Of a stretch of DNA of 64,000 bases, positions 1-64,000 are shown one piece after another. Each line of letters opens with the position of its first letter. Position 1 is the stretch's first letter. Both the position numbers and the translations under genes were made by a program. The DNA is from Spinacia oleracea (Eukaryota; Streptophyta; Magnoliopsida; Caryophyllales; Amaranthaceae), in the NCBI RefSeq assembly GCF_020520425.1, contig NC_079490.1, positions 124,454,715 to 124,518,714 on the forward strand, in the 5' to 3' direction. The notes beneath the pieces were generated by a model. It did no database searches and was not told where the DNA came from. It saw nothing but the letters and a program-made list of their open reading frames with translations.

Positions 1-2
1 TT

Positions 3-476
3 TGTATTGAAATAAATTTAAACCAGCAGTTAGTTACAAGGATCTGGGTGGGAGGAGCTTGGCAATGGATTGTGTATGAAAACATTAGCTTATTATGTTT
101 TACTTGTGGAAGAGTTGGTCATGATAAGAAAGAGTGTGATGAATTAAGGGTAAATCAGAAGGAGGTGGGTCGGGTTAATGAAGGGAATCAAAGTGATCAT
201 CAAGTTAATGGATCTGGAAAGGAAATTGGTAAGAAGGATGTTGGCCCATTATTAATAAGTGGTAATATGGATAATATGGATAAGCAGAGTTTAAATGGGC
301 CGGATGATTATGGGCCATGGAATTTGGTGGTGAATAAAAGGTCAAATAGAGGGGGTGGAATGGAAATAATGTTCAGAACTTGGGTTATAAAGGATCCAAT
401 TCAAGAATTAATGATTATCGAGGATCTACCATTTTACATAATCCAAATTCAAAGCAGCAGATGGGTACCAACATGA
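3..476 (+). pseudogene. LINE ORF1 part: zinc-knuckle nucleic-acid-binding protein
   Basis: The frame is open from base 3, so the protein starts upstream of the window. The knuckle CFTCGRVGHDKKEC (CX2CX4HX4C) lies near 94-135, directly after a stretch typical of the end of the DUF4283 domain found in plant LINE ORF1 proteins. ORF1 protein of this type coats element RNA before reverse transcription. The frame closes at 476, while sequence of similar character continues in another frame towards 540, which suggests a frameshift. Low-complexity polar sequence follows the knuckle, as is usual for the family. Confidence 0.75.
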
Positions 477-831
477 GGAATTCGAAAGGCCAATTGGTTT
501 CCCAATGGGAGAGGGTTAATTCAATGGCTAATTCAATCTAAAGGTAGGATTAATGATGAGAATATTTTGGCTGGTTCAACAAGTAAAGGAGTAAATGGTG
601 GACATAGTGTATCGAAACACGTGTTGACTCCTATTGAACAAGTGGTAGTTGTGAATGAATCAGCTATTCCCATTTTACCGTTGTTAATAAATTCTGAAGT
701 GGTAAACCAGGATAACACTTCATCTTCTTTATCATATTTCTGCTTCAAATTCTCTCTCATCTAACTCTCTGCAGCCTGGTTCTTGTTCTGAAAAATTTTC
801 TGGTGATGGCGAGCAATCAGAATCAATCACA

Positions 832-1359
832 GTGCATGAATCAATCTCCGGCGCCGATCACTTATCAGAGGAGGGGGCGTCAGGATTGGGTGCAAAGGGG
901 GCCGAGATTCTTCAGACAACAACAACCGATGGAGGGGGTGGAGGGACAACCATTGCAACAACAACAACAGTTGGAATTGCTCAATCTATTTCCAACATCG
1001 CCAACGACGAACTTATGCTCCAGGGAGAGGGAGTGCATGCAGCTTCCAGGAGCTGCATGGCAACCCCTGAATATTGTGGAGTCGTTGCAGCGGAGGGAGT
1101 TAGAACAGGTTCGGAGGCCGGTTCCTCTGCGACCAAGGAGAATGTCGTTTCAGCAGTATCTAGGTTTCAGATATCCGCCGCCGCATCCGGTGCATCAAGA
1201 AGAGTTTCCGATAACACCCTTGTTGTTCGTCAAGGAAGGAGTAGACCTAGCTCGCTCAGATCTCCCTATCGCAATATTTCAGACGCAAGAGGAAGTGGTA
1301 GGAGTTTAGATAGAGGCTTTATTTTATCAACCATTCCAGAATCACATCAATCTCTCTGA
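832..1359 (+). pseudogene. LINE ORF1 C-terminal tail, low complexity
   Basis: An open stretch of 175 codons rich in Ser, Gly and Thr, with no recognisable domain. It ends with a double stop (TGA TAA) six bases before the next ATG at 1365, which opens the endonuclease frame, so it sits where the end of ORF1 belongs. An overlapping frame at 803-1309 is also open and Gln/Pro-rich; I prefer this one because of its junction with ORF2. It is probably the tail of the same ORF1 as 3-476, separated by frame damage. No function can be assigned to it alone. Confidence 0.4.
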
Positions 1360-1364
1360 TAAGG

Positions 1365-2186
1365 ATGGCGGATGTGACGCTGATGGGAATGTCGGAACAG
1401 TGGAGGGATTGGGAGGAATTTTATCTTCCGTTGGCAAGTGAGTTAGATGCTGCGCCGTCGGTTACTCTACAGCGTCCATTACCCAGTTTAGGAATGAAGA
1501 TTTGTCTATGGAATGTCAGAGGTGCTTCGAAGGATAATTTTATTCCTCATGCTTGGATTATTGTGGAAGCCCAAAGGCCGGAGATTTTTATTTTGCTTGA
1601 AACAAAAAGTGAAGAATATAGGGCCCGTGAAGTCATGTATCGTCTCCGTTTTGATGAATACAGGGTTATTCCGCCGTCGGAGAAGAGAGGGGGTATCTGG
1701 TTGTTTTGGAAGAAGGAGGTGGATGTCATTAATTACACTGCATCAATTAATCAGTTTCACGTCCTTTTCCATTTCAAGAATATTGGAAGGGAAGCTTTGG
1801 TTACTGGTATGCATGCTCCAAGCGTACCAGAAAATAGACATCGTATGTGGCGTGAAATGCAGAAAAATCTACCGCCACGTATGACGCCTTGGATGATGAT
1901 GGGGGACTTAAATGAGATTACTGGGCAGGGAGATAAACAAGGTGGGAGGCCATTTAGAACATCACAATGTAGGGATTTGTCTAATTTTGTGGATGCGGCG
2001 GGATTAATTGATCTGGGTTATAATGGGTGTCCATTTACGTGGACTAATGCTAGAGATGGAGCAGCCTTGATCAAGGAACGCTTGGACAGAGCTCTGGTGA
2101 ATTCTCCATGGTTGCAGGTTTTTCCCTACACAAAGGTACATCATCTTCCTCGTACGTATTCAGATCATGCCCCAATTTTAGTTTGA
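1365..2186 (+). pseudogene. LINE ORF2 endonuclease domain (APE-like)
   Basis: N-terminal part of ORF2. After a leader of about 45 residues comes MKICLWNVRGASK, the WN[VI]RG start of plant LINE endonucleases. MGDLNEI follows near residue 180, then a GYNGCPFTWTN block, and the fragment ends in the YSDHAPI motif that closes the exonuclease-endonuclease-phosphatase fold. The enzyme nicks target DNA to prime reverse transcription. An in-frame TGA at 2184-2186, straight after SDHAPILV, breaks the protein; the same frame then continues into the linker before the reverse transcriptase. Confidence 0.85.
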
Positions 2187-4599
2187 TTATATAATCCTAG
2201 GGTTTCTGGTCCTTTTCCTTTTCGGTGTAAGGAAGTCTGGTTAGAGCATCCAAAATTTTCAACCTTTTTTGTTAATAATTGGAAGTCTCCTAATAATTCG
2301 TTTATTTTAGGTAGAGATCGTTTTTTAGCTAATATTAATTCCTGGAACCATAATATTTTTGGTAATCTTGCTAAGGCTAAAAAACGTGTTCTTGCTCGCA
2401 TTAATGGGATACAAATTGCTCTTGCTAAAAAACATTCCCCTTTTCTGATTAATTTAGAGAAGGATCTTTTGTTAAAGTTAAATGATATTTTAAAAAAAGA
2501 AAAAATAATATGGGCTCAGAAGGCAGGCATTAACTGGAGGAAGTATGGGGATTAAAACACAAGGTATTTTCATATTTTGGCAAAAGTTAGGAAAAGTAAA
2601 GGAAGAATTCTGACTTTAAAAAATGAGAACGGGGATTGGATTACTAGTCCTGATGAGCTGAAAAGGATAGCTACTGATCATTTTAGGAACATTTTTCAAA
2701 CTACCCATTTCTCTAGTCCTAATTTGGTGGTTAAGTTGAATCACATTCATGTTACAGAAGAAGAAGGACAGTTATTAGTCAGTCAAGTTTCTATGGAGGA
2801 GGTTAAGGACTAAATAATATGGATCCTATCAAGTGCCCGGGCCCGGATGGAATACAGCCTATCTTTTTTCAAAGGCATTGGGATTCATTAGGTGGTGTCA
2901 TATGGGATTTTTGTAAGGATTGTTTTAGTAATAGTAATATTCCTGTTGATATTAATAAGTCTTATATTTCTCTCATTCCGAAAAAAGATAATCCTACGAC
3001 TATAACGGAATTTAGGCCAATCGGGTTATGTAATACGATATATAAGTTGATTACTAAGATAATTTCTACTAGACTTCGGGGTATTCTTAATAGAATTATT
3101 AGTCCCCTTCAATCTAGTTTCATAAAGGGTAGAGGAATAGAGGATAACGTCATTTTGATAAAAGAAGTTGCTCACTACTTTCATAAATGGAAAAAAGGAA
3201 AAAAAGTGTGCGCGTTAAAATTGGATCTCACTAAAGCTTATGATAGCTTAGAATGGAGTTTCATTAATGAGACCTTGCAAAGTTTCAATTTTCCTATCTC
3301 ATTAATAAGGTTGATTATGTGTTGTATTACTACTCCTTCTATTTCGGTTCTTTGGAATGGTGAAATAACGTCTGAATTCACTCCTAGTAGGGGTATAAGA
3401 CAGGGGGACCCGCTCTCTTCGTATATTTTTGTTTTGTGCTTAGATAGATTATCCACGTTGATTGAGGAGAAGGTTCGTTCCCATTCTTGGAAACCCTTAA
3501 AATTAACGTCAAATATTAGTATTTCTCATGTCTTTTATGCAGATGACGTTTTTTTGTTTGGTACTACTGCCAATTTAAGTGTAATTATGAAAACTTTGGA
3601 GGATTTTGAAAAGAGGTAGGCCTTCATGTTAATTTGCAAAAATCCTCTCTTATTTTCCCCACAAAAATGTGTCATTCAATTAGGAGGGAATTGTCAAGTC
3701 CTTATGGTTTAGCTACTGGTTCTTGTTTTGGTAGATATGTAGGAGTAGATATTAGGCCAAATAAGTTAAAAATTTAAAATTTTAGAGGTCTATTGGATAA
3801 GACTTTAGAGAAGGTGAAGGGATGGCAAGGTAAGTTATTAAATATGGCCAGGAGATGTACTTTAATTAAATCAGTTTTAAATACGTACCCGTTGTATTCT
3901 ATGCAAACTTCAATCTTGCCTAGTAGTATTTTGTGTTCTTTGGAAAAGGGATGTAGACGTTTTCTTTGGAATAAGGTAGATAGCCCTCATTATATGCCTA
4001 GAATAAGTTGGAATAATGTGACTAGACCCATGAGTATGGGGGGTTTGGGGATACATAAATTAAAAGAATGGAATTTGGCATTCATGGCAAAATTAGGTTG
4101 GAGGATATTAAATAGTCCGGATAAATTGTGGGTCCGACTCTTTAAAGATAAGTATCTTCGCAAAACTGCTTTTTTGGATTCTTTTCCGAGCTCCAATAAT
4201 TCCCCGATTTGGAGGGATATTCTTAAGGGACGGGATGTTTTGAAAAAAGGTTTGATAGTGGGAATAGGAAATGGAAATTCCACTTCTTTGTGGTATCATC
4301 ATTGGGTAGCGGATAAGCCGTTGTATCTTTTAATGGATAAGGAGGTCCCGGAATCAAAAGCCCATTGGTTTGTTGGTCACATTATTAAAAATGGGGCTTG
4401 GGTTTTGGATGATATAAAGCATTTAATTACAGAGGACATTCAGAATGCTATTTTAGCAGTTCCTTTGGCTAGAAGTCAGAATCAGGAGGATTTTTTAAGA
4501 TGGAGATTTACAACAAATGGGGTTTTTAGTATTAAATCTGCTTATTTTTCTCAATGTGCTTCAATTTGGAATAATAATATTGCTAGCTTTATGGGTTAG
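2187..4599 (+). pseudogene. LINE ORF2 reverse transcriptase and thumb region, broken
   Basis: Reverse transcriptase copying element RNA at the nicked target. Recognisable blocks: the KCPGPDGIQPIFFQ motif near 2835, FRPIGLCNTIYK near 3010, KLDLTKAYDSLEW near 3220, GIRQGDPLSSYIF near 3390 and the catalytic YADD at 3535-3546. Downstream come the GLGIHKLKEWNLAFMAKLGWR block (about 4038) and the start of a zf-RVT-like region. Lesions seen: in-frame TAA at 2552-2554 (where families have GDRNT), a frameshift near 2812 before the palm domain, a frameshift near 3618 after it, a stop near 3775, and TAG at 4597-4599. Several independent breaks show long decay. Confidence 0.85.
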
Positions 4600-5835
4600 A
4601 AACAGTTATGGAAATTAAAATGCCCATTCAAGTACAAGATCTTATTATGGAACTGTATTCATGAGATTCTTCCAGTTGCTCAGAAACTTTATACTTTTAT
4701 TCCAAATCTATCTCCAGTATGTGTCAGATGTGGTTTGCAAAGTGAATATCATTTACATTTGTTTAGGGATTGCTGTGAGTCAGGAATTGTGTGGAATTTC
4801 ATATTCCAAAGAATAAAACTGGCAAGGAGAATTTATTTACATAGTTTCTTTAATCTTTCATGGCATGATTGGATTTTGTTTAATCTGTCACAATCTCAGG
4901 AGTGGAAAGTTTTGTTTTGTGTTACTCTTTGGCACATCTGGAGATCAAGAAATCAGGCTGCTTTTGATTTAAAAATGAAAAATGTTTTCTCCATTTATAA
5001 CTCCTTATTTGCAGATTATATGGCTAGTAATCATGTTTTGCAGGGTAAAGGAAAGGATAAACTGCCAAGGGCTGAAACGTTGATGAGGGCTTGGAAGGCT
5101 CCAACTGATGATTTCATTAAACTAAATACGGATGGAGCTTGGAAAGCAATTAACTTAGCTGCAGGAGCTGGTGTTTTTAGAAGGCCAAGTGGCACTTGGT
5201 TCCTGGGTTATTCAGGAAGATATCATGCAATTACACCTTTGGCTGCTGAGTTACAGGCAATAAGGGATGGACTCATTCTTGCAGAGGAATATGGAATCAG
5301 TAAGCTTGATGTGGAAACTGATGCACTCTCCTTGAAAGTAATGCTGGATTCGATGGATCAAACTTATCATCATGAGTTGTCTCCATTGTTGAATGATGTG
5401 GTTAGTCTAATGACTAAGTTTGAGTCTATTAATTTCATGCATATTCCTAGAGCTTACAACACAGTGGCTCATAAGTTGGCAGCTTTTGGATCAAATATAG
5501 AAGAAAGGCAGAAGGTTTGTCTTGTGGTGCCAGATTGGGCTCAGGAGGTGTATGAGGCAGACTTGAGGATTATTTCTCCTGTTTTGGGAGTAGAGGACCC
5601 ATTTCCATCTTTGGCTCAATCAAGTGGCACCTTGGATAATCAAGCAGTAGAAGACATGGATATCAGTGAAGATTTCATAATGTTTGGTTCAATTCCAGCT
5701 CCAATGAGGAAAGATAGTGGTGGATCTTCAACAGCAAACACTAAAGGAAAAGCAATATTGGTGGATGAAGGCAATATTGACATGGGAAAGAATCTGAAAA
5801 CTGGAGGTATTGCCATTGTAAATGTCAGCGATTAG
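4600..5835 (+). pseudogene. LINE ORF2 C-terminus: zf-RVT and RNase H
   Basis: Continues the frame after the TAG at 4597-4599. The segment near 4610-4780 (LKCPFKYKILLWN ... CVRCGLQSEYHLHLFRDC) matches the zf-RVT region. RNase H follows at about 5110-5490: the first Asp in NTDGAW, Glu in AAELQAIRDG, Asp in ETDAL, and the closing HIPRAYNTVAHKLA block. This RNase H removes RNA from the hybrid during reverse transcription and is typical of one lineage of plant L1 elements. About 115 polar residues follow before the stop. All recognisable catalytic acids are present, so this end of the element decayed least. Confidence 0.85.
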
Positions 5836-6072
5836 TTGTAGCAGGAGGTCCCTTCACCTAGTTAATTGGATTTCAAAGTCTGATACTTTACTTATTTCTC
5901 TAGGTGAAGCTTTTGTAAATCTTTTGGTTAGTTATATGTGGTTTATGGGTTCTGTAAAGATATTTTGTTGGGCTTTCAGCTTTTGTAGGGTGTTTGGTTG
6001 TACAAAACTAATTCTGAAGCCCATGGGCTAAGTTAATATATTCTTCTTCTTATGTTAAAAAAAGAAAAAAAA

Positions 6073-6312
6073 TCAATAGATGGACTACACACAAAATCTC
6101 TTTATAGTTTCTCGGAAATATTTTTATCCTCTTGTACACACTAGGTGTTTAATAAATTTATTGTACATCAACATAACTTAAACTTTATTTTTGTTAACTT
6201 TTAACCTATTTTGATTAACTTTTATAGTATAATATATTTTGATGAAGAAACATTTTAAAGGAATAATTTTTTTATTAATAATAAAGGAAAAAGAAATTTC
6301 ACTAAAAAGTTA
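6073..6312. other. AT-rich flank, no gene seen
   Basis: AT-rich sequence between the LINE tail and a MITE. I see no coding or repeat structure here. Confidence 0.5.
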
Positions 6313-6674
6313 CTACCTCCGTTTCTTTTGTTTGTTACGTATTCATTTTAAGGTGTTTCACAATATTTATTATGTAGAAGAATTTTCCTTTTATAAATTT
6401 AATAGTGTAATTTTTTGTGTCAGCTTTTAATTTTAATTGGTCCAATTTTTTCAACTCATTAAATTTCTTTACAATTTCCCAAATATTTTAAGTTAGCAAT
6501 ATGTGTGCTTTTCCATTATTTGTTCATTTTGATAATTAAAACAATTTTATTGGTTGTTGTAATGATTAGTGGATTGAAGTTACGTGGGTTTAATTTTTTA
6601 TTACAAAATGAAAGGATCTTTATAAACGTGTAAAAGTCCAAACGTAACAAACAAAAAGAAACGGATGGAGTGGA
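6313..6674. mobile_element. Stowaway-like MITE
   Basis: A 362-bp element with terminal inverted repeats. The left end begins CTACCTCCGTTTC and continues TTTTGTTTGTTACG; the right end is the reverse complement with one extra T and small changes (AACGTAACAAACAAAAAGAA then ACGGATGGAGTGG). TA lies on both outer sides (6311-6312 and 6675-6676), the Stowaway target duplication. The interior is AT-rich and non-coding, as expected for a MITE moved by a Tc1/mariner transposase. Confidence 0.75.
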
Positions 6675-6784
6675 TAACTTTACATTATGCCGGAATAACT
6701 TTTAAATATTTTGATTTAAATTTTACTTCGTAGTTTGATTTACAATATTTATCATGTAGCCGATATAAAAAAGGAAAATAATTA

Positions 6785-6943
6785 GAATATTAAAATTTTC
6801 CTACCTTTTCTTATAACATGTATAATATAAAAAAATATAAGTTAAATATTTTAATTTCCTATTTAAATCATGACACATAAGCATGTCATGTCATTATGGT
6901 AACACCGCTTAAAGATCGCATGTTGCGACCTTTATCATTTTCG
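6785..6943 (-). repeat. MITE-like repeat, partial copy, upstream of the PHD gene
   Basis: The reverse complement of about 6830-6943 matches 20891-21010: both read AATGATAAAGGTC, CAACAT, then CCTTTAAG/TCTTTAAG, ATGACATGACATG, TTATGTGTCATGATTTAAAT and AAAATATTTAACTTATAT. The 20891 copy has inverted ends; here only one end (TTGCGACCTTTATCATT, finishing near 6938) is clear. It ends about 300 bp upstream of the ATG of the PHD gene and could contribute to its promoter. Confidence 0.6.
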
Positions 6944-7236
6944 ATTTATCATACACCTATTTACGATATTTATTGTACACCTATCTCTCTAAGTAAGAGT
7001 TTGTTAATTTCGTACTACTGTATCTCTCTGAAGGATTCCCCGCGCAATTGATAAAACAATTTGATGTTCGATCAATAAAATTCTGTTGCCCGTAACGAAC
7101 AGAAACACAACTGCAACAGAATATGAAACCCCGACAATTCTTAAACCTCTCAATCTGTTTCTTTCTTCTCCATTTTTCTTCTTCTCCTCTCTGAATTTCG
7201 GAAGAAACCCAGAAAAAAACCAAGCTCAATTCAAGA

Positions 7237-10200
7237 ATGTCGCTACCCACTTTAAAGAGTAGGAAGAGAAAGAGAGCTCCAAAACTCTTTAACCTTAACA
7301 CATTTTGCTACCCAGGTTGCCCGATTGAACTAAAAGGAGCTTTTCGAGATAATATTAGGGTATTTCTTCAAGAATGTGCCGAAATGGAAGAATACGACAT
7401 CGATTCTATGACAGTTTGGTGTACTCTTCTTGTTCAAGAAACCAGAGGTGTTGTTTTTCCTCTTTACACCATCGAAGAAAATGTCAAGCTCTCTAAACAG
7501 CCCTTCTGTGATCATTGCCGCTGTTGTGGTAATTTCTTGAATTTCTTTGTCATTTTGTTGTTTTTGCTGATTTGGTACGATGTTTTTTCGAGTTCTTGAT
7601 CCGGGTTTCTGTTGTTTTGTATTAATTTTGCTTTGTTTGGTGTTATAAGTGTTGCAAATTTGCATTCTGACAATTTCGCAATGCCTGACAAGTGTTTGTT
7701 GGTATGCTTGTGTGAATTAAATTCATGAAAATGAGTATGGCTAACTGAATCTTGCTGGTCGTTGTGATTTGATTCTTTTACTGTTTCAGCTTGTTCTTGT
7801 TCTTGAAGCTCCTTGGTTTGATTAGTTGACTTGTTGGAATTCTGTTCATGATGTATTGCGGTTGAAGTCTGTGTTAATTTGGCGTCGAACCATAAACAAT
7901 TCTCATGTTCGGTGTGGTATAAAATGTACTAAGTTTTTTATGGGATAATTGCCAGCCAATCCTCGAGAGTGTGGCTCATGTTGTCTTTTCAAACAAATTA
8001 GTGGTTCGATTATCTTACAAAAGAGTAAAATTCTTTATCTGCAGAAGTGTAAATCAAACCATTCTGAACCTCTTGCTTCTGACTTATTTGGTCCTGGTTC
8101 TGGATTCTGAACCTTCTTCCTCATCCTCTCAAATTGTACAATATTTATCAGAAACTACTTTTTACTTGAACAGAAGATTATGGTGTTGAACCTCTGCTAG
8201 GTTTTGTTTCTTAAACATGTAAGAATGTGCTCCATAGCAGGACACATTCCAAGATAACAGTACCCAATTTCTGAGAGGTGTGAACGAAGATTATGGTATC
8301 ACATTTTATTTGGAACTTGTCTAGATTCAGTGTAACTATGCTAATTCAAAAAATACTGTTTGTAGTTAGAATGAGTGAATTAGGATGCTAATTCACAAAA
8401 CCATATACATGGGTGGTTTTGTTTATTTACTGGAATTAGAAAGGAACCATAATATTATGGTACCAAATCAAATACTTCATTAATGATTTTTCTGAAACTA
8501 GCAATATTTAAAAGGAATTGTTTCCTGTCTTAGGATGGAGTCATCACTATATGTCAAAAAGGAAGTACCATGTGATAATTCCCCGTGATACAGAGTGGAG
8601 CAAGCCACTTGGCAGTGATGTCCGTGAGCTTCAAACACACCTTTTGCATGGACTGATTCATTGCAATGGCTTTGGTCATCTTGTATGCATCAATGGGATT
8701 GAAGGAGGTTCCAAGTATCTCTGCGGAAGAGAGATCATGGATCTATGGGATCGGATCTGTACAAACCTTCATGTAAGGTAATACAAAAAAACCTGATCAG
8801 CTTTCTGCTTTGTTTTATGTTGATGCACTATAGTACACGTACATAAACTAATGTAGGTTATCATTCTTAATTTCAGAAAGATCTCAGTCGAGGATACATC
8901 AACAAAGAGGTCAATGGATATTCGACTACTCCATAGCATTGCATATGGACACCCATGGTTTGGCAGATGGGGTTATAGATTTAGCCATGGAAGTTTTGGG
9001 GTTCAAGCACACCATCACCAAAAAGCTGTAGAGGTTCTTAGTTCAATTGATCTGGATGACCTGATTTGCAATCTCCCAAAATCAAATAAAACAGCAGATG
9101 TAAAGCAAATCATTTACTCCTACAGAAATTTGAGTGAGACCCGTCTCATCACATTGAGAGATCTCCTCAGGTTCATGCTGACCTTGAAGTCTAAAACTCC
9201 ACTTAAGACCAAAGTAGCCTTGGCCCAAGCCGTGTTGCGTACCCCCTCCTCACCTCAAATATTCACAACCAAAATTTGTGTGCAAAACAGGCCGTTTAAT
9301 GCAAGAGCAAAGCCCATTAAGTGCAGGAAGTTTGAAAATCTGGTAGCTAGCATGGACAGCAGATGGCCGAAACGGAGACTAGAATTTACAGCTGAAGTTA
9401 TTGTGAATACCCTGAAGGAAAATAAGGAAAACAAATCCTCAAATAGTGGAATGACTAGACAAGAAGTTCGAGATGCTGCGAGAGCTCATATTGGAGATAC
9501 AGGGCTGCTTGATTATGTCCTGAAATCCATGAACCACGTGATTGTAGGAGATCACATAGTTCGACGTAGAACTGACCCAGTGAACAGAGTTCTGCAATAC
9601 ACCATACATGAAGTTGGTGAAGCTTCATCTTCATCTTCACCTTCACCATCACCTTCACCTGCCAAAGGTAAAGCATCTGCACCGGTTTTAGCACTCACTG
9701 AAGGCTCTGGAGTTGACATTTATCGAGATGTATGTATCATATACAAACAGGTGTTGGTAGGCCAGTCTCATTCCGATATGTTGGGCTTGTCTGTTAGAGT
9801 AATACTAGACAGCAAACATTTGGTAAAGGAGTGGCCTTTCAAGGATGATGATGACCAATTACTAAGATTCATATGCAAGATCCTGCCAAGTTCAAATGAG
9901 TTTGACATGGAATTATCTAGGAATATTTCTCCTGGTGAAGTAATTATACTTCCATTACATGCCTCATTTGGTGAGTTGAAGGTAGCAGCTCAACATGCAT
10001 TGCGGGATACTTATTGCATTATGGATCACTATATAGTGACTGATATTGAGAATTTAGAGAGTTTGAATGATGAAGAAGTAATATTTGGTGAAGTTGAGTC
10101 AAGTTGTGAACTTGGTGTTAGAGGAAGTGGGATTGACTTGAACAGTGAGTTGAGGTATGAGGGTGGAACTGACAATTGGACAGTGAGATGTTCATGTGGA

Positions 10201-10440
10201 GCAACAGATGATGATGGAGAGAGAATGGTGTCATGCGATATTTGTGAGGCATGGCAACACACAAGATGTACGGGCATTGAAGATACAGAAACAGTTCCTC
10301 CTCTTTTCGTATGCCAAACTTGTTGTTCTTCACTAATGCCTCCTAGAGTTGAAAACATCTCTTTTCCTGATAACCAAAACTTTCAAGATATGACATTTCC
10401 ACAAGCAGTAGAGGAATCCTGGATGACATTCTCTTACTGA
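7237..10440 (+). CDS. MMD1: PHD-finger protein, MALE MEIOCYTE DEATH 1-like
   Basis: Three exons: 7237-7528, 8534-8777 and 8877-10440. All introns are GT-AG and the joined frame is 699 residues, close to the size of the plant MS1/MMD1 PHD family. A basic patch (RKRKR, residues 9-13) near the start is a likely nuclear signal. The conserved N-terminal block (FRDNIRVFLQECAEMEEYD, then CDHCRCCGW across intron 1) is followed by the family middle region, a Ser/Pro run at about 428-442 and a C-terminal PHD finger at residues 617-661: C617, C619, C632, C635, H640, C643, C658 and C661 (C4HC3). Family members are nuclear regulators acting in male meiocytes or tapetum; PHD fingers read histone H3 tails. 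MMD1 rather than MS1 or the At1g33420-type paralogues is my best guess from the N-terminus and length. The ATG lies in an AG-rich leader about 300 bp from a MITE remnant. No lesion seen. Confidence 0.85.
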
Positions 10441-11041
10441 TTTTTGAATATAATCTGCAGCATCAAGATTCAAGAACCTTGATTAGAAATAATCATTTAC
10501 TGTATGATATGTATCATCATCCGACCTCCCCTGCAGTCCATGGTCTATGGACTCTGTTTGGTATTTTACAAAATGCAACTTAATTGAATTTCATATATGT
10601 TTGTTTCCATACTACTATGTACGATGTAATGTTGGCAGTTGGCTGTTAACCGTTGCAACAAAATCCCGTTGTTGCTGCAAAGTGCAAACCTATGCCATGA
10701 CACATTATATTCCTTTGTAGTTAGTACAGGTGAGGTAGCTTATCAAGTATACTGAATAAATGAAACTAAGCCTTAACCACAATTTTCTACCGGTAATATT
10801 TGAAGCAATCTACGGACTAAGTACATCATACCTCACAATTGTCTGGTAGCATTTATGCGTATGCACAAGGACTTTTAAGACTTTTCATACCAATTCGTAT
10901 CAAAAACCACAGTTTTCAGATCAGTTTTGTTTTTTACCCTCAGGATTCGTTTTCTTAGGGTATAAGATTCCGTTAAAGATTGTTCATTTTTAGTAAAGTT
11001 TCGTACAAGTACGTACCTTGAATAGCAAAAATTATGACAAC
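10441..11041. other. 3' flank of the PHD gene, no gene seen
   Basis: Holds the 3' UTR of the PHD gene and AT-rich intergenic DNA. An AATAAA-type signal (AATAAATGAAAC) lies at about 10756. No other structure recognised. Confidence 0.5.
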
Positions 11042-11080
11042 TTGCTCAAAGACAACAACAATAAGAAAGCCTTAGTCTCA

Positions 11081-11270
11081 CCAACATAGAGTTGGCTCAA
11101 GTGGTAAGCATCTTGATGCCGCTTAAGGGAGGTCTCGGATTCGAGCCTCGCCGTATGCAGACACTCTTGTTGGGAGACTCACCCACCACAAGCAAGGTGT
11201 GCGACCCGGGGGTCGGATCCGGATGTAGTCGGAGCTAAGCTCCGGTGAACCGGGTGTGCTATGCGTAAAA
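11081..11270 (+). mobile_element. tRNA-derived SINE
   Basis: A 190-bp insertion flanked by a perfect 18-bp direct repeat, AAGAAAGCCTTAGTCTCA (11063-11080 and 11271-11288). It has an internal RNA polymerase III promoter: box A-like TGGCTCAAGTGGTAAG at 11093-11108 and box B-like GATTCGAGCC at 11138-11147. It ends in a short A tail. Such long duplications fit LINE-type integration. The target is the 3' tail of the RTE-type LINE, whose unbroken version is seen near 16950-17020. The SINE family name is not known to me. Confidence 0.85.
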
Positions 11271-11641
11271 AAGAAAGCCTTAGTCTCAAAATGATTTGGG
11301 GTTGGCTAACATGAATCGTCGTAGGAGATCGTCATTGTCACCAATCAAACCAGAAAGGAGTAGGAAGTAAAAAGAAAAAACAAGGAAGAGAAAGTGAAAT
11401 TAATGAAAGTAGGATAAGAGAAAAAATGTATATATATATTATAGAAGAAATAATGTAAGAGATAATGAAAAATAAGTAAAATTAAAATAAATGAATAAGT
11501 AAAATAAGTACATTTCAGAATACCATGTGAAATTAAAAAAAATATATATAATAATAAATAAATAAAATTGAAAGAATTTTAAGAATAAAACAAAAGTAAA
11601 AATAAAAATAAAGAGAATCAGAAACATTGAAGTTATATAAG

Positions 11642-13735
11642 TCAAATAAAGTCATCAATGTATATTCTCTCCCTCCACTCTGTCATATCCAACGCCATAT
11701 TTTCCTCAATCCCAAGAAAGCTCATATCGTGCTCAATCACCTTCCTCCAAGTTTTCTTAGGTCTTCCCCTACCCCTTGCAATTCTATCCCTTTGCCACCC
11801 TTCTATCATCCTAACCGGGGCATCATGTGATCTTCTCCTTACATGTCCAAACCATCTTAAACGATTTTCCATCATCTTAAACTCAATCGGTGCAACCCCT
11901 ACTTTCTTCCTAATAATCTCATTCCTCAAACGATCCTTTCTTGTATGCCCACACATCCAACGTAACATGCGCATCTCCGCCACATTCATCTTGTGCACGT
12001 GACAATGTTTTACTGCCCAGCATTCCGTGTCGTATAACAAAGCCGGTCAAATTGCCGTGCGGTAAAATTTTTCCTTCAATCTTTGGGGCATGCCTGAATC
12101 ACATAGGAACCCCGTGGCACCTTTCCACTTCAACCAACCTGCTTTGATTCTATGGGCTACATCGTCATCCAATTCTCCATCTTTTTGGATAATAGATCCT
12201 AAATAACGGAACATTGCAGAGCCTTTGACAATTTTCCCATCTAAGGTAATCGCCCCTGTCTCTCTATCTTGGACTCCACTAAACTTACACTCCATATATT
12301 CCGTCTTGTTTCTACTCAGTCTAAAACCCCGTGATTCCAAAGTTTGTCTCCATAACTCCAACTTACTTTCCACTCCTTCTTTTGTTTCATCAATCAACAC
12401 AATATCATCTGCAAACATCATGCACCAGGGTATACCATCTTCGATTGACCTCGTCAATTCGTCCATGACTATAGCAAAAAGAAACGGGCTAAGTGCGGAA
12501 CCTTGATGCACTCCAATCGTAATGGGGAATTCTTCGGTCTTGCCAACACTAGTTCTCAAACGTGCTAACTCCCTCATACATGTCCTTGATGATCAATATA
12601 CTTCCTCGGAATTCCTTTCCTATTTAATGCCCACCAAAGAATTTCTCTTGGTACCTTATCATACGTCTTCTCCAAATCAATGAAAACCATATGTAAATCC
12701 TTCTTCTTATCCCGATAATTCTCCATTAGTTGCCTTATAAGATGGATTGCCTCCATAGTCGATCTCCCAGGCATAAATTCAAACTGGTTCTCCGAAATTT
12801 TCACAGTTCTCCTCAATCTTTGCTCAATAATCCGCTCCCGGAGTTTCATAGTATGACTCATTAGTTTGATTCCTCGTTAGTTGGCACAATCCTGGACATC
12901 ACCTTTATTCTTGTACAAGTGGATGATAGTACTTTTCCTCCACTCTAATGGCATCCTATTACTTCCCCAAATCTTTTTGAAAAGAGTTGTTAACCATACA
13001 ACCCCTCTCTCTCCCAAGCATCTCCAAACTTCAATAGGTATACCATGCATTGGGCCCCACTGCCCTCTTGCGTCCCATCTTTTTCAGTGCCATTTCGACT
13101 TCTCTCTTTTGAGTTCTTCGCTTAAAGTCTAGGTTAGCTATATCTCGAGGGATATTTGTATCCCCAATATCGCGTCCTTGGTCCCCGTTGAACAAGTTAT
13201 CAAAGTAGAACCTCCATCTATCCTTAATTTTCTTATCTCCCACCAAAACTTTTTGATCAACATCTTTCACACATTTAATCCTCCCGATGTCTCGCGTCTT
13301 TATATCTCTCATTCGAGCAAGCCTATAGATGTCTTTCTCCCCTTCTTTTGTATCCAATCTTGCGTAAAGATCCTGATTCACCTTTGTTCTAGCCTCTCTT
13401 ACGGCCTTCTTTGCTTCCCTTTTAGCCTCCTTGTACTTCTCGTAGTTCTCATCACTTCTACATTTTCCCAACTCTTTATAGCACTCTCGTTTGCTCTTTA
13501 TAGCTTGTTGCACAACTTCGTTCCACCAGGATGTGTCCTTACTAGGTGGCATGATTCCTTTAGATTCCCCTAGGACCTCTTTCGCCACTCCCTTTATGGT
13601 GTGCTCCATTCTTGTCCATAATGAGTCTATATCCAAATCCATATCCGTGGCCCAAATACCTTCACTTGCCACCTTTTCCACGAATTTTAGTTGTTGTTCC
13701 CCTTGAAGTTTCCACCACTTGATCCTAGGCTCCAC
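11642..13735 (-). pseudogene. RTE-type LINE reverse transcriptase region
   Basis: Pieces in successive frames on the minus strand: 13735-13031 (linker, ending KRAVGPNA, the start of the palm), 12861-12574 (FIDLEKTYDKVPRE, palm motif A), 12577-12047 (HQGSALSPFLFAIVMDEL and catalytic FADDIVL) and 12040-11642 (RMLRWMCGHTRKDRLRNE, the conserved RTE C-terminus). A frameshift near 13035, a stop near 12880 and frame changes near 12580 and 12043 break the protein. The order and wording of motifs match the abundant plant RTE reverse transcriptases. Confidence 0.85.
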
Positions 13736-13768
13736 TAGTGGTCTTCTCCTCCTTAGATAACTTCTACC

Positions 13769-14797
13769 TCAAAAATCAAGGACCACAAGCTTATGTTGGG
13801 TTGTTGTACTCTCACCCGGAATCACCTTACAATTGGTATAGCACTGTCTCAAAGCATTCCTTACTAAAAAGAAGTCAATCTGACTCGTATTATCTCCACT
13901 CTTATAGGTTACTAGATGAGAGTCTCTTTTCTCAAACCAAGTGTTCATTATTCCCAAGTCATATGCCAATGCAAAATCCAAAATAGCATTTCCCGCTTCA
14001 TTCCGCTCCCCATACCCAAAACCACCATGAATGCTTTCAAATCCATCGCGACTCGAGCCTACATGTCCGTTGAGATCCCCACCAATGATCAGTTTCTCAC
14101 TTCTAGGGACACGTTGTACCACTTCTTCTAAATCCTCCCAAATTTCTTGTCTGTTTGAAGCATCTAGTCCTACTTGTGGTGCATAGGCACTCACAATAGT
14201 TACAACTTCATCCCCTATCACAAGCTTAATACTCATAATTCGATCACTCTTTCGGGACACGTCCACTACATCATCACTATATTCTCGGTCAATAAGGATA
14301 CCTACTCCATTCCTACCCCTAGTTTTTCCCGAATACCAAAGCTTATAACCCCATGGAGCTATTTCTCTTGCCTTGTTTCCAACCCATTTAGTCTACTGCA
14401 AACATAATATGTTAATTCTCCTCCTTCTCATCACCTCTACTACTTCGACTAATCTCCCTGTCAAATAACCAATGTTCCAAGTCCCAAAACGCATCCTACT
14501 ACCCTTACCCTTACTCCTACCCTTACCATGAAACCTTGGATAGTTAACACCACCCTTGGGTGGCGCGCCGCTTCCGGACGACGGCCTATCAACCCTTGCA
14601 TATTTTCCACTACACCCGGGCCTAGGAAGTGTAGCGCACCCTTGCATATTTGACACTACCCCCAGGTGTAGGGGTGGCGCGCCGCTTCTGGGCGACGACC
14701 TAGCAACCCTCACATATTTTTCACTACACCCGGACTTAAGAGGTGTAGCGCGTCGCTGAGAAGGGGACGCCCCCACGATTTTCCATTGTCGATTCAT
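13769..14797 (-). pseudogene. RTE-type LINE endonuclease region
   Basis: Minus-strand ORF start. The first 100 or so residues are Arg/Ser/Pro-rich leader; then MRFGTWNIGYLTGRL, the WNI motif opening the endonuclease fold. A TAG just after NILCLQ (about 14393) interrupts the frame. The remainder (14266 to 13769) carries VSAYAPQVGLD, GGDLNGHVG (catalytic Asp/Asn) and ends in the THHKLV-like TTQHKLVVLDF block. A TGA at 13769-13771 closes the fragment where the family continues. Function when intact: nicking of target DNA. Confidence 0.8.
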
Positions 14798-14982
14798 GTC
14801 ATGATATGTGACTTAGTTTTACGTTGGCCGCCACCAACCTACCGCAACCCTCCTCCTTTATCCGGACTTGGGACCGGCAGTGAATGCCGCATACGCGACA
14901 CTCACAAGTAAATGCCGCATAAGCGACACTCACAGGCGGAGTAAAGAATCATATAAAAATATTTAGTACGATTAAACTTGTT

Positions 14983-17020
14983 CGAATGAGAGATAGAAAG
15001 ACGCGAGATAAGTTTTGGAGGATTAAATGTGTGAAAGATAAGGAAATCAAGGATAAATGGAGATTCTACTTTGATAACTTGTTCAACGGGGGTCAAGGGC
15101 GCGATATTGGGGATACATATATCCCTCGGGATATGGTTAACCTAGACTTTATGCGAAGAATTCAAAAGAGAGAAGTCGAAATGGGACTGAAAAAGATGGG
15201 ACACAAGAGGGCAGTGGGGCCCGATGGTATACCTATTGAAGTCTGGAGATGTTTCGGAGAGAGGGGTTGTATGGTTAACAACTCTTTTCAACAAGATGTA
15301 GGGAAGTAATAGGATGCCAGTAGAGTGGAGGAAATGTACTATCATCCCCTTGTACAAGAATAAGGGTGATGTCCAAGATTGTGCCAACTATCTAGGAATC
15401 AAACTAATGAGTCATACTATGAAAATTTGGGAGCGGGTTATTGAGCAAAGATTGAGGACAACTGTGAAAATTTCGGAGAACCATTTTGGATTTATGCCTG
15501 AGAGATCGACTATGGAGGCCATTCATCTTATAAGGCAACTAATGGAGAATTATCGGGATAAGAAGAAGGATTTACATATGGTTTTCATTGATTTGGAGAA
15601 GGCGTATGATAAGGTACCAAGGGAAATTCTTTGGTGGGCATTAAGTAGGAAAGGAATTCCGATGAATTATATTGATATCATCAAGGACATGTATGAGGGA
15701 GTTAGCACGAGTGTGAGAACTAGTGTTGGTAAGACCGGAGAATTCCCCATTACGATTGTAGTGCATCAAGGTTCCGCACTTAGCCCGTTTCTTTTTGCTA
15801 TAGTCATGGACGAATTGACGAGGTCAATCCAAGATGGTAACCCTGGTGCATGATGTTTGCAGATGATATTGTGTTGATTGATGAAACAAAAGAAGGATTG
15901 GAAAGTAAGTTGGAGTTATGGAGACAAACTTTGGAATCTCGGGGTTTTAGGCTGAGTAGAAACAAGACGGAATATATGGAGTGTAAGTTTAGTGGAGTCC
16001 AAAGATAGAGAGACCGGGGGATAACCTAAGAAGGGAAAATTGTCCAAAGCTCTGAAATGCTCCGGCCGTTATTTAGGATCTATTATCCAAAAGGATGGAG
16101 AAGTGGATGGCGATGTGGCCCATAGAATCAAAGCAGGTTGGTTGAAGTGGAAAAGTGTACAGGGTTCCTATGTGATTCAGGCATGCCCCAAAGATTGAGG
16201 GAAAATTTTACCGCACGGCAATTCGACCGGCTTTGTTATATGGCACGGAATGCTGGGCAGTGAAAAATTATCACGTGCACAAGATGAATGTGGCGGAGAT
16301 GCGTCTTTTATGTTGGATGTGTGGGCATACAAGAAATGATTGTTTGAGGAATGAGATTATTAGGAAGAAAGTAGAGGTTACACCGATTGAGTTTAAGATG
16401 ATAGAAAATCGTTTAAGATGGTTTGGACATGTATGCAGAACATCAAGTGATGCCCCGGTTAGGAGGATAGAATGGTGGCAAAGTGATAGAATTGCAAGGG
16501 GTAGGGGAAAACCTTAGAAAACTTGGAGGAAGGTGATTGAGAACGATATGAGCTTTCTTGGGATTGAGGAAAATATGGCGTTGGATAGGACAGAGTGGAG
16601 GGAGAGAATATACATTGATGACTTCATTTGACTCATACTGCTTTCATGTTTCTGTTTCTTTCTATTTTTTATTTATTTATTCTTATTTTTATTTTTTATT
16701 TGATTTTTAAAATTCTTTTAATTTTTTTTGCTTTTTTGTGTTTTTTTTTTCCTTAAATTTTACATGCTATTTTGAAATGTTATTATTTTACTTATTCATT
16801 TATTATAAACTTTACTTATTTTTTATTATCTCTTACAATATTTCTTCCATAATATATATATATATTTCTCTTATCTTACTTTCCTTAATTCCACTTTCTC
16901 TTCCTTGTTTTTTTTTACTTCCTGTTTTGATTGGTGACAATGACGATCCCCTACGACGATTCATGTTAGCCGACCCCAAATCATTTTGGGTCTAAGACTT
17001 TATTGTTGTTGTTGTCGTCG
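14983..17020 (+). mobile_element. RTE-type LINE, 5'-truncated copy, plus strand
   Basis: The reverse of the 13315-11042 part of the neighbouring LINE, starting at CGAATGAGAGATA (14983) and ending in a TTGTTGTTGTCGTCGTC tail near 17020. It lacks the endonuclease, the usual result of incomplete reverse transcription. Relative to the left copy it has lost about 27 bp near 15035 and has its own stops and frame changes. The 3' UTR (16632-17000) is AT-rich and matches 11290-11640 in inverted orientation, without the SINE. Confidence 0.85.
14986..16631 (+). pseudogene. RTE-type LINE reverse transcriptase, truncated
   Basis: Pieces: 14986-15309 (KRAVGPDGIPIEVWRC near the end), 15314-15853 (MPVEWRKCTIIPLYKNKGDV, FIDLEKAYDKVPREI, HQGSALSPFLFAIVMDEL), then the catalytic [10 protein letters not shown] in another frame near 15858, and 16233-16517 (MLYGTECWAVKN ... 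CGHTRNDCLRNE). Frame breaks lie near 15310, 15850 and 16010, with a TAG near 16516. No function is expected from this copy. Confidence 0.85.
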
Positions 17021-17304
17021 TCTATATTATAAGTTATTTCGTATCTGATTTGAACATATATTTTTTCGACCATATGTGCAATTCTACTTCGAATTTTTCA
17101 ACGATAAATTTTCAGTTGTACTCTTAACATCCATTTTAATACCATCCAGTATCAATAATTAATTGAGAACGGAATGCATGATTGAAGCAAAATCATGGCT
17201 TCAACATGCAAGAACATCTCTATCAATATCATGCATTAGAGGGTGGACCTACAAAATTAATTTCACCGGATTTATTGCATTTGATTACATCTTTTAATTA
17301 CCAA
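17021..17304. other. Spacer, no gene seen
   Basis: AT-rich sequence between the LINE tail and a Helitron. Nothing recognised. Confidence 0.4.
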
Positions 17305-17911
17305 ACTAGTGTGTAGCACGGGCGATGCCCCGGTTGCTACATTCAATATTTAAAATTTTAGATTTTTCTTGAGCTCAATATTTGACCAAAATACATGTAT
17401 TTCATAAATTGAAAACATCCATGATGTTCGTCTATTATAAAGACACACTACGTCATTTATCATGCTAAATAATTTTTCAATTAGATCATTTTACCATTTG
17501 TATAATTTGTTTTCTAGTGGAACTAAGTTCTTCAAATTATTAAACACCAAATTATATATATATAAAATTTACGTCAACATGTTTTTCTTGTTTTAATGCT
17601 ATAATTATTATTACATTTTTCAAAATAGTCCAAAGAAAATAAAATGTCATGTAAAAATTAGTTGTGTTTAGACTTATGTTAACATTTATTTATAAATTAA
17701 TGTGAATAAACAAACAACAATTAGTGGCTGGTTAAGATGGTAATGAAACTTATTATCTACACATGAGGTCTTGTGTTCGAATCTCATTGCATTAGTTTTG
17801 GTTGTCTATGACATGGCGTAACACTCGGTGAGTGGATGATGTGGTGTAAATGGGAGAGTACTACGTGCCACATATACATTTTTCACAACGCCTTTTAATA
17901 TATTATATAGA
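17305..17911 (-). mobile_element. Non-autonomous Helitron A
   Basis: On the minus strand it begins TCTATATAATATATTAAAAG after A (17912) and ends CACACTAGT before T (17304), the A/T insertion rule of Helitrons. A hairpin near the 3' end, GTAGCA ... TGCTAC with GC-rich middle (17312-17340), precedes the CTAGT end by the usual short gap. The element is 607 bp and encodes no RepHel protein, so it depends on another element. It shares both ends with Helitron B. Confidence 0.75.
17724..17785 (+). repeat. tRNA-like segment inside Helitron A
   Basis: AGTGGCTGGTTAAGATGG resembles a box A region and GTGTTCGAATCTC (17773-17785) a box B. The spacing is tRNA-like, but no cloverleaf closes, so it is not called as a tRNA gene. 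It lies antisense to the Helitron, 126-187 bp from its 5' end. A matching segment sits in Helitron B. Confidence 0.5.
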
Positions 17912-18757
17912 TTCTTTTGCCACTTGTCCATCTAATTAGATTTATCCTAACAAGTAACAAAATTATTTGTGGCTTAAATATATGTTTCATGTTCCTCAAG
18001 ATTTCTATCAATTCTATTTTATTATTATACTTTATTGTAAAGGGAGTATATATATATATATATATATAGTTTTAAATAATCCCACCGCCTTCATCAATCT
18101 TCTTCCCTACTTTATTAAGCAAAGTCACAATCAATCCAAATGCTAATTTATTTTTATATTGCTTATTTATATTGCTAAGTGGTACATTATTTCACCATTG
18201 ATCCTATTCAATACCCACGTGTCACTATCCTAGATTATGAATTGACTACTTGAATTCCAATGAGGTCAATCACGTACTCCTCTATCATGCATCCTTTAAC
18301 TAATTCAACCAAGTTTGTTTTGTTTTTTTATTTATTTTTATTTAATTTTTTTCACAAGTCGTTTTCTTTCATTCAATATATAATTTACAATCTTTTACCG
18401 CATGCTAAGCTTTCATCTACTTTGGTTTTCTTGCACTAAGGATATACTCCGTATTTGAGTTGGTAGATAAAGCAAGTCATTACTTGTTTTTGGGCTCGGG
18501 TTATATCCGGATTAATTAATAACATTTGTATGATTACGTATTAATATCATGATCGAATAATTTTCACTTATTTACATTTTATTTGGAAAAAATAACATTT
18601 AATATGTTAATGGTAAAAACTTTTATGTTAAAGTTTGTGTTCGTGGGTGCAAATCTTGCAAATACCATGTTTTTAAGTTTTTAAATTTGTATATTTTACA
18701 AAGTGAATGACTCGTACAATAATTACAGTGTCTCGTGGTACATAAACTTATTTAATA
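17912..18757. other. AT-rich intergenic DNA
   Basis: No gene seen. Contains a short (TA)n microsatellite at about 18048-18067. Confidence 0.4.
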
Positions 18758-19745
18758 CTACCCTGTTTTATATTGATCTTTACACTTTTTGTTTTAATTC
18801 GTTTTATACTTCTTTACATTGTGTTTAGACTAATTTTTTACATAAAACTTTAACTATCTTATGGAGGGAGGATACACCGCTGGGGACAACGGGTGTATTA
18901 GCCCATATCTAGTCTAAAAGAAAAAATAAACGAAATGAAATGTAAAAGCTGGTCCACTCCATCATCTTCTTCCTCATCATATTTTACCTCTCCTATTCTC
19001 CGGTCATTTCCATTCTCCATCATCTTCTACCTCTCCTCGTCTCCATTTCCATTCTCAATCATCTTCTACTCTCTCTCCATTTTCTCTCCGACGGTAATTT
19101 CATCATTCTCTAGCTTAAACAATTATGAATTATATTTCAACAAATTCATGTGGATTTAACATCACTTGTCTAAATTCGTATATGTTGTCGTATATATGGC
19201 TACAATATGTCATTTGGATTGATTATTTGGTTACTGTCATTGTTGTATAAAATTTCGTCATTGATTATTTGGTTACTATCATTGTGTATTAATTCCGTCA
19301 TCGATTATTTGGTTATTGTTGGTTTTGTTTTTCGTATTCTAGCTATGTTCTAGAATAATTACATTTTCTAGTGCGAATAATGTCATTGTTTTTATAAATA
19401 TTGTCATTGTGTTTATAAATTATTTTTATAAATATTGTCATTGGTATTTGGAAGTTACTTTGTTGACTTGTCAACAATAATACGTGAATTGACTAAATTA
19501 CCTCGGGTATGGGCGAATACACCCGTTGTTCTCCGGCTGTGTATCACGCCTCCCCCGACCCCCCATAACATTTATAATTTTTCACCCAATTTTTCTTACT
19601 TTATTCATTTTATTTATTTATTTACACTATCCATATTCTGTTTATATCAATCCATCTTTTTACCACTCTTTTTACACATTTTTCCATATTTGACTTAATA
19701 TTTATGTAAATAATAACTGTAAAATTTATTTTGAAACGGAGACAG
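18758..19745. mobile_element. Stowaway-like element with an inner foldback
   Basis: The outer ends are CTACCCTGTTTTATATTG (18758) and, inverted, CTGTCTCCGTTTCAAAAT (from 19745), next to TA on both sides (18756-18757, 19746-19747). The match between ends is imperfect. Inside is a better inverted pair (18863-18909 against 19506-19557), which may be a separate element nested in the first. Confidence 0.4.
18863..19557. repeat. Foldback element with roughly 50-bp inverted ends
   Basis: The left arm holds GATACACCGC, ACAACGGGTGTATTAGCCCAT; the right arm read in reverse holds GATACACAGC, ACAACGGGTGTATTCGCCCAT. The interior starts with a TC-rich stretch (18950-19090) resembling a gene leader with a GT donor after CGACG (19093) and then three loose repeats of GATTATTTGGTTACT (19210-19310). 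It may be a MITE or a small Pack-type element. Confidence 0.55.
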
Positions 19746-19855
19746 TATTTGATGGATAAAAATTCAATTCTTTTAACTAAGTTAGATTTTAATTACTTTC
19801 ATTAATTAATAGTCAATTTTAATCATACTCTTTGTGTAGACTAACCAAGACGACA

Positions 19856-20564
19856 TCTATACTAATATATTAAAAGGCGTTTTTAAGAACGTATACGTGT
19901 CATGTATACCCCTTCATATTACGCCACGTCACCACTAATCAACATCATGACACGTTATTGACAACTATAAAACATGTAACAAGGATTGAACACTAGACCT
20001 CTTTGTTAAAAGTTACACTTCCTACCATCTCAACCAACTACAACTTATGTTATATTCTTATATATATACATATATGTTCTTTTTGCAATAAATAACAAAG
20101 TGAATAAAAGTGAATGCAAAAAGAAAAGGGAATGATTACGTCATTTATAAATGTGCAGTTATAAGCCTCAACAATAAAAAAAAAGGCTCGGGGTAATTGA
20201 ATGTAATAATGAGTAAGAGGGGAAACATTGACAGTGGTTGAGTAATTATAAAACATGCACCCCTCACATTTTCTCCTTACATGTGAGGAGAAAATGTGAT
20301 AGGGACCACTAATGGGAATAAAAATTCTCTTAGGTGTACGGTGCACTAATAATTTTCAAACTAATTAATGAACTAATGATGAAGAAAAGGATTCGACTTT
20401 GTTTTGATTTTTGGATGATGGGTTTTAGCTTAGGAAGTTTGCTAATCGACCGCTAATCTTGTGTCACCCCATAATTATAGGACTACGACATCTATATGGG
20501 CACATATTCACAACAAATAAATTCGAATAAAAGTCAAAACCCAACGCCCGAGCCACACACTAGT
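19856..20564 (+). mobile_element. Non-autonomous Helitron B
   Basis: Starts TCTATACTAATATATTAAAA after A (19855) and ends CACACTAGT before T (20565). Length is 709 bp. The start matches Helitron A for about 30 bases (through AAAAGGCGTT) and the end shares CGCCCG, GC, and ACACACTAGT with it. A tRNA-like segment lies on the minus strand at 19983-20040 (GTGTTCAATCC box B-like; AGTTGGTTGAGATGG box A-like). A perfect 14-bp hairpin is at 20264-20299. Confidence 0.75.
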
Positions 20565-20890
20565 TTTTGTATTATTATGCGTTAGGTTAGTCTAAGATCA
20601 TTGAGTGATAATGCGCCCAAAATCCAAGTTTATTTATTGTATAAGCATCATCTTTCAAATTTCGTATGGTGGTGAATAAATATAGTTTTGCTGAGTCGAA
20701 AATAGTGGTAGATGGATAATTTGTACCTTTAAATATGAATCTTAATAAACTTGTAAAATAGATGTTTTAGCCGATTGTATCAACAAATTCTTGTAAGATC
20801 GTCTGGTTGTTATTCATTATCAGTCCATATGTCATGTTACATATCTTCTGCCCAACTAATGTATTATTCTAAATGGTCTAAATATTCGAA
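20565..20890. other. Spacer, no gene seen
   Basis: AT-rich DNA between a Helitron and a MITE. Nothing recognised. Confidence 0.4.
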
Positions 20891-21215
20891 AATGATAAAG
20901 GTCTCAACATACGACCTTTAAGCCGTGTAACAATGATGACATGACATGTTTATGTGTCATGATTTAAATTGGACACTAAAATATTTAACTTATATAACCT
21001 ATTATACATATTTCAAAAAAAAAGATAGAAAAATCATAATATTTTAATTTATTTCCTTCTTTGTATAGATTACCTTATTTATATATTTTCGTAGTAATTA
21101 TTGCATTGATATTAAATATTTCGATAACGTATAACTACGTACGTAGTACTCATATAGTCATATGTACCAATTAAACTTCGACACGTAAGATTGCCACATT
21201 GCGACCTTTATCATT
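20891..21215. mobile_element. MITE with AATGATAAAGGTC ends
   Basis: A 325-bp element. The left end AATGATAAAGGTCTCAACAT and the right end, read in reverse, AATGATAAAGGTCGCAATGT form inverted repeats. The interior is AT-rich and non-coding. A partial relative lies upstream of the PHD gene (6785-6943). I could not define a target duplication, so the transposase superfamily stays open. Confidence 0.65.
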
Positions 21216-21291
21216 ACCCATAAATGCTTGGCTAATTAAGCATCAGGCGGTTTGGAAGGAGACTATCTTATTCTATTTATAGATTTACAAA

Positions 21292-22034
21292 TCTATACCT
21301 AGTATTTAAAAACTAAAACCATAGATGATAATGAGACATGTGTCATCAACTCATCACCTCATCAATCTCTTTTTTTTTTTGTTAATTAAAATAGAGAAAA
21401 CTCAAAAGACATCAATGTTAATGTGTACTTGTATTAGAAGAAGGAAAACCCAAAAGACTTCCCATCAAAAAAAAAGAAAATTAAATAATCAAAACTTAAT
21501 GAGCTAACTTAAATTGTTATTAGTACCATAACCATAACAATAAACATTAGTACTTACAAGTTAATAGTCTTTTTAAATTGTTAACTAAAAATAAATCATA
21601 AGAAACTAAACATCTTCTTCATCAACCTCTCATGTTCCATGCACTCCTTATAAATTGACTAACAATCATTTTTTTTTTGTTATACGGAGTATCACTTACA
21701 CAATCAAATCTATATAATCTACATTTTCAGAGGTATGTGCATTTTACTTTATGTGTCTATTCTCTTTTTCAAAGGCTAATTAAGTTTGAATTTTCGTCAA
21801 TTTATTATGATTATTTTATTAATGGTTTGTTTTGCTATTGACCTTATATTATATGTTACGTTATCATCATCGTTGATGGTTCCTTGTATATTCGTGTCTT
21901 ACACTAGGCAAAAATTTATGGATGCTCATAAATAATTTAAAAGATCATAATACCTAAACTTATTGTATTTTGACTAATGCAAGTTCGTATAACTTTAAAA
22001 TGTTCATGTGCATTGCACGGGTCCAAATGCTAGT
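21292..22034 (+). mobile_element. Non-autonomous Helitron C
   Basis: Begins TCTATACCTAGTATTTAAAA after A (21291) and ends AAATGCTAGT before T (22035). Just inside the end is the GTGCA-TTGCAC hairpin followed by GGGTCC, the classic plant Helitron 3' structure. Length is 743 bp; no RepHel coding is present. Interior short frames look accidental. Confidence 0.75.
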
Positions 22035-22960
22035 TCTAGTAAAATATCGTTTGACAGGGAGTAAACAGTCATATCATGCCACATCACTATCTCCTACCCA
22101 GTGACATATTATTGAATACTAGTCTTATATGCATTACATATTATCTCTATTCTATAATACATAGTACTATGTATCTCTCTTACTTCGTATCACCTCTAAT
22201 GCGCCCTTATTAGAAAATAAACTTTCTCTCTCTGATTTGTATATTTTGATTATGAACGACTCGAGGGACGGCTACCATCGAAAAGAAAGAAAAATTAACA
22301 GCGAGATTAAATGTGATCAACCAATATATTAAAAAATGAACCATATAGATTTTTTACGTTCTTTTTTTTTGACAGCCGAATAGGAAGTACAATATTAGAA
22401 GCTCTCACAATATCAAATGGGGATTGTAAAATAAAATTGTCTTAAACCATGAATGAAGCTTTAATTTTTCGAATATTTGTCTTCCGACCCTTTTCAATTT
22501 AAATTTGACTGATAGATTATATGTATATTTTGTATATTATTCTCTATATCATATTTAGCCATATATATTATTGGACGATATTCCTTGATTGATGAGAATG
22601 ACATAAGTCAACATATATACAAACTAATCTACGTAATTATAGGATATAACTTAGGTAACGGCTAATCACCTATCTAATTACATGAGATACGAAAGGATTA
22701 CAAATCCTCACATTTTTACATTAATGGTTATATTTATGGGGCATTTTCATTAATAGTTATGCTTAAATACATAGAGGGTAGTTTAGTAAAATCATTGGGG
22801 GACACCAAAAGCGTGATTACGAAAATAACTCTACCCTCTTGGCTTATATAATAGAGATGGTATAACCATTACGTAAATGTCATATAATCTGATACAAGAC
22901 TAGCTATCATATATTCGTATTAACCTATTGTAATTGAACTTTTAAAGTGATAACCTTAAA
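22035..22960. other. AT-rich DNA, no gene seen
   Basis: No coding or complete element recognised. CCATCTCTATTATATAAGCC on the minus strand (22862-22843) could be another Helitron 5' end, but no matching 3' end was found. Confidence 0.35.
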
Positions 22961-23524
22961 TCTAATATAAATTATATATATAAAGGAGGCATATTTGCTG
23001 AAATATTAGAGCGCCAAGTAGGATATTGAATGGTTTCGGCCAATGAAAAATAAGAATTCTAATTTATTTTTGAATTAAAAAAATCGAGTGCCACGTAGAT
23101 AATTAATTAGTGCCACATTAATATTTTAATTAATTAATTACTAATATATACAACTCCATCCAAAATAAAACACTCTAATAATTAAAAGATAAATCTAAAT
23201 AAAATTTAAACACTAATCTAAAATAAAATTCAATCCAAAATCAAACATTAATCCAATATTAGAGCGCCACGTAGGAAATCTAATGGTTTCGGCCAATGAA
23301 AAATAAGATTTTAAAATTATTTCTGAATTAATTAATTATTAATATGACACATATACAATTTCATCCAAAATCAAACACCCTAATAATTTTAAAAAAAAAA
23401 AATCTAAAATGAACTTCAATCCAATCTAATCTAATATATAAAATATAGCAGTCGGTATATATTAGAGTGTTATTTTAATTTAACAATTTATAGAATCCAT
23501 GCATCGCACGGGCTAAAATCTAAT
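22961..23524 (+). mobile_element. Non-autonomous Helitron D
   Basis: Begins TCTAATATAAATTATATATA after A (22960) and ends AAAATCTAAT before T (23525), with CATGCATCGCACGGGC just inside the end. Length is 564 bp. It contains a direct internal duplication of about 53 bp (23003-23054 and 23256-23308, both with ATATTAGAGCGCCA and GGTTTCGGCCAATGAAAAAT), 253 bp apart. Confidence 0.65.
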
Positions 23525-24599
23525 TTTAAGATGAAGCTAGAGATATATATATTTTCTAATTAATTAACCTGGGAGCACTGTTTAATGGTCGACATAAATT
23601 AAAAATAACTAACTAACAAGACTAATTATATTGTGCCTTCAAGTTTCTAATCACAAAAATAAGATTATATATTTGATTAGGTGAAGTCTTACACCAACTT
23701 TGTCATTCTATACTATAACATAACATTAACCGGATTTTTCTTTTGATAGGAGATCAGCAGACAACTAGAACCATAATTTAATCCTGTTATTGCAATCTGT
23801 GATTCCAATGGTATAGTTTAGGTACAAGTTATTTTTTTTTTAAAAAATCAAAAAACTATATTCTAGCTAAAATATCATAACCAATTATGGGAAATGACTC
23901 GTTATCCATGTTTAATACACTTGTTATGCGGAGTATATTCTTATTAGGTCATACACGTACCAAAACAAATCACAAAAACTAAATTACTCTACATATAACT
24001 AGATAACATTAGTCGTCCTTAAACATGGTTATTGTGTAGGATATAATTATTTTTTTCTACTTAAGGTTAAAAAGAGTTTAATGGATAAACTTGTAAACAG
24101 GTTATAAACCCAATAATCAGCTTGAATCCTACTCTCCAAGCTAAGAATTGAAGTAACCTCACTAAAGAAATCAAGTATTATTATCGATCAACATAATAAT
24201 AATATTATACTTTGACCCCTCAGATGGTGATGAGACATTAAACCATCACTTTATCTCTACTTGAATTTGTCTACCCATGTTAGATATCTATAGTAGCCTA
24301 ATCATCTTTTATTGGCTATTTTTGTGGAAGCTAATACTTGTATCAAGAATGACATTGGTGATTATCCACGTACACGCTATTACAATGTTACACCCACCAT
24401 CGAAACCAAAATTAAATTACACGGTGAATATTTGATCCTTCCTGTCATGTGCTGCCTATTTCCAAGGTCTAATTACGTTATTCACTAGGATCACAGCCCC
24501 GTTGGATCACTAGTCAAGGCTACCCGGTAAATTTGGTAGGCTAAATGTGCTACGGAAATGGCTAAGGAAGTTGCAAGCAAGAGTGTTTGGAATTGCTTG
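23525..24599. other. AT-rich DNA, no gene seen
   Basis: No coding sequence or element ends recognised over about 1.1 kb. Confidence 0.35.
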
Positions 24600-24900
24600 A
24601 GAGTGTTTACCAATATGTTTCCTGTTGTACAAATGAATGAGACATTCTATTTATAGGTACCCAAGTCCCTACACCCTTCTACTCTAGAACATTCTACACT
24701 GCTCTTTAGAAGGAAGAGCCTACATGATTCTAGATTGTTCCCACCTTCAAGGGAACTTCCTATACAATGAGGTATCTAGAAACCTCTATGCTAATTTGTA
24801 CAGCAAGATTATATACTCACCCTAGCTAGAACCTTCTAGAAACAACTAAGCTAGAATGCTCAAGACCCACTCGGAGCACTGTAGAACCTTTCGGTGCACT
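24600..24900 (-). promoter_or_regulatory. LTR-like promoter with heat-shock elements
   Basis: Read on the minus strand, a cluster of heat-shock elements is followed by a TATA box CTATAAATAG (24656-24647) and then a leader-like stretch. HSEs: GAACCTTCTAGAA at 24829-24841 (three perfect alternating GAA/TTC units), TTCTAGATTGTTC at 24728-24740 (one mismatch), GAACATTC at 24687-24694. The layout resembles the U3 region of heat-responsive Copia elements. I could not define TG/CA ends, a primer site or a second LTR, so it may be a solo or partial LTR. Confidence 0.45.
24829..24841. promoter_or_regulatory. Perfect three-unit heat-shock element
   Basis: GAACCTTCTAGAA fits nGAAnnTTCnnGAAn exactly, the binding site of a heat-shock factor trimer. 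It lies about 170 bp upstream of the minus-strand TATA box. Confidence 0.55.
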
Positions 24901-25469
24901 ACCGAGAATGTTGCTCCACCAGCCCATTTTCCGGGCCTCAAACACAAAATATGGCCTAACCATCATCTTTACTGGCCCAAAATACGTGGGATCCCCAAGT
25001 TTCAGCGTATTTGGATATCGTTCGGTCTCCCAAACGATCCATTATTACGTTAGTGTCATGTGGGTGTTGACTAGGAACCTCCCCCTATTAAAAAAAATCC
25101 TCTATAGAGGGTAGGCCCTCCTCATGGCTGCTGCCCAGGCACACCCCTGCTGCCTAGCATGCATGCTTCGTATGCGCCCAGTGCCAGCGCCCATGTTCGT
25201 GCACCCGATTCATTTTTCTGCCTCGCCAACCCACGCGACCCAATTTTCGATAGAACATCACGTTGTCCGGTGGTGCCCAACGACTTTCCTGCCACCCTTC
25301 GCGGCACACCGTGATGCCTTGCTATGCTAGATGTATTCCATGCTGCAGCATGCGATGGTGTGGGAGACCATCCGGGATACTCCGCTCTCTAATTATCAAC
25401 ACTATGAAGTGACAACCACCCTCGATCTCGATATCAGGTTCCGTCGTAGGAATGTAAGCCTGGTCATCT

Positions 25470-28212
25470 TCTAAATCTTACTCGTGCTTTAAGGTTTCAG
25501 GCAAAGTTGTGAAATTTTTGGGTTGAATATGTTGTAACTACGGTTTATTTGATTAATAGGACACCAATTCCTCTTTTAGATGGTAAGACACCTCATGAGT
25601 GCTTGTTTTTCCAGATTCCTTCGTATGATAGTGTTCGTATTTTTGGGTGATTATGTTATCCGCGCAGCTAATCAACTTTGGGTTCAGGATAAGTTTGATT
25701 CTCGGTCTCGGAAGTGTAATTTTGTTGGTTAACCATTTGATAAGAAAGGATGGTGTATGTACGATTTGGAGACTAATAAATACTTTGTGAGTCGTGACGT
25801 ACAATTTTTTGAGAATCAATTTCCTTGTCTTGTGTCGCTTCTCGATGAAGAACCTTTGCAGTGGGAGAAGCATTTTGCGTCGCCACCGGCATGGAATGAC
25901 GAGTCGTATGATGCTATGGATGGTTTAGTGATTATGAGTGTCGGAGGGTCTGCCTTATCCGATGGGTCGACTAATGTGAGTGGTATGGAAGACACTATTG
26001 TTGTGCCTAATTTCATATGTGAGCAAGTGCACGAGCAGACTACGTAGTTGGGCGAGGTGAGGTGATGCTCAAGCATAGCTAGGCGATGAGGCGAGGCGTA
26101 ACATAGGAACGGGTAGGATCTGAGGCGAGGTGAGTTGGAAAGCGTATTGAGGTGTTAGCACGGTCGCAACCTTGTGAGGCCAGCAGCATACGCGCTATGC
26201 AGGGCAGCAGCATGCCTGTAGTGCAGGGCAGTGGAGGACGCAACACACTCTTGGGCGATGGTACTTCCATTGCCGAACAATTGATTGACGATGAGATGAT
26301 TACTTCAACACCCTTAAATTTGAAAGGGAGTTCTTCTAGGGTCTCAGATAATGTTACTATTACATATACTTCTGCTCTTGGTCGTGGTCATCGTACAAAA
26401 ATGTCGTTAAAGTTGTGTTCGTATGTTACGAATAATGTCATTACTGAAAATATAAACCCTACTACATCATTTGTTGTCCTTCTCCGACCACGTTCTCCAA
26501 GTACACCTTTTTATATAGCTTGTTATATTGAATACGATAAATTTTCTGTGAGACACAAGTGTTTTTTGATGGCTACTACGAAAGGGAAGGAACCAACTTC
26601 TTTAAAGAAGTAGTTAAGCACCTAATTGGAAAAAAGCAATGCATGAGGATATTTATGCTTATTAATGTATTGGTACCTGGAATGTAGAATATCTTCCTCC
26701 AGGTAAAAATGGTATTGGTAGTGATTGGGTGCATAAAATAAAATATTAAAAACCTAAAGTTGAACATCTTAAAGGACGTTTAGTTGTCTATGGTAATAGG
26801 CAGGTTGAAGGTGATTATAATGAGACTTTTTCCCCTGTGAAAAAATTGGGCACTATTCGTTTGTTTCTGGTCGTTGCGGTGACTATGAATTGGGAGTTGT
26901 ACAAGATGGATGTTCAAAATGCCTTTCTACATGGATATTAGGAAGAAGAGGTATATATGAAACTTACACCGGGTTATAGTACTCATACTCCTAAAAACGT
27001 ATACGGGTTGCGAAAGTCATTATAAAACAGGCCCCGACACAGTGTTTGCAAAGTTGATGAGTTCTTTGAGAGCATTTGGTTTCAAACCATCATACACAGA
27101 CTACTAGTTGTTTAGTTATGTCCAGGGAGGTATTTCTTTGCATGTTCTTATTTACGTTGACGATCTGATTATTACAAACTCATCTCATGACGCGATTGTG
27201 CGTTTTAGAGCTCATTTGAGCATCTATTTTCATTAAAAGATCTACGAATACTAAAATAATCTTTGGGTATTGAAATTTCTCGTAGCCTGGAGGTAGTTTT
27301 TTTATGTCCACCTAAGTACTCTCTGAATATTTTTACGGAATCCGAAATGTTGGGATGTAATCCTATTAATACACCTGTGAAGAAAAATCATCGTCCTGCC
27401 CATACCTCTGGCGATTCTTTTGAGCATACGGACGAGTATTGTCGATTAGTTGGTTGTCTTGTGCATCTGTCAGTTACTCGTCCTGGGTTGATTTATTTTG
27501 TTCATGGTCTAGCCAATTTTGAGTTGCCCCTACTCCCGGATTGGGATACCACCCTTCGTGTCCTGCGATACCTTAAGGGTAGTCCAGGTAAGGTATTTTG
27601 TTACGTCCTATGTTAGACATGAATTTGACGACATTTTGAGATAGTGATTTGGCGGTATGTCTGTTGACTCGTTGTTCGTCGACAGGTTATTTGGTAATTT
27701 TGGGGCGTTCTCCTGGAAAATAATGAAACGACATGTTGTGTCTCATTCGTCTGCTGAAGTTGAGTATCATTCTATGGTCGTGCATTCCAAGCATATAAGA
27801 TTATTTTGTGATAGTCAGTCTTCCCTACATATTGCTAAGAATCAAACTTTTCATGATCGTACTAAACATATCGAGATAGATTGTTATTTTGTTCGTGATG
27901 ACATTTTAAAGGATAATCCTTTTTACGTCATTTGTTCCTACAGGTCACCAGTTAGCGGACATTTTGGTGATCGCGCTTGGAAGATAAAAGTTTGGGTTTC
28001 TTTTGTGCAAGTTGGACATTCGTAATCTACATGCTCCAACTTAGGAGAGTATTAGTAACTATATTGTATATTAGAATTCCTAGTGTATGTAAAGTTTCCT
28101 ACTGTTAATACGTTTATAATTTAGGAGATTATGTGGTGTTAGGTTTGTAATCGTGTATTTTAAACAAATCAATAATAATATACGAAAGGCAAAGTCGTTT
28201 TCTTCTAATCTT
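25470..28212 (+). mobile_element. Copia-type retrotransposon remnant, 5'-truncated
   Basis: Begins inside the integrase (near 25480) and ends with a 3' LTR-like segment. Gag, protease and the N-terminal integrase are absent. After the RNase H remnant comes a purine-rich stretch (AACTTAGGAGAG, about 28038) and TATTAGTAACTATATTG, probably a mutated LTR start, running to about 28212. No 5' LTR was found upstream. Order integrase, reverse transcriptase, RNase H identifies Copia rather than Ty3. Confidence 0.75.
25480..28025 (+). pseudogene. Copia pol remnant (integrase end, RT, RNase H)
   Basis: Recognisable pieces: TPIPLLDGKTPHECLF near 25560 and YDLETNKYFVSRDVQFFE at about 25760 (end of integrase); an acidic/Ser-rich linker to 26600; RT blocks including MDVQNAFLHGY near 26910 and catalytic YVDDL at 27153-27167; LVGCLVHLSVTRPGLIY near 27450 and LRVLRYLKGSPGKVF near 27560; the RNase H block HSSAEVEYHSM near 27750. 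There are many stops and frameshifts, for example TGA near 25650 and several between 26600 and 27260. A GC-rich stretch at 26045-26140 interrupts the linker. Confidence 0.8.
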
Positions 28213-29377
28213 CTTTGAGATTTACAATATAGGTCGAAATTTGTTATGAAAAGAAAATTTAAAAAAATCTTTTGCCACTCCCCCTAAACCCCTGGAATTT
28301 CTTATATGCACTCAGCCACCCAAGAATAATATGCACTCCCTCATAGAAACAGTGTCACTATCATATGTTCATGTGTAATGTATGTGAGCAGGAAATTAAA
28401 ATATGAGGGGTGCATCAGGGTGAATAATGAATAATAGATGCTCTCTTAAATCCCTAGCTACACACGATTCAAGGATTTTCTTCATTGCAACTTCTCCTCC
28501 ATGTAAGATTCATCAAAAGATACGTGCACAGCTGTCAAAACAGTTCTTCGAGTCGGGTTCGTGTCTGGTCATCTCGGGTCTTGGGTCATGATTTAGTCGG
28601 GTCATATTATCACCCGGGTGCAAGTTGGGTTCAGGTCAGGTTCGGCCAGGTTTATTATTTTTGGGGTCATATCAGGTTATTTTTTTTTTTCGGTATAGGT
28701 CGGATTCGGGTCGGGTTCAGGTCGGGTCTTTTTCTAGTCAAGTACAATTTCAGTACGGTCTTAACGAGTCATGTTTGAGTCAGACTTGTAGCAGTTAATT
28801 TTTGATTTTGGTCAACTTCGGATCGGATAATTATCGGGTTAGTTAAAATTCAGGTCGATTTCACTATCGGACACGGGTTAAGACCGGGTCCGATAACTAT
28901 CAGATCTAGTCAAGCTTTAACCTTATGATCAACTTTTATAAATTTTGTTTAATTTGGTTTAACTCTTTTCACTTGTTCTAGGTTAGATAACTATAAAAGT
29001 CACCATTGATGCTCCACGTCTCTGAACACAATCGTCATCTCTATCGACCATTGTCGTTCCACATGAACCCAACCAGGAGCTTCATTGATGAATTATGATG
29101 TTGCGATGACAATTAGAAAAAAAATACAAATTTTCCGGCGATATTAGGTATTAATTATATGAGTTAAGAAGATTGCCAAAAAAAAAATTGTTGCCGGAAT
29201 GAATGGTTTCCGGCGAGTATGTATGGACTCCGGAGGAGGGGAAGGGGGAGATGAGGGGGTGGGGTGAAAAAATATGATTGGAGGGGGTAAGTTTTTATAA
29301 GGACAAATTTGTACTTTCACTTCAATAATGCGAGCGATATTAACGTACGCGGATGTGGAATAAACGATACATAAAAA
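28213..29377. repeat. Intergenic DNA with degenerate GGGTC/GGGTT repeats
   Basis: No gene seen. From about 28545 to 28890 the plus strand is rich in irregular TCGGGTC, CGGGTT and AGGTC units, an imprecise minisatellite. A G-rich patch lies at 29215-29290. Confidence 0.4.
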
Positions 29378-29813
29378 TCTATTACTATATACTAAAAGAG
29401 ACACCAGGAATGACACGTGTCAATTCCTGGTGCGATTTTTTCCCGCCAAAAACACTTTCCTAAAAGAGTGTATATGTTTTATTTTATTTTATTTTTATTC
29501 TCTACCTTTTTTTTATAAACTATTTATGTATGGAAACAAAATTTAGTTTATAAATTATGGCAATAATAGGTACTTACGTAATAATAATTATTCTAAATTG
29601 GTAATATTTTAGTCAAATCTCTATATTAAAAATAGAAAATATATCACTCAATATTTTGGTCAAATTACCATATTAGCTTTTAAATATGCATATTAGATGA
29701 ATAAATTTAAACGAGTATGTTGAAAATGTTATAACTATGCAGTAGTTGGGGAAATATTCAGTTAAATATTTTGTGAAAAAATGATCAAAATTTGTGTGTG
29801 CACGGGATCTAAT
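29378..29813 (+). mobile_element. Non-autonomous Helitron E
   Basis: Begins TCTATTACTATATACTAAAA after A (29377) and ends GATCTAAT before T (29814), with GTGTGTGCACGGG just inside the 3' end. Length is 436 bp. Near the 5' end is the inverted pair ACCAGGAATGACACG/CGTGTCAATTCCTGGT (29402-29431). Confidence 0.65.
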
Positions 29814-29821
29814 TTAGTCTA

Positions 29822-30434
29822 TCTATATAATATACTAAAAGAGAGGAAATCAATGTGGTGATGACAAATGTCACTCATTGATTGACCTCTCTTATAGATA
29901 TAAAAAAATTAAAAATAAAATAAAATTCTTGATTCTATAATTATTTTGTTAACATTTACCTCAAAAATATATTTGATTCTCTTTTCCTCAAAATAAAAAA
30001 AGATTACATTCTATACATAGGGAATATATTTTTAAATTATAAGTATATCTTTTCTATATTTGGTAACAAATATAACCGATATAAGATTATCTTTTTTATA
30101 AAAAAACATTAATCCATTATACGGAGTACATTGTTTATAAAAAATTAAGAGTAGTCTACTTATTTGTATTTCATGCGTACATAATTAGAACGCAAATAAA
30201 TTAGAAAATCAATCAAGTATGAATAAGAGTGTATAAAATAAATTACAATAGTACTCTATAATATTTTAACAGCTAAATGCGATAATTATAAAAAGTCATT
30301 GATTGTACTATTTTGTACGTAGTATATTTAACAACTTAATGAGATAATTATAATCGTCATTGATTATACTATTTTATACGTAGTACATTTAGAAAATAAA
30401 TTCGATAATTATCACCGCCATTGATAGTATTTAC
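29822..30434 (+). mobile_element. Helitron-like 5' end, 3' end missing
   Basis: TCTATATAATATACTAAAAG after A (29821) looks like a Helitron start eight bases after Helitron E. No CTRRT 3' end appears before CACTA-1 begins at 30435. Related starts (ACTAAAAGAGAGG ... TGACAAAT) recur near 57470 and 57690. Confidence 0.4.
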
Positions 30435-30454
30435 CACTACAAGAAATTGATTAA

Positions 30455-30830
30455 TTACCGACCACAAAAAGTGGTTGGTAAAACGCGAAAAACGGTTGGT
30501 AAAAGATTTTGCGACCGCCAACGGTAGCAAAAAGGGGGTCAGTGTTCACCTGGACGGTAATTTAGGAAACTCCGACTGGAAGGCGGTCGCTAAAATTTAT
30601 CGACAGAAATAGCGACCGCTAAGGCCGTCACTAATTTAGTGAACGCTTAGGCAGTCACTAATTTAGCGACCGCCAAGACGGTCACTAAATTAGCGACTGC
30701 AAAGGCGGTCACTAATTTAGCGACCGCCAAGACGGTCACTAAATTAGCGACTGCAAAGGGGGTCACTAATTTAGTGACTGCAAAGGCGGTCACTAAATTA
30801 GTGACTGCCTTTGCGGTCGGTAATTATGCA
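30455..30830. repeat. CACTA-1 left subterminal repeats
   Basis: Repeats of the form TTAGCGACCGCCAAGACGGTCACTAA, written here by its core GCGACCGC and GGTCACTAA, spaced about 26-50 bp and in both orientations. In CACTA elements such arrays bind the TnpA-type protein. The right array is at 50380-50640. Confidence 0.75.
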
Positions 30831-31069
30831 AATATCACTTGCAGTCAATTTAATTTATATATGCCTGTATACATACGAACTTATATAAATTCTGTAAAAT
30901 CGTATGAAACCTGCTCGATGTTATAATATTAAACCTGTTCAAAGTCATACAACAAATATTCATATATAATACACATAATGTTGTTTAAACATGTTAATAC
31001 ATTCATAATATATAGGACTCAAAAAGAAAAGTTGCAACTAGATCAAACTCATACAAGAATACTAACTAC

Positions 31070-34000
31070 CTAACACAAAGGTGTCCCCCCGCCGGTTGGA
31101 TCTCGAGGGTCCTGCGACTGCGAGAAAGGAAAACCAGTACACTGACTGAACATCCTCTCGTAAGACTCCATTGCCTTTTTCATCTTGGCGACACATTCTT
31201 CTCTCTCTTGTCTCTCCCTTTCTCTCTCTTGTCTCTCCCTTTCTATCTCCCTTTGATGCTCTAGTTGCTCTGCTTCTCTTTCTTCTCTCTCCCTTTGCCT
31301 CAAAAGAAGATCGTCCTCCATAGCCTTTAACATCTGAGTTTTTGTTGTTTCAAGCTCAATGGATTTTTGAGTCAACTGTTGTTGAGTCTCTTCCGAACGT
31401 GTTGAGATTTGAGAATAAATAGATGGGGTGTATGAGCTAAAAGAACTACCACCCCTTCTAGATGGTGCAAAGTATAGAGAGTCTCCACTCCCCAGCCCGG
31501 GGACCTTTCCCTTCTTTCTAATCAATTTAAGCACATTTAAGTCATATTTGGTCGATATAGGTCATATATCGACCAAATAAGGAATTTTCGCTCCCATTTT
31601 TCAACAAAAAGAAGTAAGGGCTGATTTTAAACTTAAAACATGTTTTATAAGCTTAGTTTGAACTTGCTAAGACACATTCAAATGTATTTACTCACATCTA
31701 AGGCTTATTTGGTCGTTATAGGTCATATTTTGCCTAAAATGTCATTTTCTCGCCCAACATTGAACTAAGGAACCAAACTTGTCATTTCAAACCATTTACA
31801 TGTTTTATGTGGCATATTCAAGGTTTTTAAAACTGATTCTAATCAATTTAAGCACATTTATGTCATATTTGGTCGATATAGGTCATATATCGACCAATTA
31901 AGGCATTTTCGCTACCATTTTTCAACTAAAAGAACTAAGGGCTGATTTTAAACTTAAAACATGTTTCATAAGATTAGTTTGAACTTGCTAAGACAAATTC
32001 AAATGTATTTACTCACACCTAAGGCTTATTTGGTCGTTATAGGTCATATTTTGCCTAAAATGTCATTTTCTCGCCCAACTTTGAGCTAAGGAACCAAACT
32101 TGTCATTTTAAACCATTTACATGTTTTATGTGGCATATTAAAGGTTTTTAAAACTGATTCTAATCAAATTAAGCACATTTATGTCATATTTGGTCGATAT
32201 AGGTCATATATCGACCAAATAAGGCATTTTCGCTCCCATTTTTCAACTAAAAGAACTAAGGGCTGATTTTAAACTTAAAACATGTTTCATAAGCTTAGTT
32301 TGAACTTGCTAAGACACATTCAAATGTATTTACTCACATCTAAGGCTTATTTGGTCGTTATAGGTCACATGTTGCCTAAAATGTCATTTTCTCGCCCAAC
32401 TTTGAGCTAAGGAACCAAACTTGTCATTTCAAACCATTTACATGTTTTATGTGGCATATTCAAGGTTTCTAAAACTGATTCTAATCAATTTCAGCACATT
32501 TAAGTCATATTTGGTCGATATAGGTCATATATCGACCAAATAAGGCATTTTTGCTCCCATTTTTGAACTAAAAGAACTAAGGGCTGATTTTAAACTTAAA
32601 ACGTGTTTCATAAGCTTAGTTTGAAGTTGCTAAGACACATTCAAATGTATTTACTCACATCTAAGGCTTATTTGGTCGTTATAGGTCATATTTTGCCTAA
32701 AATGTCATTTTCTCGCCCAACTTTGAGCTAAGGAACCAAACTTGTCATTTCAAACCATTTACATGTTTTATGTGGCATATTCAAGGTTTCTAAAACTGAT
32801 TCTAATCAATTTAAGCACATTTAAGTCATATTTGGTCGATATAGGTCATATATCGACCAAATAAGGCATTCGCTCCCATTTTTCAACTAAAAGAACTAAG
32901 GGCTGATTTTAAACTTAAAACGTGTTTCATAAGCTTAGTTTGAACTTGCTAAGACAAATTCAAATGTATTTACTCACACCTAAGGCTTATTTGGTCGTTA
33001 TAGGTCATATTTTGCCTAAAATGTCATTTTCTCGCCCAACTTTGAGCTAAGGAACCAAACTTGTCATTTTAAACCATTTACATGTTTTATGTGGCATATT
33101 AAAGGTTTCTAAAACTGATTCTAATCAATTTAAGCACATATAAGTCATATTTGGTCGATATAGGTCATATATCGACCAAATAAGGCATTTTCGCTCCCAT
33201 TTTTCAACTAAAAGAACTAAGGGCTGATTTTAAACTTAAAACATGTTTCATAAGCTTAGTTTGAACTTGCTAAGACACATTCAAATGTATTTACTCACAT
33301 CTAAGGCTTATTTGGTCGTTATAGGTCACATGTTGCCTAAAATGTCATTTTCTCGCCCAACTTTGAGCTAAGGAACCAAACTTGTCATTTCAAACCATTT
33401 ACATGTTTTATGTGGCATATTCAAGGTTTCTAAAACTGATTCTAATCAATTTAAGCACATTTAAGTCATATTTGGTCGATATAGGTTATATATCGACCAA
33501 ATAAGGCATTTTCGCTCCCATTTTTCAACTAAAAGAACTAAGGGCTGATTTTAAACTTAAAACGTGTTTCATAAGCTTAGTTTGAACTTGCTAAGACACA
33601 TTCAACTGTATTTACTCACATTTAAGAAATAAGAATAATAGTAAGTTACCTTTATTTGCTTTGCTTTTCTACTACACGGGACTTTCCCTTTACCCGGTAC
33701 TTCCTTCGTGTGTGTCTTCAAATATAAGTCACCAGCTGTAGGCATCACACCTCCACTTTCCTTTGCCTAATTATACAAGTAATTTGTGTAAATAATCAAA
33801 TTAGTAACAACGTTAAATGAAATTTAGTTACATTATTAAACTTACCATTTTCTTTGCAGCCTCAATTGTGGAAATGGAACCTTGGAAATGTGATGGTTCA
33901 ACTTTGTTGGTTAATGAACCCCCTCTTCTATTTTTCTTAGCCTGCTCAGATCTTTTCTTGAATTCATCATCATCCACGTACTTCATCATATCTGCATGCA

Positions 34001-34739
34001 CTTTCTCAGACATCCAATCTGGCTTCTTTCCATTACTCTTTCTTGTTGTTTGGTAGTGGATGTACTTAATTCGTTTATATGCATTTGCATGGTAATCATG
34101 CACAGCAAGGTGATAACACTCATGCAACCATTTATAGGTCCTCTACACAAAAGAAAAGAAAAGAAGGGATATTTTGTTATGTTACAATTATAGCAAGTTG
34201 ATAAATAAAAAGTGATACATTACATGATATAAAATTGAATAAACCTTGAACAGAGTGAACCAATGCTCTTTTGTATCCTGGTCAACTTTGGTATAACACG
34301 TCCAAGGACTCTTGAAATATTTCTGGATGACGTTAGTAATATCCTGCGAAATGGAACTGTGATCAAACCTTACATAGTGGAACAGGAAAAAACACAAGTA
34401 ACGTTAGTTTACAAAATTCATACATGAGATAAAATAATTAAAATGTAACTCTAAGTCTTACCAAAGTTCACCCGGTGCCATCCAAATCACTCCAGAATCC
34501 TCAGCTTCTTCATTTTCTTGTGAATCAGGTACCACCTCTTCAGAGTATTCACCTTAAGTTTCGTCATCATCAAAGTAGGTATCCGGTGAGGGTTGGGTCA
34601 CCCGTGTAGTACCTCCACGGCCAGCTCCATGGCCAGCTCCATGGCCACCTCCATGGCCACCTCGACGACCACCTTCACGACCACCTCCACGTGCACCTAA
34701 ACGACTGCGGATGGCTGAATGTTCTCCTCGATTGGACAT
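31070..34739 (-). pseudogene. CACTA-1 tnpA-like gene (plant transposase, Ptta/En/Spm type)
   Basis: Five exons proposed on the minus strand: 34739-34462, about 34373-34244, about 34143-33846, about 33768-33650 and 31513-31070. Exon 1 starts MSNRGEHSAIRSRLG and has a Gly/Arg/His-rich tract. Exon 3 holds KPDWMSEKVHADMMKY and EFKKRSEQAKKNRRG, and exon 4 GDLYLKTHTKE, all hallmarks of the PF03004-type plant transposase. Exon 5 is a charged coiled coil (REREEREAEQLEHQREI). Such proteins bind the subterminal repeats. An in-frame TAA at 34554-34556 interrupts exon 1, so the gene is probably dead. The intron between exons 4 and 5 is over 2 kb and consists mostly of a tandem array. Exon borders 2 to 4 are approximate. 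Confidence 0.65.
31518..33625. repeat. 321-bp tandem array inside a CACTA-1 intron
   Basis: Unit starts (CTAATCAATTTAAGCAC or variant) lie at 31518, 31839, 32160, 32481, 32802, 33121 and 33442, a spacing of 321, 321, 321, 321, 319 and 321 bp. That makes six full units and a partial seventh of about 184 bp. Units are very similar; alternating variants (ATATT versus TTTTG, CACATG versus CATATT) are shared between non-adjacent units. Each unit contains a perfect inverted pair TTGGTCGATATA-GGTCA-TATATCGACCAA, except small changes. The array begins within five bases of the coding exon. Confidence 0.9.
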
Positions 34740-36785
34740 CTGTTTATTTAGTAGAACACAAACCAAGTTTAAATAATTCAAATTTCAATCATAAGTTTAC
34801 CAAACGACTACATAATTCCTCGATTGGACATCTATTTATTTAGTAGAACACAAACCAAGCATTAACATTAATAAACTTACGCTACATATATAATTACCTA
34901 ATAACAAGTAACAAACAACTTTAGATTGTCTAACAAACATAAATTTATACAACCAAAATAAAAAGTTCAATGATAAGTTCAATAAACAACAACATAATTC
35001 AAAGTTCAATCATAAAAGACAACACATGTCAAATTTCAATCATAAGTTTACCAAACAACTACATAATATTTCTTGAACCTAAAATTAAACAACCAAATAG
35101 AACCAAAATCAGCAAGATCAAGTTAATCGTCGTATCCATCATCATCATCGTCATCATCATCATCATCAGTGCCATCATCACCATCATCCTCATCCTCATC
35201 TTCATCATCCTCATCCTCATCACTCATACTATCAGCATCACCATCATTAATATCGTCATCATCATCATCATCATCATCATCATTATCTTGATCTTCATAA
35301 TCTGGGATCTCATCTGGAGCACAAAGAGCTGAAGAAACCTCATTTGCATCTTCTTGCAGAAATTCTAAGTCAACCGGAGCATCAATCACAGACCTTGCCT
35401 TAGTTTTAAACACAACCCACCATTGGGCTTTATCCCTCTTCAAACTGGGGTAATGTGCAATGTATACTTGACTAACTTGGTAAGACAATACAAACGGGTC
35501 ATATTTTGGGTATCTCTTAGAATGATTGACCTCAACAAGTTTGTATTGTTCATGAATCTTCATACCCTTCACGGAATCCATCCAGCTGCACTTAAACAAG
35601 ATTGTCTTGTACTCTTGAAGCTTACCACAATAAGAAACTTCAACCACCTCCTCCAAAATGCCAAAGTAGTCAACTTCATCAGGACTTTGTACACACACTC
35701 CATAATTCATAGTTGACTTGTGTTGCCGTACTCATGAGTTTGAAAATTATATCCATTCACATAGAACCGGCTCCATGTCCTTACTTGTCTAGAGGGGCCC
35801 ATCGCAAGCGCCCGTGTCACATCATTAGGACTCAAAGACCGGAGAACCTAATTCGTAGAATTAGTTAGTAATTTTTTTTTCTTTCAATGACTAGTGTAAG
35901 TAATATTATATATGAATAAAAGCAAAATACAATTAATCTCACATGTGACTTAAACCATTCAGGGAACTGGGCTTCGCATTTACTCCAAATATCCTCCATT
36001 ACTATGTGAGGTTGAGTTTGGAGAATGTGCTCCTCAAATTTCCTATGGTAATTAAGGAAATAAAGGTTAAATACGTCGTTAGAAGAGTTTACAATAATTA
36101 AATTATATTTTATTACCTTTCATATTCACCTAAGATACCACTGTTTGCAAGCACATAAAGATGTGCTCGATCATACTTTATGTCTTGCAAAAAGCGCAAA
36201 CGACCATTAGTAGGTGCACGACCACAATCAACCCTGAACATCTCGGGGATATTAACGTCATGTTGGTTCTCAACAACCGAATGGACGTTTATTCCTAGAT
36301 CCCTTGCTTTGGTGTCAACCTCAGGTTGAAAATAGTGGGAACAAAAGTTCGAAATCTCCTCCATTAGGTAAGCATTGCATATGGAGCCTTCTACACGTGC
36401 CTTATTTCCAACCTTACGCTTCAAATGGTTAAGAAACCTATAAATTATGTAAGTGTGATTAATAGTTACTAGTAAACATATAAGATATTTAAAGTAATAA
36501 TTTATTTACGCTTATTTGTATTACTTTGATTACCTTTCAAATGGGTACATCCACCTGTACTGGACGGGACCACCAACCTTTGCCTCATGTGGAAGATGAA
36601 CTAGCAAGTGTTCCATTGAGTTGAAAAATGCAGGTGGAAAAATCTTCTCTAGCTTGCACAAGATCTCAGCTATATTCTTATCCAAGCGATCTATGTCACT
36701 CGCTTTGATAGTGGGGGCTCATAAGTCTCGGAAGAATTGACTAATCTCTGTAATTGCCTTCCAAACATGCAAGGGAAGCAACTCC

Positions 36786-38163
36786 TGAAGGAAATAATTC
36801 CCTTGGTCCAAGTATGTATTCAATGTTAAGTCTAATAAATGCGGTTCAGTATTAATTAACAAGTTAATAATTCAGTGAGATCAAGTGAGCTGAATGCCTA
36901 GCTAGAGGCCGCTTCAGTTCAAGTGGAATTAATGATATTAATCCACAGCTTACTCTTGACTGAACCCGTAGGGTCACACAAATAGTACGTAAACGGATCA
37001 AGTATTTAATGGCATTAAATACTCCATCTATGGATATTCGGAATCGACGGATCTTGGTTTCAGTGGGAGCTGAGATCGTCACAGGCAAGAAAAGAATGCT
37101 CCGGAAACGATGATATTACCGGAAACGGAAATATGGATCGTATCGGAAATGTAAATATTATACAAGTCGTAGATGTTGCCGGAAACGGAAACATGGTACG
37201 TATCGGAAAATATTATCGGAAATGGAAATATTGCCGGAATCGGAAATATTGCCGGAAACGGAAATATTGTCAGAATCGGAAATATTATCAGAATCAGAAA
37301 ATAATTCCGGAAACGGAAATATTAAATATTTGTTCGAAACGGAAATTAATTCCGGAATCGGAAATATTAAATATTGTTCGTATCGGAAATAAATTCCGGA
37401 ATCGGGAATTTAATCGGAAGCGCGTCGTACGAATTAGCATCGGACGAGACTTGCTAGACGAAGGCCCAGCACGAAGCCAGGCCTACGCTCAGCAAGCCCA
37501 AGCGCCCAAAAACACGCTGCCAAGCCACGCCCGGTCCAGCGCAAGGCCAGGCCCAGCAATAGGCCTTGGCGCGCGCGCGGGGCTGCGACGAGTGGGCTGG
37601 CGCTGTGCGTGGGCCGCAAGGCCTGCGTGCGGTGCTAGCGTATCACTCGAAGTGTATTACTCGAATCCTAAGGCTACCGGGATTTGTCATATGATTAAAT
37701 CTAATCCTAAAAGATTTAGTTTGTTTAATTAGAGTCCTAGTAGGATTATAATTAAATAAATTAGTATCCTAATATGATTCCAAATCCTTTTCCATAACTC
37801 TATAAATAGGTGCCTAGGGTCACATATTTACATAGAGAATTCAAGTATTCAAAGTGATTTTTGAGAGCAAAAATTCAGTCATACAATTGCCTAATAAGTG
37901 CCGAAAATTCTAAGTACCTTAAGGGCGATCCTAGTTGGTCAAGCTTAAGGCGGATCCGGACGTGCTGTGGACTATCTACGGAGGGACGACACTTGGAGTC
38001 CTAAAGACTTGTTCTTGTTCGGTTCGGGCGCAGCTAGGGAAGGCACGCAACAAAGAGTATGCATCTAAACTATGCTAAATGATTATGTGTAAATAATATG
38101 TTTTCCTGGCTTTATGGTTTTTCCGCATGATTTATGAATTGCCATATGTATCATAACCCAACA
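36786..38163 (+). repeat. Copia 5' LTR
   Basis: Starts TGAAGGAAATAATTCCC and ends CATAACCCAACA. Contains a cluster of CGGAAACGGAAATATT-like short repeats (about 37100-37420), a GC-rich segment (37440-37640) and a TATA-like CTATAAATAGG at 37798-37808, so the likely transcription start lies around 37830. Confidence 0.9.
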
Positions 38164-38178
38164 GTGGTATCACGAGCC
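38164..38178 (+). other. Primer-binding site of the Copia element
   Basis: GTGGTATCACGAGCC, next to the end of LTR 1, with a match to the 3' end of initiator Met-tRNA typical for Copia. Confidence 0.7.
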
Positions 38179-38929
38179 TCTTATTATTTTCATAATCTAA
38201 ATTGCATGAACATGGTTAAATATTACAAATTTGCAAGAATTAAAAGGGGTGATTAATTTTCGTAATTGTTAATTAATTGCAAATTGCGTTTATTTAATTA
38301 TACGTACGCAGTTTTTCGGCAGTTTCTTCGTTACTCATCCAAATCGAGTGATTTTTGTGTCAATTCCGCATGTAAAAGGCATTCTAAAATTTTGACAAAA
38401 AAAGTATTTTTCGGCCGAACCCAGAATTCTCAAATTCGAAGCCTAACTATGACGTTTCGGAGGTTTTAGTTTTTCGAATGCAAAATTTCGTAAATTTAAG
38501 ATGTTAAATTAAATATTTGCGATTCTTGTTGATAAATCTTGAATTTTTGATTGACCTACTGTATATGTTTAACAAGTTTGAATGCCTAACCTTGTAATTA
38601 TGCAATCTAATTTGTAATTATGATTAATTTGTTGAAAATTGGAATAATTTAGAATTAATTTGATTTTCATAATTAGTTATAATTTAATTAGATACCTATG
38701 ATTAAAAACCACCATAAAAAAAATTGTAAATTTATGTTAAATTTTAAATTTTTATGACCTAGACTTGAATCCATGTAAATCGGAAATCAATTGAATAATA
38801 AATTTTCGATTTTTCGCCCTAAAATTATGAAATTAATATTATTTATTAATTTGTCATTAATTTTTAATATAATTTTAAATTTTTATGCGATTCGCTCATA
38901 TAACTTGCACGCACAAAGCAATGGACGCT

Positions 38930-39610
38930 ACGTGTTACCCTTAAGGGGTGTTGTATAGTGCGGGCATGTGACGACGAGCAAGGGAGCTCGTCGCCCATGC
39001 GATAGGAATGCAATGAGCAAGGCCATGGTGCACGAGCACAAGGCAGCAGCCCTGCCTTGTGTCGTGGGCTGTGTGCGATGGGCGAATGGGCGAGGGCGAG
39101 GGCAAGGCACGAGCAGTCGCGTGTGGGCAGCAAGCGAGCTGCGCCACAGCGCGCACTGGCTCGCGCAAGCGTGCGGAGCCTCGCGCGCAGCGAGCGCAAG
39201 CTCGCGTGCCACGAGTGCTGCGCCAAGCATCGATCGCTAGCGTGCAGCGAGCGCTGTTGTGCGTGCGACGAGCGCTGCGCCCAGCGATGACGTGCGAGTG
39301 CTTGTTGTGCGTGCGACGAGCGCTGCGCCCAGCGATGGCGTGCGAGCGCTTGTTGCGCGTGCGACGAGCGTTGCGCCCAGCGATGGCGTGCGAGTGCGTG
39401 TTGCGACGTGCGACGAGTGCTGCGCCCAGCGATGGGCTGCGGCAGCATGCTCGTGCGTTAAGCGCTGGCGCGCGCAGCGAGCACCATGCGTGATGCCTTG
39501 CGATGTTGAGCAGCAGCAATGCGACACAGCGCATGGGCTGCGCGCACATGGCCAGCGATGGCTGTGTGCGTGTGGCCCATGGGCGTGCGTTGCGTGGGGT
39601 GCGTTACGAT
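38930..39610. repeat. GC-rich island with a 48-bp minisatellite in the Copia interior
   Basis: Sharply GC-rich DNA in otherwise AT-rich surroundings. Within it, about four copies of a 48-49-bp unit start at GACGAG near 39267, 39315, 39363 and 39412 (GCGCCCAGCGATG in each). Because 48 is a multiple of three, long accidental open frames appear on both strands. No protein domain is recognised. Sequence before (38179-38930) and after (39610-43220) is AT-rich and without genes. Confidence 0.75.
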
Positions 39611-42600
39611 TAGATCGTTTTGAAATTTTAATTTGAAATTTTCAGTTTACGTAATTTTAATTAATTTTAAAATTAATAATTTAAATTATTTTCTTGGATT
39701 TTAATTTTGAATATTGTAATTATAATAAATTTTATTTATTCTAATTATTTTACTAAATTAAAATCATGAATTAATTTAAATACGACTGAAATTAAATTAA
39801 ACTTTTTTGGATTCAATTATAAATTTATATGAGCTTTAAATTTTAATTAAATTTGTATGTTTCCGGTTAGACTAGAAATACATTTTTATGTTTAAAATTA
39901 GTCAAGCATATGAATTTATTGGTTTAAGTGGGAGCCCTTTTTAGTCATATACTCTTGATTAGGTCTACAAATCCTTAAGGTTAAAACAACTTGATTAGAA
40001 TTAATAAGGACTGAATAATTTGTAGATTATTGGTGCCCTTGATTAATTGCTGCAAATGTTTACGTGATGCATGATTTGTTTTACTAACCAGCTATGTGGG
40101 CCATTCATGATAATGAATGGGTGAATGGTATATATTGTATATGTACTGTTTTGCAGGTTATGAGGTGACTAGTATGGCCCAAATAGGATAGAAAATATGG
40201 TCTGCGTACCATTAATTTGAATGTAATTGGTCTAAAAGTACCAAGTTGTTTTTCAATTCAAAATGGTCTGCGTACCATCAAATAGTTGTAATTAGTTTTA
40301 ATTATAGCTTATTCTATTTGAAGAAAATGGTGCCTCCCACGGAGATTTTCAAGACGGACTTTGAAGTTAAATCTTCAAGATGAAGTCGGGCCATACTAGA
40401 TCACATTTATCGATCTTATGCATGCTTTAAGTTATTTATTGCTTTAAATATGTCTTAATTATGCATGAGATTGTGGCTTGATTATGTTGCATGATTAAGG
40501 ATTTTAGTTCACTTAAAATCTAACCAACATAGTAAGAGCCTTAAGTTCCAAACTTAAAAATCGAGTTAAAAGGTGCCATGCCAAAATATACACTTGCTTG
40601 GATATCCTTTACATCAATCTAGTAATAGTTTTCGCTCAGCGAGGTGTTACTTATTGGTCCTAAAGGGGCAAGGTACACAAATAATTGTGAGTACATGTTA
40701 GTTTTGGTGAAACTCAACGATATAAGTAAGGAGTCCTTTTATGTCGTGGCAAAATCGATAGGTTTACCTAATAAGTTCTTAGACGTACCTATCAACCAAG
40801 AATAGTTTCTAGACTATTAGCAAAAGGCTTTTTCTTACCTAAGATGTTTTAGGATTAAGTCGACAAACTGTGCTTAATTCTTCAATGGTTTTAGGATCTT
40901 GGAATCATTTTATTCACACCTGCCGGAACAATAAATTCGAATAAAATGCTAATAACTTGTTGAAATTGCATGATTGCTTTAATTTTCAAGTTATTACTCA
41001 TGATAAATGTTTAGACTTTGCATGCTTCAATGTATGTTTTAATTATTGTTTATAATTAAATATCTTGCACTGCGGTAAATCCTTTTAGAAAGGTAACAGT
41101 AAATTTCTTCGATTGGTAGTGAATCCAAGAACGATTCACGGAAATGAGAGAAAATGAGCAATTTAAAATGTACGTTTCTTTTAGCGACTTTTATGGTTGT
41201 TTTCGAATATCAAAATCGAATGGCAAACCAATTGGTGCTTGTGAATTCAAAATACACTGTAGTTTTGAGATCATAAAGCATTAAGCTTAAACGCTCAGCT
41301 TTACCAATGGTTAACAACCTAATATCTTTGTCCATTTAATTCTCGAATGAGTCTAGTCCCTAGACATTCGAATAGATCGATGCTTAGAGAACTTTAGAAG
41401 CTTCTGGTAAGATCATCTAGTTGAAACTTAATATTCAACATAAATTAAATCGTAAGAACCTTGTTGGGGTGACATTGGACATGTCTAACAAAGTATAAAA
41501 GTCAACACTAAAGAATTCAATTCTTAAGACTATAAGAAAGGGTACAAGAAATAGGAAAACAAAGGAACAGATGACAGGAATTTACAATTCCGTTTCTACC
41601 TATAAGTTTATGTTTAAAGAGAAGTGACCTAGGAATCAAACTTCCTTGGTATCATATACCGCTTGAGGTTCTTACTTCGGTAATAACTCAAATAATGGAA
41701 GCTAGGATACACTAATGACCTACAAGTGGGAAATGAAGCATGGCAATGCTACATTAGTTGTAGGGTCATCTAGTTTGTTTTAAGTCCTTTCAAAGGCTGG
41801 AACTTAATGGATATTTTGTTCCATAATCAACATACCTAAATTTCTGTTTTCAAACACAGAAAGACTCACATTCAAGAAAAACAAAACAATGTTTGTTTGT
41901 TTATTTGAATGAAATGGTCATTTACGGGTTGAGTCAATTTGCTTGATTAAAACAAACAACTCTTTAACAATAAAAACTTTACTAGGTTCAAATCAAACCC
42001 TTGATTTGAGTTCCACTAATCTTTGGCATTGTTGCTTAGACCATGTCAACAAGTTAACATTCACAAGCTCTATTTTAATGGACTTTTGAAAGTTGGTTGA
42101 TTTCTAGATCAACTTAAGACAAGCTAGTCTTACTTGTTGAAAGTAACAAAGAATATGAACTATTGTTAGAACGCCTAGACGATAGAGTTCAAAGCTAAAG
42201 AAAGGTTTTATGACTTTATTATTTCACATGGATTTGAGTGAATATAGGTTTATTTACTCAAATGTGATATAAGTTGAATCTGTTTGGCTAGTTCAAAGAT
42301 TCAGAAGTATAAAATCCACTTGGCAAGAAATCATAAAAGATCTAGGTTAGATCATGTTGATGATTACTTGAGACCAAATATGATCATCAATGATTGTGTG
42401 TTGTAATTTCACAATCTAGCTCCATAAGATATGGCATATCTACATTGGAATGATCGAAGTCAATTAGTACTTGATTCGATCAATGATGAATCATAAAGAC
42501 TTTTCCTATAATTTCTAAAACAAAATGCTCAACTACCACCAAACTAAACCAAATTCGTCAAAGCTATTGAAAAGTAATTTCAGGATATCTTTTCAATTAT

Positions 42601-43219
42601 ATATATCTAAAGAGTTGCTAAACTCAGTGGGAGCTTAGTGTTTGTTATTCAACAAACTAAGGCCCAAGTCTAGATATATGTTTCATTGTGATTTATTCAA
42701 ATGAGACACAAGGGTATTGTTTCTACCACGAATTTTTGAGAACATAATGTTTGTTTGCTCGAAATAATGTCCTTTTGGAGATTCGTTTCCAAAATGACAA
42801 GTGGGAGAAAATAGACCTCGAAAGTTTTCAAGGCGAACAACAAACATAAACGGACATTCCGGAGGCTTTTCGAAGTGCTTCAGAAAATCCGAACTTATTC
42901 TTTAAAGACTTTAGAAGTGGCTTAAAAGAATAGACATCTCTTAGAAGACTTTACAAGTGCTTCAAGGAGAACAGAATATTCAAAGGACTTTCAAGTGGCT
43001 ATTGATATTCTATTGTTTGATGTTCTATACCCAAGTAGGCATAGAGTTCAAGTCACTGAAACTATGAGATTCTTTTATTAAATAGTGAAGAATCATGGAG
43101 TTCAGGTCACTGAAGCTATGCGATTCTTCTATTAGATAGTGAAGAAACCTACAACTTGCAGTCAAACTATTATCATGTAGATTAATGAGTTTGTGACTTG
43201 TAAGAAAGCTATGACGAAA
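39611..43219 (+). other. Copia interior, non-coding
   Basis: About 3.6 kb with no open coding frame or recognised domain. It may be decayed gag-pol or unrelated filler carried by the element. Confidence 0.5.
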
Positions 43220-44700
43220 CCCAGATTCCCTAAAATGGTTAGAGGCCATATATAGACTCAAATGTTTTAAATGGTTAGAGGCCATAAAACATACTCAATG
43301 TTTTGATGACAAAATTGAAATTTTGTTGATTTGCAAGAATAGTTTCACACCTATTGGTTGCAAGTTTGTTTTAAGGATAAAAACCATCAAACATGAAATT
43401 GTGTTCACACACAAAGCTAGATTAGTTGCTAAAGGTTACAAGCAAATTCACGGCGTGGATTATGTTGAAACCTCATGCATAATCGTAATGCTCAAGTCTA
43501 TAATTCAAGCAATGATTGCATATTGGTAAATATGGCAATTGGATGACAAAACGTATTCCTCAATCAAATGTTGGAATAAACTATGTACATGGTATATCAT
43601 AGGATTTGTGGATCCAAATAAATGCTTGAAAGAGAAAGCTAGCTTATAAAATCTAAGTACAGATTTAAGCAAGCAATTGGGAATTGGAATTGTGTTTTAG
43701 TGAAGCTAATAAGTATTTTAGTTTCATAAAATGTACATGATTCTTATAGATATATAAGAAGTTTAGTGGGAGTACGTAAAACTTAATTGGTCCTATGTGT
43801 ATTACACACATATCTCTCTATTGTGAAATAACATTCAAATGCTAATGACTTAGATTTGAAATTATTCATCAATGACGGCCAAGGCGAAACTTAGTACATA
43901 ATGGGTATTAAGATCTATTTACAAAGATCTTATATTAATGTTTTGGATTAAGTAATGGCATTTACTAAATCAAACACGAAAGTCTCCATTGGAGACATTT
44001 GACCCATATGAATAAATCTAAGTAAAGAATGTTTGAACTATGTATAAGCATTTACTAAAGTTAAACATCAAAGGATCTAAGTAAGATTCTTAACCTATTT
44101 TATATGTCAAAGAATTTATCTGGATTCAGTATCTACTGAAATTGAATGAGTTAAAGTTACATGAATAGAATTCAATTGGGAATTATTCTGCAAAAGAATT
44201 TATCATGTATGATATAATATGAGGATCGCCAAAAACGTATCGTATGACTTTAGGCATGACGAACATATACCAATCTCTATTGATCTAAGTGAAGATCAAC
44301 TAGATTGAGATCAAGAATACTTATGGTACTTGAAAAGGTACATAGGAATAGTTCTTGATTCAAGGAAATAAAGATATGCTAAATATTGATGCTACACGCA
44401 TAAACACTGGCAAAGGATCAAGCAAGATTCCCTTGGAGTTAACCATGATAAGGACTAGCTATAGAGCATCGTGTTTTGAAATGGCAACATGGATTGGAGA
44501 CCATGAGTTGTTGCGTGGGAAATTAAATATTAATTTCTATGTTCTAAGATACAGCTGGAAAGTCTTCCACATATCCGTGAACTGCTTGGATAAGTAAATC
44601 CAAACCAAAGCATCACTAGCAACCTATACAGTTGAAGTAGAAGTACTTATTGCCTAAGAAGCAATAAAACTGAGTTGTTTACATTAAAAAGGTTCTTCAC
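43220..44700 (+). pseudogene. Copia reverse transcriptase/RNase H remnant
   Basis: The frame at 43323-43529 holds HKARLVAKGYKQIHGVDY followed by MLKSI, the start of the Copia reverse transcriptase. Short damaged matches follow to about 44700, including a VEVEVLIA-like RNase H trace near 44630. Stops occur throughout; no YVDD core is readable. The element must borrow proteins from a related copy. Confidence 0.65.
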
Positions 44701-45811
44701 TGAACTTGACTGGATCACATGTCTGCTGACTTGATGGTTCTTCATTGCAAAATGCGTAGAACCACTATCGAAGTAAGAAAGACTAGATCACATACTAAAC
44801 AAACTCAAAAGATCTTATCATCATATCTCGAAGAACATTCGATGAAAAGGATATTAAGATTGGCAAAGCATGATAACTAAACCTATGCAACAAGTGAGAA
44901 GCAACACTCACATTGTAGCACTGGAAATCAAGCATAGCTTTGAATTCCATGAACTATTTTAAAGATGGGTTTTGAGGCCCATGGTTGTAAAACGTTGGGG
45001 TTGAACATTTATCATATATGAAATGTATTTTCATATTCCATTTAATCTTGGTTTAGTATTAAATGATGAGTCCCTTCAATTTGACGATATATTCAAGATA
45101 GACTGTCAGGACCAGTCCTGTGACTAAGAAATGTCTATCAAGTGAACTTGAATGTCAAAGGTTGAAAATGGTCCCTAGTCGGAGTTTTCTATAAAATTGG
45201 ACGCATAGAAAACGTTAGACGATTAGAATGCAAGATGACTAGTAGTTCTGTTTCTTGAACTATGTGGACATGGCAATGTCATAATCATTTGCATAGATAC
45301 TTACTTTGGGAAGACTAGTATCGGACAAGACCTATGAAACTTTACTGTAAGAGATGAAAATCTGTCATAAGTAAATTTCATTAAAATTATTAGACACTAA
45401 ATCCTCAATACCTGAGTGATTTGAGATTACTTGTTTGAGAACTGGTTGCTTTGACGTTGACCAACCGTCGCACCGTAAAAGGAGGCTATAAAGGCAACGC
45501 TCAGGTAATCACCTACCAAACGAAGTCTAATCTCAAGATCACAAGATTGGGATTGTCCTCCCATAAATCGGGATGAGATGCTTAAAAGTTGTACAAGGCC
45601 ACTCGGAGAGCTAGAAACTGTGAAATGCATGGCCGTGCTCGGATGAATCATAGGCTATGATTATCTGTTTATTTGATCAATTGAACTCTGAAACCGAGGA
45701 ACACCTCTGGACATAATAAGGATGACAACTCTTACCTTATGTTCAAGAGCAAGCATCGAGCGACAAAGGAATTAGGAAATGCACACTTGCCCCTAAGGAC
45801 AAGTGGGAGAC

Positions 45812-47189
45812 TGAAGGAAATAATGCCCTTGGTCCAAGTATGCATTCAATGTTAAGTCTAATAAATGCGGTTCATTATTAATTAACAAGTTAATAATTCA
45901 GTGAGATCAAGTGAGCTGAATGCCTAGCTAGAGGCCGCTTCAGTTCAAGTGGAATTAATGATATTAATCCACAGCTTACTCTTGACTGAACCCGTAGGGT
46001 CACACAAATAGTACGTAAACGGATCAAGTATTTAATGGCATTAAATACTCCATCTATGGATATTCGGAATCGACGGATCTTGGTTTCAGTGGGAGCTGAG
46101 ATCGTCACAGGCAAGAAAAGAATGCTCCGGAAACGATGATATTACCGGAAACGGAAATATGGATCGTATCGGAAATGTAAATATTATCCAAGTCGTAGAT
46201 GTTGCCGGAAACGGAAACATGGTACGTATCGGAAAATATTATCGGAAATGGAAATATTGCCGGAATCGGAAATATTGCCGGAAACGGAAATATTGTCAGA
46301 ATCGGAAATATTATCGGAATCGGAAAATAATTCCGGAAACGGAAATATTAAATATTTGTTCGAAACGGAAATTAATTTCGGAATCGGAAATATTAAATAT
46401 TGTTCGTATCGGAAATAAATCCCGGAATCGGGAATTTAATCGGAAGCGCGTCGTACGAATTAGCATCGGACGAGACTTGCTAGACGAAGGCCCAGCACGA
46501 AGCCAGGCCTACGCTCAGCAAGCCCAAGCGCCCAAAAACACGCTGCCAAGCCACGCCCGGTCCAGCGCAAGGCCAGGCCCAGCAATAGGCCTTGGCGCGC
46601 GCGCGGGGCTGCGACGAGTGGGCTGGCGCTGTGCGTGGGCCGCAAGGCCTGCGTGCGGTGCTAGCGTATCACTCGAAGTGTGTTACTCGAATCCTAAGGC
46701 TACCGGGATTTGTCATATGATTAAATCTAATCCTAAAAGATTTAGTTTGTTTAATTAGAGTCCTAGTAGGATTATAATTAAATAAATTAGTATCCTAATA
46801 GGATTCCAAATCCTTTTCCATAACTCTATAAATAGGTGCCTAGGGTCACATATTTACATAGAGAATTCAAGTATTCAAAGTGATTTTTGAGAGCAAAAAT
46901 TCAGTCATACAATTGCCTAATAAGTGCCGAAAATTCTAAGTACCTTAAGGGCGATCCTAGTTGGTCAAGCTTAAGGCGGATCCGGACGTGCTGTGGACTA
47001 TCTACGGAGGGACGACACTTGGAGTCCTAAAGACTTGTTCTTGTTCGGTTCGGGCGCAGCTAGGGAAGGCACGCAACAAAGAGTATGCATCTAAACTATG
47101 CTAAATGATTATGTGTAAATAATATGTTTTCCTGGCTTTATGGTTTTTCCGCATGATTTATGAATTGTCATATGTATCATAACCTAACA
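45812..47189 (+). repeat. Copia 3' LTR
   Basis: Same length as the 5' LTR, starting TGAAGGAAATAATGCCC and ending CATAACCTAACA. A purine-rich tract, AAGGACAAGTGGGAGA (45795-45810), lies just before it and would prime plus-strand synthesis. Confidence 0.9.
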
Positions 47190-49200
47190 ACTCCTTCAAA
47201 GCAAACGGAAGTAACCTCTCCATGAAGAGATGACAATCGTGGCTCTTCATTCCATACAGCTTGCATGATTGAAGATTAACACACCTGCTCAAGTTTGAAG
47301 CATAAGCATCCGGGAATTTCAAGTCTCGGACCCATTCACATAACACCTTATTTTGAGCCTTGTCAAGTGCAAAAGGTGCTTTGGGCATGGTTTGATTTCC
47401 ATTTTCAAGCTCTAACTGCCGACGTTTACAATACTTAGCCATATCTTTCCTTGCAATAGTGGTGTCCGAGGTGCTGCCTTTCACATCCATCACAGTGTTT
47501 ATGAGTTGGTCAAAAAAGTTCTTTTCAATGTGCATGACATCCAAGTTGTGACGAATAAGCGAATCCTTCCAATATGGGAGTTCCCATAGAATACTTTGTT
47601 TGAACCAACCCTTTTTGGCACTCTTCAACTTCTTAAGATCTTCAGGACCATCAGTTGCTTTAGGCAAGTCCTTCACACATTGCCACAATTCTTCTCCACA
47701 CATTATATGCGGACCCATGCCATTTTCAACTTTGTTTTTGCAGAAAGCTGTTTTATTCTTTTGAAAAGGGTGATCATGTGGAAGGAATTGTCGATGGCAA
47801 TCAAACCATGAAACTTTACCTCCATGTTCAAGCCAAAATGCCTTTATTTTATCCATACAATAAGGGCAAGCCTTCTTTCCAGCAGTGGACCATCCAGATA
47901 GCATTCCATATGCAGGGAAATCACTAATAGTCCACAAAAGGGCTGCGCGGAGGTTGAAATTTTGCTTGCTTGAGATGTCATAAGTCATAGCCCCAACCTC
48001 CCATAACTGTTTCAACTCTTCAATGAGGGGTTGCATGTACACATCCAAGTTTCCTTTAGGATTTTTAGGACCGGGAACGAGCAAAGAAAGGAACATGAAT
48101 GGTCTTTTCATACACATCGATGGAGGCAAGTTGTATGGTGTAAGAATAACTGGCCAACACGAATATTGGGATCCAAATTTACCATGGGGGGCAAATCCAT
48201 CCGTGCACAAACCAAGACTGACATTTCGTGGCTCTGATGCGAAATTAGGAAAGGTTGTATCCAAGTGCTTCCACGCTTCACTATCACTAGGATGTGCAAA
48301 GGTGTTTTGAACTCGGGGATTCTTGGCATGCCAAGTCATATCCTCCGAAATGTTCTTGGTAGCATACAACCTTTGCAACCTCGGTGTGATTGGAAAATAG
48401 ATTAGAACTTTTTCTGGAATAAGCTTGCCCTTTGCATTCTTCTTATACCGATCACTTCCGTATACTCTACATTTATCTAACTGTGCATCGCCTTTCCAGA
48501 AGAGAAAACAACCTTTTAGGGCATGTGTGGATCCTCTCATGAGGAAGTTCCAATCCCTCAAGAACCTTCTTTGTGCTATTGAAAGTTCTACCCATTTGGT
48601 TGTTATTTAGAATCGCATCATTCAACAAATTGCAAACCCATCCACACACCTGTGTTTTAAGTTGAATTCACATTTCAAACTTGCAATTCTTGATGCCATC
48701 TCCAACACAGAGAGTTTGCTCCCTTCATATAATGGATCTCCAGCTGCCTTTAGAAGGTCTATAAACTTCTTAGCTTCAACATTTGGTTCTTCTTCAACTG
48801 AATTACCCTCTTCATTCAACAAATGCTCTTGATTATTTCCAAGAGCATCAATAACCATATCCCGATATTGATTTGGCTGAACACGCGAGGACTCTACTAA
48901 GCTTTCCCCTTGACATATCCATTGATTGTAATTACGAACAAACCCCTTCTTATAAAAATGTACTCTAACTGTTCCAGTATCATGGAAACGTCTGTTATCA
49001 CACAAGGGGCATGGGCATCTTATTTTGTCACCATAATTGCATGTTGGATGCTCTTTGCAAAACTCAATGAACTCTCCAACCCCCTTGAGAAAGTCGGGCT
49101 TAAGATTGCGCCCGTCGATTCTATCATACATCCAACTACGCTCTCTTCTTTTCATGATACCAAATTCTACACATCTCACAAAAAACATGTTACTAACCAA

Positions 49201-50380
49201 TCTCTACACATCTCACACTAATCATGTTACTAAACCTACTATATAGTCTAACTACCGCTCGAAGTTTTCTAAATAAACACTCAAATAATTGTTATTATTA
49301 ATTATATAAAAATCAATAATTATTAATGATATAAAGTTAAATAATTTATTAATGATATAAAGATCAATAATTTACTTAAACGCACTTATAAATTATATAA
49401 AGTTCAATAATTTACTTATAATTTATATAAAGATCAATAATTACTTAAACACAAGCTAATAAGGATAAAAATCAAATATAAATAATAAAATGAATTTACA
49501 ATAAACACCTAAACATGCACAAATTTATTCAATACAATTACTTACTACTCAAATTCATTCTCTAAATTATTCGTTGTTTCTCATATGGCATTCCATGAAA
49601 CTTTCTTGAAATTTTCATAACATTTACATACATCAAATTAAATATGGCATTCCTTGAAATTTTGGCATAAAATTAAATTTCATACAATCTTACACATACA
49701 TCAAATTAAATAGTCATTAATTCCTTGAAAATTTCATAAAATTTCCATAATTTCCATAATTTTCCATAATTTTCTAACAAGTCATTCCAAAAATTCATTG
49801 AAAAAAATACCCATTGATTATCTAACAAGTCATTCCATAATTATGAATCACTAAATTAGAAGAGAAAAAAGGTTACCTTCAAAGATCGAAGAGTTCACAA
49901 AGAAAATCTACATTTGATATAAACAACAAAGTTAGGGTTTGAAAAATTACAGCATTATATTATGAAAAATTAAGAACAAAGGTTACTTGGGGTGGAAAAT
50001 CATCGACGGAATCCGGCTGAGTAGTCCGGTCGGTGTGTGGTCCGGCGGGTGGGTGGAGTTGTTTGGGCGGCTGGGGGGAGCACCGTGCACAGATGGCTGG
50101 GGGGCGCCGTGCGCGGCTGGGCTGGGTGGGTCGCCGTGCGCAGCTGGATGGGGGGGGGGGCGAGTGGGCTGGTTAAGGTGGCGGCGACCGGGCGCCGTGC
50201 GCGGCTGGGCGTGGCCTCGTCGGCTGCGTCGTGGGCTGCGACGTCAGGGCAAGGTTGAGAGCACTTTAAAATTTTAATTTTTATTTTTTTGGAATGGTCG
50301 AAGACTCAAAGGAGGAAAGGGAAGTTGGTCGGTGAATGTCATTGATTAGTTATTTTTTTTATTTCTTTTTAAAAAATTTA
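49201..50380. other. CACTA-1 5' region of tnp2, AT-rich then GC-rich
   Basis: AT-rich to about 49980, then a G-rich patch (49985-50260) with repeated GCGCCGTGCGCGGCTGG-like units. It likely contains the tnp2 promoter and leader. Open frames inside the G-rich patch are low complexity and not supported as genes. Confidence 0.4.
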
Positions 50381-50645
50381 GCGACCGCTTATATGGTCGG
50401 AGATATTAAATAGGCAGTTATTAAAATTTTAAATTTATTTTGAAAATAGTCGAAATTTACCGACTGCTCATTAGTTGGAATGAAGGTAAAAGCACTCGCT
50501 AAATTTACGACCGTTTTGAAAGCGGTTGGTAAATTTAAAATTTACCGACCGCTTTTAAATCGGTCGGTAAATTTAGCGACTGCTACTTTATCGGTCGATA
50601 AATTTATTTTTACTGACTACTTTCACGGCGGTCGGTAAAAACAGT
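50380..50645. repeat. CACTA-1 right subterminal repeats
   Basis: Copies of GCGACCGCTT, CGACCGCTTT and GGTCGGTAAATT-like units in both orientations, counterpart of 30455-30830. Confidence 0.7.
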
Positions 50646-50671
50646 TGGTAATCAAGCGCTTTCTTGTAGTG

Positions 50672-50894
50672 ATACTACTTCAAAAAAAATATGTAACTTC
50701 TTTAAACATGAGCAAAACTTGTGTAATCTAATATATCTACTACTTTACTATGTAATTCCTAAAACTCTTAGATGCAACTATTGATTTTTACACTAACTAT
50801 TATATTCACACATACCTCTACTTTTTCTGTTTTTTAGTGATTATTAATACTTTATGATGAACATAGTCATGTACTCTGTACCCCGTAGGATTTT
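50672..50894. other. Spacer between the two CACTA elements
   Basis: 223 bp of AT-rich DNA. No gene or element end recognised. Confidence 0.4.
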
Positions 50895-50914
50895 CACTAG
50901 TAGAAAAAACCCCT

Positions 50915-51150
50915 GTTGCAGCCCCCTTGTTGCAGCGTACAAGTATAAATACGCTTCAACAACCAGTCGGTCAACGCGGGTCAAACCCTTTAAAGGGTTA
51001 TCGCAGCGTACATTTTAGTTGTTCGCAACAAATGCGTTTGTTGCAGCGTACAAAATAAAAGCCCGCAGCAACAACCCGAAGTTATTGCAGCGTACATGTT
51101 AATGCCCGCTACAACAAGTCTGCGTTTCAAATTAAATTTTTTACTTTCCT
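50915..51150. repeat. CACTA-2 left subterminal repeats
   Basis: At least five copies of TTGCAGCGTACA or close variants, all in the same orientation. Right-hand copies lie at 56855-57175. Confidence 0.8.
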
Positions 51151-51289
51151 AGTTGCAACGTACAAACCGCGCTCAAACGAGAAACGTACGTACGTTGTTC
51201 CTTCTCTGCTATAGCTCCAAGCCTTTTCCCTTAAACAAATATCCAAGGTCGCCGTCGAACTCAGCCCTGCGTCGCCGTCGAACCCAAGA

Positions 51290-51480
51290 GTTGCTCAGCC
51301 CTGCGTCGCTGTCTTGGTTCCGTTGGTTGCTCATCTCCCCGTCGCGTCGTGGTTCAGCCCTGCGTCGCTGTCTTGGTTCCGTGGTTTAGCCCTGCGTCGC
51401 TGTCTTGGTTCCGTGGTTCAGCATCTCCCCGTCGCGTCGTGGTTCCGGTGGTTGCTCGGCGTCGTGGTTCCGGTGGTTTC
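51290..51480 (+). repeat. Short GC-rich direct repeats
   Basis: Three copies of CCTGCGTCGCTGTCTTGGTT (from about 51299, 51359 and 51392) and two of CATCTCCCCGTCGCGTCGTG. Probably leader or promoter sequence ahead of the captured gene. Confidence 0.6.
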
Positions 51481-51539
51481 GGTATGGTGTGTTCAATTTT
51501 TATTTTCGTTTTTTATTTTAGTTTTCAGATTAGGGTTCA

Positions 51540-51675
51540 ATTTTAGTTTTTGATTTTCGTTTTGATTATTGTTTTTGATTTTCGTTTTTGATTTTCGTTT
51601 TGATTTTCGTTTTGATTTTCGTTTTTGATTTTCGTTTTGATTTTCGTTTTGATTTTCGTTTTTATTTTGATTTTT
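51540..51675 (+). repeat. GATTTTCGTTTT microsatellite-like stretch
   Basis: About eleven irregular units of TTTTTGATTTTCG just before the ATG of the captured gene. Confidence 0.7.
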
Positions 51676-51692
51676 TTGGCAAAGGACTAAAA

Positions 51693-54600
51693 ATGGCGAC
51701 AGAGGAGAAGTTAAAGAAGAGTGAAGAACAAACCCAACTCTTGGAAACGGTCTCCGCCACCGTCTCCGCTGTTTCCACGGCCAAATATGTCGATGATGTC
51801 ATTTTAGCTCTTCATTCCGTCGCTCTCCTCATTTTCCCTATCGACACTTCCTCTCTTTCAGGTGGGGTACAAAAACAACTCCATTTTTTCGTTTAATTAA
51901 ATTTAATATCTCCATTTTTTTGCAATTTTTCTTCTCAAGTTCATTACTTTTGAAGCACCCATTATTCAAAAATGTTGAAAGAAATCGTAATTTTGAACTA
52001 TATTAATCTGGAAAACTCAAGAATTTGCCTGTTTAATTATTCTGGGGGAATCCTAATTCTTAAATTTCTGGGGTGTTAGCTTAATTTTGGGAATTGATTT
52101 AAGCATTGAATTAAAGAAGAAAACATGGGGTTTTGCTAATAATCTTGTATTTGTGTGCTCATTGATTTTGCAGGAGTAATCTCAGAGAAATACAGTGATC
52201 AGGTAACTATTTTTATTGTTATCTGACTTATAATAAGTTATCAATGTTCTTTCTTTGTCGCTTAGGAAACCCTTATTGGAACTATTAGCCTGAATGCGAA
52301 CTAATTTTTACTGAAACTTGTAATTTTAGGCGAAGAGAACAAAGCCCATATATTGTTCAAGAATTCATGAATCTATGTTGTTTAATGCTTACTAGATGAA
52401 TGCTAGTAAATGAGTGTATATTGTACAAATTGTTGCAATTCTTTCTAATTTACCTTCTCTCGACGATATACCCTTGCCTTTAAGAAAGTAGCATCTGTAG
52501 ACTATTAACCCAACTCACAGGAGGGGGTGGGGGTGTTCGTGTGTCTTTCGGGATTACAGTTGTAGAATTCTAGCTTTCGTTGATGTATAATAATGTCCTT
52601 GGAATTGACATTTCAGCTCAATCAAGCAGAAGCAACCTATACGAGTGAGAGGAGGAATCAAGTGTGGGAAGTCTTCTATAAAGGAGTCTCATTTCCTACA
52701 TTATCAAGATTTTTGATCTATGGTGACTTTCCTTTCATTTCTTCTGTTTTAAATCTAATTCAGTGATGTTGCTATGTTCAGTGTTCTTTTGTTACATTTT
52801 TATGATAAAATGAAGTCCGGTTGCTACTTGCTAGAAGTAAAATGTGGAATCATAAGTTCATAACCTACTAAGATCATTTTGTTGAGCGAATGGATGCATG
52901 AGGGGAATGCCTTTCAGTAAGAAAAAAGCTTATGCTCCCATCATTTTGTTAATGGTTCTTGCTTACACTGTTCTGTAAAATTAAAACTTACATAGGTACA
53001 TACAATTTTCCATGCTAATCCAAATGCCTTACATTTTCTTTTCAAAAGTTAATAACTAGTGCAATTTCCTTAATCTATTAGCTTGTAAAGAATAGGTCAG
53101 AAGAGGAGGCAAATGGTTTGCACATGAATACAGTTGTTAAGTGGTATTTTTGAAGGATGGTTTAATATATAAGTGAGAGAGAGGTTATGTCAAAGATTGT
53201 GGCCATTGATACCAAAGAAGTAAAATGTGACATGGGAATATACGAGAGGCTGGATTTGCAGTCTAGTTGGGGTTGTTTTCCATTTGTGTGAATAAAGGAT
53301 TTGCCACTTGTGACTACCAGTTGTAATTGTTTTCAAATTAAGCTGCTTGAGTGAGATCGAGAAGCTTGGGTTGGTTGAAACAATTATCTGCAGCTAAAAT
53401 TTTTCAAATAATAATTACAATTCTTCTTCTTTTGATTATTTGCAGATGTTGCTTCCAATTGGCTACCTTGCTTCCCTTTGACTGCAAGGAAGCTTGTTTA
53501 TGATGTATTTTTCATAGAGGGTCTCGTTCTGACAGTGTCTAGAGTGGCACAGCTTGTTGCGTCTGTCCCTGACAAAGCACGACTAGGAGCTCCTAAATCT
53601 CTTTCATCTCAGTATCCTTTTCATATTCAACTAAATGTACATGCTTAATATTTATAAATTGTCGACTTGGTTAAAATCAGTTATCTCAGTCTTTTTGTCG
53701 TAGGAATTTCATCAACTCCTAAATATCTTTCATCTCAGTATCCTTTTATACTATACTAAATATGCATGGTTAATATTTATGAAGGATTGTTCACTTGGTT
53801 AGAATCTGCTTCTTTCAGTCTCTGTGTCATGGAAACATATCTGCTGAGTATTTCCTTGTATCCAGATCTTAAGTTGGGCAACTATGGTCTTTGTTTATTC
53901 TTGACTAAGGTTCTTAGTTTGTTTTTCCAGAGCATCACTATTCAGCTTCTGGATGGAGCAGAAGAAAAAAGCTGGGAGTTATATGATAAAGAAGTTTTAT
54001 TTCATGGCACTGATGTGGATGATACCTTCCAGTTTGTTGCAGAAATGTTTGCTCGCATTTGTCGACGTGGATCGACCGGTAAGACAGAATTTTTCTCACA
54101 GAAACGTTTCAATACTCAACTTCTTTGTGTTTTCATTTGGGGTCAAATATAGTAATAAGCTTTGGTTGGAAAACATCAATGTTGCGTTTGCCTTTGGCTA
54201 CTGTTAAACTTGGAATTTTTAGCTCTTTAACAATGGATTTTACTGTTTCTTGTGAAACCAATTGCTGAAACTTCTGAGCATAACTGTAGATTTCTTAGAT
54301 TCATAAGTTTGATACATCTGTATTTTATTTTATGAAATGCTTATGATTCCAGTCCTAGTGAATTATGGAGAATCTTTCATATATATCACCATCAAGCTAG
54401 GTTGACCAAGGCCATACACCATGATCTTTGAGAGAATGCTGGTTGAACGGTTACTTTGGGGATACGTAATATCTGTCCCATAGTAGGGAATAGGGATTGT
54501 TTGTTTGAGATACAGAGAAACTAAATGAAGATGAGAAAGTTTTCCATTTCTTGGTTTGCTTTGGGAGGGAGGATTGGATGTGGATGGAAAAAACTTATTT

Positions 54601-56585
54601 CTGCATACTGCTATATCTGTATAGCAAAAGGTCGTAGGTTTGGAAATTCAGAAGCTTTTCTAATATTCAGAATTCTTAGTTGTACAGTATATAGCACTCT
54701 CCATTTCTGCCTCTCTTGCTAGCAGTAGCAGACTCCTTTCCACCTTAAAATATCTAAATTCAAGTATTGGTACTTCTCATGCGTAGTGCTGCTTTCCTTT
54801 ATGGTAACAATTTACATACATCTGACAAGAACTGACAAAAAAAAGAAAAAACTACAGTTACACAACTTTCTCAGCCAATTCTACACTAAAAGCTAATGTC
54901 TTAGGTTGCCAGGGTCACTCAAGCTCCACAAGTGCAGCCTAGGCTTACAGGGCTAGGACTCATAAACCTTTTTCTTTCATTCATCAATAGGGCTCTCTGT
55001 GTCATTGACTCATTTGGTTGGGTTTAGGAAGTTTCAGACTTGCATTTGCCATGAAGTTGAACTTCAGAAGAAGCTACTTTCACACTTTTGGCTGGTAGAC
55101 AATAAAACTTCTGGGGAAGTTCTACTACCAGCCTTTTTGTTAGCCACATAATTCAGCAATTTGGTAGTTATCAGGAAGTTGTCACTTTTCTTTTCAACAA
55201 AGTGACCATGTGGAAATTGTTTTTTCCCCTCTTATTAGCTACTAGTGACCATGTGAAGCAATTAGATATCTGCCTATATAGGGGAACATTCTTTTATGCT
55301 GACTTAAAATGTTAACTGCAGAATTGCTAGTAAATGAGGTGATCCTCCGAATCCGCAGACGTGTACAAAGATTTTTATTGTCCCATAAAGGTACAATCAC
55401 CGAGAACAGTATCAAGTCAAACTCCGATTTTCAGTTCTGGTTCTTGATGATAGAAATCCTTAGAGATGCTTATGTTGTGGAGAAAATGATTGAGAGAATC
55501 CTGCATCAGCTGGCAGCTGAATGTGAACATGACACCGAAGCATATTGGATACTATGGATATTGTTCCATCGGGCATTCCAACATCAAATAACAATCAGGT
55601 GAGATTAATAGTTCTGCTGGATGTGTTTGATAGAGATTGGACGATTTGACAGTGTTAATGTTAGTATTCTCTTGCTTTTTTTTTTTTTGTTTTGTTTGTT
55701 TGATCTGTTCACTTCGGTTGGAAAATGATTGATACTTCTCTTGGTGATGAATTGCATTGCAACTGAGAACATTATGAATAACTGAATATGGAATTTGGAC
55801 TGAGTCAGTGTTAGATTTATGTTTCTAGGACTCTAGAATCTAGATTTCACTTGAAGAACATGTGTCCGATCCTCAACAATGCCGTACAAGTGTGGGCACC
55901 TGATACTTCATATTAAGCAAAAAATATGTAAAAACTTTCATAAAATTGCAGGTGACACTTGAAACGTACATGTGTTTAATACCCAAGTCTGAGTAACATT
56001 GATCGATATGTAGTTTTGAAATGTTCTGTAAAGAACTACCAAGTTCTTTCTTCAATCTGTCACACACTCGCACAAAAATATAGAAAAGAAGAAGCTTTTG
56101 ATTAGCACCAAACAGTACGGATACAAATAGGCAGTAGCTTGAGGCTACAAATCTCCAAAATAGTGACTTTAGGTCACAAGTCTCACAATTCACTACTCAT
56201 TTTCTAAACTTCTCTCTTCCTCTAATTCTATTTATACTAACATTCTCTACTGACTGCTCTGTTGTCCTTGTTGTTTGCTGTTGTGTTTCTATTGTTGTTG
56301 GGCTGCTCTTCTTGGTCACAAGTTTCTATTGTTATACTAACATTCTGTTGTTATACTAACATTCTGTTGTTTGCTGATTCGTATTCTAGACTATTAATAC
56401 ATTGTCATTAGTTGCTTGAATGTTAAAATGTGACATTTCATTTGCATTTAATCGATCTAATGCTCCATCAAATTTTTGTTTTTGTAAGGTCTATACTCCG
56501 AGGACTGCGCCTTATGCTAGTGAGGAAATTGATGTGGTTCGTGAGCAATGGGCGAAGTTTTTTACCACCAAGTATTTATTATTGA
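51693..56585 (+). CDS. Captured TEL2/TELO2-like gene fragment with an intact chimeric frame
   Basis: Proposed exons: 51693-51861, 52174-52202, 52617-52722, 53446-53611, 53918-54078, 55322-55598, 56489-56585. All introns begin GT and end AG, and the frame stays open across all joins (about 334 residues). The protein resembles the N-terminal half of plant telomere-length-regulation TEL2 homologues (EMB2423-type): AKYVDDVILALHSVALLIFP, DVASNWLPCFPLTARK, VPDKARLGAPKSLSS, FARICRRGST and EAYWILWILFHRAF. TEL2 acts in a chaperone complex that stabilises PI3K-like kinases. The C-terminal half of that gene is absent; the last exon joins transposon sequence read in another frame (31 residues, stop TGA 56583-56585). 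A stretch usually found between FFIEG and SRVAQL in the family seems missing, so an internal deletion is possible. Identity is from memory of the family. Confidence 0.6.
53591..53830 (+). repeat. Tandem duplication in the captured gene
   Basis: CTCCTAAATCTCTTTCATCTCAGTATCC with about 100 following bases (53591-53700) is repeated in diverged form at 53717-53830 (core TCTTTCATCTCAGTATCC). The second copy lies in the intron after exon 4 and repeats the 5' splice site. Confidence 0.6.
55599..56488 (+). other. Intron or junction between captured gene and transposon exon
   Basis: No coding seen. The boundary between captured host DNA and transposon DNA must lie in this interval. A repeat of ATACTAACATTCTGTTG occurs twice near 56335-56365. 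Confidence 0.4.
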
Positions 56586-56590
56586 CCTGA
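56489..56590 (+). pseudogene. Ulp1-type protease C-terminal exon remnant
   Basis: One frame reads TPRTAPYASEEIDVVREQWA followed by KFF and a stop at 56588-56590. This resembles the C-terminal tail of the Ulp1-like cysteine proteases often carried by plant CACTA elements. The catalytic His/Asp/Cys region is absent. In the spliced captured gene this exon would be read in a different frame. Confidence 0.45.
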
Positions 56591-56854
56591 GGGCGCTTGA
56601 TCGTGTTGGTTTAGATGTTATAGAACAATCTTTTATGTTAAAATGTATGCGTACGTTGAAATTGGAACGTAAATATATTTAAATGTATCGGTATGTGCAC
56701 TTTTGGTTTTGGGATATATACAAAACTCCAGTTGTTGTTTTTATATTTGTTATACAGGTTGCGTTATTCTATTATTGTTTTGACAGGTTTCTATATTTGG
56801 TGCAAGGCACTCTAGGTATCCCTAAACAAAATTAGAATTTTCCCGCCAAAAGTG

Positions 56855-57175
56855 CTTTGTTGCAGCGTACATTTATGTTGTACGCTGCAACAAGGGAAAA
56901 AAATTTCGCAAAAATTCAGACTTGTTGCAGCGTACAAATTAATGTACGCTGCAAAAAGTTGAGTCTTTTGCAGCGTACATATATATGTACGCTGCAACAA
57001 GTCCAAATTTTTGCCAATTTTTTGGCACTTGTTGCAGCGTACATCTAAAAGCCCGCTGCAACAAATCACTTTTTGCAGCGAACTTGTACGCTGCAACAAG
57101 TTCAGACTTGTTGCAGGCCCCCCAGTTGCAGCATACGATGTACGCTGCAACAGGGGTCTAAAAGCCCGCTGCAAT
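56855..57175. repeat. CACTA-2 right subterminal hairpin repeats
   Basis: About six TTGCAGCGTACA copies, most paired with the inverse TGTACGCTGCAA a few bases later, so the DNA is a row of small hairpins. Three clear pairs span about 56860-57000. Confidence 0.8.
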
Positions 57176-57195
57176 AAGGGTTTTTTCTACTAGTG

Positions 57196-58511
57196 TTTGT
57201 TGGATTTGTCTAAATACTTACATAATACTACTATTTTTTATATATTTTTTACTAAATTTAAGATATTAATAGTTGAAGTTATTTACTAACAAATGAAAAT
57301 AAAAGTGATTTTATCCAAAAGAAATAGAAAGAAGTAGTAAACAAGAAAAATAATGTGCGAATAACACATATATAGTCCTCTTTACTTAAGAAATCTCCTC
57401 CAAATATTTTAGGCTAAACAATTGACTTATATTTTAGTCGACTTTTAACAAACATATGTATACGGAATACTAAACTAAAAGAGAGGTAAATTGATATGGA
57501 GCTGACAAATCCCGCTCTAATTTCCTCTTTTATAATATCGGTAACTAACCTATGAACAAATAATTAATATACTTTGTATATATTTTACCTAGAATCTTCT
57601 AATTACTTATGGTAATAATCGATTATAGTACGAATTACTTATTTACCCATGTCAATAAATTTCTTAATTTAAATCTGTATACGTCGTACTATACTGAAAG
57701 AGAGGAAAATCGATGTAGAGATGACAAATGTCCCTCTCTGATTTGCCTCTTTTATACAATAAATAATGATTAATTGTAAGTACTATCAAGTTCAGTTTAG
57801 AAATTATGTCATATACTGAGTACGGATATGTTCAACGTTCATTTAATAGTTTATTTTATGTAATCCAATGAAAAATCTTTGCATACAATTTCTGATAACC
57901 GATATAGAAAATCTTATCATAGTTTAATTTGTACTATCAATTATATTATTATAATACTATTCAACTTTTTGAGAATTTGTTCATATATATAATGAATACG
58001 GATATGCATAATAAAAGCTATTGATTTAATGTATTTAACAAGGTTGTCTCAAACATTTTATAAGCCCTTTGTTAACTACCTAAATGATCCCCTTAGCCAT
58101 ATAATTTCTTTAATACGAAGTCTATACTTAATCATAAATATCAAAAATAACTTTTACCACATTCTCATTATCATAATATTTTTATACGGAGCACTGATAA
58201 TAATTTATTCGCTCATATTATTGAAGTCTTAAGAGTATGTTGATTGAAATTTTGACTAATGTATCGTAATGGACTATGTCCAAATTAAAGTCATACGATC
58301 TAGATGATTAAGTTTAATTATTATTAATATGTTTGCAATACAAAATATTTTTTATATATTAATGTAAATGACTGCAATATCACTTTAAAATTTCGTGCAA
58401 AACTAAATTTATATATGTAAATGGGGAATCACAATTGATGATGGAGAATAACAATTGATGATGGGGCGAGTTTGAATTTTAGATTGGTTTGACGATAAAG
58501 TTAAACCTAGA
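57196..58511. repeat. AT-rich DNA with Helitron-like 5' ends
   Basis: No gene seen. Two related segments near 57470 and 57690 (ACTAAACTAAAAGAGAGG and ACTATACTGAAAGAGAGG, each with TGACAAAT and CCTCTTTTAT about 50 bp later) match the start at 29822. No Helitron 3' ends were found. Confidence 0.45.
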
Positions 58512-60922
58512 TGTAACACCCCGACCTCTAATTACATTATTAAAGCATAATTAGCAGCGGAATTAACCTAATTGGTCGGGGCATTACCTGCCGTAACTCC
58601 CTCTTGGGAATTACAAGGCAACCATCAATCATAAGATATTAAATCCCAAAAATTAATATAATAATCTTTAATATTACCAAAATAAAGTGCATAACTTACT
58701 ACAAGTCTTTAATTAAACTATTAAAACATTAAGCATAAACTAAGTGAATATTATTGAAGTGAAATCCTCGCCACTACTCGTTCCCATCGTTCCCAGCGGT
58801 ACCTAAAACAGAAAACAAAATAACGGTGAGCCGAAGACTCAGTAACGAACTATTCTAGCAACGTAAATTCATTTCAATTCATTTTATTTAATAACACAGG
58901 GAGAATAGAATAATGTGAAACATTTTATAAAGTCCTTTATTTAATTCATTTTCAACTTTAGGGTGCACATGCTAGTCGTGGCAAGTATGACATGGTGGAA
59001 CGTCTTCCACGATGGACCGCTGTCCATAAACATGGGGCCTTGGCCCGAAAACATGAGAGCCTTGGCTCAATGGGCGGATGCCCCATGGGTACATGCATGA
59101 CCGAGAATCGTAACCTGTGAACATATACTGCCAAACGGACTAGGAATTTCACTTTCATTTATCATGTTTCGTTTAATTTTACATTTTAGTCTTTTTACTT
59201 CAGTTGAAGTAACATAATTCCTTTGGATCATAAGATCAAACATCCTTTCTTTCCTGGTTTCTTATAAAGAACATTTTATAAGAAATTCAATCAATCATCA
59301 TAGCATTTTATAATCAATCATAAAATAAGGAATAATTCCATCAAATCATATTAAAATAAATTATTCAATAAAATCATATTTCATTTCCCGCAATTCATAA
59401 AACATGTCAAAACATTCATTTAATAAATCAATCATACGTTGTAATTTCATAATCACATTTATAAGGGAATTGCGGGTACTAGCAATAGCCGTTACCTCAC
59501 TTCCGCGATTTGCTAAGGGTTTTCGTTGGTTCGTTCGTCCTGAGCTCCGAGTCCAATTTCTTTAAAAGTGGTAAATAATGGAATTAGTACTAAAATCGAT
59601 AAATAGTTATAAAATCAATATTTTATAAATCATAAATTTTATAAGTAATGGATTTATAAATAACGAATTTTAATAAAACATAATTTCGAAATTTAATGAA
59701 ATATTATTATTATTAACCGAATTTTCGATCAAATATAAATTGATTTTCATGAAAATATTATTTAAATTTCATTTTTATTAATTCAATCTAGTGACTTTAT
59801 TTTAGTAAAACCTGAAAATTAAATACATTTTTCTATTTGAAAGAAAACAGATAATAAACAATTTGATTGGGAAAATAACTAAATTATTAAGGCAAGCAAA
59901 TTAATAATTAGAATTCTGAACATGCAATTTAGTTTGCAAAATTGCAACTCACCCAAAAGCCCAAGGGATTATGGCCCAATCTGAATTGGGTTTGAGGAGG
60001 ATTAAAACCAAAATTTAAAATCACAAATTTTTGGGTTTTGGTTTTTGCTTCTGGGAATGAGTCACGACAGGGGAGGAGGGAGAGGAGACGGACGAGAAGA
60101 AGGGAAGAGGAGGGGGAAAGGAAGGGTGGCTGGGGACTCGACGCCGACGGGCGATGGTGTTGCTGGTGGTTTGGTGGCGGCAGAACGGCGAGGAAAAGGG
60201 GAAAAGAGCACGAACAGGGGCGAAAACAGGGGAGATTGGGGCGGTTTCGTGGGTGGTTCTGGGCGGAGGGGAGGACGGTTCGCCGGGGAGAGTGGCGGCG
60301 AAGGTTGGTTCTGATGATGACGGTTGTGGTGTGGTGTCGACGGTGGTGCTGCGAAGAGAAAAGGGAGAGGGGACAGGGGAGTGCGAAGAGAGCAGGGGAG
60401 GTGAGGTGGTGCTTGCGGTGGGTGTGGCGGCGGCTGTGCTTGATTAGGGTGGTTCTGGTGGTTGTTGGACGGTTGCTAGTGGTTATCGGAGGGATAAGGT
60501 GGTGATGGTGGTGCGGTGGTTGCGTGGGGCGAAAGAGGAGGAAGAAGAAGGAGGCAGGGGACGCGAGAGCAGGGGAGAGAAGGGGAGGGAGAAGGGAGCG
60601 AACGGGGAGGAGGAGAAAGAGGAGGGAGGTGGCTGGGTGGCTCGGTGGTTTGGCGCGGTAGCTGCCGGAGGTGGTGGTGGTGGTTGGTCCGAATCAGGGA
60701 ACAAAAGAGGAGAAAAAAAAATTGAAATTGAATTTGGTTTTTGAGATTGAAACTGAAATTGTGTTTTGTTTTTGTTATTGAAATTTCACTTTAAATTTCT
60801 GAATTTGTAAGTAGGTATACTTGGGGTCCAAGGATTGAATTTGGACTGAATTTTGAGGGAAGGAAGGAAGTATTGACTTCCTGGTTTGAGCGTGGGGAGC
60901 AAGAAAATAAAGCTGACATTTT

Positions 60923-60969
<47 letters not shown>

Positions 60970-61212
60970 CACAATATTTGGCAAAAATCCAGAATTTGTA
61001 ATAAAATGTTTAATTAAAATAATCCCTTAAAAATAAATAAATTATCGTTAACGAAATTAAATAATTTCGGTTTATAAATTTATCGTTTAAAATAATTCGT
61101 AAAAATGATTAAAATAACGAAATTCGATTATTCGTAATTTAATTAAAACGAAATTAAGTTAATAAATATTTTCAATTTTAATAAATCGAATTTAAAATTT
61201 CGGGGTATTACA
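58512..61212 (-). repeat. Ty3/Gypsy 3' LTR (2.7 kb)
   Basis: On the minus strand it runs TGTAATACCCCGAAATTT to CGGGGTGTTACA, so it begins TG and ends CA with imperfect inverted ends. A purine tract TAAGGGGGTAAGAA directly precedes it (61226-61213). Inside are a run of 45 T on the plus strand (60925-60969) and a long CC/CT-rich region on the minus strand (60720-60040), where long open frames on both strands are low complexity and not genes. Confidence 0.85.
60925..60969 (+). repeat. Poly(T) run of 45 bases
   Basis: Uninterrupted T on the plus strand (poly(A) on the element strand), inside the LTR. Confidence 0.9.
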
Positions 61213-61226
61213 TTCTTACCCCCTTA
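61213..61226 (-). other. Polypurine tract of the Ty3/Gypsy element
   Basis: TAAGGGGGTAAGAA on the minus strand, next to the LTR start; the expected primer for plus-strand DNA. Confidence 0.65.
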
Positions 61227-61369
61227 GAAAAAGTTTCGTCCTCGAAACTGGAGCTCAGTCGAACTAGCCATTCATACTTAATCGTTCTATTTGCTATACA
61301 AACATGGCGGAATAACATTATAACATAATCATTCAAATAATATATTAACATGCATACATCTTATCGTTT

Positions 61370-64000
61370 CTAAACGAATAACTGGGGATATTTCGCTCTC
61401 ATTTGCGCTTCGACTTCCCATGTGGCTTCAGATGTCAAGTGATTGGCCCACAAGACTTTAACCATTGGAATTACTTTGCTTCTAAGTCGTTTCTCTCTTC
61501 GTTCTAGAATTTCAATTGGCTTCTCCTCGTAAGTTAAATCGTTTCGCAATAGCAAGGGTTCGTGCGTAATCACATGGCTAGGATCAGGAACATATTTTCT
61601 TAACATCGACACGTGGAATACATTATGCACCTTTTCCAAGTCGGTTGGTAAAGCTAGTCGATATGCTACTGCACCTACTCTTTCTAGTATCTCATATGGC
61701 CCGATGTATCTTGGGCTCAACTTTCCCGTTTGACCAAATCTCATTATTCCTTTCGTTGGCGAAATTTTCAAGAACACGTGATCTCCGACCTCAAACTCTA
61801 GAGGTCTTCTTCGTTGGTCTGCATAACTCTTTTGCCTACTTTGCGCTGCCATCATTCTTGATTGGATTAAACGAATCTTGTCAGTAGTTTCTTGAATCAA
61901 TTCTGGTCCTATAACACGCGCCTCATCGATATCACTCCAACATAATGGTGTTCGACATTTCCTTCCATAAAGTGCTTCGTAAGGTGCCATACCAATGGTG
62001 GCCTGATAACTGTTGTTGTACGAAAATTCAACCATAGGTAGAAACTTCTCCCAGGTTCCTTGAAAATCCAAAATACATGCTCTCAACATATCCTCGACAA
62101 TTTGATTGGTACGTTCTGTTTGTCCATCAGTCGTTGGGTGAAATGCGGTACTAAAGTTAAGTTTCGTCCCAAGGGCTTTCTGCAATTCTTTCCAGTAGGT
62201 TGATTGATACCTCGTGTCACGATCAGAAACAATCGAACTAGGCACTCCATGCAATCGCACAATAGTGTTCACATATAGCTCGGCCAGTTGATCTAAACTC
62301 GAATTACTCTTCATTGCTAAGAAATGTGCTGACTTCGTTAATCGATCAACAATAACCCAAATAGCATTCATTCCCTTGGTTGATCTTGGTAAACCTATGA
62401 TAAAATCCATTGAAACTGAATCCCATTTCCATTCTGGCACATCCAGAGGTTGCAACAAACCTGCTGGTCTTTGATGCTCGATCTTGATTCTCTGACACGT
62501 CAAACATTTAGCCACATATTCTGCCACTTCTTGCTTCATGTTGCTCCACCAATACACTTGCCTTAAATCCTTATACATCTTATTTCCTCCAGGGTGAATC
62601 GAGTATGGTGAACTATGAGCTTCTTCTAAAATTCTCTTTTTCAACTTCTCATCATTAGGCACACATAATCTTCCCTGAAACCTTAACGTGCCATCTTCTT
62701 GAATGACAAAACCAGGTGACTTCCCGTTTTCCACTTCACTCCTTATTCTTTCTAATTGCAAGTCCTTACATTGCGCTTCCTTAATCTCATCAATCAAAGT
62801 TGGTTTCATTACCAACACATTCAAGCAAGCATCTCCTTTGATAAACTCAATTTCCATCTTTTGTAGATCATCTTGGTTGACTCGGGAGAAAGTTAGGATA
62901 GAATTTAAGTGAGACTTTCGACTTAATGCATCCGCAACAACGTTAGCCTTTCCGGGATGGTATTGAATATCAAGGTCATAATCTTTAAGAAGTTCTAACC
63001 ACCTACGTTGTCTCATGTTGAGTTCTTTTTGGGTGAAAATGTACTTAAGACTCTTATGGTCGGTGAAAATTTGACACGAAACTCCATACAAATAATGTCT
63101 CCAAATCTTAAGGGCGAAAACAACAGCTGCAAGTTCGAGGTCATGGGTAGGGTAATTTTGTTCATGAACTTTGAGTTGGCGTGAAGCATAAGCTATAACT
63201 TTTCCGTTTTGCATTAAGACACATCCTAACCCATTTTTAGAAGCATCACTATAGATTACAAATCCGTCAGTTCCAGATGGAAGGGTAAGAATAGGGGCAG
63301 TGGTAAGACGTTTCTTAAGTTCTTGAAATGCACATTCACAATCATCATTCCACACAAATTTGGTATTCTTTCTAACTAATCGGGTTATGGGCAAGGCAAC
63401 CTTAGAAAAATCTTGAACGAATCTTCGATAGTATCCAGCTAAACCCATAAAACTCCGTACTTCTGGTACATTAGTTGGTCTAGACCATTCCACAATTGCT
63501 TTTATTTTCTCGGGATCAACAGATACACCTTTCTCAGAGATAATATGTCCTAAAAATGATATTTCCTTAAGCCAGAATTCACATTTCGACAACTTAGCAT
63601 ATAACTGGTTTTCAATCAACATATCTAACACTTTTCTCAGGTGCTCCTCGTGTTCCTCATTACTCTTAGAATATACCAAAATATCATCAATGAAAACGAC
63701 TACAAACTTATCAAGGTATGGTTTAAAAATACGGTTCATCAAATCCATAAATACAGCGGGCGCATTGGTTAACCCAAAAGGCATCACAACAAACTCATAG
63801 TGACCATATCTAGTTCTAAAGGCTGTCTTTGGAATATCCTCAGGTTTAATTCGAAGTTGATGGTAACCTGACCTCAAATCAATCTTAGAAAACACCTTTG
63901 CACCTCGAAGTTGGTCAAACAAATCATCAATACGAGGTAGAGGATACTTATTCTTAATGGTAATCTTGTTTAACTCTCGATAATCTATGCATAACCTCAT
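61370..64000 (-). CDS. Ty3/Gypsy pol polyprotein, C-terminal 876 residues, partial
   Basis: Open to the right edge, so the first residues are missing. Numbering from the edge: reverse transcriptase with [11 protein letters not shown] at the start and catalytic FIDD at 103-106; RNase H with D252, E289, D314 and D357; integrase zinc-binding H462, H469, C499, C502; integrase catalytic D532, D593 and E629 with 35 residues between the last two; a C-terminal [10 protein letters not shown] block near 740; and a chromodomain-like end ([23 protein letters not shown]). The chromodomain may direct insertion into chromatin. No stop or frameshift is seen across 876 codons, so this copy looks young. It copies and integrates the element. 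Confidence 0.9.

What the first reader, a model, noticed from the sequence alone, without database searches (positions are those of the whole stretch)
50895..57195. CACTA element that has captured a TEL2-like gene with an intact spliced frame
A transposon with clean ends and a perfect TTT duplication has lost its transposase genes and carries six consecutive exons resembling the N-terminal half of plant TEL2/TELO2. All introns kept GT-AG ends and all six joins keep one open frame, which is unexpected for a neutral passenger. Seen: ends, splice sites, open frame. Known: CACTA and other elements can capture genes. Inferred: that the copy is expressed or selected.
Basis: partly seen in the sequence, partly recalled or inferred. 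Interest (0 to 1): 0.88.

Follow-up and report, generated by a model that had tools for sequence, protein, structure and literature searches.

The report
Spinach CACTA transposon carrying captured TEL2
A jumping DNA element, in a genome that fits spinach, carries a copied piece of the essential TEL2 gene; the piece probably still looks readable because the copying is recent rather than because it is useful, and sister elements carry pieces of other genes in the same direction.

Summary
Window 50895-57195 is a non-autonomous CACTA element (Pack-CACTA): 28-nt inverted ends, TTT duplication, no transposase domain found. It carries the 5' part of TEL2 (Pfam TELO2_ARM, E 9.5e-25). The genome (894.2 Mb, fits spinach Monoe-Viroflay) holds a resident TEL2 gene and at least 10 elements with TEL2 sequence. 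The intact frame does not show selection. Shared differences from the resident gene: 12 nonsynonymous, 18 synonymous. Changes since amplification in nine copies: 15 and 2, plus two frameshifts and two lost splice donors. A neutral copy this young stays intact with P 0.46-0.75. TFIIB cargo shows the same 'constrained first, copied recently' pattern, so the TEL2 source was probably a TEL2 lineage about 5% diverged from the resident gene. Seven bounded sister or own elements hold nine Pfam-identified host genes, 9 of 9 in sense between element ends. Expression was not testable. New member of a known kind; the sense-only cargo and the diverged source are the testable novelties.

The parts
50892..50894 (.). 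left target-site duplication TTT
50895..50922 (+). 5' terminal inverted repeat, CACTAGTAGAAAAAACCCCTGTTGCAGC
   Evidence: 28 nt, 93% complementary to the 3' end
50924..51120 (+). 5' subterminal repeats around TTGCAGCGTACA
51200..51677 (+). 5' leader: GC-rich tandem repeats, then T-rich repeats; G|GTATGG site near 51482 shared with leaders of L033, L022, L019 (splice role inferred)
51678..56026 (+). captured TEL2 genomic segment (from 15 nt before the ATG into the intron after donor exon 7)
51693..51861 (+). TEL2 exon 1
52174..52202 (+). TEL2 exon 2
52617..52722 (+). TEL2 exon 3
53446..53611 (+). donor exons 4 and 5 fused; 345-bp deletion point near 53529
53918..54078 (+). donor exon 6
55322..55598 (+). 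donor exon 7 (start of TELO2_ARM domain)
56489..56590 (+). last exon of the element's ULP1-type gene (VYTPRTAPYASEEIDVVREQWAKFFTTKYLLLT*); the exon before it, kept in L013, resembles Peptidase_C48 below the curated cut-off
56857..57167 (+). 3' subterminal repeats
57168..57195 (+). 3' terminal inverted repeat
57196..57198 (.). right target-site duplication TTT

Best explanation
It is a Pack-CACTA: a non-autonomous CACTA element whose interior was replaced by a genomic copy of the 5' part of TEL2, introns included (so copied as DNA), lying in sense between the element's 5' leader and the last exon of its ULP1-type gene. Shown: ends, duplication, cargo, resident gene, multiple copies, later deletions, sister elements with other cargo. 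Inferred: an autonomous relative supplies the transposase; any transcript from the leader would splice through the cargo towards the ULP1 exon. The frame is intact because the segment came from a working gene and was multiplied recently, not because this copy is selected. The source was probably a TEL2 lineage about 5% diverged from the resident gene.
For: Ends and duplication; only TELO2_ARM found in the element; resident TEL2 at C1:128722442-128727056 with the C-terminal Telomere_reg-2 domain (E 1.2e-19) downstream; at least 10 elements with TEL2 sequence; perfect 3-bp duplications in 13 of 15 bounded elements; 15N:2S after amplification against 12N:18S before, Fisher P 0.0018; transitions balanced before (57:65) and skewed to GC>AT after (26:9), P 0.004; P(intact if neutral) 0.46-0.75; TFIIB cargo 4N:13S at 8.4% noncoding divergence although 14 of 15 full-length matches are shown as 100% identical.
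Against: Shared differences from the resident gene show constraint, which a selected early copy would also produce. With the three full copies alone the later changes are 8N:2S, P 0.065. NADAR/RibD cargo is uninformative (P 0.47). Two of 15 bounded elements lack a matching duplication. Transposase source, transcription and methylation were not tested.
Confidence: 0.78

Rival explanations
1. The captured TEL2 piece is itself a functional, selected gene, for example a truncated TEL2 that acts on its partner proteins.
For: Open spliced frame in all three full copies and Ka/Ks 0.19-0.23 against the resident gene; no disabling change fixed on the shared branch, where a neutral copy carrying half of the divergence would survive with P 0.008-0.09.
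Against: 15N:2S, two frameshifts and two lost splice donors after amplification; most of the C-terminal TEL2 is absent; 58 codons deleted in the full copies; TFIIB cargo shows the same constraint pattern.
Confidence: 0.08
2. The segment was captured from the resident TEL2 gene itself several million years ago and drifted neutrally.
For: MSH and YEATS cargos match resident genes at 99.7% and about 100%, so capture from resident genes happens in this family.
Against: Too few nonsynonymous changes: 12 against at least 21 expected (P 0.020); TFIIB 4 against at least 24 (P 8e-7); balanced transitions on the shared branch (P 0.0004-0.014 under assumed skews).
Confidence: 0.12
3. A TEL2 pseudogene that merely lies between chance CACTA-like ends.
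For: Another pair of CACTA-like ends (30435, 50671) lies in the same window.
Against: Two further complete copies with the same ends and interior at 97-99% at other sites with different flanks, plus deleted and composite copies.
Confidence: 0.01

Closest known systems
Pack-CACTA / Pack-TYPE elements (PMC8903248 and PMC13317346, passages seen)
   Same: Non-autonomous element with CACTA ends, 3-bp duplication and host gene cargo; no transposase found.
   Different: [quoted passage not shown] cargo was only found in sense.
Tgm-Express1 of soybean (PMC1947982, abstract and passages seen)
   Same: CACTA element with several host gene fragments that keep introns; there shown to be spliced into chimeric transcripts.
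   Different: Five fragments in one element inside a gene; here splicing is untested and the element is multi-copy.
Jozin CACTA elements of Chenopodium (PMC8978399, passages seen)
   Same: Related plant family; quinoa element ends begin with the same 14 nt CACTAGTAGAAAAA; captured gene fragments and satellite arrays reported.
   Different: Transposase relationship not tested; the paper's main text does not contain the word Spinacia.
Maize Helitrons with stepwise capture (PMC3288121, passages seen)
   Same: One element can gather several genes in steps (compare L014, L019, L034).
   Different: Helitrons lack inverted ends and target duplications (general knowledge).

Membership tests
CACTA (En/Spm) superfamily | terminal inverted repeats beginning CACTA | tested here: met
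CACTA (En/Spm) superfamily | 3-bp target-site duplication | tested here: met
   TTT in the window; 13 of 15 bounded elements
CACTA (En/Spm) superfamily | short subterminal repeats in direct and inverted orientation | tested here: met
CACTA (En/Spm) superfamily | TNP2-type transposase in autonomous members with these ends | not tested
   none sought with these ends; the TNP2 ORFs at 47158-49200 belong near different ends
Pack-CACTA | host gene cargo inside, no transposase | tested here: met
Pack-CACTA | resident gene elsewhere in the genome | tested here: met
Pack-CACTA | mobilised in trans by an autonomous relative | not testable with these tools
   copies at many sites show past movement only
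TEL2/TELO2 | TELO2_ARM domain | tested here: met
   start of the domain only (profile positions 2-92 of 242)
TEL2/TELO2 | C-terminal Telomere_reg-2 domain | tested here: not met
   absent from the element, present in the resident gene; so the copy is a TEL2 fragment, not a TEL2 gene
Jozin family (Chenopodium) | related transposase | not tested
   no transposase in this element; only the first 14 nt of the ends compared with a passage of PMC8978399

The most novel reading that the evidence does not exclude
The elements carried TEL2 and TFIIB segments from a gene pool 5-8% diverged from the resident genes (a related species by hybridisation or horizontal transfer, or lost paralogues) and then multiplied, while a sense-only layout between a shared leader and a last exon makes each capture a ready gene trap. 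Pack-CACTAs would then be vehicles that import foreign versions of essential genes.
Probability: 0.25. Interest if true: 0.65.

Novelty: new member of a known kind. Interest (0 to 1): 0.42.

Why it matters
A readable frame in a captured gene is easily taken as a sign of selection. Here several copies, a resident gene and sister elements let the two be separated: the constraint came before the amplification. The family also makes two points testable: whether cargo is kept only in sense (9 of 9 identified genes here), and whether captured segments come from the resident genome or from diverged relatives.

Tried and rejected
Selection on the copy: tested by comparing shared with later changes and by a neutral survival estimate; not supported. 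Precise intron loss, which would have meant a spliced RNA intermediate: rejected, because the 345-bp gap also removes coding ends of two exons. PDB sequence search with the 302-aa copy: no match at E up to 1. Pfam on L037, L038, L040: no match in 18 frames; L038 looked SEH1-like to me by eye (recalled) and is not counted. L032 has sense EF-hand and bZIP matches and none in antisense, but its 5' end was not found, so it is not counted. Not scanned for cargo: L020, L021, L023, L024, L026, L030, L031, L035, L036, L039, L041. Resident genes were not sought for the MATE, TRP1-like and GCN1 cargo; for RNase_T cargo the matches were many and partial, so no resident gene is named. A second TEL2 locus was sought with a C-terminal protein, but the tool did not complete, which is capped, shows one TEL2 match without element ends. 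Literature: 'Pack-CACTA' (18 papers, 15 listed), spinach/CACTA/gene capture (12 of 165 listed), TELO2/transposable element/plant (6 papers) listed nothing on TEL2 capture or on spinach Pack-CACTA; searches on cargo orientation listed no paper that I could recognise as reporting a sense bias for CACTA cargo. No paper was read whole. PMC6379663 and PMC2648092 are not held.

Full report
Observation. The element runs from 50895 to 57195, with 28-nt inverted ends that begin CACTA, short subterminal repeats in both orientations, and a TTT duplication. In three sense frames the only Pfam family found is TELO2_ARM; three antisense frames of 51600-56600 give none. A spliced frame of 302 codons plus 2 nt with five GT-AG introns exists and matches TELO2_ARM at E 9.5e-25 over residues 211-301.

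Genome. The tool places the window in a genome of 894,210,420 bases in 242 contigs; the six contigs C1-C6 hold about 879 Mb of it (lengths). The spinach Monoe-Viroflay assembly is given as about 894.3 Mb (PMC8668906, passage). One match to the TEL2 segment lacks element ends: C1:128722442-128727056. Its N-terminal 360 residues match TELO2_ARM (E 3.5e-25) and a later exon matches the C-terminal domain Telomere_reg-2 (E 1.2e-19). This is the resident TEL2.

Structure against the resident gene. The captured stretch begins 15 nt before the ATG and ends in the intron after donor exon 7. The six copies L013-L018 still have these 345 bp, so the deletion came later, in the line of the three full copies (window; L011, C5:101531616-101537904; L012, C4:58853449-58859774).

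Copies. At least ten elements carry TEL2 sequence: three full; five with larger deletions (L013, L015, L016, L017, L018); and two composites: L014, 7,244 bp, TEL2 exons plus a TFIIB segment, and L019, TEL2 ends around a NADAR/RibD_C segment (RibD_C is below its curated cut-off). Perfect 3-bp duplications flank 13 of 15 bounded elements (window, L012-L016, L018, L019, L022, L025, L033, L034, L038); L011 and L017 lack them. L014's 3' end differs by 5.8-7.4% from the others compared, while its TEL2 part differs by 0.3-0.8% in introns, so L014 looks like a recombinant of two elements. The 5' ends are also mixed: window and L011 differ by 5-6% from L012, L013, L014, L015, L017, L019 and L022, and L025 differs by 28-30% from the other nine compared.

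Is the copy selected? I counted changes over 360 donor codons in nine copies; the deleted copies contribute only the codons they keep, so late codons rest on three or four copies. L019, with exon 1 and the end only, was left out; it would add one synonymous change. Changes shared by the copies against the resident gene: 12 nonsynonymous, 18 synonymous (Ka/Ks 0.19-0.23). Changes that arose among the copies: 15 nonsynonymous, 2 synonymous (Fisher P 0.0018; consistent with Ka/Ks 1, P 0.15-0.23; P below 3e-4 under 0.23). For the three full copies alone it is 8 to 2 (P 0.065). L017 and L018 carry single-base frameshifts; L016 and L018 have lost a splice donor; assembly error was not excluded for single-base changes. 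Transitions in the shared changes are balanced (57 GC>AT, 65 AT>GC); later ones are skewed to GC>AT (26 to 9; P 0.004), which is what methylated transposons tend to show (general knowledge). With 0.28-0.4% change per copy, a neutral copy stays intact with an estimated probability of 0.46-0.75 (indel rates assumed). So the open frame needs no selection.

Where the constraint comes from. The nine copies differ among themselves by 0.28-0.84% in introns, but from the resident gene by 5.1-5.8%, far above the diversity of 1.33e-3 reported for S. oleracea (PMC8668906, passage). If half of that divergence had grown in a neutral copy, at least 21 nonsynonymous changes would be expected; 12 are seen (P 0.020). 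TFIIB cargo shows this more clearly: 15 full-length matches including L014 itself, 14 shown as 100% and one as 99%, 8.4% noncoding divergence from the resident gene at C1:96944612-96947142, but 4 nonsynonymous to 13 synonymous changes in three exons (at least 24 nonsynonymous expected, P 8e-7); one codon gap and one GT to GC splice donor change are on the copy. Selection on two unrelated truncated cargos seems less likely than a source that was itself a working gene, diverged from the resident one before capture. By contrast MSH cargo differs from its resident gene at 7 of 2,636 sites and YEATS cargo is shown as 100% identical to C3:156528720-156530569 over 1,850 of 2,501 bp: recent captures from resident genes. 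NADAR/RibD cargo differs by 2.0% and says nothing on constraint (P 0.47).

Family and orientation. The 28-nt 3' end occurs 1,870 times with up to 2 mismatches, with 0 hits for the reversed control. This counts ends, not elements: the element's own 5' end is itself within 2 mismatches of the pattern. Of the first 14 exact 3' ends listed I fetched 12, leaving out two that lie about 400 bp apart. Both ends lay within 6.1 kb in three (L033, L034, L038) of the 12; six of the 12 were scanned with Pfam (L032, L033, L034, L037, L038, L040), and two bounded ones gave cargo. In all, seven bounded elements hold nine identified host genes: TEL2, TFIIB, NADAR/RibD, MutS (MSH), RNase_T, YEATS, MatE, TRP1-like ubiquitin domain and GCN1. 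All nine are in sense relative to the ULP1 last exon; 21 antisense frames over the cargo of these seven elements gave no Pfam match. By gene P 0.0039, by element P 0.016; three of the genes share one element, and window, L014 and L019 share TEL2, so they are not fully independent. Elements were picked by sharing the 3' end, not by cargo; eleven other fetched elements were not scanned. Four of seven leaders compared share a G|GTATGG site; three share only about the first 210 bp. This suggests, but does not show, cargo trapped between a leader exon and the ULP1 exon. The ULP1 label rests on a Peptidase_C48 match below the curated cut-off (E 0.0017).

Comparison. It works like, and meets the tested features of, a Pack-CACTA. 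Soybean Tgm-Express1 (PMC1947982, passages) shows that such cargo can be spliced. Reviews and surveys (PMC13317346, PMC8903248, passages) describe capture through neighbouring insertions and aberrant excision, which would fit the mixed ends seen here (inference).

Verdict. This is a new Pack-CACTA in a large, recently active family, with cargo found only in sense and an unexplained diverged source for two cargos.

Noticed in passing
window 30435-50671: Two facing CACTACAAGAAA ends 20.2 kb apart with TNP2 transposase ORFs between them on the minus strand (Transposase_21 E 2.6e-78). The flanking three bases do not match (TAC and ATA) and two such ends arose in 8 of 100 shuffles, so one element is likely but unproven. 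Its right end is 223 bp from the TEL2 element.
   Followed up: partly
window 31516-33626: Tandem array with a 321/160-bp unit, about 75% identical to arrays inside sister elements L020, L021, L022, L024 and L026.
   Followed up: partly
window 36785-38163 and 45811-47189: Direct repeat of 1,379 bp, 99.1% identical, about 9 kb apart, as expected for long terminal repeats of a young retroelement.
   Followed up: no
L014 4640-6760 (C3:153324889-153327009): TFIIB segment with 15 full-length matches including itself, 14 shown as 100% identical, across the genome: a very recent burst of gene-carrying sequence. The other 14 places were not fetched.
   Followed up: partly
L034 (reverse of C1:7561054-7567153), 120-6000: One bounded element (duplication CGT) with segments of three host genes in sense: MatE, TRP1-like ubiquitin domain, GCN1.
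   Followed up: partly
window 11274-13238 and 15036-17001: Inverted pair of about 2-kb segments, 90% identical, with ORFs that look reverse-transcriptase-like by eye.
   Followed up: no
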